The notes under the pieces were generated by a model, which made no database searches, had not been told where the DNA came from, and worked only from the letters and a program-made list of their open reading frames with translations. Below, piece by piece: positions 1-64,000 of a DNA stretch of 64,000 bases (the first letter of the stretch is position 1; the number at the start of each line of letters is the position of its first letter). Source of the stretch: Acinetobacter sp. (GTDB lineage Bacteria > Pseudomonadota > Gammaproteobacteria > Pseudomonadales > Moraxellaceae); assembly GCA_031277915.1 (NCBI GenBank), contig JAITLL010000018.1:62001-126000 (forward strand). The letters run 5' to 3'. Both the position numbers and the translations under genes were made by a program.

Positions 1-1
1 A

Positions 2-775
2 GATATGATGGTCGCGCGCTTATTACAAAATTATGCGATTAGTTCACTTGGGGATAGTATCTATTCAACAAATATCCCAGGTATTGGTATTCGTCTCTAT
101 CGTGAAGCTTTTAATGCCTCAACTTTCTCGGGCTATTATCCTTATACTCGTAGCGTTCCAGGGACTCTCATTAATCTTGCGGAAGGTTATTTTGTTGTAG
201 AAATTGTAAAAACAGCTGAGAACACTGGTTCTGGTACTTATAGTACTTACTATGCTGGAACCCGAAGTGATCGCCCATTTTTAACAAGTAGTGTATATGG
301 TAACGCAATTACCATTGCTTCTTCTTCTTGTGAATGGCGTGGTGCTATTAATAAAGTTGTACAGCTGCCGACTGTTACAAAAGCTGGATTTAAAGGAGTT
401 GGTTCAACTCAAGGAGACCAGTCTTTCGATCTCAATATTTTATGTAATGGTGGTATCAACCCTACTGGATATGAAGAGAAAAACCTTATTAGCTTAAGCT
501 TTGATTATCAACAAGATGGAACTAACACCCAAGTTTTAAAAAATCTTGAACCAAATGCAACTAAAGCAAACGGTGTAGGTGTTCAACTTCTATGGAATTA
601 CCAAAATAAGAATCAGGTTATTGGTACAGGCGATAAACTAGAGTTGGGAACAGTAAAATCAAACCAAACTGTTGAATATAGTGTACCGCTGACAACCCGC
701 TATTATCAAACAGCTACAAATGTGACTGCTGGTAAAGTACGTGCAATGGCAACTGTAACGATTCAATATGATTAA
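2..775 (+). CDS. Fimbrial tip adhesin / pilin-domain protein, 5' end outside window
   Basis: This is the C-terminal part of a chaperone-usher fimbrial protein. The frame is open to the left edge, so the true start lies upstream and the Met at position 5 is probably internal. The last 150 or so residues have the pilin-domain pattern: a Cys in SSSCEW, then VQLPTV, FKGVG, and a second Cys in FDLNILCNGG, ending in the alternating hydrophobic strand VRAMATVTIQYD that chaperones bind. About 100 further residues before this domain suggest a two-domain adhesin rather than a simple shaft pilin. Family assignment is firm; which pilus it belongs to cannot be told without the upstream genes. The stop codon sits in the centre of a perfect palindrome. 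Confidence 0.8.
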   Translation, partial: DMMVARLLQNYAISSLGDSIYSTNIPGIGIRLYREAFNASTFSGYYPYTRSVPGTLINLAEGYFVVEIVKTAENTGSGTYSTYYAGTRSDRPFLTSSVYGNAITIASSSCEWRGAINKVVQLPTVTKAGFKGVGSTQGDQSFDLNILCNGGINPTGYEEKNLISLSFDYQQDGTNTQVLKNLEPNATKANGVGVQLLWNYQNKNQVIGTGDKLELGTVKSNQTVEYSVPLTTRYYQTATNVTAGKVRAMATVTIQYD

Positions 776-792
776 TCATATTGAATCGTTAC
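755..792. repeat. Perfect 38-base palindrome spanning the adhesin stop codon
   Basis: Bases 755-773 are the exact reverse complement of 774-792, and the TAA stop lies at the centre. As RNA it would form a hairpin of about 17 pairs. No T-run follows, so it is not a standard intrinsic terminator on either strand; it may protect the 3' end of the fimbrial mRNA or be a weak terminator. Confidence 0.7.
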
Positions 793-880
793 TAACCAGA
801 ATAAAATTTTAAAATCAATAAAAAATTTAACTTATTAACACTTTCTAAAAATTTAATACTTAACTCGATAGGAATATTTT

Positions 881-1834
881 ATGAAAAAAATAGGTATAGT
901 TGCTGTTAGTACAGTAACTTTATGTTGGGCAATGTATGAGGTATCTTCTGATAATACCAATACAGTATCGCCTAACGAATCAAGCCAAAAAGCAGCATCT
1001 AAAAGCATTTCATTAACTACAAAGAATGAAAAATTAGCACCTCAAATGGTCTTGGCCCAAACTAATTCCCTTAATTCCTCTGCCCCAGTTTGCCAATATA
1101 ATTTTAATGCGACTCAAGAAGATTTTGATCTTTGGAATAATCAACACCCTGAATATTTACCTATGAAAATATTTCCGTTGATAAATGGTCAAAAATTTGG
1201 TTTTAAAGTGGAGCCTGTCACAGAAGATAATTATGGTTATCTTGATTATAATGCAAAAAGCAAAACAAAAATGAATTCAACAAATTATGAAGGTGATTTT
1301 TTATTGCCTAATAAAGGTATTGTTGCTTTTGAGATGGAGCTTAAAGTACCCCTACTTTCTTCGAGCAGCTCCTCTTACTCAGCCGACATCAGTTTTAATG
1401 GTGTAACAGATAATAACTATACAATTAGATCAAATTATCATTTCGATATTGGTGCTCAGGATTTTGAGTTTGGTGAGAATCCACCTCGTTTATATCATAG
1501 CTTATCATCGGAGGTGGGAGATTATGAACTTATTGATAGTTACTTTAAAAACAAAAAAATGACAGATAATACAAATGAATATCAACGCTTAGGTGTTTAC
1601 ATTAATCAGGACACTAAGCAAGTCGGATTTATTTCTAATGGTGTTGATGAAGGATACCAATTTAAATTACCTGGTGCACTACAGAAAGTAGCTTTCTCAA
1701 TGAATGGAAATATAAATATTCTTTCTACGAATTTATTTGGACAAGAATTGTTTAATGAGCTTATTACTGACCGTAATGCGCTACAGTTTAGTTACCCTCA
1801 GGGTACAACTGACATGTGCGGTAATGCCATTTAA
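881..1834 (+). CDS. Secreted protein of unknown function, DUF4882-like
   Basis: The 317-residue product has a hydrophobic N-terminus after MKKIG that looks like a signal peptide or anchor, a low-complexity Ser/Asn/Lys stretch to about residue 65, then a beta-rich domain with a Cys near each end (CQYNF at about residue 72 and the final MCGNAI), which could form a disulfide. I recall this arrangement from the Acinetobacter DUF4882 family, but I give that from memory. It follows the fimbrial adhesin by 105 bases on the same strand and could be co-transcribed with it, although the palindrome between them may separate them. No catalytic motif is visible and no function is proposed. A strong bidirectional hairpin closes the gene. 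Confidence 0.6.
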   Translation: MKKIGIVAVSTVTLCWAMYEVSSDNTNTVSPNESSQKAASKSISLTTKNEKLAPQMVLAQTNSLNSSAPVCQYNFNATQEDFDLWNNQHPEYLPMKIFPLINGQKFGFKVEPVTEDNYGYLDYNAKSKTKMNSTNYEGDFLLPNKGIVAFEMELKVPLLSSSSSSYSADISFNGVTDNNYTIRSNYHFDIGAQDFEFGENPPRLYHSLSSEVGDYELIDSYFKNKKMTDNTNEYQRLGVYINQDTKQVGFISNGVDEGYQFKLPGALQKVAFSMNGNINILSTNLFGQELFNELITDRNALQFSYPQGTTDMCGNAI

Positions 1835-1852
1835 AATATAAAACTATAAATT

Positions 1853-1887
1853 GAAAAAAAGGGCTGTGGATTCAGCCCTTTTTTTTA
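1853..1887. terminator. Bidirectional intrinsic terminator
   Basis: GGGCTG (1861-1866) pairs with CAGCCC (1873-1878), flanked by an A-run on the left and a T-run on the right. It serves the converging DUF4882-like and frmA genes. Confidence 0.85.
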
Positions 1888-1888
1888 T

Positions 1889-3016
<1,128 letters not shown>

Positions 3017-3157
3017 TCATTTGGTATGTATAGTTGAGCAAAATAGATGATGTAACTGTAGTACAAGAGCTTAATTTTGCTTAAATTAAAATTGGCTTTC
3101 ATCGCAATCTACCACAGCATAGCCAGTCAGTTACCTCTAAGCAAGCTTGTATTCCAA

Positions 3158-3186
3158 AAAAGAAGAAGCCACTTTAAGAGGCTTCT
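3158..3186 (-). terminator. Terminator of the 623-residue orphan gene
   Basis: On the minus strand the arms AGAAGCC and GGCTTCT form a hairpin followed by TCTTTTTT. It lies just downstream of the gene at 3224-5095 and separates it from frmA. Confidence 0.75.
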
Positions 3187-3223
3187 GATCGAAACATTTA
3201 TATATTAAATAGTGCATATTTAC

Positions 3224-5095
3224 TTAAATGTAAATATCCGCAGGATATGGTGTGTTATCACTAATAGGTGCATACAACGTATTTTCAACAAAGAACCCAT
3301 CTAGTGCTTGAGTGGTATCTATCGTAATCGAATCAAACATAACTTGTGGATAGGCCCATATAAACTGCTTCATCAGCCCAAGAGAATCATTATTTTTCAT
3401 GTCGCCAAAAATCCGTTGCCAGATCGGTGTGCGATAAGGCTTATCTTTGTCAAACCCATATATATAAGCAATAGATGCATCTGGTACAAAACCAGATAAA
3501 TAAGCAACTTTATTTGCGGGATAATTTAAATCTTGAGTCGGTATTTGAGAAACAGCCTGATGAGCTAAATCTAACTTAGCTTCTAGAAGCCAGTCGTATG
3601 CTTCCGTCATGATGTAATCAAAATTTGGATATGAATAGTGTTCACTTGGATAGTTGATATAAGTTGCAAGAGTTTGAATTGGAGAGCGAATAGATGGGAA
3701 AAAGATTAATGGACACACTTGGGCATTGGCATATTTTGCTTTAATCACTGTTCGGATATCTTGGCAGGTCTGGCCTAATTTATTTCGTAGCCAATTTTTA
3801 AACTCATCATACGGCGTACCAGTTTTATTCATTGCATCATAGATGGTTCCTAAGTCAGGTGCATACAAACCTGTATCTGCATTAAAAGCTAACTTCGTTG
3901 GATAGTCGTAAACACATGGTAAATTCGTATCGGTGTTATACCACCACCACGGCTCACCAATTTGCATATTGACATCACACCCACCACTAACCATTGTATC
4001 TGCAAATTCAATAAATACTTTATGCAAATATGCCAAAGCGTTTTGGTCACTTAAACTAAAAAAATAGCTAGGTGGCTGATAGCCTGTTTTACCTAAATTA
4101 CTGTTCCAGTCACGTTGTGCCCAAAACTCATTTGCTCCAAGAGAATACATTTCAAAACTAACCCCAAAAACAGGCTGCATATTTGCATTATGTAAAGCTT
4201 GGGCATATTTTTCGTGCCATATACGAGTACATGGGTTAATCACATTCTGCCCAGTGACTAATGTGTCAGGAATCTGGAATTTATTAATATCACTTCTCCA
4301 GATCATTTCAGGATAATGTGACATTCCACAATAGTGATTAATAAAACCCTGATACCCCAAAGCAGCCATGTTATCGACTAGCCTCTGAGGATTAAGGTCA
4401 TAATGATCGTCATAACTCGTACATAGGCCATAGTTATGCTGGGGTACAACTACTCTAGTTAGATTTAACTGGGGGGCTGCTCCTGTGACGACTGAATTTG
4501 TAATACGAATATAGCCGTCTTCTGCTTGACTTAAAGGCAGTGAAGAATTTCCGTTATAGCTGCTTGTGAAACCTGAAAATGCAATTCGCTGAATATTTGT
4601 GATTGGAAAGCTATCTGTAGCTGAGAAACCAGCCTTTACTGTATCCCAATTGATATGAATATGAGCAGATCTTGAAGATGGAGTATCGGCATAGTTGAAT
4701 AGGACAATATAAGCAATTTTATCTATCCCATTCTCATTATAATAAACAGTCAGATTCGGAGTTAAGGATGCATTATTCAAAACGGGCATAGATGATGACA
4801 ATTCAATATCAAAATCCCACACTACACCTGAGTAGCTATATTTAGTTTCATAAGCTAAAAATTTGTGGTCTTTAGAATCATAAGAATCCCAGCTAATTCC
4901 AACTAGGTCTGTGGTCATGCGTGAGCGAAAAGATGCTTCAAAACCATTACCATAATTCGTAATTGCAAAAGACATGGTTTGTGGACCATCTACTCTCCAA
5001 TAGCTTGGACTGAACCGATCAATAAGTATATTTTGAGTAATGGGCTGAGGTGAAACAATAGAGTTATTTTGTGCATTTTCTGAATTATTAATCAT
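3224..5095 (-). CDS. Orphan large protein, TIM-barrel-like, possibly phage tail-sheath related
   Basis: The 623-residue product has no signal peptide or membrane segment. Residues 1 to about 215 look beta-rich, and from about 225 onward (starting near YDDHYDLNPQRLVDNMAALG) the spacing of strands and helices resembles a glycosidase-type TIM barrel, with an aromatic cluster GEPWWWYN where a sugar-binding barrel would place its acid/base. From memory this resembles the non-contractile tail sheath TIM-barrel proteins of some phages, but no other phage gene is near, and I could not confirm it. The gene is monocistronic, with its own terminator and a weak ribosome site. An alternative is an uncharacterised glycoside-hydrolase-like protein. 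Confidence 0.4.
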   Translation of the reverse strand: MINNSENAQNNSIVSPQPITQNILIDRFSPSYWRVDGPQTMSFAITNYGNGFEASFRSRMTTDLVGISWDSYDSKDHKFLAYETKYSYSGVVWDFDIELSSSMPVLNNASLTPNLTVYYNENGIDKIAYIVLFNYADTPSSRSAHIHINWDTVKAGFSATDSFPITNIQRIAFSGFTSSYNGNSSLPLSQAEDGYIRITNSVVTGAAPQLNLTRVVVPQHNYGLCTSYDDHYDLNPQRLVDNMAALGYQGFINHYCGMSHYPEMIWRSDINKFQIPDTLVTGQNVINPCTRIWHEKYAQALHNANMQPVFGVSFEMYSLGANEFWAQRDWNSNLGKTGYQPPSYFFSLSDQNALAYLHKVFIEFADTMVSGGCDVNMQIGEPWWWYNTDTNLPCVYDYPTKLAFNADTGLYAPDLGTIYDAMNKTGTPYDEFKNWLRNKLGQTCQDIRTVIKAKYANAQVCPLIFFPSIRSPIQTLATYINYPSEHYSYPNFDYIMTEAYDWLLEAKLDLAHQAVSQIPTQDLNYPANKVAYLSGFVPDASIAYIYGFDKDKPYRTPIWQRIFGDMKNNDSLGLMKQFIWAYPQVMFDSITIDTTQALDGFFVENTLYAPISDNTPYPADIYI

Positions 5096-5279
5096 GTCAT
5101 CATGCTCTTAATGGCTTTAAGAAGTTTTATATTAAATAATAAATTTTTTTATATTGTTCAGATAAGTAACAATAGAGGCTAATCTATTAACAGTAGATCA
5201 TTTATCATTGTCTTTAAAATAATATGAAGCTAACACATTATTTTAATTATAAAATGAAGTTTGCAATAAGGAGTAATTA

Positions 5280-6440
5280 ATGCCAAATATTAAACATTTA
5301 AGATGCTTTAGAACATTGCTTGTTTTTACTCCGTTTATAACTGTATTAACAGCTTGTAGCGATACAGCATATTATAAAAATACTAAATTAGCGGTTATTT
5401 CTGCCTCTAACACAACTCCTTATCTTGAAACTGATGCATATTTAGGCGAAAAACTTCAGCCAAATGAAAAAATGACGGCTCAAGAAATATCTACCGTTAT
5501 TGAAGAGTCAATCCGAAAAGAATACTCGGCTGGTAAGGCTTTAAGGGATGCGCATCCTAAAGCACATGGATGTGTTCGTGCTGAGTTTCATGTACTTAAA
5601 AATATTCCAAATCAACTTGCAAAAGGTATATTCATTCCAGATAAAACCTATCAGGCATGGATTCGCTTTTCGAATGCTTCCAATGATGCTTCTAGAGCTG
5701 ACATTGAAAAAGATGCCCGCGGAATGGCCATAAAAATTTTAGGCGTGTCAGGTCAGAAAATTTTGGAGAGTGAAAAAGATGCTACAACTCAAGATTTTAT
5801 TATGATTAATCACCCTGTCTTTTTTGTAAATGATGGGCAACGATATCTTTCTTTTATACATGACGTTAATAGTAAAAGTATTATTAAAAAAGTTCATATA
5901 CCTTTCGCTTTAGGTCTTAAAGGAACAATGAATGCCTTAGAGACAAGAAATTCTAAAATTTCTAATCCGTTATATACGCGTTACTGGTCTATGGTGCCCT
6001 ATCAATTAGGACTGGGTAATGACCGTCAAGCTGTAAAATATTCTGTGCGAAATTGCTCTACAGTCTCGAGTACCTTACCTAAAAAACCAAGCCATAATTT
6101 TTTAAGAGAAGCTTTAAAAGATACGCTGCAAAAGCAAGATGTTTGCATGGAGTTTTTAATACAGCCTAGAACTTCAAATAAAATGCAGGTTGAAGATGCA
6201 ATGACGGAATGGAAGGAAACGGAAGCACCTTTTTACCAAGTTGCGACTCTTTATATTCCAAAGCAAAGCTTTGATACGCCTGAGCAAAACGAATTTTGTG
6301 AAAATCTTTCTTTTACTCCATGGCATGCTTTACCTGAACACAAACCACTAGGTGCAATCAATAGACTACGTAAAATTATTTATGAAAACATAAGCAAAGT
6401 TAGACACGATATGAACTCAGTTATCAGGCAAGAACCTTAG
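5280..6440 (+). CDS. Catalase-fold haem protein, predicted lipoprotein
   Basis: The 386-residue product begins with a lipoprotein signal (LTACSD, lipidation Cys at about residue 26), placing it in the envelope. The core matches the mini-catalase family: an Arg-rich His region at HPKAHGCVRAEFHVL, WIRFSNAS and DARGMAIK in place of the catalase RFS and DPRGFA motifs, DFIMINHPVFFVND, and near the C-terminus INRLRKIIY, the Arg-x3-Tyr that supplies the proximal haem ligand in catalases. Family members of this type often act as peroxidases or in lipid hydroperoxide chemistry rather than as true catalases. AATAAGGAG lies 7 bases upstream of the ATG. It stands alone, followed by a hairpin. Confidence 0.8.
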   Translation: MPNIKHLRCFRTLLVFTPFITVLTACSDTAYYKNTKLAVISASNTTPYLETDAYLGEKLQPNEKMTAQEISTVIEESIRKEYSAGKALRDAHPKAHGCVRAEFHVLKNIPNQLAKGIFIPDKTYQAWIRFSNASNDASRADIEKDARGMAIKILGVSGQKILESEKDATTQDFIMINHPVFFVNDGQRYLSFIHDVNSKSIIKKVHIPFALGLKGTMNALETRNSKISNPLYTRYWSMVPYQLGLGNDRQAVKYSVRNCSTVSSTLPKKPSHNFLREALKDTLQKQDVCMEFLIQPRTSNKMQVEDAMTEWKETEAPFYQVATLYIPKQSFDTPEQNEFCENLSFTPWHALPEHKPLGAINRLRKIIYENISKVRHDMNSVIRQEP

Positions 6441-6462
6441 TCATTACTTTACAATGGATAAA

Positions 6463-6500
6463 AAACTGGCTTTAGATCTCAATAACTGAAAAGCCAGTTT
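6463..6500. terminator. Hairpin between converging genes
   Basis: AAACTGGCTTT (6463-6473) pairs with AAAGCCAGTTT (6490-6500). It separates the catalase-fold gene from the converging TonB receptor gene. Confidence 0.7.
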
Positions 6501-6533
6501 ATCCTTCTTTCAAGATGGAGTTCATTCAACCCT

Positions 6534-8852
6534 CTAAATATGCATAGTTACTCCAAGTTGAAAAGCTCGGCCTGGTAGTGGGGCAATATATTTTAGAGGA
6601 GAATTTTGTGGTCGCGCTTCCTCATCCAGTAAGTTAGTGCCACTTAAGAAAATGTCGAATGATGCATTTTTTAGATTCAATTTTTTGTTTATCTTAAACT
6701 CGAGCAAATTGTATGCAGGTAATGGAACTTCTTGAAAGACATTTTTACCTAAATATTCTGGCTCATCATAATACATACTTGAGACTCGTCCCGACCAAGA
6801 ATCATTTTTCCATTCGAGATATGAACCATAACGATTTGTAGGCATATTAGGTAAGTAAACCCCATCATTAGATAACCTTATGCCTGAGGGATGAGTCGCC
6901 TTATTTTTAACTAAATCAGCTAAACCACCCACTTTGAGAGTTCCAATTTTATTAAGATTAAATTCATAGCTTAAATCTACTTCAAATCCTTTAACTTCTG
7001 TATCTGTTTGTCTCCAGTACTTCAACGGTAAGCGATTTTGCATTTCTACCCCGGAATGGGTTAAATACATGTAATTCTTAAAATCTATTTGATAGCCAAC
7101 AATTGCTAACTCAGCATTTTTCCAATTTAATAACATACTTAATTCTAAATTTTTGGCTTTTTCAGGTCTGAGAGATTGGTTCCCTTCTTCTTGTGTCATG
7201 ACAGAATAATGAGCGTTACTTGCATAGAGTTCATTAACCTCAGGAGCTCGCTCAGATATGGTGTAATTCGCTTTTAGATTTACATAATCATTAACCTTGA
7301 AACCAGCTCCAATATAGTAATGATTTAAATCATAATGTTGGTCATTTTGTTTTTTAGTACTTGCATTACTAGACAATTTAAAATTTTGATCTTGAATTTC
7401 GTGCTCAACTTTTTCAAGTCGATAACCTGTATTTACATAGAATTTTTTAAAATTTAATTCCTCTTGCAAAAAAATAGCTTTATTAATAGTGTTAACATTT
7501 GGCAAATAGCGTCGCTTGCCACTTCCTTCGATATCTCGATTTCTGATACTGAAACCCAGTGAGCCTTTTAACTTTTTAAATGGTTGCTGTGACATTATTA
7601 CTTCAAATAGTTGATCACTAATCTTGTACTCATTTGCTTGTGTAGTGCCTAGATACTCACCTGATTTATTCGAGAGCTGTTGAAGTTTTATACTTATATC
7701 ATCAACAAATGGAGTTGGTTGTAGCCATAAAGAATTCAATGCAAAGCGATTTTGTTCAATTTTGACACCAACAGGTATGGTTTCATACTTATCTTGAAAA
7801 GACTGATTCTGCATTGAAAAGCCTGGTACGCCATACTCACTTTTTTTTCTATCAGCGCTTAAGCCAATGTACCCTTTATCAAAAAAATATGTTGTCCCAA
7901 TTCCAGCACTCTCATTCTGGGCATAACTATTCCCTAATTTTTTATAATAATTTGGTGTAACGTCACTATTAACCTTCTTTACTGTATTTTGTGGAGTATT
8001 GGGAATATATTCTGGATTTTTGGGGTTGATATAAGTTTTTCCTCCCCATTTAGATGATGGCTTATCGGTATAGAAAGAAAAGTCCCCATCTGCCCAATCC
8101 GGATTTTCAGTCATGAACTGATCTATATAAGGTTGCGATGTCTTATTATAAATATTTTGAATTCTACTATCTTTTTGACAAGATTCTGCTAACGCACTAT
8201 TGGTCCCGCCCGTATTAAAAAAAACCTGATTTTCGCAGACGCTCGCTTTGCTATACCCAGGTATTGTATAAGACGATATTTCCTGTTCGGAATATCTTAT
8301 GTTTGTTGACCAGTGATTTTGATCATTGATATTAAAATTAAAACCTTTTGCATCTAAGTCATTGAATCCTTTTCTATAAACGATGTCCATATTGTGGGGT
8401 TTATCCTCAATTGTTTTAGATATCAAGCCTGATTCTATTTGTACACTCCCTCCTATTGCGCTTCCACCATAACGAATACTATTGGAGTTTTTGTTTACAA
8501 TAATTTCATCAGTAAATAGAGGGTCAAATGGGATATTAATATTTCCACTGATTGCGTTCATTCCATTGATAGGTTGATCATTTTCTAAGACAAGAACTCT
8601 ATTACCACTCAAACTGCGTATCATTGGTACACCAGAATTTGGTCCAAATGAAGTACTTTGTATTCCTGAGATATGTTTAAGTGCATCACCCAACATATTG
8701 GTATTTTTAATATTTTCTTTAATTACAACATTTGATTTTTCCTCAGATGAATTCGCTCTAAAAATAAGTGGTTTTAGACGAGTTACATTTTCTTCGGCCT
8801 GTACCTGTTGAGTTACCAAGAAAATTAAAGGTATAGCTGTAAAAGATTTCAT
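6534..8852 (-). CDS. TonB-dependent outer-membrane receptor, ZnuD-like, probable zinc importer
   Basis: The 772-residue product has a signal peptide ending near VQA at residue 19, a plug domain (LGDALKHISGIQ, RSLSGNRVLVLENDQPING, IRYGGSAIGGSVQIES) and a 22-strand-type barrel ending in the expected aromatic-hydrophobic terminal strand (FQLGVTMHI). The pattern of the plug and a cysteine-bearing loop (KASVCENQ to AESCQKD) resembles ZnuD zinc/haem receptors. A near-consensus Zur operator sits 26 bases upstream, which supports zinc rather than iron regulation. AAGGGGAA precedes the ATG. No partner genes adjoin. It could transport another metal complex, but zinc is the best reading. Confidence 0.82.
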   Translation of the reverse strand: MKSFTAIPLIFLVTQQVQAEENVTRLKPLIFRANSSEEKSNVVIKENIKNTNMLGDALKHISGIQSTSFGPNSGVPMIRSLSGNRVLVLENDQPINGMNAISGNINIPFDPLFTDEIIVNKNSNSIRYGGSAIGGSVQIESGLISKTIEDKPHNMDIVYRKGFNDLDAKGFNFNINDQNHWSTNIRYSEQEISSYTIPGYSKASVCENQVFFNTGGTNSALAESCQKDSRIQNIYNKTSQPYIDQFMTENPDWADGDFSFYTDKPSSKWGGKTYINPKNPEYIPNTPQNTVKKVNSDVTPNYYKKLGNSYAQNESAGIGTTYFFDKGYIGLSADRKKSEYGVPGFSMQNQSFQDKYETIPVGVKIEQNRFALNSLWLQPTPFVDDISIKLQQLSNKSGEYLGTTQANEYKISDQLFEVIMSQQPFKKLKGSLGFSIRNRDIEGSGKRRYLPNVNTINKAIFLQEELNFKKFYVNTGYRLEKVEHEIQDQNFKLSSNASTKKQNDQHYDLNHYYIGAGFKVNDYVNLKANYTISERAPEVNELYASNAHYSVMTQEEGNQSLRPEKAKNLELSMLLNWKNAELAIVGYQIDFKNYMYLTHSGVEMQNRLPLKYWRQTDTEVKGFEVDLSYEFNLNKIGTLKVGGLADLVKNKATHPSGIRLSNDGVYLPNMPTNRYGSYLEWKNDSWSGRVSSMYYDEPEYLGKNVFQEVPLPAYNLLEFKINKKLNLKNASFDIFLSGTNLLDEEARPQNSPLKYIAPLPGRAFQLGVTMHI

Positions 8853-8878
8853 AAATTCCCCTTAAGTACTAAATGTAA

Positions 8879-8893
8879 TGTTATAACATAACA
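8879..8893. promoter_or_regulatory. Zur-type operator upstream of the ZnuD-like gene
   Basis: The bases TGTTATAACATAACA match 14 of 15 positions of the proteobacterial Zur core TGTTATA-N-TATAACA as I remember it. The site overlaps the region where the promoter of the minus-strand receptor gene must lie. Confidence 0.6.
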
Positions 8894-9156
8894 ACAAGAA
8901 CATAGGAAATTATATTGAGTAATATACTGTGGGTATCGTGAGGACACATTGGTATAACAGGTTTCGCTACATTTAATTCGTTTTGAATACTTTATTTTTC
9001 TGGTGTAGATTTCTTTTTACTTTAACAATCTTGTGTCAAAAATAGCTAAATAAATAACCTTTCGGTGTAAATATAGATGGTCAAATTAAGGCTGAATGTA
9101 ACCGGTTTTCTTATCTGCTTGTATTTTACAAATAATAAAAAAGATTAAAATCATAT
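8894..9156. other. Divergent intergenic region, no gene seen
   Basis: This AT-rich stretch lies between the receptor gene and the divergent phospholipase D gene and must carry the promoter of the latter. I see no open frame of convincing composition and no clear operator other than the Zur-type box to its left. Confidence 0.5.
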
Positions 9157-10722
9157 ATGCTTAGTTTACATCAACTATATCGCCAATATAGTACTATGGC
9201 CCTAAGTGCTTGGGGCTTTGCTGATTTACCTTCTTATACAGATACATATGATCCTAATGAGAAAGATATAGTGATAAAGACAAATAATTGGTTGAATGAT
9301 ATTACCGCAGAAGAAAAAACGCGGCAGGGTCTTACAGCTTTTGTGGCTCTTGACGATGCATTCATGAGTATCGCTTCACGTATATATTTGATTAGGAATG
9401 CCAAGGAAACGATTGATCTACAATATTACATTTGGACTAATGATTTCGTAGGTAACCTCATCTTGCATGAATTGCTTAAGGCAGCAGATCGTGGTATTAA
9501 AGTCCGCTTATTAATTGATGATCAAAATGGTATAAAGCTAGACGGTATATTAAGAAGTCTTTTACAGCATACCAACTTTGAAATTAAATTATTTAATCCT
9601 TATAAATTTAGATACTTACGTATTTTTGACTATATTTTTCGCTTTAAGAAAGTGAACCACCGTATGCACAACAAGCTCATTATTGCAGATGCCTCGATTG
9701 CAGTAACAGGTGGTAGAAATATTAGTAGTGAATACTTTGAAGCAAGTAGTAAGTTTCAGTTTACAGATCTGGATATCTTATTCTATGGAGATGCAGTACG
9801 GCATGGCCAAGCTGTATTTAATGATTTTTGGGAAAGTACCTTAAGTGTAAATGCAACTGACATTCTCGGAAGCTGTGCTGAGCATCATTTAAAAGCTTTA
9901 AGAGAACATTATGAACAATTGCACCATGAAAACCATAGCCTAACTGAAGATAAGCTTTACGATGCTCAGAGTTACTTAAAAGAGCTTTTAGAGCACAACC
10001 CTATTCAGTGGTCTAAAGCACATTTTGTTGCTGACTCTCCAAAGAAAATTTTGGGTACAGCCACTGAAAATGAAATGCTTTATGGGCAAGTCATGTCTAT
10101 TATGGGCAAACCTAAAAAGCACTTGGAATTAGCTTCTGCTTATTTTGTACCCACACAACAAGGTACTTATTATTTAAAGCAGCTAAGAGTTGAAGGAATT
10201 AAAATTCGTGCTTTAACCAACTCCTTTGCTGCGAACGATGTTGCAATTGTACATGCCTTTTATAGCCAATATCGGGTTGAAATGCTTAAAAATGGTATTG
10301 AGCTCTATGAGTTTAAACCTGTTTTGGAACGGCGCCGTAGAACATGGTATGAAGTTGTAACGGGTAGTGTTATTCCTGCGAAAGGCAAAAATAAATCAAG
10401 TTTGCATGCCAAGTTTTTTGACGTAGATGGCAAAGTATTTATCGGATCATTTAACTTTGACCCCCGCTCTACATATTTAAATACTGAAGTCGGCTTAGTG
10501 ATCGAATCTAATCAATTACAAGACCAGATTTCTGTGATGTTAGACCAACATTTACCGCAAGTGGCCTATCAGCTTAAACTCAATAGCCAAGGGAAAATTA
10601 TCTGGCTAGATTACCAGTCAAATGGACAAATTATTGAGTATGATAAAGACCCTGGTACGAGTCGTTTCCAAAGAACAATGATCAAGGCTGTTTCTTATTT
10701 ACCGATCGAGTGGATGATGTAA
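9157..10722 (+). CDS. Phospholipase D family protein, two HKD motifs
   Basis: The 521-residue protein carries two phospholipase D signature motifs: HNKLIIAD followed by GGRNISSEYF at about residues 170-190, and HAKFFDVDGKVFIGSFNFDPRS at about residues 416-437. Two HKD motifs in one chain are needed for the active site, which hydrolyses or transfers phosphodiester headgroups, as in cardiolipin synthases and bacterial phospholipases D. No membrane segment resembling the N-terminal anchor of ClsA is seen, so the ClsC-like or secreted-effector type is more likely. Acinetobacter encodes several such proteins, some implicated in virulence; I cannot say which this is. The ribosome site upstream of the ATG is weak. 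Confidence 0.85.
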   Translation: MLSLHQLYRQYSTMALSAWGFADLPSYTDTYDPNEKDIVIKTNNWLNDITAEEKTRQGLTAFVALDDAFMSIASRIYLIRNAKETIDLQYYIWTNDFVGNLILHELLKAADRGIKVRLLIDDQNGIKLDGILRSLLQHTNFEIKLFNPYKFRYLRIFDYIFRFKKVNHRMHNKLIIADASIAVTGGRNISSEYFEASSKFQFTDLDILFYGDAVRHGQAVFNDFWESTLSVNATDILGSCAEHHLKALREHYEQLHHENHSLTEDKLYDAQSYLKELLEHNPIQWSKAHFVADSPKKILGTATENEMLYGQVMSIMGKPKKHLELASAYFVPTQQGTYYLKQLRVEGIKIRALTNSFAANDVAIVHAFYSQYRVEMLKNGIELYEFKPVLERRRRTWYEVVTGSVIPAKGKNKSSLHAKFFDVDGKVFIGSFNFDPRSTYLNTEVGLVIESNQLQDQISVMLDQHLPQVAYQLKLNSQGKIIWLDYQSNGQIIEYDKDPGTSRFQRTMIKAVSYLPIEWMM

Positions 10723-10732
10723 GTTTTGAATA

Positions 10733-11320
10733 TTACAAGAATCCAATTTCATTAAAGAATTTCTGATAGGCATCTGCTTTCTTCTCGAGTGCTAAAGGAT
10801 ATGCTCTTGATGAAGATGGTAAACGATATAAATTGATATTACGGTCAGCAAAATAAGTCGATGTTGAAGCTCCAATGGACGGTTTTTCCGTATTTTCAGG
10901 TAAAACAGAGATTAAGGTATCTGTGGCTTTATCACCTGTAGTCATAATGGTTTGACATAACGGAATTTGCTGAAGTAGAACGGCCAAATCTGTTGGAGTG
11001 ACAATTTCAAGAAATTTGTCTGATGCATTGCCTTTTAGACGTTTAATTTGATAAGCCGTATCAAAAATAGCAATTCCCGTTTCAATTAAAAAGTTTCGGA
11101 TGCGTTCCTCATTAAAACTTTTCTGATTTTCAGTTAAAAAGTGGGTCTTATCTTGGAAAAAAATTAAGCCAAAAATTCTCCACATATCATTTTGGAAATT
11201 TGGATAGTAAAAGTCCATTTTCCATTTATTACGTGGTGGTGGGAAACTACCTAGCATTAATAGACGAGCATTTTCAGGTAAAAATGGTTGTAGTGGATGG
11301 GTTTCTATCTCAATTATCAT
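10733..11320 (-). CDS. Uracil-DNA glycosylase-fold protein
   Basis: The 195-residue product begins its domain with ARLLMLGSFPPPRNKW, the place where the uracil-DNA glycosylase superfamily has its catalytic G-x-x-P-G-type motif, followed by FYYPNFQNDMWRIFG, which resembles the family segment that stacks on the base. RLPSSSRAYP near residue 170 corresponds to the second motif (x-SPS). These features suggest a base-excision repair enzyme or a related inactive fold; the motif residues differ from canonical Ung and Mug, so the substrate is unknown. It converges with the phospholipase D gene with only 10 bases between stop codons, and no clear terminator fits there. Confidence 0.7.
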   Translation of the reverse strand: MIIEIETHPLQPFLPENARLLMLGSFPPPRNKWKMDFYYPNFQNDMWRIFGLIFFQDKTHFLTENQKSFNEERIRNFLIETGIAIFDTAYQIKRLKGNASDKFLEIVTPTDLAVLLQQIPLCQTIMTTGDKATDTLISVLPENTEKPSIGASTSTYFADRNINLYRLPSSSRAYPLALEKKADAYQKFFNEIGFL

Positions 11321-11458
11321 AAAAAATCGGTATTTACTTCCAAAAATTATAAATAACTTAACGCATTTTTAAATTAATCACGAGTCAAGAAATGCAAATT
11401 CTCTTAATTAAATGTGTAGAGGCGAGACGTTTTATCGTTTCACCTCAGAGATCTGCTA

Positions 11459-11683
11459 CTACGAAGAGTTGAATACTTTAAAGACTTTCCCCGTTCTAGG
11501 ATGAGCTAAAGTATTATCGCGATCTAAATTGATGACTTTATCTGAAATCATAATCTTAGAAAGTTGTAACCAGTTTTGCTCTATTTCAGTTAAAGCCACG
11601 TTTTTTCAAGCGCGTTTTCAAAAAAATGCTCAACCACACATACTTTTGCCACTAACTTATTTTAAAATATGATGCTTAGACAT
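11459..11683 (-). pseudogene. Decayed small gene with two A-run frameshifts
   Basis: Reading the minus strand from ATG at 11683 (preceded by GGAG) gives MSKHHIL, then a stop. Shifting frame at the A-run near 11663 continues as VAKVCVVEHFFENALEK, and shifting back at the A-run near 11602 gives VALTEIEQNWLQLSKIMISD onward to a TAG at 11459. One extra A in the first run and one missing A in the second would restore a protein of about 74 residues. I do not recognise the family. The intact-looking ribosome site and coherent composition across all three frames argue for a real gene that has recently broken, or for two homopolymer sequencing errors. Confidence 0.55.
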
Positions 11684-11880
11684 TTTAATCTCCATTTTTT
11701 ATTCTTAACGTGAAAAATGATAAAATTTTTTTCTAACAATATGTAAAATTTAACATTTGAAGTGTTTTTTGTTTTAAAAATATTTGTATCTTAATTAAAT
11801 GAATAGTGAAATAAATATTTAAATTATATCTTTTAAAGTTACTTATAAAATTAATAATTATTTTAGAAAAATATATTTAA
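11684..11880. other. AT-rich intergenic stretch, nothing recognised
   Basis: This stretch is very AT-rich and shows no open frame, clear hairpin or operator. It probably contains the promoter of the decayed gene to its left. The region 11321-11458, on the other side of that gene, holds an imperfect hairpin (arms at 11419-11429 and 11436-11446) without a T-run and nothing else I can name. Confidence 0.45.
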
Positions 11881-11907
11881 AGGGTTCACGTATGAACCCT
11901 CTTTTTA
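11881..11907. terminator. Intrinsic terminator
   Basis: AGGGTTCA (11881-11888) pairs with TGAACCCT (11893-11900), with a T-run to the right and A/T-rich sequence to the left. It closes the small minus-strand gene starting at 12088. Confidence 0.75.
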
Positions 11908-11911
11908 AATT

Positions 11912-12088
11912 TTAAACTTGTACAGCATTATCGAGTGAATCATCATTTTTAACTTTGTGATTATCTTTATTAATCAATGAGTCAGTGTCACTATCTGTGC
12001 TAAAGCTTTTACTATTTTTCTGCTTTTTCTTGTACATGCACATGCCAATTGCAATACCTGTTCCTAATACTAAAATTGATTTTAACAT
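11912..12088 (-). CDS. Small Lys-rich membrane-anchored protein
   Basis: The 58-residue product has one hydrophobic segment at its N-terminus (SILVLGTGIAIGMCMY) followed by a charged, Lys-, Ser- and Asp-rich tail ending in NAVQV. It is probably anchored in the inner membrane with a cytoplasmic tail. I chose the ATG at 12088 because AGAGGTG lies 6 bases before it; a TTG five codons further upstream would start inside that ribosome site. The gene has its own terminator just downstream. I do not recognise the family, and no function is proposed. Confidence 0.6.
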   Translation of the reverse strand: MLKSILVLGTGIAIGMCMYKKKQKNSKSFSTDSDTDSLINKDNHKVKNDDSLDNAVQV

Positions 12089-12254
12089 TTTGCACCTCTT
12101 CAATTGACGGAGAAACTTTTCAGAAATCAGTTTAAATTAATAGCACATTATTTGTTATTTAATGGCTTTCATTTGAGTCGCTTTTGTAAGGTATTTAATT
12201 TTTATGTTAATTAAAGAATGTAATAGTTTCAAAAATAATTTTTGATACAAAGCA

Positions 12255-12286
12255 GAAAGCCTATTCTTAAAAAAGAATAGGCTTTC
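12255..12286. terminator. Hairpin of 12 base pairs, terminator-like
   Basis: GAAAGCCTATTC (12255-12266) pairs with GAATAGGCTTTC (12275-12286). No gene ends just beside it; it could end transcription coming from the small RNA locus at 12.5 kb on the minus strand. The sequence 12089-12254 to its left shows no gene. Confidence 0.5.
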
Positions 12287-12455
12287 TACTGTATTTCAGG
12301 ATTAAGCAGTATTATTAATTGCTTGAAGCAATCTTATTTATCTTTGAATACAACTTAAATGTATTTAATGATGAACTTTTAGTCAAGATGGGAAGACGAT
12401 GATTTGCAGTTAATTGGTTATTCTTGTGATGTATTTCTCGTTTTTTGATAGGCAA

Positions 12456-12546
12456 TAAAAAACGCCTATTTCTACTTCTCAAGAAGAAATGGGCGCAAGT
12501 GGAAACCACTAAAAACCTGAAATACCAAATGTTCTTACATTTAGTA
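12456..12546 (-). ncRNA. Candidate small RNA with promoter and terminator
   Basis: On the minus strand a promoter-like pair is visible: TTGTCA (12577-12582) and TAGAAT (12553-12558), 18 bases apart, each 5 of 6 to consensus. About 7 bases further would start a transcript of roughly 90 bases with a small hairpin (arms AAATG and CATTT), a second hairpin AGTGG-TTT-CCACT, and a terminator stem (12463-12478 with 12481-12495) followed by TTTTTT. No open reading frame of coding character overlaps it. Its segment 12503-12523 is complementary to the 3' untranslated region of antC. Position and ends are inferred from sequence only. Confidence 0.5.
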
Positions 12547-12666
12547 ATATCAATTCTAGTTAATTTACCAAATGGTTGACAATTAAATTGATTGTGCTTT
12601 TTTTAGTCATTTTTACCAATAAAAAATGCAAAATAATTCGCTATTTTCAATAAGTTTAGCGATAAA

Positions 12667-15170
<2,504 letters not shown>

Positions 15171-15174
<4 letters not shown>

Positions 15175-15929
15175 TTAAATAGTCCTTTGTGCCATACCCG
15201 TTCTTTGGTCACGCTATGATACGGTGCTTCATTGTGTACATAAGCCAAAGTTAAGGCATCTAAAATGCTCCATAAAATATCCAGTTTAAACTGTAATATT
15301 TCCAGCATTCTTTGTTGTTGTTCATGCGTGGTAAATGAATCAAGCGTGATTGTTAAACCATGCTCAACATCACGGCGTGCTTGACTTAAACGAGAGCGAA
15401 AATATTCATAGCCCTTGTCATCGATCCAAGGGTAATGTTGTGGCCATGACTCAAGTCGTGACTGATGAATTTGAGGCGCAAATAGTTCGGTTAAAGAGCT
15501 GCTTGCTGCCTCACGCCATGAGGCACGACGTGCAAAATTTACATAGGCATCTACAGCAAAGCGCACACTAGGTAAAACTAATTCTTCCGAAATAACCTGT
15601 TCACGACTCAAACCAACAGCTTCTGCTAAACGTAGCCAAGCCTCTCGGCCACCACCGTCAGGATATTCACCATCCTGATCAATCATGCGTTGAATCCATT
15701 CTTGACGCACGCGTTGGTCTGGGCAATTTGCCATAATCGCGGCATCTTTGAGTGGAATATTGATCTGATAGTAGTAGCGGTTTGCAACCCAAGCCTGAAT
15801 TTGTCGCTGGGTGGCTTTACCTTCGTACATCATTACATGAAATGGATGATAGATATGGTAATACTGACCTTTATCAATAATGGCTTGTTTGAATTGTTCA
15901 GTTGTTAAAGCTTCAGGTGTTTGTGTCAT
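15171..15929 (-). CDS. pqqC: PQQ synthase PqqC
   Basis: The 252-residue cofactorless oxidase catalyses the last step, ring closure and oxidation of AHQQ to PQQ using molecular oxygen. The sequence has the helical TenA/PqqC fold with the [11 protein letters not shown] start, WVANRYYYQ and the conserved [10 protein letters not shown] near the C-terminus. It lies 8 bases after pqqB in the operon. Length and motifs agree with characterised PqqC proteins. Confidence 0.95.
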
Positions 15930-15937
15930 AGTGCACC

Positions 15938-16849
15938 TTAGAGTTCAATTTGCATGCCGTCATAAGCAACCTCTACCCCATTTGCTTTTAGTTTGGCAAA
16001 TTGAGCGGAGTCTTCATTTAAAATTGGATTGGTGTTGTTAATATGTATGAGTACTTTTTTCGGTGTATTCAGTTGGTTCAAATAAAACAGCGAACCGCCT
16101 TCACCACTAATATATAAATGACCCATTTCACGGCCAGTTTTTTTACCTACACCGGTTTGTTGCATTTCATCATCTGTCCAGAGTGTGCCATCAATCATGA
16201 CACAGTCAGAACGTTGCATAATCTGCATGATTTGATCATCAATCTTTCCAAGCCCTGGCGCATAAAACAACTGTTTTTGTGTTTTATGATCTTTGATGAT
16301 TAAAGCAATATTATCGCCCTCATGCGGGTCATGGCGATGTGGCGAGTATGGTGGTGCCGCACTTTGAATAATTAAAGGTAAAAATTCTAAATTTTCAAAA
16401 TTATCGATTTTAAACGCTTTTTTAGGGTCAATCTGGTGATATTGAAGACCACCATTCCAGTGCTTCAACATATTAAAGACTGGAAAACCGGTGGTCAGGT
16501 CTTGATAGACCATTTCTGTACACCACACATTTATTGGACAGCCTTCACGTAAAGTTAGTAGTCCAGTGGTATGGTCAAGCTGACTGTCCATTAAAATAAC
16601 GTTGGTAATGCCCGTATCACGTAATTTACGCGCGGGTTGAACTGCTTTAAAGTCAAATAATTGTTGGCGAATATCGGGGGATGCGTTTAATAAAATCCAG
16701 TCTACGCCGTTTTCTGAAACTGCAATTGAAGATTGAGTACGTACTTTGGCATTAATTGTACCTGTACGAACACCATGACAATTAGGACAATTACAGTTCC
16801 ACTGAGGGAAGCCGCCTCCAGCCGCCGAACCTAAAATATAAATATACAT
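15938..16849 (-). CDS. pqqB: PQQ biosynthesis protein PqqB, metallo-beta-lactamase fold
   Basis: The 303-residue protein is a non-haem iron hydroxylase of the metallo-beta-lactamase fold thought to oxidise the Tyr of the PqqE-crosslinked Glu-Tyr intermediate. It begins [21 protein letters not shown], where the cysteines form the structural zinc site, and shows the altered metal motif [10 protein letters not shown] in place of the canonical HxHxDH. It follows pqqA by about 75 bases that contain a strong hairpin, so its expression is likely lower than that of pqqA. Confidence 0.93.
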
Positions 16850-16873
16850 AAAATTAATATCTTATTAGAAAGA

Positions 16874-16904
16874 CATAAGCCCTAGAACAAAGCTAGGGCT
16901 TATG
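16874..16904 (-). terminator. pqqA-pqqB intercistronic hairpin
   Basis: CATAAGCCCTAG and its exact complement (12 pairs, 7-base loop) lie between pqqA and pqqB with only a weak T-rich tail. This would act as a partial terminator or 3' stabiliser, making more pqqA message than pqqB-E message. Confidence 0.65.
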
Positions 16905-16924
16905 ACAGATTTGAATAGAAATAA

Positions 16925-16999
16925 TTAACGTGCTTCAAAGTACATTGTTACTTCAAAACCAATACGTAAATCAGTGAAAGCTGGTTTTGTCCATTGCAT
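16925..16999 (-). CDS. pqqA: PQQ precursor peptide PqqA
   Basis: This 24-residue gene is too short for ordinary gene finding. It begins [12 protein letters not shown] and ends EVTMYFEAR. The Glu16 and Tyr20 of the E-V-T-x-Y motif are the two residues joined by PqqE and built into pyrroloquinoline quinone. ACTGGAG lies 8 bases before the ATG. The position as first gene of pqqABCDE, with a hairpin behind it, is the standard arrangement. Confidence 0.95.
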
Positions 17000-17222
17000 A
17001 ATTTTTTCTCCAGTCAGTATTAATCTTGTGAAATGAACCACTTGATTAAATCTTATAAAGCAATTAAAAATTTATTCTAAATAAAAAAGTCACGTTTGTA
17101 GATAAGCTTGGCACAAGATATTGTTCGATAATTGTGTTTTTTGTCCAAATTTTAAATAAGTACTTACTAACCAAAGAAAATTAAAAGTCATAACAGATAG
17201 ATATTCTATTATGACTCATCTT

Positions 17223-19298
17223 TTATACGGCTAAGTTCATTAAGTATTGCTGGGCAATATAAAGCTCTTCACCTTGTCTAGGCTGACATTGCACCCATGT
17301 TCCATCAGCTTGTAATTCCCACGCTTGACGATTGTCTTTTAGATAATTGTTTAGCCCATCTTCAATAATTTGTTTCTTTAATTTTTTACTTTCGATTGGG
17401 AAACAAGTCTCAATACGAGAAAATAAATTACGTTCCATCCAGTCTGCACTTGCACAAAATGCTTTTGTGTCGCCATCATTATAAAAATAGTAAACCCGCG
17501 TATGTTCTAAATAGCGTCCAACGATTGAACGTACCCGAATATTATCGGACAGCCCTGCAACTTGTGGCCTTAAACAGCAAATTGAACGAATAATTAAATC
17601 AATTTGTACGCCTGCTTGAGAGGCTTTATAAAGCGCGCTGATGAGTTGTGGTTCAGTGAGTGCATTCACTTTAATAATAATATGGGCCTTCTTACCTGCA
17701 AGGCTGTTTTTAATTTCTTGATCAATAAGTTCTAACAACTGTGAGTGCAAGGTAAAAGGGGCATGAAAAAGTTTTTTCAGCTTTGCCATTTTGCCCATAC
17801 CGGTCAGTTCTTGGAATATCTTATGTACGTCTTCACAAATTTCAGCATCACTCGTAAGTAAACCAAAATCGGTATAAATTTTGGCATTCACAGCATGATA
17901 GTTGCCTGTACCTAAGTGTACATATCGTTTCATTTTATCTTGTTCACGGCGAACCACTAAAATCATTTTAGCGTGAGTTTTATAGCCAACGATGCCATAA
18001 ACCACAACTGCGCCCGCTTCTTGTAAAACGTTGGCTACTTCAATATTTGACTCTTCGTCAAAGCGTGCCCGTAATTCAATAACAGCAGTAACTTCTTTTC
18101 CATTACGTGCAGCTTCTGCAAGAAGTTGAACAATTTCCGAGTTAGCACCACTACGATATAATGTTTGTTTAATTGCCAAGACATTTGGGTCTTGTGCAGC
18201 CTCCCGAAGAAATTTAATCACAGGTGCAAAAGAGTCAAATGGGTGATGGAGTAAAATATCGCCTGCTTTTAACACATCAAAAATCGGCTTTTTACTATAG
18301 AGAAGCTTTGGTAAGACTTGTTGATATGGTTTATAGCGCAAGTCCGGTAAGTCAAAATTTGAAATAAAACGGGCTAAATTGACAGGTCCATCGACGTAAT
18401 AAAGATGTTCAGCATCTAAATCAAATTGTTCTAATAAATAGTTAGCAATTTCTTCAGGACATTTTTTATCAACTTCTAAACGGACTGCTTGTCCAAAACG
18501 GCGTGAAGATAATTCACCTTTTAAAGCCACGGCCAAGTCTTCAACATCTTCTGAAACGGTTAAATCGGCATTTCGGGTGACACGGAACTGATGACAGCCT
18601 GTGGCTTTCATGCCAGGGAATAAATCTGAAATATGCTGATGAATAATGGCCGAGAGCAAAATGTAATGTTCTGCACCACCAGAAATATGCTCTGGTATTT
18701 TAACAAGTCTTGGTAAAGAACGTGGTGCTGGCACAATAGCCAAATCAATTTGGCGTCCAAAAGCGTCTTTGCCTTCTAGGGTCACAATGAAATTAAGGCT
18801 TTTATTAACGAGCCTTGGAAATGGATGTGCTGGGTCTAAGCTAATAGGCGTCACGACCGGTTGAACTTCTTTAAAAAAGTATTCTTTAATCCAGTCTTTA
18901 TGTTTTTCTAATATATCGCCGTGTTGAATAAAATGAACACCATAGCCTTGTAGTTGTGGCAACAAAGTATAGTTTAATATTTTATATTGTTCTTCAACCG
19001 CTTCATGAGCATTTTTCGAAATTTGCTTGAGTGCTTCAGTTAAAGGTAAGCCTTCTGGTCCAGTTGCTTGACTCATTAGGCTAATTTTCTGGATTAAACT
19101 CGCCACGCGAATTTCAAAAAATTCATCCAGATTACGCGAAAAAATAATCAAAAAATTTAAACGTTCAAGTAATGGGTGTTCAATATCTTTGGCTTGAGCA
19201 AGCACTCGCTTATGAAACTCTAATAAAGAGAGTTCTCTATTAATATATGTTTCTAAATTATGCTGGTTTGAGCTAGATAAAGTAGGCAATGATGTCAT
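17223..19298 (-). CDS. ppk1: Polyphosphate kinase PPK1
   Basis: The 691-residue enzyme reversibly transfers the ATP gamma phosphate to inorganic polyphosphate. It shows the four-domain layout: N-terminal [12 protein letters not shown], a head domain, and two phospholipase D-like C-terminal domains. The two key histidines are in [11 protein letters not shown], which becomes phosphorylated, and in [11 protein letters not shown]. Length is the usual value. The gene is single and diverges from the 5'-nucleotidase gene, which fits joint phosphate metabolism. No ppx lies next to it. Confidence is high. Confidence 0.95.
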
Positions 19299-19604
19299 TC
19301 TTGACTCTTATACGTAGTAAAAAGTTAAAATGAATAAAAAAGATTAATTTAATAATTTAAAAGCGATTTTATTCACTGGGTATTTTGTAACTATTTTGTT
19401 GCAAATTCATGAATTTTTTTATGAAAAATTAAAAAATAATCTTATATTCTACTGTTTTATTTACTCCCTTCCATTCATATTTATATAGCATTATCTTAGC
19501 ATTTATTTTAAAGATCATTCGATTTTAATTAAGATTCAATTTTCATCAAATATTCATACTCAATGCGTATTTTTTATGCATCTTAATTCACCAATTGATA
19601 AAAA
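19299..19604. promoter_or_regulatory. Divergent ppk1 / nucleotidase promoter region with possible Pho-type repeat
   Basis: The region holds both divergent promoters. Before the nucleotidase gene, TTTTCAT (19540-19546) and TATTCAT (19551-19557) form a direct repeat with 11-base periodicity and a 4-base AT-rich spacer, the architecture of a PhoB box, although the TGT part is degenerate. No gene is seen. Confidence 0.3.
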
Positions 19605-21386
19605 ATGACGACTTTAAATTTATTATTTAAGACAACATCTTTATGTCTGGCAATGGCTTTATTAGCTGGCTGTAATGATAACAATGATAGTGATTCAAAT
19701 ACATCTGCACCACGAAGTAACCAAACTGTCGATATTTTAGCTTTTAATGACTTTCATGGAAATTTAGAACCACCTAAACGCTATGTTGATGCAGCTAACC
19801 CAAATGATGCATCTCAAACTGTACGAATTCCTGTAGGTGGTGTGAGTTACTTTGCTGATGCAATTAAGAAACTTAAAGCTCAAAATCCAAATAATGCTGT
19901 GGTTTCGGCGGGTGACTTAATTAGCGCTTCGCCACTCACCTCTTCACTATTTTTAGATGAACCAACCATTGATGTGATGAATGATATTCAAATCGACTTT
20001 AATGCGGTTGGTAACCATGAATTTGACCGTGGTACAGATGAGTTACGTCGTTTACAAAATGGTGGTTGTCAACAATATACCAGTACAGCACCCTGCCAAA
20101 TTAATAAAAACTTCAGTGGTGCAAAATTTAATTTCCTTGCAGCAAACGTTGCAATGAAAAACGATGCGAGTAAAACTATTTTTCCAGCCTATAAAGTCAA
20201 AACTTATGGCGGGATTCCAGTCGCATTTATTGGTTTAACGCTTAAAGCGACCCCGAGTATTGTTTCTGCAGCTGGTATTAAAGACGTTGAGTTCCGTGAT
20301 GAGGCAGATACGGTAAATGCCCTCATTCCTGAATTGCAGAAGCAAGGAATTCAAGCCTTTGTGGTGGTGATACACGAAGGTGCTGCACCAAGTACTAAGC
20401 TCAATGAAAAAACATGTGACGGTTTAAGCGGACCTATTTTAGGTATTTTAGACCGTTTAAATCCGGCAGTTGATATTGTTGTTTCGGGTCACACACATCA
20501 ATCTTATATTTGTGATTATGCCACTAAAAATCCAGCTAAACCGTTCTTACTTACTTCCGCTGGCCAATACGGCACACTGATTACCGATATTAAGATTGAG
20601 CTAGATGGTAAAACTGGAGACATCATTAAAAAAGATGCTAAACAAATTCCGGTTCAAAGTGAGGCCTATACTTCAGGTACAACGACCGTAAGTCTTACAG
20701 ATCTTTATCAAAAATTTAGTAAAACACCAAGTATCGAAGCAATTTTAGATAAATACCGTCAAGCGGTAACGACCATTTCTGGACGTGTTGTAGGAACTTC
20801 TACTGCCGTTATGAGTCGTACTCAAGTCGAAAGTGGTGAAAGTCCGTTAGGTGATATGATTGCCGATGCACAGCAAGCCTCTGCCCTGAAAGCAAGCGAT
20901 CAAGGTTCGGACTTTACACTTATGAACCCGGGTGGTGTACGTGCTGATCTACTGATTAACAGTAATAACCAAATTACCTTTGGCGATGTTTTTGCGGTTC
21001 AGCCTTTTGGTAACTCTATTGTGACGCTAAGTTTAACAGGTAAACAAATTCGAGATGTGCTTGAGCAACAATGGTCTGGTGGAAATGCAAGCTCACCTAA
21101 AATTTTACAACCATCTAAAGAGTTAAGTTATCAATATTCAGCAAATATATCTGTTTCACCAAGAGCAAGCAATATTATGGTGGCTGGTTCAGCATTGGTT
21201 GACACCAAGGTATACCGTGTAACAGTCAATAGTTTCTTAGCAGATGGCGGTGACAACTTTACAGTGTTAAAGGATGGTCAGAACCGAGTTGGTGGCGGTC
21301 AAGATATTGATGCCTTGGAGAGTTATGTTGCTAAAAATTCACCGTTAATTATTCCGGCTACGACTCGAATTAAAGTTATCAAATAA
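19605..21386 (+). CDS. Secreted 5'-nucleotidase / bifunctional metallophosphatase lipoprotein
   Basis: The 593-residue product carries a lipoprotein signal (LLAGC, lipidation Cys at residue 23), so it sits in the periplasm or outer membrane. The N-terminal metallophosphatase domain shows AFNDFHGN, SAGDLISASP, AVGNHEFDRG and VSGHTHQS, the full set of dinuclear metal ligands. The C-terminal nucleotidase domain shows ESPLGDMIADAQ, MNPGGVRADL and the late NSFLADGGDNFTVL with the aromatic stacking residues. This is the UshA type, which dephosphorylates external nucleotides. It may be induced by phosphate limitation, given the Pho-like repeat upstream and the divergent ppk1. Confidence 0.88.
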   Translation: MTTLNLLFKTTSLCLAMALLAGCNDNNDSDSNTSAPRSNQTVDILAFNDFHGNLEPPKRYVDAANPNDASQTVRIPVGGVSYFADAIKKLKAQNPNNAVVSAGDLISASPLTSSLFLDEPTIDVMNDIQIDFNAVGNHEFDRGTDELRRLQNGGCQQYTSTAPCQINKNFSGAKFNFLAANVAMKNDASKTIFPAYKVKTYGGIPVAFIGLTLKATPSIVSAAGIKDVEFRDEADTVNALIPELQKQGIQAFVVVIHEGAAPSTKLNEKTCDGLSGPILGILDRLNPAVDIVVSGHTHQSYICDYATKNPAKPFLLTSAGQYGTLITDIKIELDGKTGDIIKKDAKQIPVQSEAYTSGTTTVSLTDLYQKFSKTPSIEAILDKYRQAVTTISGRVVGTSTAVMSRTQVESGESPLGDMIADAQQASALKASDQGSDFTLMNPGGVRADLLINSNNQITFGDVFAVQPFGNSIVTLSLTGKQIRDVLEQQWSGGNASSPKILQPSKELSYQYSANISVSPRASNIMVAGSALVDTKVYRVTVNSFLADGGDNFTVLKDGQNRVGGGQDIDALESYVAKNSPLIIPATTRIKVIK

Positions 21387-21401
21387 TTCATTTAATAAGG
21401 T

Positions 21402-21430
21402 ATAAAGGACAGTACAAAGCTGTCCTTTAT
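21402..21430. terminator. Terminator between nucleotidase and Fur-like gene
   Basis: ATAAAGGACAG (21402-21412) pairs with CTGTCCTTTAT (21420-21430), followed by TTTTG. It separates two converging genes. Confidence 0.8.
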
Positions 21431-21457
21431 TTTGATATGAAAATTTAAAAAGATTTT

Positions 21458-21859
21458 TTATTCAGTATAGAGATTAAGTTCTACGCTGCTAATGTCTGCA
21501 CCAGTGTTTGCAAAAATAATATCCATAACTTCGTACAATAATTCTTTAACTTTCTCGTGGTCATAACTGCTTGTTTCTGCAGTTTTCAAGCAAATGAGAT
21601 TACAGCTCATTTTATCTTTTCTGAGTTTATAAATACTTTTACTTTTGCCTAAGAATACTCTCTGAACGAGTTTACGATTTTCAAATTCAGATAAAATTCG
21701 ATAAATTGTTCCAAGCGTAATTTTATGTTCATTTTTAATTTGTGCATAAATACTCACAGCACTTAAGCCTTGTTGGTTTTGATTTAAAATCTCAAAAACC
21801 TGTATTCTCGATTTTTTTATGGGTAGTCCATTTAATAATGATTTTGAAGTTGCCGTCAT
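21458..21859 (-). CDS. Fur-family regulator lacking the usual metal ligands
   Basis: The 133-residue protein has the Fur winged-helix domain: KKSRIQVFEIL, GLSAVSIYAQI, ITLGTIYRILSEFENRKLVQRV and the wing ending YKLR. The second half differs: where Fur, Zur and PerR have a histidine cluster followed by a Cys-rich segment (HHDH-x-CxxC), this protein reads RKDKMSCNLICLKTAETSSYDH, with only scattered Cys and one His. It therefore seems unable to bind iron or zinc in the ordinary way. It lies directly downstream of the catecholate receptor gene, separated by a terminator. A role in the siderophore locus is likely from position but unproven. Confidence 0.75.
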   Translation of the reverse strand: MTATSKSLLNGLPIKKSRIQVFEILNQNQQGLSAVSIYAQIKNEHKITLGTIYRILSEFENRKLVQRVFLGKSKSIYKLRKDKMSCNLICLKTAETSSYDHEKVKELLYEVMDIIFANTGADISSVELNLYTE

Positions 21860-21953
21860 GATTAATTAGCCTTAATGTAGAAAAGTATAGAAATTCTTAA
21901 AATTATTTTCTCTATGCTTACTTGAAAATTATGGGTATTTGTTTGTTAAAAAA

Positions 21954-21987
21954 CTCAAAGCCTATTCCCCTACGAATAAGCTTTGAG
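21954..21987 (-). terminator. Terminator of the siderophore receptor gene
   Basis: Arms 21954-21967 and 21974-21987 pair over 14 bases with one mismatch, followed on the minus strand by TTTTTT. It closes the TonB receptor gene. Confidence 0.85.
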
Positions 21988-21999
21988 CTTAGTTTTAAC

Positions 22000-23961
22000 T
22001 TAGAAACTATAAGTCGCTTTTACAAAATAGTTACGTCCATATAGTTTGGTATTAAAGGTTTTATTCTTATCTTCTAAATCAACATCGGTCAGGTTTTTCA
22101 CACCATAGTCTAGTGTTAAGCGTGGTGAAATTGGTGAGGTAAATGTAAGGTCATAGGTGGTATAGGCTGGTAACTCTTTAGTTGCAGAGTACATTTGTTT
22201 GCCCACATAACTCACGCCTGCATTTACACGGAAGTCTTCAACCGGTGCCCAAGAAACTGAACCATTAGCCAGCCATTCTGGTCGTTCAGTTAAGTCTTTA
22301 CCTGTGGTTTTATTTTTTGCATCTAAGTAAGTAGCATTTGCCTTAACACCTAAATTATCCGTAAAGTCGTAACCACCTGTAAGCTCAACGCCTTTGAGTT
22401 CCGCACGGCTCACATTGGTCCAGATTTTTCTAAAATCCCCCACTAAACGCGGGTCTCCATCACTTAAGGTAATGGCTTCAATTAGGTTCTTCACATCATT
22501 TTGGAAAACCGTAACACCAACATTCCAGTTTGGACGCGTCACAATTAAGGATGCTTCATAATTTGTACTTTCTTCGGGTGCTAGGTTTGGATTGCCTCGA
22601 ATATGACAACTCCCCCCACATGAAATCATTGAATAATTAATGTCTAACTGTGCAGGAGCCGGAACTTTATAAGCTTGTCCTACACCACCTTTAAGTATAA
22701 CTCCTTGAGCAAGTTCATATGCTAGGTAGGCTTTACCAGTCGTTTTACCATCAAAGTCATCAAAATCGTCATAACGGCCACCTAGAATTAAGGTCAGTGC
22801 GTCATTAATATGGGTATCGTTTTGAACAAATACACCGTAACTTTTTTGCTGGTTTTTCCCTGTACCGATATAACTCACAACGTCTGTAATTTTCTGGTCT
22901 TTATAATCAAAACCAGCTGTGGTGTTATTCATGAGCCAGTCAAAGTTGGCAAAAGCACGGCCAATTAAATTTTCTTGTTTATAGTGACGGCTTTGAGGTG
23001 CATCGTATTCACTATCATAGTCATAAATTTTAGCGGTTTCTTTACCAATATAAGCTTCTGTTTTACCCCAAGCCCATTTACCACGGTGAGCAATGCCTAC
23101 ATTGGTACGTTTCATTTCCGATTCTTGAATTGAAGTCGCAGCATCTTGAGTAAGTGGGCGCTTATCGTTGTTATAGCCCAGATCTAGGTCTAAAGTTTGC
23201 TGATCATTAATGTTCCAGCTTAAAGTACCATTTACGTTCTTGGTGTCTTTTTCTACAAAATATGCACCGTCAGGATCTGGTTGGCCTTTTCTGTACCACG
23301 CATCGCGGTTATAGGCATCACCTGCTAGAGTAAAACTTAAATTATCGGTTAAACCACCATATAGGTTAAATCCATAACGGTACTGGTTTTTACCATCTCC
23401 GCGGTCTGCCCGGTTATATTGACCAAAAATAGAACCGTGTAGTTGTCCGTCTTCTGCTTTCTTGGTAATGATGTTAATGACGCCACCCATCGCATCTGCA
23501 CCATAGAGTGATGACATCGGCCCACGAATCACTTCAACACGCTCAATGCTATTTAAAGGAATTGCGCTCCAGTCAAAGTCATTGCCTCGCCACATGGCAC
23601 CATTAGACGACATGCGCTTACCATTTAAAAGAATTAAGGTGTAGTTCCCCGAAGTATTCAGCATTCCCCTTATAACGATTTTATCTTGCCCGCTGTTATA
23701 GTTATAAACCCCTGCTTGTTTTTGTAAAACGTCTGCAAGGCTGAGTGCTGCACTACGTTCAATATCTTCACTTGTGATTACACTAATAGATGCGGGTGCT
23801 TTATCTACATCTTGTTCTTTTAAAGCAGCAGAAACCACAATAGTTTTAAGTTTTTGAACAGGTTCATTTGTGCTCTGTTGCTCAATATCTGTATTTGCTT
23901 GGACTGCGAATGGAAGCAGTGTTGAGAGGGCGACCACCAGCGCCTTTTTCGTTAATGTCAT
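22000..23961 (-). CDS. TonB-dependent catecholate siderophore receptor, CirA-like
   Basis: The 653-residue product has a signal peptide ending QA at residue 22, a TonB box TIVVSA at 40-45, a plug with VLQKQAGVYNY, YTLILLNGKRMSS and YGADAMGGVINIIT, and a 22-strand-type barrel ending KATYSF. Size and plug resemble CirA and other receptors for linear catecholates more than the larger FepA. A Cys pair in the loop SCGGSCHIRG is notable. The gene is the first of the minus-strand group at the left end of the siderophore locus, and its upstream region contains two Fur-type boxes shared with the divergent RND pump. It is the likely importer of the siderophore made here. Confidence 0.88.
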   Translation of the reverse strand: MTLTKKALVVALSTLLPFAVQANTDIEQQSTNEPVQKLKTIVVSAALKEQDVDKAPASISVITSEDIERSAALSLADVLQKQAGVYNYNSGQDKIVIRGMLNTSGNYTLILLNGKRMSSNGAMWRGNDFDWSAIPLNSIERVEVIRGPMSSLYGADAMGGVINIITKKAEDGQLHGSIFGQYNRADRGDGKNQYRYGFNLYGGLTDNLSFTLAGDAYNRDAWYRKGQPDPDGAYFVEKDTKNVNGTLSWNINDQQTLDLDLGYNNDKRPLTQDAATSIQESEMKRTNVGIAHRGKWAWGKTEAYIGKETAKIYDYDSEYDAPQSRHYKQENLIGRAFANFDWLMNNTTAGFDYKDQKITDVVSYIGTGKNQQKSYGVFVQNDTHINDALTLILGGRYDDFDDFDGKTTGKAYLAYELAQGVILKGGVGQAYKVPAPAQLDINYSMISCGGSCHIRGNPNLAPEESTNYEASLIVTRPNWNVGVTVFQNDVKNLIEAITLSDGDPRLVGDFRKIWTNVSRAELKGVELTGGYDFTDNLGVKANATYLDAKNKTTGKDLTERPEWLANGSVSWAPVEDFRVNAGVSYVGKQMYSATKELPAYTTYDLTFTSPISPRLTLDYGVKNLTDVDLEDKNKTFNTKLYGRNYFVKATYSF

Positions 23962-23994
23962 TTCTCATTCCTTATATTTTATAACGATTACCAT

Positions 23995-24013
23995 ATGATA
24001 ATTGTTATCATTT
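23995..24013. promoter_or_regulatory. Fur-type box in front of the receptor gene
   Basis: TGATAA and TTATCA (within 23996-24010) form an inverted repeat with a 3-base centre, similar to the Fur core. It lies 35 bases upstream of the receptor start. Confidence 0.6.
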
Positions 24014-24077
24014 GTGATGTGCCGAGCATGATAGCTCCATGACTTTTATTGTTCAAGATAAAAGTAATTATTATTTA

Positions 24078-24096
24078 TATAATGATAATCATTATT
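24078..24096. promoter_or_regulatory. Strong Fur box in front of the RND pump
   Basis: These 19 bases match 17 of 19 positions of the Fur consensus GATAATGATAATCATTATC by my count. The box lies about 80 bases upstream of the RND pump start and can also act on the divergent receptor gene. Confidence 0.8.
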
Positions 24097-24178
24097 GTTT
24101 GTTTTGTTTAAAAAAGTTAATATTGCAATTTGGTGTGCCTAAAAACCTATTGAAAACAAGCTTAAAGTAGACATAACA

Positions 24179-27100
24179 ATGCTCTCTCGATTTTTTATTT
24201 ATCATCCGATTTTTGTATCTGTCATTGCCATCACTATTCTTATTTTTGGTTTTTTTTCTATTCGGGCAATGCCAGTTGAGCGTTATCCGAATCTAGCTCC
24301 TCCAAGCGTCACAGTAGTTGCTAATTACAGAGGTGCATCTGCTGAAACTGTTGAAGAAAGCGTAACCCAGATTTTAGAACAACAAATTAAAGGACTGGAT
24401 AACTTACTTTATTTCACGTCAAATAGTGAATCTTCAGGAACGTCTAGTATTGATATTCATTTTAAAATTGGCACCGATATCGATAAAGCACAACTACAAG
24501 TACAAAACCGAATTAATGGCGCATTAAACCGCTTGCCGGAACAAGTCCAACGACAAGGGGTAAATATTTGGAAAACCACAGGTGACCTGTTGCTGATTGT
24601 GGGTCTATACGATGAAACAGGCAAAGCTAGTAATATCGAATTATCGGACTATATGGTGAATCACTTTGAACAACCACTCTCACAATTGCAAGGAATTGGT
24701 GAAGTGGATGTATTTGGTTCAAGTTATGCGATGCGCATTTGGTTAAATCCAAATCAGCTTAGAAATTATCAACTTGTACCGAGTGATATTGAAAAGGCCC
24801 TAGAAGATTATAATACCCAGATTGCTGCGGGTTCGATTGGTGCAATGCCCTCTGCTGCTGACCAAAATATTTATGCAAAAGTAAAAGCAGGTTCGCGTTT
24901 AAAAACAATAGATGACTTTAAATCGGTGGTGGTTAAAGCAAATGTTGATGGTAGCCTTGTTTATTTAAAAGATGTCGCGAGAGTCGAATTAGGGGCAGAA
25001 AATTACGAAAGTATTAATACGCTTAATGGCTACCCATCGTCAGGTTTAGGCATTTCTCTAAGCCCAGATGCCAATGCAATCGAGACTTCTGCCCTTATTA
25101 AAGAAAAAATGGCTCAGCTGAGCCAGCATTTACCAGCTGGATATAAAGTCGTTTATCCTCGAGACAATACACCATTTATTGAAGAGTCAATTAAGCAGGT
25201 CATAATCACTTTGCTTGAAGCAATCGTGCTTGTTGTTATTGTGATGTATCTCTTTTTACAAAATTGGCGTGCAACTCTTATTCCAACCATTACGGTTCCC
25301 ATCGTCATTAGTGGCACATTTGTGGTGTTGTATTTGTTTGGAATGAGCATTAATACGCTTACGCTATTTGCCCTAGTTTTAGCGATTGGGTTATTGGTTG
25401 ATGATACGATTGTAGTCGTGGAAAATGTTGAACGGCTTATGCACGAACAACAGCTAAGTGTACGTGAAGCTTGTTTAATGTCGATGCAAGAGATTAGCGG
25501 CGCATTGGTGGGTATTACGCTGGTCTTAACCGCGGTATTCATCCCAATGGCTTTTTTTAGTGGTTCGACGGGTATGATTTATCGTCAGTTTTCAATCACT
25601 TTGGCGGCTGCGATGTTGCTATCTTTATTGGTAGCTATGTTCATTACACCTGCTTTGTGTGCTGTCTTATTAAAAAAACATAATAAAAAACCAAAATGGG
25701 GAGAAATGCTTGAGCTTGCTCTTCAAAAAGTCAGATCAGCTTTTAGTTTTTTATCTGTTCGTTTAATCCAGTTTAAAGTATTTTTCAGTCTGTTGGTTGT
25801 GGGCATCACGGTTATTTTATTTATGATTTACCGCAGTTTGCCTACAAGCTTTATTCCAAATGAAGATCAAGGATTACTTGCTGTTCCCTATAGTTTGCAT
25901 AACAGTGCATCTATGAGCCAAACACAGGAAGTGGGTAAACTGGTTAATAATTATTTCTTTGAACATGAGGCTAAAAATATTAATACCGTACTGGTCGTGA
26001 ATGGACAAAATTTTTCAGGGAGCGGTCCAAATTTAGGTATGGCCTTTGTTTCGCTTAAACATTGGAATGAGCGTAAAGGAGAAGCCAATACGGCGAGTGC
26101 TATTCGTGAACGTGCCCAAGCATATTTACAAAAAAACTTACCAGCTAAAGTCATGGTGGGTATGCCGCCAAGTGTTTCTGGTTTAGGTCAGTCTGATGCC
26201 CTAGAACTTTGGCTCAGAGATGTAAATGGTCAAGGACGCGATGAACTCATTAAACAATATAAAGCCTTAGAAAAAGAATCTCGAAATTATTCGGCCTTTG
26301 AAAATCTAAGTCCTCTTGTGAGTGAAGATAAAGCCGAAGTATTTATTCAACTCGATCAAAATAAAGCCAAAATGTTAGGAATTGACCAACAAGCAATTCG
26401 TTCAACACTATCGACTGCTTGGGGTGGAAACTATGTTGGCGATTTTGTTGAACGGGGTCGAATTAAAAGAATCATTATGCAAGGTGATTCAGAGTTTCGT
26501 TCTAAACCCGAAGATTTAGCGTATTGGCATGTACGAAATAATACAGGTGGAATGCTTTCCCTCGCTCATTTTGCGCAAAGTCAATGGACAGGTGGCCCAG
26601 AAGCTCTTACCCGATTTATGGGGCTAGCTGCCATTCAACTTGAAGCAAATGTAAGTTCTGGCTTTAGCTCAGGTCAGGCAATGCAACAGTTAAGTGATAT
26701 GGTCAGTAAACAGTCTGGTATAGATGTCGCATGGAGTGGTCTTTCTTTACAAGAGCAACAATCTAGCCGCCAAGCGATCTATTTATATCTCATTTCTATT
26801 TTGTTTATTTTCTTATGTTTGGCTGCCTTATATGAAAGCTGGAAAGTTCCTTTTATTATTTTATTAGGGCTTCCGCTAGGCATTACAGGCACTATTATTT
26901 TTGCTTGGATTTTTAAGTTACCTAACGATGTTTACTTTCAAATTGCCCTATTAACAGGTATTGGCTTATCTTGTAAAAATGCAATTCTAATTGTTGAGTT
27001 TGCAACTCAAGCACTCAAACAAGGAAAAAGTAAAATCGATGCAGCAAGTGAAGCATTAAAGCTACGTTTACGTCCAATTTTGATGACATCTCTTGCCTTT

Positions 27101-27340
27101 GGTGCGGGTGTTGTTCCTTTAATTTTTGCAACTGGTGCAGGTGCTGCGAGCAGATATGAAATTGGAATGAGCGTATTTGGTAGTGTCGTGTTTGGTACTT
27201 TACTGGTACCGTTATTTACTGTGTTCTTCTTTGTTGTAGTTCATAGTTTACCGAGTTTTCAGTGGTCAATGAGCAAACCATGGTTGAGTCGAACTTTGAG
27301 ATTTAATAGCCGTATTAAAAAGGATAATACATCCTTTTAA
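24179..27340 (+). CDS. RND efflux permease in the siderophore locus
   Basis: The 1053-residue protein is a proton-driven RND pump of the HAE1 type. It starts LSRFFIYHPIFVSV, shows the proton-relay pair Asp408-Asp409 (LLVDDTIVVVEN) and Lys933 (LSCKNAILIVEFA), and has the usual 12 transmembrane helices and two large periplasmic loops. No membrane-fusion protein or outer-membrane channel gene is next to it, so it must borrow partners such as a TolC-type channel. Fur-type boxes lie upstream, and it lies within the siderophore locus; export of the catecholate or of its breakdown products is therefore the likely job. It could also export unrelated compounds. Confidence 0.9.
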   Translation: MLSRFFIYHPIFVSVIAITILIFGFFSIRAMPVERYPNLAPPSVTVVANYRGASAETVEESVTQILEQQIKGLDNLLYFTSNSESSGTSSIDIHFKIGTDIDKAQLQVQNRINGALNRLPEQVQRQGVNIWKTTGDLLLIVGLYDETGKASNIELSDYMVNHFEQPLSQLQGIGEVDVFGSSYAMRIWLNPNQLRNYQLVPSDIEKALEDYNTQIAAGSIGAMPSAADQNIYAKVKAGSRLKTIDDFKSVVVKANVDGSLVYLKDVARVELGAENYESINTLNGYPSSGLGISLSPDANAIETSALIKEKMAQLSQHLPAGYKVVYPRDNTPFIEESIKQVIITLLEAIVLVVIVMYLFLQNWRATLIPTITVPIVISGTFVVLYLFGMSINTLTLFALVLAIGLLVDDTIVVVENVERLMHEQQLSVREACLMSMQEISGALVGITLVLTAVFIPMAFFSGSTGMIYRQFSITLAAAMLLSLLVAMFITPALCAVLLKKHNKKPKWGEMLELALQKVRSAFSFLSVRLIQFKVFFSLLVVGITVILFMIYRSLPTSFIPNEDQGLLAVPYSLHNSASMSQTQEVGKLVNNYFFEHEAKNINTVLVVNGQNFSGSGPNLGMAFVSLKHWNERKGEANTASAIRERAQAYLQKNLPAKVMVGMPPSVSGLGQSDALELWLRDVNGQGRDELIKQYKALEKESRNYSAFENLSPLVSEDKAEVFIQLDQNKAKMLGIDQQAIRSTLSTAWGGNYVGDFVERGRIKRIIMQGDSEFRSKPEDLAYWHVRNNTGGMLSLAHFAQSQWTGGPEALTRFMGLAAIQLEANVSSGFSSGQAMQQLSDMVSKQSGIDVAWSGLSLQEQQSSRQAIYLYLISILFIFLCLAALYESWKVPFIILLGLPLGITGTIIFAWIFKLPNDVYFQIALLTGIGLSCKNAILIVEFATQALKQGKSKIDAASEALKLRLRPILMTSLAFGAGVVPLIFATGAGAASRYEIGMSVFGSVVFGTLLVPLFTVFFFVVVHSLPSFQWSMSKPWLSRTLRFNSRIKKDNTSF

Positions 27341-27350
27341 AAGTTAGAAT

Positions 27351-27385
27351 AAAAAATGGCAGATATTAAATCTGCCATTTTTTAT
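27351..27385. terminator. Bidirectional terminator between RND pump and entB
   Basis: AAAAATGGCAGAT and ATCTGCCATTTTTT form a stem with a short loop and A- and T-runs on both sides, serving the converging genes. Confidence 0.9.
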
Positions 27386-27394
27386 TCTTTCAAT

Positions 27395-28264
27395 TTAAGC
27401 GACTAGCTTATCAATCCAAACTTCTAGTGTTGGTTGTTCAGCTAAATCTTCAAAACTTACCTGTGCGCCGTAAGCTTGCCATTTACCCACTAATGTCATG
27501 AGTCGTACTGAATCAAGTCCAAGCATGAGTAAATCATCATTTAACTGAATGTCTGAAGCTGGAATCTGAAGCTGTTCACTCACTGCCAAAACAATACCTT
27601 CTTCAGTGAGTGGTGAGACTGCTTGTTCAAGCGCCCAAGCTCGTGTGACTTGCTGAGTTGTCATAACTTGCCCACAACGAGTACTTGTATATTTTAAAGC
27701 CATATCGTGTTCTTCACGGCTAAAATCAGCAAGAGCATCTCCACATAAAAACGGCTGAATATTTAGCATAAAGGCTTCTGCCGCACTCATGAGGCAACCA
27801 ATATGTGCATAGACACCACAAATGATGAGTTGATCGCGGTTTGACTCACGCATAAGTTGTTCGAGTGGAGAAAATTTAAAAGCGCTATAACGCCATTTTG
27901 TTAAGACAGTATCATTTTTATCTGGGGTAATTTCTGGCAAAATTTGAGTGATTTTAGGGTCATCTTTTAGACCAGTTCCCCAAAAGTCCGTTAATAACTG
28001 GCGATGTTCTGGTGTCTGGTTACCGGGCTGTGCAGTATAAACCACAGGAATATTAAACTTACGCGCAGTTTCAATCAGTTCTTTGGTGTTTTTAATGAGC
28101 TCTGGAATAGGCGCTTGAGTTTGATCATAAAAATCTAAAAAATATTGCTGCATATCATGTACTAATAAAACAGCGCGATCGGTATGCAACTGCCAATGTG
28201 TTTTATTCGCTGTAAATTCGTGCGCTTGTGGCATGCTGTAACTGGCAATTTTAGGAATACTCAT
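27395..28264 (-). CDS. entB: Isochorismatase with aryl carrier domain, EntB-like
   Basis: The 289-residue bifunctional protein hydrolyses isochorismate to 2,3-dihydro-2,3-dihydroxybenzoate and carries the activated 2,3-dihydroxybenzoate. The isochorismatase triad is visible as LLVHDMQQYF (Asp), LTKWRYSAF (Lys) and YAHIGCLMSA (Cys). The C-terminal carrier domain has LGLDSVRLM with the phosphopantetheine Ser at residue 252. I chose the ATG at 28264, since the codon before it is a TTG and AAGGA lies at a better distance. It is the last gene of the entA-C-E-B operon. Confidence 0.93.
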   Translation of the reverse strand: MSIPKIASYSMPQAHEFTANKTHWQLHTDRAVLLVHDMQQYFLDFYDQTQAPIPELIKNTKELIETARKFNIPVVYTAQPGNQTPEHRQLLTDFWGTGLKDDPKITQILPEITPDKNDTVLTKWRYSAFKFSPLEQLMRESNRDQLIICGVYAHIGCLMSAAEAFMLNIQPFLCGDALADFSREEHDMALKYTSTRCGQVMTTQQVTRAWALEQAVSPLTEEGIVLAVSEQLQIPASDIQLNDDLLMLGLDSVRLMTLVGKWQAYGAQVSFEDLAEQPTLEVWIDKLVA

Positions 28265-28284
28265 CAAATTTTTCCTTTTTATCT

Positions 28285-29949
28285 TTAAGCAAGAACATTG
28301 GTGTTGGTTTCAAATTGTTGACGTAATCTTTTTTTGTCGATTTTTCCAAAGGCTGTATATGGAAATTGCTCGATAAATTCGACTCGATCGGGAATTTTGT
28401 AGGTTGCAAGTCCATAGTCTTTCAGATGTTGACGAACTGACATTGCAAGACGAATTGGGCTTGGATCATCAGCGTGTGCTTGCCATGCAACAAACGCACA
28501 GCTCTTTTCACCCATGATTTCATCAGGCATAGCGACCAGTGCTGCTAAACGAATTTGTGGATGAGTTAATAAAGCTTGTTCAACTTCTTCTGTCGCAATT
28601 TTTTCACCAGCGCGATTGATTTGTTCCTTTGAACGGCCTTCCACAACAATGCAGCCATCTTCGCGAATACGTACTAAATCGCCTGTTCGATAAAAACCAT
28701 CCGGTGTAAAAGATCGTGCATTGTGTTCTGGTGCTTGATAATAGCCACGAATGGTATAGGGACCGCGCGTTAGCAAATGCCCTACCTCTCCAGCGTCTAC
28801 TGGCTGATCATTATCATTCAGTACTAAAATTTCATCATCTAGTGAGATTTTTAAACCTTGGGTATGGATAATTTGCTCTTTCGTCATGTCAGAATGGGTG
28901 TAATTCACCAGCCCTTCAGCCATGCCAAAAACTTGTTGTAGATTGACTTGGAACTCATCAATCAAGCGTGTGGCAACTGCATCGGGTAAACGCGCTCCTC
29001 CGACTTGTAAGCAACGCAGAGCCGACAATATTGGATCTTTATCTTTTGCCGCTTTATCCATCCATGGGCGAACCAAAGCAGGAACCAAGCAAGCATCAGT
29101 CACACCGTGTTTTTTGATCAATGAAAAAGCCGTTTCAGGGCTTGGGTCAGTGCCTAAAACCACAGCCCCGCCCGAATAAAAAATACCTAAAGAACCAGCT
29201 GAGCTCATTGAAAAGTTATGCGCCGCGGGTAAAACCATGAGTAAACGTGATGACTGATTGAGACGGCAGATTTTTGCGCTTTCACGTACGCTATATAGAT
29301 AGTCGTCATGAGTGCGTGGAATCAGTTTAGGAACACCAGTACTTCCACCTGAAAGTTGTAAGAAAGCAACTTGATCTGCCGTAGTTGGCGAGATGGCTTC
29401 ATCCACAATACTGGTTTCTTTTAATAGATCTTGAATAGCTACATATTTGTCGGCATTTCCGAGGACAAATATATGTTGTAAGCAAGGAGCAGTTTGCTGA
29501 AGCTTTTCGGCGAGCTCTCGGTAGTCAAATTTTTGTGCACCAAAATCAGCACAGAAATAAGCTTTTGCTTGAGTTTGTTTAAAAAAACTACTGAGTTCTG
29601 CAAAGCGATGTGCAGGTAAAGACATCACAGGTAAAGCACCAAGCCGAATCAGTGCAAAAAATAAAACATAGAACTGATAGTGATTTGGCATCTGTACAAC
29701 TGCTTTATCACCCGCTCTTAGTCCATGTTGATATAAGTGGCTTGTGCAGTAATCAACTAAATGATCAAATTCAGCGTAACTAACGGCTTTATCACCATCA
29801 TATACTGCAATATTTTGCGGATATTTTTGAGCACTTTCACGCAAGAAATCACTCAAGTTTTGCCCAAGCCAATAACCTTTTTTACGGTAAATCTCAGCAA
29901 ATTCTGCTGGATATGGCACTGCACCATCCAAATAAACCTGTGTTGTCAT
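28285..29949 (-). CDS. entE: 2,3-dihydroxybenzoate-AMP ligase, EntE-like
   Basis: The 554-residue stand-alone adenylation enzyme activates 2,3-dihydroxybenzoate as the acyl adenylate and loads it onto the carrier domain of EntB. The nucleotide-binding loop is LQLSGGSTGVPKLIPRTHDDY, followed by the ANL-family motifs VFGMAEGLVNYT, YRTGDLVR and GRSKEQINRAGEKIA, with the catalytic Lys in YTAFGKIDKKRL. It overlaps the entC stop by four bases (ATGA) and precedes entB by 20 bases. Identification is secure for an aryl-acid ligase of this pathway. Confidence 0.95.
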   Translation of the reverse strand: MTTQVYLDGAVPYPAEFAEIYRKKGYWLGQNLSDFLRESAQKYPQNIAVYDGDKAVSYAEFDHLVDYCTSHLYQHGLRAGDKAVVQMPNHYQFYVLFFALIRLGALPVMSLPAHRFAELSSFFKQTQAKAYFCADFGAQKFDYRELAEKLQQTAPCLQHIFVLGNADKYVAIQDLLKETSIVDEAISPTTADQVAFLQLSGGSTGVPKLIPRTHDDYLYSVRESAKICRLNQSSRLLMVLPAAHNFSMSSAGSLGIFYSGGAVVLGTDPSPETAFSLIKKHGVTDACLVPALVRPWMDKAAKDKDPILSALRCLQVGGARLPDAVATRLIDEFQVNLQQVFGMAEGLVNYTHSDMTKEQIIHTQGLKISLDDEILVLNDNDQPVDAGEVGHLLTRGPYTIRGYYQAPEHNARSFTPDGFYRTGDLVRIREDGCIVVEGRSKEQINRAGEKIATEEVEQALLTHPQIRLAALVAMPDEIMGEKSCAFVAWQAHADDPSPIRLAMSVRQHLKDYGLATYKIPDRVEFIEQFPYTAFGKIDKKRLRQQFETNTNVLA

Positions 29950-31184
29950 GTGTTTGGTCCTTGTATTGGCAATTGATTGGGTGAAATCTGGAATCCGTCC
30001 AGCACAGTGCGAAATTTAGCGGCAGTTTCAGCATGTTCAGCTTGTGGACGAGAAGCTTCCACAATGCCTGCACCGGCAAATAAACGGGCAATGTTCTGAT
30101 AAATTCGGGCACAGCGGACAGTCACCGACCATTCACCATTACCTTGTTCATCTGCCCAGCCCATAGTTCCTGCAAATAATTCACGGTTAAATGGTTCAAG
30201 TTGCTGAATTAGTTCTTTCGCAATTGGACTGGGCTCCCCACAAATTGCAGGTGTTGGGTGTAAACGTTCAATTAAGTCAAAAACATGAGTATCAGCTTGC
30301 TTAAGTTCACCAGTAATGTGTGATGCCAAGTGCCAAAGGCGTTTGGTACGAATGAGGGATGGTTGCTTAGGTACTTTTAACTGCTTACAAAAAGGTGTGA
30401 GCTCATCGGCAATCATTTCGATGACGAGTGCATGCTCATGTTGATCTTTTTGTGAAGCAAGTAATGCTCTAGCGTTATTTTGGTCTAGGGTTGGATCGTC
30501 ATCACGGGCCAATGTGCCAGCAACCGGTTTACTCCAGATTTTTGTATTTTGCTTTGCAATTAAAAGTTCGGGGCTTGCACCGACAAACCATCCTTCACTT
30601 TGAGGATGCCTCGCGACTGCATAGTTATAGCCTTCGGGATTATGCTTAGCTAAGTTATAAAATAAGTCCGAGACGGGAATATTTTGTTCAAATTCAAGTT
30701 GTAAAATACGAGCAAGTACGGCTTTATCGAGTTTTTTTGCTTGCATTTGCTGAACTAAATACTCAACTTGCTGTTGGTAATGTTCACCTAAAGGGAAATA
30801 ATCAGCCTTTTTTAAAGATAAAGAACCAAAATCAATATCAGATTGTGCATAGAGTACTTTCTGATAGATTTTTGCATTTTGCATCAACATTAAATTGACA
30901 TCGGCTGCCGAGCAAAATGGTAAACCACCCATAATTTTGACGTCTTTATAACCGTCATTCATTGCAAGTTGTAATTGAGCTCGTGCTTCATCTAACCAAT
31001 CTTTTAAAAGGCTATTTTTAGCGACTTGAATATCGCGTAATTTTTGATGACTATTGATGGTGTATTCTGGCGTGGTAAAAATAAAACCTGCGTCATTTCC
31101 ACAATTCAAAATTTCTTGCGCTAGTGCAACGCGGCTTTCAGTAAAATTTTCTCGTTGGATAAAATACGGATGCTGTGCCGACAT
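29946..31184 (-). CDS. entC: Isochorismate synthase, EntC-like
   Basis: The 412-residue chorismate-binding enzyme converts chorismate to isochorismate. Visible motifs include SKPVAGTLARDDD, EHALVIEMIADEL, HPTPAICGEP and the C-terminal FAGAGIVEASRP with the glutamates that hold magnesium. A GGAG lies 8 bases before the ATG. It lies second in the operon after entA and is translationally coupled to entE. Confidence 0.94.
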   Translation of the reverse strand: MSAQHPYFIQRENFTESRVALAQEILNCGNDAGFIFTTPEYTINSHQKLRDIQVAKNSLLKDWLDEARAQLQLAMNDGYKDVKIMGGLPFCSAADVNLMLMQNAKIYQKVLYAQSDIDFGSLSLKKADYFPLGEHYQQQVEYLVQQMQAKKLDKAVLARILQLEFEQNIPVSDLFYNLAKHNPEGYNYAVARHPQSEGWFVGASPELLIAKQNTKIWSKPVAGTLARDDDPTLDQNNARALLASQKDQHEHALVIEMIADELTPFCKQLKVPKQPSLIRTKRLWHLASHITGELKQADTHVFDLIERLHPTPAICGEPSPIAKELIQQLEPFNRELFAGTMGWADEQGNGEWSVTVRCARIYQNIARLFAGAGIVEASRPQAEHAETAAKFRTVLDGFQISPNQLPIQGPNT

Positions 31185-31228
31185 CTCGCAACTCCTTATA
31201 CAGTTATTTTGTTGTAATGAATGAATGT

Positions 31229-31999
31229 TTAAACGCCTAAAGTGGCTCCTCCATCAACCACAATTTCTTGCATGGTAATTTGTGCAGCTTGATCAGAAAG
31301 TAAAAAGCTGACCGTATTGGCAATATCTTCAGGCTGGGCTAATTTTCTTAAGGGAATGCCTGTACGGTATTGGCTTAAATCTCCATCGATTACCGCAGGC
31401 GGAGGTGAATTATCTGTCCAAAGCTGCTGCTGCATTTGAGTTAGCGTAGAGCCTGGTGAAACAATATTAAGCCTTACTTGATGAGGTGCAATTTCAAGCG
31501 CAAGATTACGGCAGTAATGGCTCAACGCAGCCTTGCTGGTGGCATACATACCAAGTTGTATACGTGGCATACGTGAACTATTCGAGCTAATCGTGACAAT
31601 ACTTCCCTGCTTTTTTTCACAAAAATGCTTGGCAAGTTGTTGACTAATTGCAATAGGTGCCATGACATTTACAGCGAAAAGTGTTTGCCAGTCTTCTGTT
31701 TTTGCTTCAAGCATAGAACGCATAATCAATACGCCCGCTGCATTCACTAAACCCGTTACGCTATGTTTGTTTAAAATATCTTTAATGAGCTTCGCTGTTG
31801 TTTCTTGATCAGTAATATCTTGCTGAAAGCCTTCCCAACGTGTGATTTCACTGTCTTGTAGCTTTTGAGTGACTTCCCATTGTTCGGGTTTTTCCTGTCG
31901 GTCGATGCCGATGACTTGATACCCTTGCTGCAATAATTTTTTTGCAATAGCAGCTCCAATACCTCTTGCAGCACCTGTGACTACGATGGTAGAGCTCAT
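31229..31999 (-). CDS. entA: 2,3-dihydro-2,3-dihydroxybenzoate dehydrogenase, EntA-like
   Basis: The 256-residue short-chain dehydrogenase oxidises the dihydrodiol to 2,3-dihydroxybenzoate with NAD. It shows TGAARGIGAAIA, NAAG, the catalytic Ser in TISSNSS and the YATSK catalytic Tyr and Lys. TGGAGTAAAAC precedes the start. It is the first gene of the operon, whereas E. coli has entA last, so the gene order has been rearranged. A Fur-type box lies about 45-65 bases upstream. Confidence 0.93.
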   Translation of the reverse strand: MSSTIVVTGAARGIGAAIAKKLLQQGYQVIGIDRQEKPEQWEVTQKLQDSEITRWEGFQQDITDQETTAKLIKDILNKHSVTGLVNAAGVLIMRSMLEAKTEDWQTLFAVNVMAPIAISQQLAKHFCEKKQGSIVTISSNSSRMPRIQLGMYATSKAALSHYCRNLALEIAPHQVRLNIVSPGSTLTQMQQQLWTDNSPPPAVIDGDLSQYRTGIPLRKLAQPEDIANTVSFLLSDQAAQITMQEIVVDGGATLGV

Positions 32000-32044
32000 G
32001 TTTTACTCCAGTTTGAAACGAATAGTAAATTTCGCCACATAATT

Positions 32045-32063
32045 GCAAATAATTATCATTATT
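32045..32063. promoter_or_regulatory. Fur box in front of entA
   Basis: Read on the minus strand these bases match 14 of 19 Fur consensus positions, including an unbroken AATGATAAT core. The site lies at the expected place for iron control of entACEB. Confidence 0.7.
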
Positions 32064-32185
32064 ATCAAGTGCGATAAATATCAAACATAAGATTACAATC
32101 TAAATCAAGTTATTTATTAACCAAGAATTCTACTTATTTAATTGATTTTTAATAGTTTTAAGAAAACCCATCTTTTTTTATTGAT

Positions 32186-32227
32186 TATAATGATAATTGT
32201 TTCCATTTACTAATGAGAATCATTTTG
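32186..32227. promoter_or_regulatory. Two adjacent Fur boxes in front of fes
   Basis: A box at 32186-32204 (core AATGATAAT) and another at 32209-32227 (AATGAGAATCATT) each match 14 of 19 consensus positions. They lie 40-80 bases before the fes ATG and probably control the fes-mbtH-NRPS-entS operon. Confidence 0.7.
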
Positions 32228-32265
32228 TTAATTTGACCGCGCTTTCTTGTCGAGATGGACTCAAA

Positions 32266-33465
32266 ATGAAGCCATTTTCTCATCCCTTACATCCCCTATT
32301 TCAACAACTCAATGTTGGGAGTGAGGTCTGGTGGAATACCGTTAAAAAAATAGGTAGTCCGCTAGTTAACCTACAAAAAAATAAAGCGCTATATACCTTT
32401 GTTTGGCATAGTCCTGAGCCTAAAGAAAGTATCTTTGTTTATATTGATATCTATTCACAGAGCCCTTCTATCTATCAAAAGTGGAATCGTTTTAGCCATA
32501 TAACTGGAACAAATGTGTACTTCTTTGAAATAGAGCTGCCCCTAGCTTGGACTGGTAGTTATGTTGTAGTTACTGCTAGTGAAGAAGCGCCAGAAACAGA
32601 TTGTGCAGCAACACGACGCTTATGGTGGCAAACACAGCTTAAACAAAATGCTCAAATTGACTCATTCAATCAACATGAGTTTTATACGGGACATCTGGCC
32701 CGATACATCAATCAAATTCAACTCGAAAACACAAAATCTTTCATAGACGATTGCCCAATTACAAAGACATTTCAATGGTCAAGTCGCTTATGCCAACAGG
32801 ACTATTTAGTTGACATTTTTATTAGTCATCGATCGACTCAAGAAGTCTTGCCACTTGTCATATTGCTTGATGGCCAAATATGGAGTCGAGAGCTTTCAAT
32901 TCTGCCCGAAATTCAACATTTAACTATTTCAAACAAGATTCGCCCAGCAGTTTATGTTTTTGTTCATAGTTTAAATAGTCAACAACGCCAACAAGATTAT
33001 GGTTGTCATGATTCGTTTAGTCAGGCGTTGGTTGATGAACTCATTGAAATACTTATAAAAGAATATTCTTTTATTTCTAAAACAGACATTACGTTATGTG
33101 GTCAAAGTTTAGGTGGTTTATGTGCTTTACATAGTACTTTGTTGTTCCCGACCATTTTTACTTCCCTGATTTTGCAGTCTGGATCTTATTGGTGGTCAGA
33201 TTTCTCAAACAGTATTTTAGGGCAAAAGCATAAAGGTAATCTTTTAGAACTGCTTCAAAACCTATCTCATCCATTATCAAAAACAACTCAAATCTATATC
33301 AGTGCCGGCACGTATGAAACCGATATGCGGGACGATGCCCTTCAGCTTTATCAACAATTGCAATCATTCAATCAAGTAAGTTTTCACAGTTTTTCAGGCG
33401 GACATGATGCTGTGAACTGGCGTACCGACTTGCTTAAGGCATTGCAACAAACTCTTTCACTATAA
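32266..33465 (+). CDS. fes: Catecholate siderophore esterase, Fes-like
   Basis: The 399-residue cytoplasmic esterase has an N-terminal immunoglobulin-like domain and a C-terminal alpha/beta hydrolase domain with the nucleophile in CGQSLGGLCAL and a late SGGHDAVNW for the catalytic His. Fes hydrolyses serine trilactones such as enterobactin after import, releasing iron. An open frame reaches a TTG at 32197, but that codon lies inside a Fur box, so I use the ATG at 32266, which gives the length of known Fes proteins. Presence of a Fes is indirect evidence that the product contains serine ester bonds. Confidence 0.88.
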   Translation: MKPFSHPLHPLFQQLNVGSEVWWNTVKKIGSPLVNLQKNKALYTFVWHSPEPKESIFVYIDIYSQSPSIYQKWNRFSHITGTNVYFFEIELPLAWTGSYVVVTASEEAPETDCAATRRLWWQTQLKQNAQIDSFNQHEFYTGHLARYINQIQLENTKSFIDDCPITKTFQWSSRLCQQDYLVDIFISHRSTQEVLPLVILLDGQIWSRELSILPEIQHLTISNKIRPAVYVFVHSLNSQQRQQDYGCHDSFSQALVDELIEILIKEYSFISKTDITLCGQSLGGLCALHSTLLFPTIFTSLILQSGSYWWSDFSNSILGQKHKGNLLELLQNLSHPLSKTTQIYISAGTYETDMRDDALQLYQQLQSFNQVSFHSFSGGHDAVNWRTDLLKALQQTLSL

Positions 33466-33494
33466 CCATTTGTTTCATCAAGGATAACAATATC

Positions 33495-33710
33495 ATGAGC
33501 AACTTACAGGAAAACTATATTAATCCTTTCGATAATGAAAGTTTGTCTTTTCAGGTTTTAAAAAATCAACAAGGTGAGTTCAGTTTATGGCCTGCTCAAC
33601 ATCAGGTGCCATCGGGGTGGGATATTCAGCATGGACCAGATACACGAGCTTCGTGTATTGCATATGTAGAAAAGCATTGGGTTGCTATTAACCCCTTTCA
33701 ACAAGCGTAA
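33495..33710 (+). CDS. MbtH-family NRPS helper protein
   Basis: The 71-residue protein shows the MbtH signature: NPFDNE, QGEFSLWP, VPSGWDIQHGP and the conserved Trp in HWVAINPF. MbtH proteins bind adenylation domains and are needed for folding or activity. It lies 29 bases after fes and 12 bases before the NRPS gene, exactly where ybdZ stands in enterobactin clusters. Confidence 0.95.
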   Translation: MSNLQENYINPFDNESLSFQVLKNQQGEFSLWPAQHQVPSGWDIQHGPDTRASCIAYVEKHWVAINPFQQA

Positions 33711-33722
33711 AGGAGTATTGTC

Positions 33723-36700
33723 ATGAATCAAGCATTAAACAATGAATTTACTCCAGATATTTCTCAACCAGCTCGCTTTGAATTGGCATCTACTCAGCTC
33801 GGTATTTTTCTTGCCGATCATTTAAGTTCAATTGAAGATTTATATACCATTGCGCATTGTTTGGAACTACCAAAAACTGTCGACCTCCCAACATTTAAAA
33901 AAGCAATTCAAATCGGCTTGAGTGAAGCTGATACGGTCATTGCTTCATATTCATCTGACCCATCTCAACCGTTTATTGAGCTTAGCAACCAAATTCAGTT
34001 TAAAATTGAAGAATTTGATTTTTGTCATTTAACTCCCAAAAAAGCTCAGCAACGTTTATGGGACTGGATGCCATCAGATCGTCAATGTGCTAAATCACTT
34101 AAAACGGGTGAATCTCAACTGTTTCGTCAGGTGTTATTTACGACGCATGATAAAGTGTATTGGTATCAACGCTATCACCACATCATGCTTGATGGCTTTA
34201 GCATGATTAACCTGACCAAACGTATTGTTGAACTCTATCAACAATTACAAGAAGAAAAAGACCTTTCAGCTTCTCCGTTCATTGGCGTCAATGATGTTAT
34301 TTCTGAGCGTCAGGCTTATGAAAATAGCCATCAATTTAAAATAGACCAAGCTTTCTGGAAGGCATATTGTGAAGATTTACCTAGTCCAGTTAGTTTAAGT
34401 ACTCATCATTTAGCAGCAAAAACCACAGCGACATTTATTAAGCATCAGCTGCGTTTTTCGACAGGGATTTTAGAGCAGATTCAAGCTTTAGCTGCGCAAT
34501 CTAAATTAGCTTTGAATGACATGATGATGTCATTGTCATTACATTATATTTACAAAGTGACCGATAAAGCTGATTTAGTTAATGGTATTCCATTCATGCG
34601 CCGTTTAGGTTCAAAAGCGATTCGCTCAACCTTACCTACGGTAAATGTGTTGCCTGTGAAGTTTAAAGTTGCTGAAAAAGACAGTTGGGTAAGCTTGGCT
34701 CAACATGTACAAGAGCAATTACGACAAATTCGTCCGCATCAGAAATACGATGCTGAACAAATTTTAAGAGATTTAAATAGTATCGATATTCATGAACGAA
34801 TGTACGGCCCTATTTTAAACTATAAAGCTTTTGATCAAGACTTGATCTTAGATGGTGAAAAGGTCAAAACACACCATATTTCTACAGGACCAATTGATGA
34901 TTTTGAGTTTTCTTTTATTGTTCAAGATCATGAACTCATTATCGAACTACGTGCAGATTCGCAGCGTTATACACAAGATGAACTATTTAACCATGGTCAA
35001 CGCTTAACTTTATTGCTTGAACAAGCTCTAATTCGTCCAGAACAGGCATGTAGCAATTTTAATATTACGACACCACAAGAGCTTGCTACCTTGACTCAAA
35101 GTGGTATTGGTCCACGTGTTAGCCATCCTGAACAATATAATAATGTTCTAGATATTTTTTATGAGCAAATTAAAAAGTATCCCGAACGTACCGCAATTGT
35201 GAGTGGTGAACGTCCAAACCTTCAGCATCTTAGTTTTGCTGAGCTTGCGGTACAAGTAAATCAACTCACTCGTTTTTTACAAGAAAATGGGGCCAAAAAG
35301 CAAACTGTCATTGCTGGAGCTATTCCTCGTTCGATTGACTCAGTTGTGGTGATGTTATCTGTACTCAATTCTGGTGCGAGTTTCTTACCTCTCGATTTAG
35401 ATTATCCAATCGATCGTATGCAAATGATGTGTGAAGATGCAAATCCACTATTTGTATTAACTACACAAGCTCTTGCACAGCAACTACCAGAAAATATTCA
35501 GCAGTTATATCTTGATCATGAAGATGTTCAAACGCAAATTCGAAAGCAAGATGCGAGTGATATTCCTGCCGAAAATCGTAAATTTGATTTCCAAGACGTT
35601 GCTTATGTAATTTTTACCTCAGGTAGTACTGGCCGTCCTAAAGGGGTAATGAACACACATGGTTCTTTGCTCAACCTCATTTTGTCACATAAACCAACCA
35701 TTTACTGGCCTGTATTAGAAGCTGTAAATGAGCGTTTCCCTGAGCGTCCGTTACGTGCAGCGCATACACACTCTTTCTCATTTGACTCATCTTGGCTACA
35801 AGTTTTCTGGATGCTCTGGGGCCAAGAGCTACATATTTTTGATGAAAACATGCGTCGTGATGCATTTGGTTTAGTGCAAGAAATTCAGCAACGACAAATC
35901 GATACACTTGATTTACCGCCATCTTTTTGTGCGCAAATGATGACGAATGGTTTATTTGCTGAAAATCAGCATCAACCCAGTCTTATTTTGATTGGTGGCG
36001 AAGCTGCACCGTTAGCTTTATGGCAACAGCTGAATGCTCAGCCAGCGCTTTTTGCACATAACTTATATGGCCCAACAGAATATACGGTTGATACTTTCCG
36101 AGCAGAATTAAAACAGACAGCTCGCCCTGTCATTGGTAACCCTATTGGTAATACACAGGCCTATGTACTAGATCGCCACTTGCAACGATGCTCAACTGGT
36201 GTCATTGGTGAGCTTTATATTTCTGGTTTTGGGATTGCCAATGGTTATTTAGGTCGCGCTGACTTAAGTGCTGCCCGTTTTGTAGCGAATCCATTTGAAC
36301 ATGGACAGCGCATGTACCGTACAGGTGATTTAGTCCGCTGGAATAGCGCGGGTAAACTTGAATTTATGGGGCGCTGTGATGACCAGATTAAAATTCGTGG
36401 TTATCGAGTTGAGATTGGTGAAGTTGAAAATGCACTTTCGATTTTAGCCAATGTTGAAAGTGCAGTCGTGATTGCAGAACCGATTAATAACAGTCATCGT
36501 TTACTCGGTTATTGTGTGGTCAAAGACATTGAACTTGATGAAAAAACCAGTGAGCAATTAAGTCAGCAATATTTAAGTCAGTTACGTCAAAACTTACCTG
36601 AATATATGGTGCCTTCTGCCCTGACTGTTATGTCCGAATTTCCACGAAATGTAAGTGGTAAAGTCGATAAAAAAGCACTGCCAAAGCCTCAAATTCGTAC

Positions 36701-39700
36701 CCATAGCCGAATGGCCGAAACGTCTGAACAACAACTTTTATGTCAAATTACTGCATCTGTTCTTAAGCTTGACGCAATTGGAATTGATGACGACTTCTTT
36801 ATGACAGGTGGCGATAGTATTTCGGCCATTATGCTTTGTACTCAATTACGCCAACGTGGTTACGGCTTAAGACCAAGTGATGTATTCCAATTTAAAACAG
36901 TCGCCGCTATGGCACCGCAACTCACCCGTTTAGATGAACAACAAACGGCTGTTTCAAAACCGTTATTTTCAGCAGACCTAGAACAAAAGGTTCAAGAAAA
37001 ATATGGAAAAAACAGCACTATTTTACCTTTGCTTCCTTTGCAAAAAGGCATGCTGTTCTTATCTCAAGTAGAAAATCAATCGAACTATAATGCCTTTACT
37101 CGTCTTAGTTTAAATGGAGATATTGATCCAGTACGTTTGCAGCAAGCGTTGATTACCGTATTAAAACGTCACCCTCAATTAGGCGGACATTTTGATAGTG
37201 AATTAACTGAAGAACCTGTTTTTATCTATTCATTACATCCTACTCAAGCTTGGCCAGTTCAGTTTTGCTCAGTCACTCCCGATCTGCTTGAGCAAACCAT
37301 TCAAGAAGCATTGCAGCAACCGATTCACCTCGACCAACCCTATGGCTTAATTCGGGCAACCTTAATTCAACATGCTCCAGAACATTCAGAATTATTGATT
37401 ATGGTGCATCATCTGTTAACAGATGGTTGGTCAACTCCGCTGTTTTTACAAGACTTTATTAAAGCCTATCAGCAAACTAATCAACAATTACCTGTGCTTG
37501 AATATAGTTATGAAACAGTAATTAAAGCTTTATCTGGACGTGACCATGAAACATCAAAAGTAATTTGGCAACGTGATTTAGCAGATTTACAGCCACTTAT
37601 TTTATTTAATCAAGCACAGCAAGCTGTACAGGAAACTTCATATCGTTTAAGTGCTGAGTTGGGTGCGAAACTTCAACACAAATTACGCCAGCAAGGCATC
37701 ACGCTCAATGTCTTCATGCAAATGATTTGGGCAATGACTTTAAATATTTATGCTCATCGTGAAGATATTGTGTTTGGTACTCCTGTTTCTGGGCGTTCAG
37801 CACCTATCAATGGCTTAGATCAGCAGATCGGATTGTTTTTAAATACGATTCCAGTGCGTGTAAAGCTCAACATGCAGCAAACACTTTGGGAACAATTGAC
37901 TCAGTTACAGCAATTGCATGTTGAACATTTAGAACATGATGGTTTAGGACTGGGTGCAATTCAGCAATTGATGGCTCAAGGTAATCTTTTCGATAGTTTG
38001 TTAGTCGTAGAAAACTACCCTGATAACCAGTATTTACAGCAAAAACTTGGTGATGCTGCGATTTCAAAACTCACAAATCGTGGTTATAGCCATTACCCGC
38101 TTGCTTTGCTGGTTATTCCCGATCATCAAATTGAGCTATTACTCGAACAGCGTGGTGTAATTGATCAACCAGAACATTTTCTTAAGCGAATGGTTCAATT
38201 GATTGAAATTGCATTAAATGAACCAGAGACGTCTCTTGGTCACTATCGATTACAACTGGCTGAAGAGCACGAATTAATCCAGAAAACGAATCAAACCCAA
38301 TACTATGTTCGTCAGAGCACGTTACAGCAATTACTCAGAGAACAAGCTCGAATTACTCCTGAACAAACGGCATTATCTGATGAAAATCATCAGCTCAGTT
38401 TCAGTGAAGTGCGTTTGCAAGTTTGTGCTTTAGCACAGCAATTACAAAGCGCGGGTGTACAGGCTGGAGATATTGTTGCGGTTGCCCTACCAAGATCAGT
38501 CAAACTGAGTATCGCTATTTTAGCAGTGATTGAAGCAGGTGCGGCTTATTTACCTATTGATTTACAACATCCGTCTGAACGCATCAAATTTATGTTGCAG
38601 GATGCCAAATCTAAACTTGTGATTGGTGAACAAAAAGATCTAGCTGCTATTGCCTCTACATCAATAACTACCTTTGCTTTTAATGAATTGTTTGATGAAA
38701 CAAAAGTTGATTTAAGCAGCTATAAAACAACAGTCATTACGCCACAGCATCCGGCATATTTAATCTATACATCAGGTACAACAGGCCAGCCAAAAGGTGT
38801 TATGGTTTCTCACCAAGCCATTGTGAACCGTATTTTATGGATGCAATCAGAGTATCCAATATCAGCAGCCGATACAATTTTACAAAAAACGCCATGCACT
38901 TTTGATGTTTCGGTATGGGAGTTTTTCTGGTCATATTTAGTGGGTGCACGATTGGTTATGGCACCTATGGATGCACATCGTGATCCATTGGCATTATTAA
39001 GCCTCATTCAAAAATATCAGGTAACAACATTACATTTTGTACCGTCAATGTTGGCTGTTTTTGAAAATGCTGCTACCGAAATTTTGTCATCTGCTCAGCG
39101 TCAAAGTTTGCCAATCCGCCGAGTGTTTTGTAGTGGTGAGGCATTACCAACGGCTTTAGCAAAATCATTTACTGAACACTTTAACTGTGAATTGCATAAC
39201 TTATATGGCCCAACAGAAGCTGCGGTAGATGTGAGTTATATGGATGTAACTCAAGAATTAGACTCTAAAGAAAACAGTATTGCTATTGGTTATCCAGTCT
39301 GGAATACCCAGCTTTATATTTTAGACCAATATTTACGCCCTGTTCCTGTTGGAGTGGACGGTGAGCTTTATTTAGCAGGTCATCAACTGGCCATGGGTTA
39401 TTTACATCGAGCAGACTTAACGGCAACAAGTTTTGTGGCTAACCCATTTGCAGCAGGTCAACGCATGTACCGCACTGGTGATATTGCTCGCTGGCATGCT
39501 GACGGTCGTATTCAATATGTGGGCCGTGCTGATGACCAGTTAAAGATACGTGGGCAACGTATTGAATTGGGTGAAATTGAACAGCAATTACGCTTACTCA
39601 GTGGTCTTGATGTGGTTGTACATCCTATCTCTTCTGAGCAAAATAAAGCAGATGTTCAATTGGTCGCTTACTTGCAAACAACTGCACCTGTGGACATCGA

Positions 39701-40874
39701 CCAGTTAAAGAAACAATTGGCGAAACAGCTTCCTGCATATATGGTGCCGACACACTATATGTTGGTCGAGCAATTTCCATTAAGTCATAATGGTAAGCTG
39801 GACCGTAAAGCACTGCCGCAACCACAACTTAACCCTTCAAATACAGAAAAACAGTACGCCACCACTGCTTTTGAACATGAACTGACACGTATTTTCCAGC
39901 AAATTTTAAATACAGATCAGAATATTGGTGTTAACGAAGATTTCTTTGCCATTGGTGGGCACTCCATTTTGGTGATGAAGCTTGCAATTGAAATCCGAAA
40001 AGTATTTAAGCGGACCATTCCAATTGGCCAATTGATGAGTCATGTCACGATTCAACGTTTAGCAGCTTTACTGCTTACACAAGAACGTTTAGCAGAAGTT
40101 GAACAAACTGGTATGCAACCTATTTTACCAATCCGTTCTGGCTCAGGGCATCCATTGTTCTGTTTCTTCCCTGGTTCTGGTTCGGCATGGCAATATACGG
40201 TTCTGAATCGTTATCTGCATTCTGATTTACCCATTATTGGATTGCAGTCACCTCGACCAGATGGCCTATTGGCAAATAGTACTGATATGGACGAATTGGT
40301 TGAAAAACAACTTGAGATTATGCGTAAGCAACAACCAACCGGACCTTATACTTTATTAGGTTATTCACTTGGCGGCACGGTGGCTTATGCAGTTGCAGCG
40401 AAGTTAACTGAACAAGGTGAAAAAGTTGATTATCTCGGCTTATTAGACACTTACCCTGCTGAAATTCATCAGTGGTTAGATTTATCTGTCGAGGAAATGA
40501 ATGCTGAAGCTGAACAAGAACAGCTTCAATTCTTCAATGATATTTTAGCCGATGCAGATACGGCTTTAAGTGAAGAAACCCGCCGTTTACAAGAGGATAT
40601 TTTCGCAAACTATCGCGATGCGGTCCGTTTATTAAAACCTTATAAAATGCCAAACTTTGATGGTGAACTACACTTAGTTGTCGCTGAAAAAGACTTGCTG
40701 CCGTATATCCAACCAGAACAACAATGGTCACCTTTAGTTAAAAAACTTAATATTGTTCGACTAAGCGAAGCGGACCATACCGATATATTGTCTCCACAGC
40801 AGCTTGAAACACTTGGTCCGATTTTAAACCGCATGATTTGTCAGGCGCGCGGTTTAGAGGAGCATACGCCATGA
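33723..40874 (+). CDS. Two-module siderophore NRPS with thioesterase (C-A-T-C-A-T-TE)
   Basis: The 2383-residue synthetase has condensation domain 1 (HH152-153, MLDG), adenylation 1 (SGSTG at 633-637), carrier 1 (GGDS, Ser1032), condensation 2 (HH1229-1230, LLTDG), adenylation 2 (SGTTG from 1684), carrier 2 (GGHS, Ser2081) and thioesterase (GYSLG, Ser2215). Adenylation 2 reads D1728 V1729 W1732 H1771 F1802 S1804 L1827 V1835 D1836, the EntF serine code. Adenylation 1 reads D688 S689 L692 D730 L756 G758 L781 V789 D790, two extra acidic residues suggesting a basic amino acid. Size and order resemble DhbF of bacillibactin, but the codes are not Gly-Thr. There is no separate epimerisation domain. 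Confidence 0.93.
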   Translation: MNQALNNEFTPDISQPARFELASTQLGIFLADHLSSIEDLYTIAHCLELPKTVDLPTFKKAIQIGLSEADTVIASYSSDPSQPFIELSNQIQFKIEEFDFCHLTPKKAQQRLWDWMPSDRQCAKSLKTGESQLFRQVLFTTHDKVYWYQRYHHIMLDGFSMINLTKRIVELYQQLQEEKDLSASPFIGVNDVISERQAYENSHQFKIDQAFWKAYCEDLPSPVSLSTHHLAAKTTATFIKHQLRFSTGILEQIQALAAQSKLALNDMMMSLSLHYIYKVTDKADLVNGIPFMRRLGSKAIRSTLPTVNVLPVKFKVAEKDSWVSLAQHVQEQLRQIRPHQKYDAEQILRDLNSIDIHERMYGPILNYKAFDQDLILDGEKVKTHHISTGPIDDFEFSFIVQDHELIIELRADSQRYTQDELFNHGQRLTLLLEQALIRPEQACSNFNITTPQELATLTQSGIGPRVSHPEQYNNVLDIFYEQIKKYPERTAIVSGERPNLQHLSFAELAVQVNQLTRFLQENGAKKQTVIAGAIPRSIDSVVVMLSVLNSGASFLPLDLDYPIDRMQMMCEDANPLFVLTTQALAQQLPENIQQLYLDHEDVQTQIRKQDASDIPAENRKFDFQDVAYVIFTSGSTGRPKGVMNTHGSLLNLILSHKPTIYWPVLEAVNERFPERPLRAAHTHSFSFDSSWLQVFWMLWGQELHIFDENMRRDAFGLVQEIQQRQIDTLDLPPSFCAQMMTNGLFAENQHQPSLILIGGEAAPLALWQQLNAQPALFAHNLYGPTEYTVDTFRAELKQTARPVIGNPIGNTQAYVLDRHLQRCSTGVIGELYISGFGIANGYLGRADLSAARFVANPFEHGQRMYRTGDLVRWNSAGKLEFMGRCDDQIKIRGYRVEIGEVENALSILANVESAVVIAEPINNSHRLLGYCVVKDIELDEKTSEQLSQQYLSQLRQNLPEYMVPSALTVMSEFPRNVSGKVDKKALPKPQIRTHSRMAETSEQQLLCQITASVLKLDAIGIDDDFFMTGGDSISAIMLCTQLRQRGYGLRPSDVFQFKTVAAMAPQLTRLDEQQTAVSKPLFSADLEQKVQEKYGKNSTILPLLPLQKGMLFLSQVENQSNYNAFTRLSLNGDIDPVRLQQALITVLKRHPQLGGHFDSELTEEPVFIYSLHPTQAWPVQFCSVTPDLLEQTIQEALQQPIHLDQPYGLIRATLIQHAPEHSELLIMVHHLLTDGWSTPLFLQDFIKAYQQTNQQLPVLEYSYETVIKALSGRDHETSKVIWQRDLADLQPLILFNQAQQAVQETSYRLSAELGAKLQHKLRQQGITLNVFMQMIWAMTLNIYAHREDIVFGTPVSGRSAPINGLDQQIGLFLNTIPVRVKLNMQQTLWEQLTQLQQLHVEHLEHDGLGLGAIQQLMAQGNLFDSLLVVENYPDNQYLQQKLGDAAISKLTNRGYSHYPLALLVIPDHQIELLLEQRGVIDQPEHFLKRMVQLIEIALNEPETSLGHYRLQLAEEHELIQKTNQTQYYVRQSTLQQLLREQARITPEQTALSDENHQLSFSEVRLQVCALAQQLQSAGVQAGDIVAVALPRSVKLSIAILAVIEAGAAYLPIDLQHPSERIKFMLQDAKSKLVIGEQKDLAAIASTSITTFAFNELFDETKVDLSSYKTTVITPQHPAYLIYTSGTTGQPKGVMVSHQAIVNRILWMQSEYPISAADTILQKTPCTFDVSVWEFFWSYLVGARLVMAPMDAHRDPLALLSLIQKYQVTTLHFVPSMLAVFENAATEILSSAQRQSLPIRRVFCSGEALPTALAKSFTEHFNCELHNLYGPTEAAVDVSYMDVTQELDSKENSIAIGYPVWNTQLYILDQYLRPVPVGVDGELYLAGHQLAMGYLHRADLTATSFVANPFAAGQRMYRTGDIARWHADGRIQYVGRADDQLKIRGQRIELGEIEQQLRLLSGLDVVVHPISSEQNKADVQLVAYLQTTAPVDIDQLKKQLAKQLPAYMVPTHYMLVEQFPLSHNGKLDRKALPQPQLNPSNTEKQYATTAFEHELTRIFQQILNTDQNIGVNEDFFAIGGHSILVMKLAIEIRKVFKRTIPIGQLMSHVTIQRLAALLLTQERLAEVEQTGMQPILPIRSGSGHPLFCFFPGSGSAWQYTVLNRYLHSDLPIIGLQSPRPDGLLANSTDMDELVEKQLEIMRKQQPTGPYTLLGYSLGGTVAYAVAAKLTEQGEKVDYLGLLDTYPAEIHQWLDLSVEEMNAEAEQEQLQFFNDILADADTALSEETRRLQEDIFANYRDAVRLLKPYKMPNFDGELHLVVAEKDLLPYIQPEQQWSPLVKKLNIVRLSEADHTDILSPQQLETLGPILNRMICQARGLEEHTP

Positions 40875-42121
40875 GCTTCAAATCTATATTGACCGATTTT
40901 AGTCTTTTAAGACGTAATGCTCATTTCCGACATGTATTTATTGCCCGCACATTGTCATTGTTAACAATTGGCATGTTGGTCGTGGCTATTCCAAAACAAG
41001 TCTACGACATTACGGGTAGTTCGTTAAATGTTGCAGTTGCAATGGCTTTTGAAGGCATTGCCATGTTTATTGGCTTGTTACTTGGTGGTTTGCTGTCAGA
41101 TCGCAAAGATCGAAAATGGCTGATTTTATTGGCACGTGGTGTGTGTGGTTTAGGCTTTGCAGGCCTCGCCATCAACGCCATGTTTGAGCACCCTTCGCTC
41201 TATGCTATTTATTTTTTATCGGCATGGGATGGTTTCTTTGGTGCACTGGGTGTAACCGCAATGATGGCGATCATGCCTGTGATTGTAGGGCGCGAAAATA
41301 TTGTACAAGCCCGTGCGATCAGTATGGTATCCGTACGTCTTGCAACTGTTATTTCACCAGCAATCGGCGGTATTTTAATTGCGGTTAGTGGTGTAGCAAC
41401 TGTGTATTGGGTCTCAACCGTGGGTACTTTACTCACTGTGTTTTTATTAATGGGGCTGCCTGCACTTAAACCACAACATGCATCAAATGGTGAGAGTCCT
41501 CTTCGCCAATTAGCTCAAGGGTTTAAATTTGTTTTTAAAAATAAAGTGGTTGGTAGCACCATTTTAATTGGAACACTGCTCAGTTTTAGCAGTGCTATTC
41601 GTATTATTTTTCCGCAAATGGCAGATGAAATTTTTCACGGTGGCGCATTTGAACTCGGACTTATGTATTCAACCGTTCCGTTAGGCTCGACTTTAGGCGC
41701 CTTATTGAGTGGATGGACAACAAGGTTACTTCGACCCGGCTTAGTTATGCTCTATACGTGCTTAGGTGTTTTTAGCTGCATGATTATGATTGGACTTTCA
41801 CCGTGGCTCATCGTGACTTTACCAATTTTATGTGTGTTTGGATATTTGATGTCGATTGCCAACTTGCTTCAATACAGTATTGTGCAAGGACATACACCTG
41901 ATGAATATCTAGGCCGTATTAACGCAATCTGGCTCGCACAAGATGCGTTAGGCGATTCGATTGCAACCACAACTTTAGGTCTTTTAACTCGGTTTTTACC
42001 AATATCAGGAAGTATCCTCTTCTTTGGTATATTAAGCTTTGCAGTAGGATTTATGTTCTTATTCAACTCTCAAGATATGCGTGAAACAGGGTTCCAAGAT
42101 CCTAAATTACAAGAAAATTAA
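40871..42121 (+). CDS. MFS siderophore exporter, EntS-like
   Basis: The product of about 416 residues is a 12-helix major facilitator with the loop LLSDRKDRKW between helices 2 and 3. EntS-type exporters move catecholates from the cytoplasm to the periplasm. I chose the ATG at 40871, which overlaps the NRPS stop as ATGA and has GAGG 11 bases upstream; a longer frame starts at 40838 inside the NRPS and is unlikely. As the last gene of the fes operon it is translationally coupled to the synthetase. Confidence 0.88.
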   Translation: MSFKSILTDFSLLRRNAHFRHVFIARTLSLLTIGMLVVAIPKQVYDITGSSLNVAVAMAFEGIAMFIGLLLGGLLSDRKDRKWLILLARGVCGLGFAGLAINAMFEHPSLYAIYFLSAWDGFFGALGVTAMMAIMPVIVGRENIVQARAISMVSVRLATVISPAIGGILIAVSGVATVYWVSTVGTLLTVFLLMGLPALKPQHASNGESPLRQLAQGFKFVFKNKVVGSTILIGTLLSFSSAIRIIFPQMADEIFHGGAFELGLMYSTVPLGSTLGALLSGWTTRLLRPGLVMLYTCLGVFSCMIMIGLSPWLIVTLPILCVFGYLMSIANLLQYSIVQGHTPDEYLGRINAIWLAQDALGDSIATTTLGLLTRFLPISGSILFFGILSFAVGFMFLFNSQDMRETGFQDPKLQEN

Positions 42122-42130
42122 ACCCTAAAT

Positions 42131-42158
42131 AAAAGAAGGCAATTCGTTGCCTTCTTTT
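42131..42158. terminator. Bidirectional terminator between exporter and PPTase genes
   Basis: AAAAGAAGGCAA pairs with TTGCCTTCTTTT around a TTCG tetraloop. The genes on both sides converge here. Confidence 0.92.
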
Positions 42159-42161
42159 ACT

Positions 42162-42908
42162 TTAAGCAAAATTTCGTGCCTGAAAAACCCAAGTCATAAT
42201 ATGGTCCTGCTCTACAGTCCAGCCACCTTGATATTGTTCTAAGAGTTGATAGCGCTGTTGAATTTCTGGCAAAAAAGTTAGCGTTAATGTTTGATTTTCA
42301 AAATTAATATCAACTAGAGATGCTTCTAAGAAATCGATATATTGCTTTGCAGTGGGATAAACCGCTTTATATAGACTTTCCTTTATAGAAAAAATTAAGC
42401 TCACATAACGGGCAAAATCAAAAAACTCAGCCGCTTTACCTTTCCATAAATCAAACTCAGATGGCGTTAAAACAAGATGTGCACTCTCTTGAGCAAATTC
42501 TGAGGTCACCCAGTGCTCAATATCAATTCCCAAATAAATCGCATTACAAGATAACGCAACAATTAAATTATTTTGTGAATGACTAATACTCCCCAAAACA
42601 TGGGATGGCCAAATGGGCAAAGGTTCGTACATTGAGGTTATTGGCTGATCTAAACCGAAATGATGATTTAAAACTGCCTGAGCTAATACTCTGCCACATA
42701 AGTACTCATTTTTACGTTCGACACGCGCTTGAGCAATTTTTAGGGGATGCTCTAATCGTTGGTCTATATGCAAATGCGTTGTTTGCGATAAATCTAGCTC
42801 ATAACAAAATAGCTCTGATGTAAGAAAAATAGGACTCGAAATTTCATAAATTGATTTACTGATTTGTTCAGGAATGTATAGATAATGACTCACTGTATTC
42901 GACTTCAA
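42162..42908 (-). CDS. entD: 4'-phosphopantetheinyl transferase, EntD-like
   Basis: The 248-residue enzyme attaches the phosphopantetheine arm to the carrier domains of EntB and the NRPS. The magnesium and CoA motifs are LGIDIEHW and IFSIKESLYKAVYP; the N-terminal region has RKNEYLCGRVLA. It stands alone on the minus strand between the exporter and the membrane reductase set. The region upstream, shared with the divergent 43053 gene, contains a Fur-type box, which fits iron regulation. Confidence 0.88.
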   Translation of the reverse strand: MKSNTVSHYLYIPEQISKSIYEISSPIFLTSELFCYELDLSQTTHLHIDQRLEHPLKIAQARVERKNEYLCGRVLAQAVLNHHFGLDQPITSMYEPLPIWPSHVLGSISHSQNNLIVALSCNAIYLGIDIEHWVTSEFAQESAHLVLTPSEFDLWKGKAAEFFDFARYVSLIFSIKESLYKAVYPTAKQYIDFLEASLVDINFENQTLTLTFLPEIQQRYQLLEQYQGGWTVEQDHIMTWVFQARNFA

Positions 42909-42984
42909 AATAAATATTTTTAATGAGTTATCTTCTATCTTAACTTACTTACTGCAAATCAATAAATAATTATATTTATCATTT

Positions 42985-43003
42985 GATAATAATTATTATT
43001 TAC
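42985..43003. promoter_or_regulatory. Fur-type box between entD and the PepSY set
   Basis: The bases match 13 of 19 Fur consensus positions by eye (GATAAT, then an AT-rich half). It lies 50 bases before the 43053 gene and 77 before entD. Confidence 0.5.
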
Positions 43004-43052
43004 TTATACTGTTGGGTGAATTTTGACTTTAATTTACTTATAAACATCGATT

Positions 43053-43310
43053 ATGAAACTTATAGGACTTTTTTTGACCCTGTTGGGAGCGGTCAGTATC
43101 TATTGTAGTCATAGCAACCAAAATCTGTTGTCTCAACATCTTCCTACTTTCTTTAAGTATTTGGGTTTAGTGCTATTAGGCATTGGATTTATTGCGCTCT
43201 TTACAAGCTTACCGAAAGTGGTTGCCACTTTTTGCTGGTTCATGCTCATCATTTTTGCATGGTCTTTCCTCCCTTTTATGGCGCTTTTTAAACGGAAACT
43301 GATTTCATGA
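43053..43310 (+). CDS. Small membrane protein of iron-uptake type, DUF3325-like
   Basis: The 85-residue protein has three hydrophobic segments (LIGLFLTLLGAVSIY, YLGLVLLGIGFIALF and VATFCWFMLIIFAWSF) and ends in a Lys/Arg-rich tail. Proteins of this kind accompany PepSY-type ferric reductases in Pseudomonas and Acinetobacter; I recall the family as DUF3325, given from memory. It overlaps the next gene by four bases, so the three genes form one operon. Function as a subunit of the reductase is inferred. Confidence 0.65.
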   Translation: MKLIGLFLTLLGAVSIYCSHSNQNLLSQHLPTFFKYLGLVLLGIGFIALFTSLPKVVATFCWFMLIIFAWSFLPFMALFKRKLIS

Positions 43311-43597
43311 AAGCTAAAATTCAGTCTCCTATCCAGCCAGACTGGTGGAGTAAAACTTTTGCTGGTGGTGTTTTTGGTCTAAGTCTTTCTATCGCTATTG
43401 GTAATTTGATTGTTTTATTAGGCCAACCTTATGTCGCCATGGATTTATTGGTGCAAGTGGGTATGTGGAGTGTTCCTTGGGTTTGGATGCCGATTATGTT
43501 TGGCAGTTATTTTTTTACGACTGGACGAAAAGCGCTTATCTATTTATTCATTGCGAATGCCCTAGCGTATAGCTGTATTTTTGTCTTACGGGGTTAA
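43307..43597 (+). CDS. Small membrane protein of iron-uptake type, DUF3649-like
   Basis: The 96-residue protein has three predicted membrane helices with conserved WWSKTFAGGVFGLSLSIAIG near the start and MWSVPWVWMPIMFGSYFFTTGRKAL in the middle. This is the pattern of DUF3649 proteins next to PepSY proteins, recalled from memory. It overlaps the gene before it and precedes the PepSY gene by two bases. Confidence 0.65.
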   Translation: MKAKIQSPIQPDWWSKTFAGGVFGLSLSIAIGNLIVLLGQPYVAMDLLVQVGMWSVPWVWMPIMFGSYFFTTGRKALIYLFIANALAYSCIFVLRG

Positions 43598-43599
43598 AC

Positions 43600-45204
43600 A
43601 TGAAAGTACGTTCAGACATCATGAAATTAGCAAAAAGCATGCATACTTGGGTGGGTGTATGTGCAGGAATTTTGCTTTTTATCTGTTTCTTTGCTGGTGG
43701 GCTCAGCATGTTTCAGCACCATATTAGTAAGTGGGCTACGCCAACACAGCAAGTTTTACCGAAAGTCTCACCCAATCAATATAATGAGCTTATTCAAAAA
43801 GTACAGACTGCCTATCCTGCTGCGCAAAAGAACTTCACACTAAATTTATCGTCCAATGAATTTCACTATGCACCTATTACGTGGAGTGAACATGAACGTG
43901 GAGATGGCTTTAATGCGGCTCAGTCTACGTGGATGGCAAGCTTAGATGATAAAGGTCAGTTAATCGTTGCCCAAGAAAACCTATCTAAAGCTGGCTGGCT
44001 AATTGAACAGTTACATGAAACAGCAGGCATACCGGGCATGGCAGGCCATCACGGATTAGGTCTCTATGTGATGGGCGTGGTTTCAATTTTATATTTTCTT
44101 GCCCTGCTTTCAGGAGTGATCATACTTTTACCAACCTTGGTAAAGGATTACTTTGTTATTCGCCCTGGTAAAAATAAAAAGCGATTTTGGCTAGATGCGC
44201 ATAACGTTATTGGAATTACGAGTTTACCTTTCCACATCATTATTAGTATTAGCGTTATTGTCTTTGCTTTTCATGACCTTTTTTATGATGCGATTGGACA
44301 ACTTGCACTCAAAGGACAGCCTGTTTTTCAGCGTTCTCCCCCTGCGCTTATTCAGCCTAAACAAACACAGATTAATGTGCAGCAAATACTAGCTCAAGCT
44401 AAAAAAGTAGCACCTGAATATTCAGTTGACTATATCCAGTTCAGTGGCTTAGATAAACCTGAAAAAGCCAATGCACGTATTGCTCTCTATAGCTCAGATC
44501 AGATGTTGCGTGGTGCAAATCATGACTTTATGCGTATGAACCCATATGCAGTTGAGCACTTTAACCATAAAGGCATTAACACACAGACTGATGCTGGGAA
44601 TAAGTTAATCAACGCCATGTTTAGCCTACATTTTGGAAGTTTTGGTGGTACGGGCGTACGTTGGATTTATTTTGTGTTAGGTGTCGGTGGCGCTTTCTTG
44701 TTTTATACAGGTAACATCCTTTGGGTTGAAACTCGTGCACGTAAGCAAAAGCGTGCTGAAGATCCTATTCCTGTTCAACGTAAAGATGTAGTGTTCCTTG
44801 CGAATTTAACTATAGGTGCATGTTTAGGGTGTGTTTTAGCTGTCGTAGGTACAATGTTGGCCAGTCGTTGGCTTTTCGCTACACTCAATATTGAAAGCAT
44901 GAATCACCTCTTTATGTATGATTATTATGCGATTTTCCTACTGAGTTTGATTTATACCTTTGTGATTGGCTATGCAAAAGCTTTACCACAACTGCTGTTA
45001 ACCTTGGTTTTGGTGTTATTTGCAATTCCGCTTACATCCCTTTTAGCCTACCTCATTCCTCAAAGTGGCTTATGGGTACATGGTGGAGAAATCTTAGTGG
45101 TTGATTTCTTAGCTATCATTTTTGCTTTCGCTTTCTGGCGTTTTTATCAACAAGCCCAAGATCGTCGAAAATCTGCTCCAACGGGCAGTTTATGGGCTAG
45201 CTAA
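43600..45204 (+). CDS. PepSY-domain iron-regulated membrane protein, candidate ferric-siderophore reductase
   Basis: The 534-residue protein begins with a membrane helix preceded by MKLAKSMHTWVGVCAG, has a large periplasmic region of PepSY type, then a second set of helices with HHGLGLYVMG, and conserved histidines such as WLDAHNVIGI and FSLHFGSFGGTGVR that may hold haem or metal. It resembles FpvG, which reduces ferripyoverdine in the Pseudomonas periplasm. Since no ABC importer lies in this locus, reduction of the ferric catecholate in the periplasm is a plausible route for iron release. The gene ends 46 bases before the converging modC. Confidence 0.75.
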   Translation: MKVRSDIMKLAKSMHTWVGVCAGILLFICFFAGGLSMFQHHISKWATPTQQVLPKVSPNQYNELIQKVQTAYPAAQKNFTLNLSSNEFHYAPITWSEHERGDGFNAAQSTWMASLDDKGQLIVAQENLSKAGWLIEQLHETAGIPGMAGHHGLGLYVMGVVSILYFLALLSGVIILLPTLVKDYFVIRPGKNKKRFWLDAHNVIGITSLPFHIIISISVIVFAFHDLFYDAIGQLALKGQPVFQRSPPALIQPKQTQINVQQILAQAKKVAPEYSVDYIQFSGLDKPEKANARIALYSSDQMLRGANHDFMRMNPYAVEHFNHKGINTQTDAGNKLINAMFSLHFGSFGGTGVRWIYFVLGVGGAFLFYTGNILWVETRARKQKRAEDPIPVQRKDVVFLANLTIGACLGCVLAVVGTMLASRWLFATLNIESMNHLFMYDYYAIFLLSLIYTFVIGYAKALPQLLLTLVLVLFAIPLTSLLAYLIPQSGLWVHGGEILVVDFLAIIFAFAFWRFYQQAQDRRKSAPTGSLWAS

Positions 45205-45250
45205 CAACCATAAATCAATATGGCTGAAATAATGTGTGAAATATGAAAAA

Positions 45251-45871
45251 TTATAAAATCCACATTGTTTCAGTCAGTTGTTTAATTTCTTGAATATCAT
45301 GACTCACATAAATCATCGGAATTTTTATTTCCTCTTTTACTTTCTGAAAAAAAGGAATAATTTCAGCTTTATGATTCGCATCTAGTGCTGATAATGGCTC
45401 ATCAAGGAGTAACAGCTTAGGTGAATATAACAATGCTCGACCCAGTGCTACGCGCTGCTTTTCCCCTCCTGAGAGTTTGATGGGCATACGTTGTAATAAG
45501 TGCCCTAACTTTAATAACTCAATAATATAATCTGCTTCAAAGTGACGTTCTTGTTGGGAAAGATGCTTAAGACCAAATAATAAGTTTTGCTTTACCGTTT
45601 TATGCGGAAAAAGCTGAGCATCTTGAAAAACCAATCCAACATGCCGCTTTTGTGTACTCAAGTTAATGTTTTGATCTGAATCAAACCATGTTTGATCCTG
45701 TATTTTAATGAGCCCACTACGCGGAGTGTTCAGCCCTGCAATGGCATGTAGAATTGATGTTTTACCTGACCCAGAGGCACCAAATAATCCAATAACAGCA
45801 GCATCTGACTCGAAACTAGGTTCACTATGAAATTGACCCATGTGTAGCTGAAAACGGCATTCAATTAACAT
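45251..45871 (-). CDS. modC: Molybdate ABC transporter ATPase ModC, short form
   Basis: The 206-residue ATPase has Walker A GASGSGKTS, the signature LSGGEKQRVALGRAL, Walker B LLLLDEPLSAL and the switch VSHDIQEI. E. coli ModC is about 350 residues because of a C-terminal TOBE-type molybdate-binding domain, which is absent here: the sequence ends shortly after the ATPase core. It lies 4 bases after modB and closes the modABC operon. The lack of the regulatory domain suggests no trans-inhibition of transport by molybdate. Confidence 0.88.
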   Translation of the reverse strand: MLIECRFQLHMGQFHSEPSFESDAAVIGLFGASGSGKTSILHAIAGLNTPRSGLIKIQDQTWFDSDQNINLSTQKRHVGLVFQDAQLFPHKTVKQNLLFGLKHLSQQERHFEADYIIELLKLGHLLQRMPIKLSGGEKQRVALGRALLYSPKLLLLDEPLSALDANHKAEIIPFFQKVKEEIKIPMIYVSHDIQEIKQLTETMWIL

Positions 45872-45875
45872 ATTT

Positions 45876-46568
45876 CTACCGCCCTAAGCGCCTCTTTTGA
45901 TAACGATGAAACCACTGTGCAAACCATAGGGCTAAAAAAGCCACGCTTAACGATAAAATGATAAGCCGTTGAATAGCGGCTTCTGTATCGGGTTGTTGCA
46001 TTAGGCTATACATGGCCAAAGGTAAAGTACGTGTTTCATTTGAAATATTACCCACAAAGGTAATGGTCGCACCAAACTCACCTAAACTGCGGCAAAAACA
46101 TAAAATAGCACCAATTAAAATGCCACTGCTGGCAAGAGGCATCGTGACATGAAAAAATGCCCCTAAAGATGAAGCACCTAATGTCTTTGCTGCCATTTCT
46201 AAACGCTGATCGACCAGTTCAATCGCTAGCCGAATAGATTGTACCAATAGCGGGAAACCCATCACTGCTGATGCAAGAACGGCGCCTTTCCAGTTAAATG
46301 CAAAATCAATTCCAAGCGGTGCCAAATATTGTCCAATAATGCCGCGGCTCCCAAAAACTTGTAAAAGCAAATAACCAGGTACAACTGGCGGTAATACCAA
46401 AGGTAAAAACACCAATGTTTCAATGAATGACTTACCCCAGAACTCTTTACGTGCCAAAAACCATCCCACACAAATTGCAGGAATAATACTGATTACAAGA
46501 CAACTTGCTGCAACCTTACAAGAAAGTTGCAGAACGCTGAGTTCTTCTGGGGTTAAAGAAAACATCAT
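45876..46568 (-). CDS. modB: Molybdate ABC transporter permease ModB
   Basis: The 230-residue inner-membrane permease has five to six helices and the cytoplasmic EAA-type loop AAKTLGASSLGAFFHVTMPLASSGIL that contacts ModC. The FLPLVLPPVVPGYLLL segment is typical of ModB. Its start overlaps the modA stop by four bases. Confidence 0.93.
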   Translation of the reverse strand: MMFSLTPEELSVLQLSCKVAASCLVISIIPAICVGWFLARKEFWGKSFIETLVFLPLVLPPVVPGYLLLQVFGSRGIIGQYLAPLGIDFAFNWKGAVLASAVMGFPLLVQSIRLAIELVDQRLEMAAKTLGASSLGAFFHVTMPLASSGILIGAILCFCRSLGEFGATITFVGNISNETRTLPLAMYSLMQQPDTEAAIQRLIILSLSVAFLALWFAQWFHRYQKRRLGR

Positions 46569-47350
46569 GGTTTAACTGGAGCTAGCACACTAAAGCCATA
46601 TTTTTTAAAGACTGATTTGGCTTGGTTGCTTTGTAAAAATTGATAAAACTTTGCTGAGTCAGGATTCTTTTTAACCATCCCTACTGGATAAGTAATTGGC
46701 GAATGCGTATTTTCTGGAAATACCCCAACTACCGTTACATCTTTACTAATCGCTGCATCGGTTGCATAGACAATACCAACCTGACATTCACCACGTGCAA
46801 CAAAGTTTAGTGCTGCTCGAACATCTTCTGTTTCAACTAACTTTGGCTCAATACGGCTCCACCAACCTAAATTGGTAAAAGCTTGTTTAGCATATTTGCC
46901 TACAGGCACACTTTTGGTATCCCCTGTACAAATCTTTCCTGTAAACACTTTATTTGGATCGGTTGTTTTATCTAGTTTTATATTTAGTGACTGCCCTTTT
47001 GGAGTAATTAGAACCAAACGGTTGCCTAGTAAATTTATACGGTCATTTGTTGCAACTAATTTTTTGTTTTGTAGATAATCCATCCACTGTGTATCAGCAG
47101 AGATAAATACATCGGCTGGTGCCCCAGCTTCAATTTGTTTAGCTAAGGTCGATGAACCTGCATATGAAGTTTTGACTTCTATATTATTTTGTTTTTCGTA
47201 AATTTTTTCTAAATCACCAATCGCATTCGTTAAGCTCGCTGCTGCATAAACAGTAACCGACTCAGCCTTAGCTGGAATATTGAAAACCAACCCTATGCTG
47301 AGTATGGAACAAGCTAAAGCCAACTTTTTTATCTTCGTATTACTTACCAT
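46565..47350 (-). CDS. modA: Molybdate-binding periplasmic protein ModA
   Basis: The 261-residue product has a signal peptide ending at about residue 29 (PAKAES) and a mature domain that opens VTVYAAASLTNAIGDLEKIYE, the region that binds the oxyanion with Ser residues, and later YAGSSTLAKQIEAGAPADVFIS. It captures molybdate in the periplasm. A ModE-type inverted repeat lies 30-57 bases upstream of its start. Confidence 0.93.
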   Translation of the reverse strand: MVSNTKIKKLALACSILSIGLVFNIPAKAESVTVYAAASLTNAIGDLEKIYEKQNNIEVKTSYAGSSTLAKQIEAGAPADVFISADTQWMDYLQNKKLVATNDRINLLGNRLVLITPKGQSLNIKLDKTTDPNKVFTGKICTGDTKSVPVGKYAKQAFTNLGWWSRIEPKLVETEDVRAALNFVARGECQVGIVYATDAAISKDVTVVGVFPENTHSPITYPVGMVKKNPDSAKFYQFLQSNQAKSVFKKYGFSVLAPVKP

Positions 47351-47379
47351 TATGTTTTACCTTTTTTATCTTTTTTTGC

Positions 47380-47407
47380 AGCGATATGTGCCCAAGAATA
47401 TAGCGCT
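47380..47407. promoter_or_regulatory. ModE-type operator before modA
   Basis: Arms AGCGATAT (47380-47387) and ATATAGCGCT (47398-47407) form an inverted repeat like the ModE operator (TATAT-type half-sites flanked by CG). The adjacent ModE-like gene supports the reading. Confidence 0.55.
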
Positions 47408-47674
47408 ACACAAAGATTATGAAAAGCATAATTCATTAAATATAGATGACCGGAATGAAGGTAAATAGTGCAATTCGTATTTTGATCTTCATTTTGGTGC
47501 ACTCTGTAGTGGCGTTAACCATTTAAGAACACTATATAAAACTCATTTTCTTTAAATATTAGTGAATAATTTCATTAGTTTTATGGTCATCACCATGCCA
47601 AAAACCACATAGCGATGACCATAAAGATCTATAGAAAGATCAGTCGTTTATGCCAGCCACTTTTTAGATACACA
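47408..47674. other. Intergenic region with an unexplained hairpin
   Basis: No gene is seen. TTATGGTCATC (47581-47591) and GATGACCATAA (47614-47624) form an 11-pair hairpin with a large loop and no T-run; its purpose is unknown. Confidence 0.4.
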
Positions 47675-47723
47675 ATAAAAACGCCTATCCCAGACTACCT
47701 TTTTCGATAGTGCAGAATAGACG
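47675..47723 (-). terminator. Long minus-strand terminator after the ModE-like gene
   Basis: On the minus strand GGCGTCTATTCT and its wobble-paired partner GGGATAGGCG form a stem of about 18 pairs, followed by TTTTTATT. The 110 bases between it and the gene end (47833) contain a further 7-pair stem (CTGAAAA with TTTTCAG), so the 3' untranslated region is structured or encodes a small RNA. Confidence 0.65.
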
Positions 47724-47832
47724 CCATTGTCTGTGTAACTGAAAATTGCATCAGTGCTTTTTCAGCGTGCACTTTGTATTAAGCAAAAGCTATACAAAAT
47801 TAAAAGATTCAGTCGCTATAAAAGCTTTTAAT

Positions 47833-48183
47833 TTAGTTTTTTAAATAGCTACTCATAATTTGATAATCACGTTCTAAAGCTTGTCGAGCATTAACTTCCA
47901 TTTGGCGATAGTGATGTAAGACTTTCTGGCCCAAAGCTGTAATGGCTGCCCCACCACCATGTGTTCCACCCGTTTGAGTTTCGACTAGAGCTGTTTCGAA
48001 GCATTGATTCATGGTGTCTACCAACTGCCATGCACGGCGATAGCTCATATTCATAGATTTTGCGGCTTGTGAGATCGAACCTGTTCTCTCAATTGCCTCA
48101 AGTAAGTCTGCCTTTCCAGGGCCGAATGCGATGTTCTGCTCTAAAAGAATTCTAATCTGTAATTTTAAGTTTTGTTCTTTCAT
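47833..48183 (-). CDS. ModE-like winged-helix regulator, DNA-binding domain only
   Basis: The 116-residue protein matches the N-terminal LysR-type winged helix of ModE: LLEAIERTGSISQAAKSMNMSYRRAWQLVDTMN, then GGTHGGGAAITALG. The molybdate-binding TOBE half of E. coli ModE (262 residues) is missing, so it cannot sense molybdate by the known mechanism. It lies upstream of modABC on the same strand with a terminator between. It probably represses modA through the box at 47380. Confidence 0.85.
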   Translation of the reverse strand: MKEQNLKLQIRILLEQNIAFGPGKADLLEAIERTGSISQAAKSMNMSYRRAWQLVDTMNQCFETALVETQTGGTHGGGAAITALGQKVLHHYRQMEVNARQALERDYQIMSSYLKN

Positions 48184-48307
48184 CGGCTTAATTCACAAGA
48201 TTTGATTTTATTCTGGTTAAGATTATATGGAAATTTAAAAAGATAGGACATATACATTTTTAAAATGCGATTACATCTTAAAGATCGTCTTATTAAAAAA
48301 TCAAAAC

Positions 48308-48343
48308 TGCACAAAGTGGATAAAGATCTGGAAAAAACGGATA
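48308..48343 (+). promoter_or_regulatory. Paired XylS/AndR-type operator before antA
   Basis: Two half-sites of the form TGCA-N6-GGNTA lie in direct repeat: TGCA (48308-48311) with GGATA (48318-48322), and TGGA (48329-48332) with GGATA (48339-48343). Their starts are 21 bases apart, the spacing used by XylS-family activators. Confidence 0.65.
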
Positions 48344-48402
48344 GAGGCCAAAACCTAATCGCGGTTCAATCAGTTAAAAGCTGAATGAATAGGATTGAGC
48401 AA

Positions 48403-49818
48403 ATGACCTCATCTAATTTAAAACAATGGAATGATTTTGTAGATGGATGTATCGACTTCCGTCCTAAAGATGGCGTGTTTCGTATTGCACGAAACATGTT
48501 TACCGAGCCTGAGCTGTTTGACTTGGAAATGGAATTCATTTTTGAAAAGGTTTGGATTTATGCATGCCATGAAAGTGAAATTCCAAACAATCATGATTTC
48601 CTAACAGTTCAAATTGGTCGTCAACCGATTATTGTGAGTCGTGATGGTAAAGGCGAACTACACGCCATGGTTAATGCTTGTGAGCATCGTGGTGCGACTT
48701 TAACACGCGTTGCTAAAGGCAACCAATCTACATTTACTTGTCCATTCCACGCATGGTGCTATAAGTCAGATGGCCGTTTGGTTAAAGTCAAAGCCCCAGG
48801 CGAATATTGTGAAAATTTTGATAAATCAAGCCGTGGCTTAAAACAAGGCCGTATTGCCAGCTACCGTGGTTTCGTATTTGTAAGCCTCGATACACAAGCA
48901 ACAGATTCTCTAGAAGACTTTTTGGGCGATGCAAAACTGTTCCTTGATTTAATGGTTAACCAATCCCCAACAGGTGAACTAGAAGTACTTCAAGGCAAAT
49001 CATCTTATACCTTTGCAGGTAACTGGAAGCTACAAAATGAAAATGGCTTAGATGGTTACCATGTAAGTACTGTTCACTATAACTATGTATCTACAGTCCA
49101 ACACCGTCAACAAGTGAATGCATCAAAAGGTGCAGAACTCGATACGCTTGACTATAGCAAGTTAGGTGCGGGTGATTCAGAAACTGACGATGGCTGGTTC
49201 AGCTTCAAAAATGGCCATAGTGTTTTATTCAGTGACATGCCGAATCCAACAGTTCGTCCAGGTTACAGCACAGTTATGCCTTATTTAGTAGAAAAATACG
49301 GCGACAAATATGCTGAGTGGGCAATGCATCGTTTAAGAAACTTGAACTTGTACCCAAGCCTATTTTTCATGGACCAAATTAGTTCTCAGCTTCGTATTGT
49401 TCGCCCTGTGGCATGGAATAAAACTGAAGTCATCAGTCAATGTATTGGTGTTAAAGGTGAATCTGTTGAAGCACGCCGTAACCGTATCCGTCAGTTCGAA
49501 GATTTCTTTAACGTATCAGGCCTTGGTACACCAGACGATTTAGTTGAATTCCGTGAGCAGCAAAAAGGTTTTCAGGCACGACTTGAGCGTTGGAGCGATA
49601 TTTCTCGTGGCTGTCAGTCTTGGGAATATGGCGCGACCAAAAACTCACAAGATTTAGGCATTCAACCAGTCATTACTGGCCGAGAGTTTACCCATGAAGG
49701 ACTCTACGTAAACCAGCATGGACATTGGCAACGTCTAATGCTCGATGGCTTAAATAAGAAAGCATTGAAAATGCAAGATATTACTTTCGAAAACAATGCC
49801 CTAATGGATGAGGTGTAA
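48403..49818 (+). CDS. antA: Anthranilate 1,2-dioxygenase large subunit
   Basis: The 471-residue Rieske oxygenase subunit helps convert anthranilate to catechol, carbon dioxide and ammonia. The [2Fe-2S] ligands are Cys93, His95, Cys113 and His116 (CEH and CPFH), and the mononuclear iron site is in NENGLDGYHVSTVHY. I chose the second ATG, at 48403, because AGGA lies 8 bases before it and the length equals that of A. baylyi AntA; an upstream ATG at 48385 would add six residues. antB follows two bases later. The distinction from BenA rests on the neighbours. Confidence 0.92.
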   Translation: MTSSNLKQWNDFVDGCIDFRPKDGVFRIARNMFTEPELFDLEMEFIFEKVWIYACHESEIPNNHDFLTVQIGRQPIIVSRDGKGELHAMVNACEHRGATLTRVAKGNQSTFTCPFHAWCYKSDGRLVKVKAPGEYCENFDKSSRGLKQGRIASYRGFVFVSLDTQATDSLEDFLGDAKLFLDLMVNQSPTGELEVLQGKSSYTFAGNWKLQNENGLDGYHVSTVHYNYVSTVQHRQQVNASKGAELDTLDYSKLGAGDSETDDGWFSFKNGHSVLFSDMPNPTVRPGYSTVMPYLVEKYGDKYAEWAMHRLRNLNLYPSLFFMDQISSQLRIVRPVAWNKTEVISQCIGVKGESVEARRNRIRQFEDFFNVSGLGTPDDLVEFREQQKGFQARLERWSDISRGCQSWEYGATKNSQDLGIQPVITGREFTHEGLYVNQHGHWQRLMLDGLNKKALKMQDITFENNALMDEV

Positions 49819-49820
49819 CC

Positions 49821-50312
49821 ATGTCACAAGAACTAAATTTTGCTGTATCTCAGTTTTTGTACAAAAAAGCAGAACTTTGTGATGCTTATGACTGGGATGC
49901 CTATCTAGAACTTTACGATGAAGATAGTGAATATCATATTCCACAGTGGATTGATGACCATAACTATGTTCAAGATCCAAATCAGGGTTTGTCTTATATT
50001 TATTATGCGGACCGTACTGGACTCGAAGACCGTGTATTCCGTATTCGTACAGGTAAAGCTGCATCTGCAACGCCGTTACCACGTACGTTACACAGCATGA
50101 ATAACATTCGTGTAAAAACACTGGATGACGGATTAATTGAAGCAAAAGTCGTATGGCAAACGCTCTATAACCGTCAAGGCTTAGAAGGCTGTTTTTACGG
50201 ACACGCTACTTATCTTTTACGCCAAACAGCAGATGGTTTCCGTATTCGTCGTCAACACAGCATTTTGCTCAATGACAAAATTGATTCCGTTTTAGACTTC
50301 TATCACGTTTAA
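49821..50312 (+). CDS. antB: Anthranilate 1,2-dioxygenase small subunit
   Basis: The 163-residue beta subunit has the NTF2-like cone fold of ring-hydroxylating dioxygenases and has a structural role. It opens with FLYKKAELCDAYDWDAYLELYDEDSEYHIP, typical of the AntB/BenB group. It follows antA with a two-base gap and precedes antC by five bases. Confidence 0.93.
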   Translation: MSQELNFAVSQFLYKKAELCDAYDWDAYLELYDEDSEYHIPQWIDDHNYVQDPNQGLSYIYYADRTGLEDRVFRIRTGKAASATPLPRTLHSMNNIRVKTLDDGLIEAKVVWQTLYNRQGLEGCFYGHATYLLRQTADGFRIRRQHSILLNDKIDSVLDFYHV

Positions 50313-50323
50313 GGGGAATGAAA

Positions 50324-51352
50324 ATGGGACATTCAGTTGCACTTAACTTTGCCGATGGTAAAACCTTTTTCATTTCGGTAAATAACGACGAATTGCTGCT
50401 TGATGCAGCAGTTCGCCAAGGAATTAACCTACCGCTAGACTGCCGTGAAGGTGTTTGTGGTACCTGTCAGGGACAATGTGAAACTGGTCTTTATGAACAA
50501 GAATATGTTGATGAAGATGCATTAAGTGAGCGTGATTTGGCTGAGCGCAAAATGTTAGCTTGCCAGACGCGTGTGAAATCAGATGCAGCTTTTTATTTCG
50601 ATCATGATTCTGCTATATGTAACGCTGGTGATACTTTAAAAATTGAAACCAAAGTGACTGCGGTTGAGCTAGTTTCTGAAACGACAGCAATTTTGCATCT
50701 TGATGCGAGCAGTCATGCTGAACAACTTCAGTTTTTACCGGGTCAATATGCTCGTTTGCAAATACCAGATACTGAAGATTGGCGCTCATATTCATTTGCA
50801 AACAGACCAAATGCAACCAATCAATTGCAATTTCTAATTCGTCTTTTACCAGACGGTGTGATGAGTAATTATTTGCGTGATCGTTGCAAAGTTGGACAAA
50901 GCCTACTGATTGAAGCACCTCTGGGTAGTTTCTATTTACGCGAAGTACAGCGACCACTTATTTTTGTGGCAGGTGGAACAGGGTTATCGGCTTTCTTGGG
51001 AATGTTAGATAACTTAGTTGAGCAGCCTAACTCACCTGCAGTTCAGTTGTACTATGGCGTAAATAATGAAACTGATTTGTGTGAACAACAGCGTTTACAT
51101 GCCTACGCAGAACAGCTTCCAAACTTTAGTTATCACCCAATTGTGACTAAAGCAACAGAAGCTTGGCAAGGCAAAGCGGGTTATATTCATGAGCATTTAA
51201 ATAAAGATCAACTGGCTGAGCAGGCTTTTGATATGTATTTATGTGGTCCACCGCCAATGATTGAAGCTGTTAAAAATTGGTTAGATGAACAATCTCTGCA
51301 AAACTATCGTATTTACAGCGAAAAGTTTTTACAAAGCAATACATCACGCTAA
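50324..51352 (+). CDS. antC: Anthranilate 1,2-dioxygenase reductase
   Basis: The electron-transfer protein, about 342 residues, has an N-terminal plant-type ferredoxin domain (CREGVCGTCQGQCETG and a fourth Cys in MLACQT) followed by FAD (RSYSFAN) and NAD (VAGGTGLSAFLGML) domains, passing electrons from NADH to AntAB. I prefer the ATG at 50324, since AAGGGG lies at a proper distance from it and abuts the upstream ATG at 50318. The 3' untranslated region carries a segment complementary to the candidate small RNA at 12.5 kb, then a terminator. Confidence 0.92.
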   Translation: MGHSVALNFADGKTFFISVNNDELLLDAAVRQGINLPLDCREGVCGTCQGQCETGLYEQEYVDEDALSERDLAERKMLACQTRVKSDAAFYFDHDSAICNAGDTLKIETKVTAVELVSETTAILHLDASSHAEQLQFLPGQYARLQIPDTEDWRSYSFANRPNATNQLQFLIRLLPDGVMSNYLRDRCKVGQSLLIEAPLGSFYLREVQRPLIFVAGGTGLSAFLGMLDNLVEQPNSPAVQLYYGVNNETDLCEQQRLHAYAEQLPNFSYHPIVTKATEAWQGKAGYIHEHLNKDQLAEQAFDMYLCGPPPMIEAVKNWLDEQSLQNYRIYSEKFLQSNTSR

Positions 51353-51370
51353 AAGTATAAATAATTAAAA

Positions 51371-51390
51371 AAACCACTAAAACCTGAAAT
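51371..51390 (+). repeat. 20-base motif shared, inverted in sense, with the 12.5 kb small RNA
   Basis: AAACCACTAAAACCTGAAAT occurs here and, with one extra A, at 12503-12523. The antC message reads this strand, whereas the candidate small RNA is transcribed from the other, so the two RNAs would be complementary. Confidence 0.7.
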
Positions 51391-51392
51391 GA

Positions 51393-51427
51393 TTCAATAT
51401 ACTCTGCAAGGGGTATATTGAATTTTT
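51393..51427 (+). terminator. antABC terminator
   Basis: TTCAATATAC (51393-51402) pairs with GTATATTGAA (51413-51422), followed by TTTTT. Confidence 0.88.
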
Positions 51428-51803
51428 GCACTTAAATTAAAAGTTATTATATATCAATATCATAAAATAATTTATTCCGACAAAATAAATTGACCAATTC
51501 ACTCGGATTTGCTATAAATTTTGATAGATCTTAAGGAATAAGATCATGATGAGATTAAGTTATAGCGCCTTTTATATCCCTCTATTCTATTTCTCGAATT
51601 TATTAAATTGATGGACTAGATCCGAACTAAAAATTTGAGAAAATCACATTAATTAGCGGATAAATTGGTCTGCATTTTGCTTATATCTCATTGTAATTTG
51701 CGAGTAACTTAATTTTTTAAGTGCCGTATTTACTTGCTGCACAGTGAAGGTTTAAAGCTTTTGCAACACAGGTAAATACAGGAGTGAGCCAAAAGGGATA
51801 TAT
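51428..51803. other. Intergenic region before andR, no gene seen
   Basis: This 376-base AT-rich stretch must contain the andR promoter. I see no open frame and no clear paired operator; a single weak half-site resembling TGCA-N5-GGTAA lies near 51763. Confidence 0.45.
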
Positions 51804-52862
51804 ATGAACCAAGCCAACTCCCCGGAACTCAGTGGACGTCATTTTCAAAATGAGTCTATCTTTACCAATCATAATTTGGTATTTGATCATCACGATTTAA
51901 GCGAAACCTGCCGCAATGTAGGACAAATTTTTAAACCGCATGATCTTAAAATCTCTCAACAGAAGCGAGATTTCAGTGCAACCATGCACCATGTTAAAAC
52001 AGGCGCATTGTCTATTAGTCGCTTGGAATATGGCGCGGATGTCATTATTGAACCAGATCATCTTGATAACTTTTACCTCATTCAAATTCCAACTCAAGGC
52101 TACGCAGAAATCGAGTTTGGTTCACAAAAGTTTATTTCTTATTCTCAAGTTGCTTCTCTTATTTCTCCACAGCAATCTTTACGTATGCGCTGGCACGCGA
52201 ACTCACCACAGCTCATTCTAAAAGTTTCAAAAGATGATTTTACTTACCATTGCCGTCAACACATTACTGATTCAGAAAATAACTTACTCGTTTTCGACCC
52301 AAAATTAGACTTTGCTACACAAAGTGGTGGCTACTTTTTACAGCTCGTCAGAACATTGATGGATGCTTTGGCATGCGAGCAACACCCTCTCCATCATCCT
52401 TTAGCCTTTAAACAATTTGAGTCAAATCTATTTAATGCACTTATTTATGGTCAACCCAATAGTGCATTACATAGAATTGATCATTATAAAGAAAAAACCG
52501 TCTCTCCTTATTTCGTGAAACGTACAGAAGCCTATATTAAAGAACATTTACATGAACCACTTAATGTCGAAATTTTAGCTGAACATGCGGGCGTGAGTGT
52601 GAGAACACTATTTACTGGCTTTAAAAATTATTTGGGGACTACCCCAATGTCTTATCTTAAAGAATTACGCTTTGAACAAGCTCATTTAGAGCTCATGCAC
52701 AATGAAAATCTATCAGTCACAGACGTTGCATTTAAGTGGGGATTTACACATTTAGGCCGTTTTTCTCAAGAGTACAAACGCCGTTATGGTAAGTTACCCT
52801 CTTCTACACGCCGTTCAGGGCAAGTCGACGGCTCGGGCTTAATTACTTCAATTTTTTCTTAA
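51804..52862 (+). CDS. andR: AraC/XylS-family regulator, AndR-like activator of anthranilate and indole genes
   Basis: The 352-residue protein has an N-terminal ligand-binding domain of the AraC_binding_2 type (residues about 40-210) and a C-terminal double helix-turn-helix: VEILAEHAGVSVRTLFTGFKNYLG and NLSVTDVAFKWGFTHLGRFSQEYKRRYG. It lies between antABC and the iif operon. XylS-type paired half-sites occur before both antA and iifA, which fits a common activator; the effector is expected to be anthranilate or a near relative. A strong terminator follows. Confidence 0.82.
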   Translation: MNQANSPELSGRHFQNESIFTNHNLVFDHHDLSETCRNVGQIFKPHDLKISQQKRDFSATMHHVKTGALSISRLEYGADVIIEPDHLDNFYLIQIPTQGYAEIEFGSQKFISYSQVASLISPQQSLRMRWHANSPQLILKVSKDDFTYHCRQHITDSENNLLVFDPKLDFATQSGGYFLQLVRTLMDALACEQHPLHHPLAFKQFESNLFNALIYGQPNSALHRIDHYKEKTVSPYFVKRTEAYIKEHLHEPLNVEILAEHAGVSVRTLFTGFKNYLGTTPMSYLKELRFEQAHLELMHNENLSVTDVAFKWGFTHLGRFSQEYKRRYGKLPSSTRRSGQVDGSGLITSIFS

Positions 52863-52875
52863 ACTTAAAATAGAT

Positions 52876-52914
52876 AAAAGCCTTTTATATTTATAGATAT
52901 AAAAGGCTTTTTTT
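52876..52914. terminator. Bidirectional terminator between andR and the channel gene
   Basis: Arms AAAAGCCTTTTATAT and ATATAAAAGGCTTTT form a long stem with a short loop, flanked by T-runs. Confidence 0.88.
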
Positions 52915-52919
52915 ATGAC

Positions 52920-53867
52920 TTAGAAATGGTGAACATAGCGAACTTGCAATCGTGTTCCCTCTGGACGATTTTCAGCATCTTGCTCAAAATAAGCATTTGC
53001 GACCAAATGATCATTTTTAGAAAAGCTATACATTGCACCTGGGCCAATTGCCCAGACTTGTTCACGTCGGCCTTTGACTTTTTCACCATCCACTTCAGTA
53101 TCTGTCACTTGTTTTAGCCAATAGCCATTTAGTCCTAAACGGAACTGTTCAGTAATGGCATAGTCTGTTGCGAAGTTTGCATGAATTGCTTGCCCAGCTT
53201 GCATATCATTTGCTCCAGCAAATGCATAACTTGGGTCATCATTTTTAAAGTTATAGAGATAATGGATACGCGTTGAAGCTGTCCACTTTGGATTAAACCA
53301 ATACGTTGCAGCCCAATAAGGATCAAATGAAACAGCATTATTACTTGGGTTAATATCTTTTTGTTGATCGTATTCACCAGTAGGTAAATTCACCTGAAAC
53401 TCAAAACGATGTACAAACTTAGGCCCTTGTGAGCCCATGACTGGATCGAACTGAATAAAAGGTCCGATCATAATGTCCCCAAAGCCACTTTGGGCCTTAA
53501 TAGCAGCATTATTCAAGCCATCATCCATGTCCATTTTGCTGACAAAAGGAATTAAAAAATTCATACCTAGGCTAGCTTTATCTTTTACTCGGACATTCGA
53601 TAAATAACTAATCTGTTCAACCAATACTTGATAATTTAAATCTGTTTTAGGTAAACCTAATTTTTGTCCATTGGCATCGACCAGTTTATTGCTATCGTAA
53701 TTTTGAAAATAGGTTTGAGCATACCAGCCAGGCCCTGCGGGTAATCCACCATCGAGAAAGCTGGTCATACCTAAGTTTACGGTCGGTAAATCATAGGCAT
53801 GTGTAACCAATGGCAAACCCAACAATGTCCCTGTTAAAAATCCATGTTTAATTAAAGTGCTTTTCAT
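52920..53867 (-). CDS. Outer-membrane channel-like protein of the SphA / phenol-pathway MetA family
   Basis: The product of about 315 residues has a signal peptide ending near HAYD, then amphipathic beta strands and a terminal aromatic strand (LQVRYVHHF), the pattern of the MetA-pathway phenol family of outer-membrane proteins found in aromatic-degradation operons. It probably admits a hydrophobic aromatic such as indole. I chose the ATG at 53867, which has AGGAAAT upstream; the ATG at 53894 has none. A T-rich terminator lies between it and iifD, so it depends on read-through or its own promoter. Confidence 0.75.
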   Translation of the reverse strand: MKSTLIKHGFLTGTLLGLPLVTHAYDLPTVNLGMTSFLDGGLPAGPGWYAQTYFQNYDSNKLVDANGQKLGLPKTDLNYQVLVEQISYLSNVRVKDKASLGMNFLIPFVSKMDMDDGLNNAAIKAQSGFGDIMIGPFIQFDPVMGSQGPKFVHRFEFQVNLPTGEYDQQKDINPSNNAVSFDPYWAATYWFNPKWTASTRIHYLYNFKNDDPSYAFAGANDMQAGQAIHANFATDYAITEQFRLGLNGYWLKQVTDTEVDGEKVKGRREQVWAIGPGAMYSFSKNDHLVANAYFEQDAENRPEGTRLQVRYVHHF

Positions 53868-53880
53868 CTTCTTATTTCCT

Positions 53881-53913
53881 ATAAAAAAAATCACGACCAG
53901 ATTGATCGTGATT
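53881..53913 (-). terminator. Terminator between iifD and the channel gene
   Basis: On the minus strand AATCACGA and TCGTGATT form a hairpin followed by eight T, ending iifD. The ribosome site of the next gene follows about 10 bases later, suggesting regulated read-through. Confidence 0.75.
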
Positions 53914-53921
53914 GTGGTGAA

Positions 53922-54452
53922 TTAATGTGCTAATTCTGGATGCTCTGCGGCAATCCGATACTTTCCTGCGTGGAATACCAATGGTTCACCTTGGCGTTGT
54001 TGGTATTGTTCAATTTGACCAATAAAAATCAGGTGATCTCCCCCTTCATACTGATTTACATTGCGGCAAACCAAGGTTGCGAGTGCATCGGACAAAATTG
54101 GAACGCCTGCATTGCATTGTTGATGTGCAACGCCTGCAAATTTATCTTCTGCACCTCGAGCGAAATGCCCAGAAAGCTGATGATGCTCCTGCGCCAACAT
54201 GTGGATGGCAAAATATTCAGCTTCAACAAAATCAGACAAACTTGGCGCTGTTTTTGAAAGGCTCCACAAAATTAATGGCGGGTCTAAAGACAGTGATGAA
54301 AATGAATTGGCTGTCATACCTATTTTCCGACCATCTTTACCACGGGTTGTAATCACTGTAACGCCAGTTGCAAACTGACCAAGTAAATTACGAATTTCTC
54401 TTGGGTTTTCAGCATTAATGCTTTGTAAACCTTGAGTTTCAATTGTGTCCAT
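53922..54452 (-). CDS. iifD: Flavin reductase partner of the indole monooxygenase
   Basis: The 176-residue flavin:NAD(P)H reductase (flavin-reductase-like fold) supplies reduced FAD to IifC. It shows LLGQFATGVTVITT, GMTANSFSSLSLDPPLILWSLSK and HFARGAEDKFAGV. I use the ATG at 54452 (GGGAGA upstream); the open frame extends 48 codons further, but that part overlaps iifC and looks non-coding. It is the fourth gene of the iif operon. Confidence 0.85.
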   Translation of the reverse strand: MDTIETQGLQSINAENPREIRNLLGQFATGVTVITTRGKDGRKIGMTANSFSSLSLDPPLILWSLSKTAPSLSDFVEAEYFAIHMLAQEHHQLSGHFARGAEDKFAGVAHQQCNAGVPILSDALATLVCRNVNQYEGGDHLIFIGQIEQYQQRQGEPLVFHAGKYRIAAEHPELAH

Positions 54453-54480
54453 TTTTAATTCTCCCTTTGATATTTTGACC

Positions 54481-55719
54481 TTAAGCCACTTTTGCTGCGG
54501 TTTTTGAGGCCATGAATGCCTGAGCTTGATCTGCATCAAACCACCACGGGGCAAAAGAGCGCGGGTCATCAAAGTTATTGGCCATAATGGAAGCAATGCT
54601 TTGGTTTTGGCTTGCGGCTGCTAATAGTTCAACAACATGTGGCTGCGGTGGTACTAACAGGCTATTGGTCCAAGCCACGACTTTTTCTGCATAAACCCAA
54701 TAACGTTCAAAGGTTTGAACCATCCATTGTTCGCTAAAACCTTGATTATCATTGGCTAAAATGGCATCGAAATAAATTTTGCTACACTTAGCAGCGTTGT
54801 TTGAGCCTTGACCAGTAATCGGGTCATTGACTACCAAGGCATCTGCCATACCAAAAATTTGCTTGCCAGAAGGTAATGTCAAAATTGGTTTGCGTACGGT
54901 CGGTGGGAACCGTCCTGCCAAATATCCGCCAGCATCGGTCAACTTAACATTTGTGCAGCGTTCATATTCCCAAGGCACAAATTTCTTGAGTAAGTCCAAA
55001 CTACACTGCAAATGCTGTTCTGGTGTTTTGACATCTTGCCAGCTGTCCATTGGCCCATTTGGAATACCTTCAAACACCATAATGTCGCAAGGACCATTCA
55101 CAGTCAGTGCTGGAAATGAAAAGTATTCGCCAACTTCTGGAATAATGTTAAAAGTCACACGTGAATAAGGTGAAATTGGCTTCATGTTTTTGACATAGGT
55201 CAATGCCAAAGCACGCTGTGGTTTATCAAACACACTGCGTACATCATCACGCTCAAATTGTTTAACGACTTCACCTTTACCAGCCGCGAGTAATACAAGC
55301 TCGTAGTCGTTTGCGAGTTGTTCTAACTCTTCTATTCCCACATCCTGAATTACTAATCGACCGCCACGGCGTTCAAATTCTTCCATCCAATATGGCATTT
55401 TGACGCGTTGATCGACCGATTGAGCGTAGCGCTCAAGACGAGCACTCCATTCAAATGCTTTACCACCATTTTCAGGATTGACTAAAGCCAGCCCAATGCC
55501 CTCTACCGCTGGACATTCTTCTTCCCAAAAATTCAGTCCCAAGTCACGTTCAGTTTGTAAAGCGGTATGAAACATACACTGGCTTGACATGACTTTGCCT
55601 TGGCGGATTTCATCGGCAGTTCGGTTGGTGATCATTGTCACGTCATAGCCTGTATCTAATAAGCCTAAACCAAGCTGTAAACCAGACTGTCCTGCTCCAA
55701 CAATTGCAATACGGCGCAT
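54481..55719 (-). CDS. iifC: Styrene/indole monooxygenase oxygenase component
   Basis: The 412-residue FAD-dependent oxygenase of the StyA group epoxidises indole at the 2,3-bond using reduced FAD from IifD. The FAD-binding GAGQSGLQLG is at residues 8-17, with FGMADALVVNDPITGQGSNNAAKC near residue 295. The ATG at 55719 is preceded by GGAGA, whereas the ATG at 55731 overlaps that ribosome site. The family is clear; the indole substrate rests on the operon and on the known Acinetobacter iif pathway. Confidence 0.86.
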   Translation of the reverse strand: MRRIAIVGAGQSGLQLGLGLLDTGYDVTMITNRTADEIRQGKVMSSQCMFHTALQTERDLGLNFWEEECPAVEGIGLALVNPENGGKAFEWSARLERYAQSVDQRVKMPYWMEEFERRGGRLVIQDVGIEELEQLANDYELVLLAAGKGEVVKQFERDDVRSVFDKPQRALALTYVKNMKPISPYSRVTFNIIPEVGEYFSFPALTVNGPCDIMVFEGIPNGPMDSWQDVKTPEQHLQCSLDLLKKFVPWEYERCTNVKLTDAGGYLAGRFPPTVRKPILTLPSGKQIFGMADALVVNDPITGQGSNNAAKCSKIYFDAILANDNQGFSEQWMVQTFERYWVYAEKVVAWTNSLLVPPQPHVVELLAAASQNQSIASIMANNFDDPRSFAPWWFDADQAQAFMASKTAAKVA

Positions 55720-55762
55720 AATATTCTCCATAATTTTCTAAATGTGCTTTTAAAATGCTGTG

Positions 55763-56548
55763 CTATTCGGCTAAACGTGGAATAGCGGGCTGTGATCCTT
55801 CAGGGCCCATCACTGAATATCCGCCATCGACCGCATAATCTGCTCCGGTGACAAAACTCGCAGCGGGTGACAATAAAAACAAAACAACATTGGCAACTTC
55901 TTCGGGATGACCCAATCGATCTAGCAAGTGATAATCGGCTGCCACGCTATCGGCTTTTTCACGGTTATTACCACTGACTTCTGAAATGACACGAGACCAT
56001 GTCCAACCCGGTGAAACGGAGTTGACACGAATACCATCGCCAGCAAAATCCATTGCCATGCTTTGTGTGAGTTGACGTATCGCGGCTTTAGAAACTGGAT
56101 ATAACCAGCGCCCTGTTTGTGCCACTTTGGCCGAAATTGAAGTGAAGTTAACGATTGAACCTTGCTGTTTTTTTAGGTCATTGTATAAAGTACGGCTCAG
56201 CTCAACTGTAGAGACTAAATTAATATCGAGTGCTTGTAACCAGTCCTGACGTGAAGATTTAAAACCGTCATCTAAGTAGGTACATGCCAGATTGACCAAG
56301 TAACTCACTTCACCTAAATGTTGGTGAATATCTGCCACAGCTTGCTGAATAGCCGCATCACTGGTTAAATCGGTTTGAATAAACATCACATCATGGTTAA
56401 AGCTTTCTGCAATTGCCTTGCCTTTGACATCAATATCTAAAATAGCGACATGAGCACCCGCACCCACCAAAGCTTGTACAACAGCTTTACCAATCAGTGT
56501 TGCGCCGCCGCTCACTACAGCGACTTTTCCTTTTAAATCTATATTCAT
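55763..56548 (-). CDS. iifB: Short-chain dehydrogenase, indole dihydrodiol type
   Basis: The 261-residue dehydrogenase oxidises indole-2,3-dihydrodiol to 3-hydroxyindolin-2-one. It shows an altered cofactor loop GGATLIGKAVVQ in place of TGxxxGxG, the catalytic Ser in NFTSIS, and YPVSK for the Tyr-Lys pair. The start is supported by AAGGAG about 8 bases upstream. It lies second in the operon, 12 bases after iifA. Function rests on the published Acinetobacter iif pathway. Confidence 0.83.
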   Translation of the reverse strand: MNIDLKGKVAVVSGGATLIGKAVVQALVGAGAHVAILDIDVKGKAIAESFNHDVMFIQTDLTSDAAIQQAVADIHQHLGEVSYLVNLACTYLDDGFKSSRQDWLQALDINLVSTVELSRTLYNDLKKQQGSIVNFTSISAKVAQTGRWLYPVSKAAIRQLTQSMAMDFAGDGIRVNSVSPGWTWSRVISEVSGNNREKADSVAADYHLLDRLGHPEEVANVVLFLLSPAASFVTGADYAVDGGYSVMGPEGSQPAIPRLAE

Positions 56549-56560
56549 TGCAGATACTCC

Positions 56561-57811
56561 TTAATTGACTGGCTTGCCTTCACTACTTGACCAAGATGGC
56601 ATCAACGTATTTGAAGGAAGGTCTTCATCAAGAAGTTTTCGTGCTGTCTCGACACCTGCAACTGGTAAGCCTGTCGGATCTAATAAACCAATTTGAACGA
56701 GTACCGACGCTTGGTCCCAGTAAATATGCTCATGGCACAACTTTGAACCTCTGAACTGAATTACACCTAACATTGGAATTTCGACATATTTACCAGTCGG
56801 TTTTACACCCGGTAATAGCCAGTCAATTTCAGCATCGTGAGTAAAGCTCATAATGAATTCGTCGACCACTTGCGTTGAGCCAACCGTACGAGAGATCGAG
56901 GTGATCTTCATATCTTTCGGGTTTTGGTGAACAAAGTGATATTGATAAAAACGGGCAAGCTGGCTTTGGCCTACACCACCAGTTAAGGTTGGAATATGAT
57001 TGACATAAGGTTCTGCGACCATTGTTGCCATGGTTGCTGGTACGTCACGCGTATCGAACTCATGACGAATATGTTCTTCCCATAGCGCGACTAGGTCGTA
57101 TTTCGGTCCAATCGTGTTATGTAGAGCTGTTACTGTACGCTCGTGGGCAAAGCGTGCTGAAGGTTTGTGATAATGATTGCTTTTTGGGCGTGCAAAAGCA
57201 TGATCAACACCTTCATAAACATAGGCTTGTACATTTGAATATTGGTTGGCTGCATCAACAATCGCTTGTCTCGCATCTGGTGGTGTAAATTGGTCCAGTT
57301 CTGCAATATGTAAAACCAAACATCCTTTTACGTTGGCTAACTCATCTAACGCTTTTTCAATGCCTACACCGTAATAACCTACAGCACATGCCACTTCCGA
57401 AAGTCGACAGCCTGCAAGATACGCAAGCTTCCCACCTAAACAATAGCCCACCACACCGAGGCCTGTAGAGGTGTCACATTCTGGTCGGGTCTTTAAAAAA
57501 GATAAGCTGTCCTGAATATCTTCAACCCCAAGATTTTCATCATATTGCTGATAAAGCTCGAAAGCCTTTTGAAAATCTTCTGGTGTGTAACCCAGTTCGA
57601 TATTAGGCGCTACACGCCAAAATAAATCAGGAACTAAAACGGTATAGCCTTCTTCTGCAAGAAATTCTGCTTTTTCTCGCATGGCTGCATTCACCCCAAA
57701 GATTTCCTGACACAACACCACTCCAGGCCCTTTTCCTGTTTCTGGTGTTGCTAGATATGCACTGAACTGCTTTCCAGATGCAGTTTTAATTTGAACGGTT
57801 TGACCAGCCAT
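56561..57811 (-). CDS. iifA: Cofactor-independent oxygenase, dienelactone-hydrolase plus NTF2-like fusion
   Basis: The 416-residue protein joins a dienelactone-hydrolase-type alpha/beta domain (nucleophile Cys in GYCLGGKLAYLAG, Asp in ELDQFTPPDA, His in DHAFARP) to a C-terminal SnoaL/NTF2-like domain (from about residue 245). In Acinetobacter the corresponding IifA turns 3-hydroxyindolin-2-one into anthranilate. I use the ATG at 57811, since GGAG lies 7 bases before it; the ATG at 57829 would start just before that site. It is the first gene of the iif operon. Confidence 0.82.
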   Translation of the reverse strand: MAGQTVQIKTASGKQFSAYLATPETGKGPGVVLCQEIFGVNAAMREKAEFLAEEGYTVLVPDLFWRVAPNIELGYTPEDFQKAFELYQQYDENLGVEDIQDSLSFLKTRPECDTSTGLGVVGYCLGGKLAYLAGCRLSEVACAVGYYGVGIEKALDELANVKGCLVLHIAELDQFTPPDARQAIVDAANQYSNVQAYVYEGVDHAFARPKSNHYHKPSARFAHERTVTALHNTIGPKYDLVALWEEHIRHEFDTRDVPATMATMVAEPYVNHIPTLTGGVGQSQLARFYQYHFVHQNPKDMKITSISRTVGSTQVVDEFIMSFTHDAEIDWLLPGVKPTGKYVEIPMLGVIQFRGSKLCHEHIYWDQASVLVQIGLLDPTGLPVAGVETARKLLDEDLPSNTLMPSWSSSEGKPVN

Positions 57812-57868
57812 AGTGTCAACTCCTGACATTGTTATGGCTTTATCTTCTATCCGAATATTTTTTTAGGC

Positions 57869-57903
57869 TGTCCAAAAGCTGCAAGCACTATCCAATCTCT
57901 GCG
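57869..57903 (-). promoter_or_regulatory. Paired XylS/AndR-type operator before iifA
   Basis: On the minus strand CGCA-N6-GGATA (57903-57889) and TGCA-N6-GGACA (57883-57869) form a direct repeat with starts 20 bases apart, matching the TGCA-N6-GGNTA pattern seen before antA. The second lies about 60 bases upstream of the iifA start. Confidence 0.55.
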
Positions 57904-58140
57904 CAATTATTAAAATCAATAAAAATGAATAGAACACTAAAAATAAAAAAACTAATAAATTTCATAACTTTAAAATAAAAATAAAATTAATACATTTTAT
58001 CTAATTTGGAAAAAAAGGATGAAGATTAGGACTTATTGGATAGTGACGATTGGCTAAAAATAGTTCAATTAAAAACGTATGTTTTGTAACGAACGTAGTG
58101 AATTAATAAGGGAATTAAATAATTTTAAGAAGGAATACAT
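57904..58140. other. Divergent intergenic region, no gene seen
   Basis: The stretch is AT-rich and has no open frame. It must carry the promoter of the MFS gene, whose ribosome site AAGGAAT lies near 58130. Two GGNTA-like motifs (near 58038 and 58052) lie 14 bases apart without TGCA partners. Confidence 0.4.
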
Positions 58141-59484
58141 ATGAAAACGATAGATGCAAACACAATTATCAACCGCGAGAAACTTTCTCCATTACAGTGG
58201 ACGGTTTTTATCCTAGGCTTTTTTGTCTTCTTCTGTGATGGTCTAGACACAGGAATTATTGGTTTTATTGCTCCTGCATTATTAGATGATTGGAGAATTA
58301 CCAAGCCGCAACTTGCTCCTGTTTTAAGTGCTGCTTTAGTCGGTATGTCGATTGGTGCAATCATTTCGGGGCCTCTGTCCGATAAATTTGGACGTAAAGG
58401 CGTTATTGTTTTTACAAGCCTTTTATTTTCAATATTTACGATTTTGTGTGGGTTTGCCAATTCAACTCAAGACTTGATGATTTATCGCTTTATTACAGGT
58501 GTTGGTTTAGGCGCAGCCATGCCAAACATCAGTACCATTGTCTCTGAATATATGCCTGTAAAACGTAAAGCATTCCTGACAGGTCTTGCTGGCTGTGGTT
58601 TTATGCTCGGTATTTCTTGCGGTGGTGTGTTGTCAGCTTATCTATTAGAAAGCTATGGCTGGGCTAAGGTGATTATTATTGGCGGAAGCATTCCCCTCAT
58701 TTTAGTGGTTGCTTTATTACTTAAATTACCTGAATCAACTCAATACTTAATTACACGTCATCAACAAGATAAAGCTCAGCGTATTTTAGAAGATATTCAA
58801 GGTCATTCTTTTCAAGAGCCTGTAAAACTTGTTTTAACTCAAGCAGAAAATGCCTCTAATGAAAATCCAGTTAAAATCGTTTTAGGTAAATACCTTTGGG
58901 GTTCAAGCATGCTTTGGCTCTGCTGCTTTACCAGTCTATTGGTGTTTTATCTTTTGACAAGCTGGATGCCAACGATTTTAAAAACAGCAGGTTTTAGTAC
59001 GCAACAGTTTAGTTTAATTGCCGCGATTTTCCCTTTTGGTGGTGTAATTGGTGCAACCATTATGGGATGGTACATGGATAAACTGAATCCAACTACAGTG
59101 ATTAAATATTCATATCTCATCGCTTTCGGACTATTCATTGTTGCAGGTCTAGTGAGCTCAAATATTTTCTTGTTAGGTCTTACTATCTTCTTAATTGGTG
59201 CTTTACTCGCAGGTGCTCAGTCTTCATTACTGCCACTTGCAGCTATGTTCTATCCAGCAGTGTGCCGTGCAGTTGGTGTTTCATGGATGCATGGTATTGG
59301 CCGTATGGGTGCAATTTTAGGTGCTTTCTTTGGCTCACTAATTTTTACTTTTAACCTAAGCTTAAGTAGCATTTTCTTTATTCTTGCACTACCAACCTTC
59401 ATCTCATTTATTGCACTTAGTCTGAAAGTGATTTATGAAAAATCTAAAAGCAAACAAGTGTTAAAGCTCGAAGAAAGTATATAA
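58141..59484 (+). CDS. Aromatic acid:proton symporter, AAHS family
   Basis: The 447-residue major facilitator has 12 helices and the AAHS signature DGLDTGIIGF (Asp33 and Asp36 in helix 1) and GPLSDKFGRKG in the loop between helices 2 and 3. Relatives such as BenK, PcaK and MucK carry benzoate, hydroxybenzoates and muconate. Here, next to iif and ant genes, the substrate is likely anthranilate or another aromatic acid. It diverges from iifA and may share its control. A strong terminator follows. Confidence 0.85.
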   Translation: MKTIDANTIINREKLSPLQWTVFILGFFVFFCDGLDTGIIGFIAPALLDDWRITKPQLAPVLSAALVGMSIGAIISGPLSDKFGRKGVIVFTSLLFSIFTILCGFANSTQDLMIYRFITGVGLGAAMPNISTIVSEYMPVKRKAFLTGLAGCGFMLGISCGGVLSAYLLESYGWAKVIIIGGSIPLILVVALLLKLPESTQYLITRHQQDKAQRILEDIQGHSFQEPVKLVLTQAENASNENPVKIVLGKYLWGSSMLWLCCFTSLLVFYLLTSWMPTILKTAGFSTQQFSLIAAIFPFGGVIGATIMGWYMDKLNPTTVIKYSYLIAFGLFIVAGLVSSNIFLLGLTIFLIGALLAGAQSSLLPLAAMFYPAVCRAVGVSWMHGIGRMGAILGAFFGSLIFTFNLSLSSIFFILALPTFISFIALSLKVIYEKSKSKQVLKLEESI

Positions 59485-59500
59485 ATATTAATTGATAAAT

Positions 59501-59536
59501 AAAAAACTGATTTAGGTAGCACTAAATCAGTTTTTT
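59501..59536. terminator. Bidirectional terminator
   Basis: AAAACTGATTTAG pairs with CTAAATCAGTTTT, with A- and T-runs outside. It separates the MFS gene from the converging AraC gene. Confidence 0.9.
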
Positions 59537-59554
59537 ATTTGAAATCATTAAATA

Positions 59555-60541
59555 TCAGAAAATTTTGCCCTTAGTCTCACTTGGATTTTCGCCAAATTCT
59601 TCACGATATTCTTGAGAAAAACGACTTAAATGGTTAAAACCCCAGTCATAGGCAAGCTTTGAAATAGAAACTTTTCTATCTGCTCCTGTGGTGCTTAAGA
59701 TTTTATAAATTTGTTGGAGACGATATTTTTTTAAATACGACATTGGGCTTGTGCCATAGTATTGTTGAAATTCATCATATAATTTTGACTTTGAAACCCC
59801 AGCCAAACGTTGCAAGTCTTCTGCACAGATTTCTTCATGAGCATGTGCAATAATAAAATTACGAACCTTACGGATATAAGCTGGCTCATCCTGATGTGAG
59901 AGTAACTTTAAGGCTTCAGAGTAGTTATTTTCTTGAGACAACAATAACGCTTTAATTACAAAATTTTCATAGTCTTCAGACAACATCTGCAAACCATAAA
60001 AATTGCTATATTGCGATTTTAGCTGTACAAAATTTTGAATATTTTTCCACCATGCACCAATCAGTTGCTCCGAATCCAGATGCATTTCAGGATTAAAAAT
60101 AATGGGAGTTTCTGTGGGTTTATTCAGTAAATCTGCGAGGGCAATATGCATACTCCGCTCAGGAATAACCACCTGAAATTTTCTGCAATCTTTATCGATA
60201 ATCAAATCTTGCTGATCGTTATTTGAAACAATAAGGCCTCTGTTTTCATCAGATTGATAATGAGCGCCGCGTATGTTGAGAGCTTGTCGACCCTGTATAG
60301 GTAAACTAATGCTATAAGCTTTTAAATTTGAGATGTTGATGGCTACGTTTGCACCATAGCTGATTGTACCAATTGCCATTTTTTTATTAGGCAAACGCAT
60401 TCCGTCATAATGAAAATCGAGCGTATCTTTGTAAATGGTATCTAGACGGTGTTCACCACAAATCGTGGACATCAAATTCTGCGCAAATTCAGCTTTACGT
60501 GAATAATGATTGAGTTCCATCTGTTGGCTGAGTGATATCAT
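59555..60541 (-). CDS. AraC-family regulator, second in the aromatic region
   Basis: The 328-residue protein has an AraC_binding_2-type sensor domain (residues about 40-200) and the double helix-turn-helix ICAEDLQRLAGVSKSKLYDEFQQYYG and KVSISKLAYDWGFNHLSRFSQEYREEFG. It shares architecture with AndR but is clearly a separate gene. It could control the convergent MFS gene or the 3-hydroxybutyrate genes. No operator is visible that I could assign to it. Confidence 0.8.
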   Translation of the reverse strand: MISLSQQMELNHYSRKAEFAQNLMSTICGEHRLDTIYKDTLDFHYDGMRLPNKKMAIGTISYGANVAINISNLKAYSISLPIQGRQALNIRGAHYQSDENRGLIVSNNDQQDLIIDKDCRKFQVVIPERSMHIALADLLNKPTETPIIFNPEMHLDSEQLIGAWWKNIQNFVQLKSQYSNFYGLQMLSEDYENFVIKALLLSQENNYSEALKLLSHQDEPAYIRKVRNFIIAHAHEEICAEDLQRLAGVSKSKLYDEFQQYYGTSPMSYLKKYRLQQIYKILSTTGADRKVSISKLAYDWGFNHLSRFSQEYREEFGENPSETKGKIF

Positions 60542-60821
60542 ATCCTTTTCACCTAGCTAAAAACTTATTGCTTTAAAAAGCAACTTGTATGCCAATTAAT
60601 ATCCTGTAATTGACGAGTTTTCCTAAAAAATATCGAATTAAGAAAGAGAGTAAAGATTACTTTCTCACACTCTATTAGATTTTAAAAATGGAAATAAGTT
60701 AAATACCTTTAAAGTATAATTTCATACTTTAACAAACTTATTTTATTAGATTTTTTATAAACAAATAGAGTAGAGATAAATCATTATTTTGAACATTAGA
60801 CTATCGTAAATTTTAACGAAT
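60542..60821. other. AT-rich intergenic region, no gene seen
   Basis: The stretch holds the promoter of the AraC gene. I see no open frame, no repeated half-sites and no RNA-like structure. Confidence 0.45.
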
Positions 60822-60850
60822 AAAAAACCGCCTATTTAAAATAAGCGGCT
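60822..60850 (-). terminator. Terminator of the 3-hydroxybutyrate dehydrogenase gene
   Basis: On the minus strand the arms GCCGCTTATT and AATAGGCGG form a hairpin followed by TTTTTTATT. Confidence 0.8.
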
Positions 60851-60867
60851 TTTATAAAACACTTAAA

Positions 60868-61653
60868 TTATTGTGCTGTGTAGCCACCATCCATAACGAC
60901 AGCTTGGCCTGTTACCCCACCAGCCTTACCACTCGCAAGGAAAATTGCATAGTCAGCAATTTCTTCAACAGATAGCAAACGCTTTTGAGGAACCATTGCC
61001 AAAATTACATCTTCAAGTGCGCTGTCTAAACTCACATTACGAGTTTTAGCCAAATCTGCAATTTGACCACGAACCAATGGTGTGTCTACGTAACCTGGAC
61101 ATAAGGCATTTACCGTAATACCGTCACGTGCACATTCCAATGCGGCTACTTTTGTTAAGCCAATCACTCCATGTTTCGCACTGTTATAACCTGCTTTTCC
61201 AGCAAAACCAATTAGGCCATTAATTGAAGCCATATTAATAATACGGCCATATTTTTGAGCTTTCATGATTGGAAAAACGTGTTTAATACCAATAAATGCC
61301 CCAGTTAACATGACCTGAACTAGCTTTTGAAAAACAGCCGTTGGAAACTCTTCAATAGATGCAACATGTTGGAAACCAGCATTGTTAATTAAGATATCAA
61401 CTGTACCAAAGGTCTTTTGAGTGAGCTCAATTGCTTGTTTATAAGCATCCTCATCAGTCACATCACATGGTGCAGATAATGCTTCAAAACCTTGCTCTTT
61501 GAGTAGATTTGCTGTTTCTTGGCACTTTTCGGCATTCATATCAGAAATAACAACTTTGGCACCTTCGTGAGCAAATTTCTTAGCAATCTCTAGACCGATA
61601 CCACTTGCAGAACCTGTAATAAAAGCGACTTTACCGTCTAAAAGTTTAGTCAT
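60868..61653 (-). CDS. bdhA: 3-hydroxybutyrate dehydrogenase
   Basis: The 261-residue short-chain dehydrogenase interconverts 3-hydroxybutyrate and acetoacetate with NAD. It shows TGSASGIGLEIA, NNAG, Ser in NMASINGLIGF and YNSAK for the Tyr-Lys pair, and the family segment CPGYVDTPLVRGQI that is typical of bdhA proteins. It follows the GntP permease by 33 bases on the same strand, forming a two-gene uptake and oxidation module. Confidence 0.88.
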   Translation of the reverse strand: MTKLLDGKVAFITGSASGIGLEIAKKFAHEGAKVVISDMNAEKCQETANLLKEQGFEALSAPCDVTDEDAYKQAIELTQKTFGTVDILINNAGFQHVASIEEFPTAVFQKLVQVMLTGAFIGIKHVFPIMKAQKYGRIINMASINGLIGFAGKAGYNSAKHGVIGLTKVAALECARDGITVNALCPGYVDTPLVRGQIADLAKTRNVSLDSALEDVILAMVPQKRLLSVEEIADYAIFLASGKAGGVTGQAVVMDGGYTAQ

Positions 61654-61686
61654 CTATTTACTCCTTAATACTTATAACGTGCTGAT

Positions 61687-63108
61687 TTAAACAATACCCG
61701 TTACGGTAAAGACCGTAATCACCACAAATACTGCTAACGTTTTAATTACTGTGACTGCAAAAATATCTTTATACGATTGTTTATGGGTTAACCCTGTAAC
61801 AGCAAGTAAAGTGATTACCGCACCGTTATGTGGAAGTGTATCCATACCACCTGAGGCCATCGCAACCACACGGTGCATGACTTCTGGTGGAATACCGGCG
61901 GCTAAAATCGCAGCGTTATAGTGTTCAGCCATCGCACTTAAAGCGATACTCATACCACCAGAAGCTGAACCGGTAATACCTGCTAAAACGGTTGTGGTCA
62001 CCGCCCCATTCACTAAAGGATTTGTGAAGGTACTACTCATTGCATGACTAATCATGGCAAAGCCCGGTAATGACGCAATAATTGCACCAAAGCCATACTC
62101 AGAAGCCGTATTCATCACTGCTAAAAGTGAGCCACCAATACTGGCATTAATGCCCTCTTTAAAGTTTGTCACTACACGTTGATAATCAAACAAAATTGCA
62201 GTAATAATCCCGACAATAAGCGCAAGACCAACCGCCCAGATCGCACCAGTTTTTGCAACATCTACTGTGTAATCAGCTAAACCGACCGTGGCAAAATCAA
62301 AGCCATTTGGGTACCACTCTTTAATTGCTTTAGATAAATATTTGTTCATTACCGCAACAAGAATAAGAGGTACAAACGCTAAAAACTGACGTGCCGTACT
62401 TCCATTATTTTGTAGAGTCATATCAGCTTCAATTTCTTGAGATGAGGTATTGTCTACCCCAAAACCAGAGAACCCTTCTCCAGCTTTTGCAGCAGCGCGG
62501 CGACGCCATTCTAAGTAGCTCAATCCCATACATAGAACAAAAATAGCGCCAATAATTCCTAGAAATGGTGCGGCATAAATATTGGTGCCAAAGAATGTGG
62601 TTGGAATTACGTTTTGAATTTGTGGCGTACCCGGTAATGCATCCATGGTAAATGTAAATGCACCCAGCGCGATGGTTCCCGGAATTAAACGTTTTGGAAT
62701 ATTGGCTTGTCTAAATAGTTGGTTGGCAAAAGGATAAATTGCGAATACAGCAACAAAAAGACTCACACCGCTATAGGTTAAAATTGCACCTAGTAATACA
62801 ACCGTTAAAATTGCCTTTTTTGCCCCAATCCATCTTACAATGGTTCTTGCAATAGACTCCGCAATTCCTGACATTTCAACGACTTTACCGAAAATTGCCC
62901 CAAGTAAGAATACAAGAAAGTAATCTTTAATAAAGTTCACCATTTTGGGCATAAATACACCCGAATAAAACGGTAAAACATTGGCTGGGTTAATGAGTAA
63001 AACTGCAAGTAAGGCACAAATTGGTGCCATGAGAATGACTGAAAAGCCCTTGTAAGCTGTATACATTAACAGCCCAAGCGAAAGTAGAATTACAAATAAT
63101 TCCCACAT
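61687..63108 (-). CDS. GntP-family permease, probable 3-hydroxybutyrate transporter
   Basis: The 473-residue membrane protein has about 12 helices of the gluconate/H+ symporter family, with the characteristic GASGGMS-like segment GSASGGMSIAL and ASGGMDTLPHNGAV near the C-terminus. Pairing with bdhA points to 3-hydroxybutyrate rather than gluconate. I chose the ATG at 63108 because GGAGA lies 8 bases before it; the open frame extends 38 codons further without family resemblance. Confidence 0.85.
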   Translation of the reverse strand: MWELFVILLSLGLLMYTAYKGFSVILMAPICALLAVLLINPANVLPFYSGVFMPKMVNFIKDYFLVFLLGAIFGKVVEMSGIAESIARTIVRWIGAKKAILTVVLLGAILTYSGVSLFVAVFAIYPFANQLFRQANIPKRLIPGTIALGAFTFTMDALPGTPQIQNVIPTTFFGTNIYAAPFLGIIGAIFVLCMGLSYLEWRRRAAAKAGEGFSGFGVDNTSSQEIEADMTLQNNGSTARQFLAFVPLILVAVMNKYLSKAIKEWYPNGFDFATVGLADYTVDVAKTGAIWAVGLALIVGIITAILFDYQRVVTNFKEGINASIGGSLLAVMNTASEYGFGAIIASLPGFAMISHAMSSTFTNPLVNGAVTTTVLAGITGSASGGMSIALSAMAEHYNAAILAAGIPPEVMHRVVAMASGGMDTLPHNGAVITLLAVTGLTHKQSYKDIFAVTVIKTLAVFVVITVFTVTGIV

Positions 63109-63458
63109 ATATTCTTTCTCCATAAAGAATAAATATTTTTGAAATTCCATATCTATTTGATTAATTTTAAGTTTATTAGATTTACTTCTATGTCCTGCAA
63201 AATAAATGCAAAATTCCTGCAAAACAGTTAAATCTAATAATCATTTTACTGACATAAGTGACAACATCTATTTTGAAGCTTTCTATAAAGATTTCTTTTT
63301 TTAGATGTTGTAATTTTCATGTAAATAACCATTTAGACATTACATCTATTAGAGTTATTTTTGTACTGATATTTGAGAGGAATTACAAAAGCATAAAAAT
63401 ATTAATTTTCTAGCTTTTATATGCTCATTACATAAAAAAGCCCTCCGTAGAGAGTTTT
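63109..63458. other. Intergenic stretch left of the tmRNA scar
   Basis: AT-rich sequence without a convincing gene. Near its right end the bases around 63436-63460 form an imperfect terminator-like hairpin (A-run, CCCTC-CGTA-GAGAG, T-run). Confidence 0.4.
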
Positions 63459-63491
63459 TAAAGACGCGGGTTCAACTCCCGCCATTTCCAC
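63459..63491 (+). other. Displaced tmRNA 3' end, attachment-site scar
   Basis: The bases GACGCGGGTTCAACTCCCGC and the two that follow (63463-63484) are identical to the T-arm of E. coli tmRNA as I remember it: stem GCGGG (63466-63470), loop TTCAACT, stem CCCGC (63478-63482), followed by the acceptor strand ATTTCCAC. The rest of tmRNA is absent. Such fragments arise when an element integrates into the 3' end of ssrA. A tRNA T-arm is a less likely alternative. Confidence 0.6.
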
Positions 63492-63565
63492 TGAACTATT
63501 AGTTTCTATTTAGCAAATGATAATGGTCCATTGGGGGCCGTCAGGCTCCCTCAACTCTGCTTTAG

Positions 63566-64000
63566 TCAGGACGTATATGATAAGTCAGGCTCAACAGCTT
63601 GCGTAAATTGGATTGCACCAGCTAAATCTCGGAAATCCACTGTCAACACTTTGGATGCAGGGTCAATATTCACCTCACCAAAAAATTGGTAACCATCAAG
63701 CGGGGAAAGATTGCTCTTGCCTGCTGGTGGTGTTTTTTGGAATATCAATTGTGGACCAAACGTTTTATCCAGCGTATTGGGACCAAAGGTGCCTGCATTC
63801 AGTGGCCCAGCTACAAACTCCCAGAATGGTTTAAAATCTGTGAACTTAGCTTTGTTATTGTCATAATAATGTGCTGCACAGTAGTGTACGTCTGCGGTGA
63901 TCCAAACTGTGTTTTTAACCGCTTTAGTAGCTGACAACAAACGTGCGATTTCTAACTCACGACCCAAAGGTGCACCGTCATTTTCATTCGCTATGGCTTC
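63566..64000 (-). CDS. phoD: Alkaline phosphatase D family protein, 5' end outside window
   Basis: This is the C-terminal part, about 144 residues, of a PhoD-type phosphatase. The frame is open to the right edge, so the TTG-started version at 63967 is not the real start. It shows VWITADVHYCAAHYYD, with metal-binding Asp and His, and FWEFVAGPLNAGTFGP, the family signature. These enzymes are exported phosphodiesterases using iron and calcium. The export signal lies outside the window. Confidence 0.85.
   Translation of the reverse strand, partial: EAIANENDGAPLGRELEIARLLSATKAVKNTVWITADVHYCAAHYYDNNKAKFTDFKPFWEFVAGPLNAGTFGPNTLDKTFGPQLIFQKTPPAGKSNLSPLDGYQFFGEVNIDPASKVLTVDFRDLAGAIQFTQAVEPDLSYTS

Follow-up and report, generated by a model that had tools for sequence, protein, structure and literature searches.

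The window, by which we mean the whole stretch of 64,000 nucleotides of Acinetobacter sp. DNA analysed here, harbours a siderophore-type gene cluster built around a large nonribosomal peptide synthetase (NRPS; 33723..40874, forward strand). On one side of the NRPS lie entA, entC, entE, entB, and genes for an RND pump, a CirA-like receptor and a Fur-family protein; fes and mbtH are located upstream of the NRPS gene, while downstream come entS, entD and the gene for a PepSY-TM protein, followed by modC, modB and modA.

The Fur-family regulator at the left edge (21458..21859, reverse strand; Pfam FUR, 57 bits) is also present in A. baumannii, with 86% identity in locus L167. The OM73/CirA-like TonB-dependent receptor (22000..23961, reverse) carries the Pfam Plug and beta-barrel domains and scores 286 bits against NCBIfam CirA, below the cut-off of 745. 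It is divergent from the P114-like RND transporter of the AcrB type (24179..27340, forward; Pfam ACR_tran, 1053.9 bits), which shares 46% identity with the RND gene of the loci in genomes G722 and G800, probably Teredinibacter (turnerbactin, tnb locus), to judge from their code, which is that of TnbF, and from a gene order like that of the turnerbactin locus. No adaptor gene adjoins the RND gene of the window, unlike in the turnerbactin and Azospirillum loci. Four genes on the reverse strand belong to the 2,3-dihydroxybenzoate (DHB) families: EntB/DhbB, with isochorismatase and aryl carrier domains (27395..28267; Pfam Isochorismatase and PP-binding); EntE/DhbE, the DHB-AMP ligase (28285..29949; TIGR02275, 680.2 bits for a cut-off of 723.55); EntC/DhbC, the isochorismate synthase (29946..31184; TIGR00543, 279.9 bits, above the cut-off of 224.75); and EntA/DhbA, the 2,3-dihydro-DHB dehydrogenase (31229..31999; TIGR04316, 296.4 bits for a cut-off of 300). 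On the forward strand, the Fes-like esterase (listed frame 32197..33465, first ATG at about 32266; PRK10439, 235.1 bits, above the cut-off of 222) precedes an MbtH-like protein (33495..33710; Pfam MbtH, 75 bits). The esterase is one of the cluster proteins that vary most between related genomes, with 49–50% identity in genomes G065 and G105 versus 79–80% for EntE. Beyond the NRPS, whose stop codon is overlapped by the entS ATG at 40871, come the EntS-type MFS exporter (40838..42121, forward; PRK10489, 574 bits, above the cut-off of 324), the EntD-type phosphopantetheinyl transferase (42162..42908, reverse; Pfam 4PPT_N and ACPS) and the PepSY-TM protein, a possible ferric-siderophore reductase (43600..45204, forward; Pfam PepSY_TM, 182.3 bits). 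The right flank (45251..47350, reverse), conserved in A. baumannii with 92–98% identity in L167, is formed by modC, modB and modA, names that were assigned from the protein sequences and that match the flanking genes given in PMC3343012.

The divergent om73/p114 promoter carries putative Fur boxes (23996..24096, no strand assigned) detected as consensus matches, and part of this region is kept as a stub in A. baumannii. The site at 24078-24096 has two mismatches to the 19-bp consensus, for which chance gives a mean of 0.04 matches per window, and was counted twice, once per strand, while the site at 23996-24010 has one mismatch to the 15-bp form. With up to three mismatches, the 15-bp form matched 23 times in the whole window versus 8.88 expected, with matches placed at the om73/p114 promoter, upstream of entA/fes and upstream of entD/pepSY. 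With regard to uptake across the inner membrane, a strong FecCD-type permease (Pfam PF01032) was not found in three cluster-bearing genomes, namely, that of the window (G000, 92% complete), G065 and G020, in which the best E-values were 4e-6, 5e-6 and 5e-8, respectively; each of the other eight cluster-bearing genomes tested has at least one. Iron may leave the ferric siderophore in the periplasm, perhaps via the PepSY-TM protein.

Domain order and substrate pockets of the NRPS

The NRPS open reading frame codes for 2383 residues, in which Pfam detected two Condensation, two AMP-binding and two PP-binding domains and one Thioesterase domain. Together with a motif check, this defines a two-module enzyme of the order C-A-T-C-A-T-TE, without an epimerase. 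Its catalytic motifs are all intact, with two copies of HHxxxDG, two of GG[DH]S and one of GYSLGG, and the Lys of the tenth pocket position is present in both A10 motifs (GKVDKK and GKLDRK).

The substrate-pocket region of the first adenylation domain, A1 (approximately 35628..36650, forward), reads DSLDLGLVD, and that of A2 (approximately 38769..39800, forward) reads DVWHFSLVD, the serine code. A first-pass annotation of the same DNA had given these two codes and had named other residues at the pocket positions as the finding that would count against them; alignments anchored on EntF (L057) yielded both codes unchanged. When applied to the probable Teredinibacter enzyme of G800, the same pipeline returned DSDDGGLVD and DVWHFSLVD, identical to the published TnbF codes. 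The A1 code is identical in 15 of 16 Acinetobacter enzymes, that of the window included, and the remaining one reads DSIDLGLVD, with Ile for Leu at position 239; this shared code argues against a chance pattern. A second, more divergent MAFFT alignment placed Trp at position 239 of A1, which was rejected as a gap artefact. Pairwise alignments of A1 with EntF and with the G800 enzyme, as well as the HMMER alignment to the solved LgrA, show no gap at this position, and Leu239 was retained on that ground.

Condensation-family stretches number two in the enzymes of the window, G800 and A. brasilense, and three in both long homologues scanned, where the third would be an epimerase, to judge from its position; Pfam was consulted for these two, and the other long homologues were judged on length. 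The spacing between A1 and A2 amounts to 1051 residues in the window NRPS versus 1501–1565 in seven long homologues. A vanchrobactin or chrysobactin synthetase, for which an epimerase is expected after module 1, was rejected since the window enzyme has two such stretches and not three.

Substrate of module 1 and predicted product

In the A1 tree, the window domain forms one group with those of G855, G681, G722/G800 and Azospirillum (SH 0.894), and a Ruegeria enzyme joins this group in the tree built from the complete first module (UFBoot 84); support inside the A1 clade is low (SH 0.46 and 0.263). The window enzyme, thus, groups with the probable TnbF and apart from the long, epimerase-type enzymes, none of which falls in its clade, with moderate support and under limited sampling. 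Enzymes with DSEDM- or DSEDI-type codes form a separate clade (UFBoot 100) and have an acidic residue at position 239, in contrast to Leu in the window. The Ruegeria enzyme, with the code DAEDLGAVD, lies inside the window clade in the first-module tree and elsewhere in the A1 tree; because an enzyme with a different code joins it, the clade may not share one substrate. The trees were built without Lys- or Arg-activating reference enzymes of known name. When genome contigs were scanned with the A1 alignment, the best 80 matches were mostly generic A domains, and no named CbsF, VabF or FreF appeared among the matches listed.

Two members of the window clade have reported chemistry. Turnerbactin is a linear (DHB-L-Orn-L-Ser)3, whose Orn and Ser were identified chemically (PMC3795760). 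In a partially characterised catecholate of A. brasilense, whose structure was not solved, DHB, Orn and Ser were present in equimolar amounts, as quoted second-hand in PMC3795760; this chemistry applies at the species level and is not linked to the gene cluster found in this species (L053). As both use Orn and the window enzyme has no epimerase domain, we favour L-Orn over Arg or Lys, the L form being argued from the missing epimerase, as in turnerbactin. A basic residue of some kind is very probably the substrate of module 1, and L-ornithine probably is the one. The first-pass proposal of a catecholate in which serine follows a basic residue is, thus, supported by the pocket codes and can be sharpened to L-Orn.

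The same assembly line could instead activate L-Lys in module 1, giving a frederiksenibactin-type product, or L-Arg. The acidic residues at positions 278 and 331 suit a basic side chain in general, and the arginine code cited in the first-pass annotation has both; further, A1 is slightly closer to the DSEDM/DSEDI-type enzymes outside its clade (46–50% identity) than to the G722/G800 domain (about 46%). However, the separation of those enzymes in the tree, their acidic residue at 239, and the Orn reported for both members of the window clade render this reading rather unlikely. A diamino acid with a shorter side chain, i.e. 2,4-diaminobutyrate or 2,3-diaminopropionate, would fit if Leu239 closed the bottom of the pocket: relative to TnbF, seven of nine code positions are identical, and the two substitutions, Leu for Asp at 239 and Leu for Gly at 299, are bulkier. 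Yet the A. brasilense enzyme has the identical code and a siderophore of that species contained Orn (PMC3795760), and no enzyme of diamino-acid biosynthesis occurs among the cluster proteins examined, so that we hold this option to be improbable. Enterobactin, the label given to the corresponding locus of A. baumannii strain 8399 in PMC7326120, draws on the homologues of EntA, B, C, D, E, F, S and Fes in the cluster. It is scarcely credible as the product, given the extra complete C-A-T module ahead of the serine module and the NRPS score of 1570.5 bits against an EntF equivalog cut-off of 2400. An enterobactin synthetase, which has a single C-A-T-TE module, was rejected on module count, as there are two modules here.

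The product of the locus is most likely a turnerbactin-type siderophore, (DHB-L-Orn-L-Ser)n. For the linear DHB-Orn-Ser series, the computed [M+H]+ values are 356.145 (monomer), 693.273 and 1030.400 (trimer); the same calculation for the Lys series gave 370.161, 721.304 and 1072.447, compared with published values of 370.17, 721.31 and 1072.44 (PMC8480324). The first-pass annotation had considered a trilactone because a thioesterase and Fes are present, which is possible but not indicated: the turnerbactin locus has both, and its product is linear (PMC3795760). Likewise, PMC8480324 describes trivanchrobactin and frederiksenibactin as linear and trichrysobactin as found also as a ring. Since systems of the TE/Fes type give linear products, with trichrysobactin also as a ring, the pair is not diagnostic of a ring.

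Based on the protein families, EntC, EntB and EntA would produce 2,3-dihydroxybenzoate, which EntE would load onto the carrier domain of EntB. The NRPS is proposed to couple it to L-ornithine (module 1, without epimerisation) and then to L-serine (module 2), and the thioesterase would join two or three units via serine esters, releasing mainly a linear oligomer. EntD would prime the carriers, and MbtH would help the A domains. Export could proceed through EntS, and possibly also the RND pump, and the CirA-like receptor would take up the ferric form, from which Fes, with the PepSY-TM protein, may liberate the iron.

Related loci and distribution

The turnerbactin locus of Teredinibacter turnerae, probably represented by G722/G800, resembles that of the window in the C-A-T-C-A-T-TE order without epimerase, in the identical Ser code and in the A1 code (7/9), and both loci contain entC, E, B and A, RND pump, esterase, MbtH, EntS, PepSY-TM and TonB receptor genes. 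They differ in gene order and in the moderate A1 identity (46%); the RND adaptor gene is absent from the window, and EntD, part of the window cluster, is absent from the turnerbactin cluster. The A. brasilense cluster L053, probably that of spirilobactin, has A1 and A2 codes identical to those of the window and the entC, E, B, A, MbtH, NRPS, Fes, EntS and RND genes, and among plasmid records it is the one with the full set and the same A1 code. It differs in A1 identity (54.5%), in its RND permease (a weak 23%) and in its location on a large plasmid. The chrysobactin, trivanchrobactin and frederiksenibactin synthetases, compared by description, follow the same logic of DHB, basic residue and Ser, but those of chrysobactin and trivanchrobactin incorporate a D residue by means of an E domain, unlike the window NRPS.

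Within Acinetobacter, the om73-entD cluster of A. baumannii 8399 was reportedly described by Dorsey in 2003 under AY149472, and its product is said to have been reported only as a catechol. By its description in PMC3859900, this cluster has the same inventory as the window, i.e. OM73, P114, DhbB/E/C/A/F, EntS, Fes and EntD. The locus, therefore, is of a known type, and the novelty here lies in the specific product prediction. The first-pass statement that the familiar A. baumannii clusters (acinetobactin, baumannoferrin and fimsbactin) differ in gene content was incomplete, as the 8399 cluster has the same gene set. As late as 2020, the latter was described as a catecholate system that had not been characterised (PMC7595644); it was not found in the ten sequenced genomes considered in 2011 (PMC3055841) and, in the survey of 2015, present in one isolate, a non-baumannii one (PMC4507327). 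A definite structure with exact masses would make the question of the 8399-type product testable by LC-MS.

The NRPS was found in 16 of the 150 Acinetobacter genomes drawn, the window's own counted, with 92–100% identity in 12 and 66–72% in 4; three further genomes matched solely via another NRPS (31–35%). At the level of the order, 28 of 390 genomes, including that of the window, passed an E-value of 1e-130; the closest enzyme outside the window's genome is 49% identical, and 10 others exceeded 35% identity over C1-A1. Among 369 genomes drawn evenly from the class, nothing beyond the window's own passed E <= 1e-150, and in the order to which G901 belongs (the genome with locus L139, from Enterobacter mori), 10 of 394 genomes passed 1e-180. 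Two enzymes, L157 and L158 (code DSEDMGFID without a gap; open frames of 2431 and 2423 residues), may be FreF-like by architecture. Three others (L163, L164 and L166; frames of 2430–2496 residues) belong by similarity to the DHB-X-Ser synthetases, with the first-module code DTDADCIVY or DTDANCIVY (no gap) and no acidic residue at 278 or 331, and form a clade of their own (UFBoot 100).

A probable remnant at the same site in A. baumannii

A search for near-identical DNA in the plasmid collection returned three A. baumannii chromosomes that matched just 3% of the cluster, two of which were read (L167 and L168); the collection holds whole A. baumannii chromosomes filed as plasmids, NZ_CP064203.1 (3.97 Mb) and NZ_CP077849.1 (3.66 Mb). 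In L167 and L168, gene order is kept from cls to beyond antABC, with 86–98% protein identity. The interval between fur and modC was found to contain only entB (213 residues, 84% identity, carrier domain missing) and entA (81%), which in L167 have the order and strand seen in the window, the other cluster genes being absent. This relic site, at L167 13050-15823 in A. baumannii X4-300, recurs in L168, L195, L196 and L197, which makes two A. baumannii chromosomes plus three related genomes (G004, G124 and G085), the latter within the reach of their contigs. In ATCC 19606 and other A. baumannii strains, the entA-entB pair described in PMC3343012 occupies the same site between fur and modC as the window cluster.

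At the DNA level, L167 is colinear with the window from fur to 21997, over a stub at 23948-24115, over entB (27635-28288) and entA (31209-32068), and again from modC at 45239. The stub corresponds to the om73/p114 promoter, is non-coding except for the om73 start, and is 73% identical (E 1e-18); it was also detected in G085 (E 2e-22) and G004 (E 5e-17), hence in all three relics compared as DNA (L167, L195 and L197). The entA tree places the relic genes within or beside those of the cluster-bearing genomes, in a group with a support of 1.000 that gives no support to their precise position. Had entA and entB arrived separately, one would hardly expect to find, colinear and in the same orientation, the promoter of two genes that are missing; this argues for deletion, and we read the A. 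baumannii entA and truncated entB as the probable scar of a window-type cluster. The 81–84% identity of entA and entB between the window and A. baumannii lies below that of the flanks (86–98%) and below that of entA among close cluster-bearing genomes (89–100%), and relic entA sits on a long branch, so that later recombination or faster change is required.

Among the close cluster-bearing genomes, surveyed without G109, the cluster lies beside fur in 10 of the 10 whose left side was read and beside modC in 3 of the 3 whose right side was read. Neither the 5'-nucleotidase gene nor modC adjoins the cluster in three of the four distant genomes, G105 (left side only), G065 and G020, so that the site itself may differ there; a distant Fur-family gene occurs at or near om73 in G065 (34%) and G105 (38%). 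With regard to the relics, the right flank is present in L167, L168 and G085, and the G124 contig ends after entA. In G004 (L195 2439-3722), a glycine-rich frame of 427 residues with a phage-tail-like look stands to the right of entA in the place of modC.

A 981-residue frame with two condensation-type matches is present in 3/3 relic genomes (G004, G124 and G085) and in 0/16 cluster-bearing ones, two of which (G053 and G136) have one other weak condensation match in a 432-residue frame. In G004, this 981-residue frame is adjoined by a histamine N-monooxygenase (TIGR04439, 841.2 bits, above the cut-off of 700), an enzyme that marks acinetobactin and, thus, points to the acinetobactin locus. The corresponding pair, an NRPS of about 980 residues with two condensation-type domains plus histamine N-monooxygenase, was not found in G000 (92% complete). 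Because the relic genomes are related, they represent one event rather than three, and numbers are small.

Penwell et al. (2012) reported the gene order modC-entA-entB-fur for ATCC 19606 and showed that acinetobactin depends on entA; they suggested horizontal transfer from different sources, and their main text makes no mention of 8399 (PMC3343012). A later study treats the entAB and acinetobactin clusters as confined to the A. calcoaceticus-baumannii clade and speaks of acinetobactin loss in A. nosocomialis and A. seifertii (PMC9162365); on that view acinetobactin may predate the relic, which leaves the timing of a replacement uncertain. We found no published link between the 8399 cluster and the orphan entA in the literature covered, which comprised mostly papers outside subscription. 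From these elements, we can propose as the likely scenario that a DHB-Orn-Ser catecholate ancestral to the A. calcoaceticus-baumannii group was replaced by acinetobactin in the A. baumannii lineage. The old cluster would have been deleted except for entA and the isochorismatase half of entB, with entA kept since acinetobactin needs it, and the orphan entA would be a scar and not a separate horizontal acquisition. If true, this would give a simple origin to a gene essential for acinetobactin and virulence, and would represent a case of one siderophore displacing another while retaining a gene of the old pathway.

The three condensation matches of G000 are accounted for by two in the window NRPS and one in a second, single-module NRPS (G000:C20:31831-35274) with a 1326-residue frame. 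A frame of 1326 or 1331 residues occurs in 13 of the 19 genomes examined and, going by its length, is perhaps the A. baumannii NRPS whose structure was solved as 4zxh.
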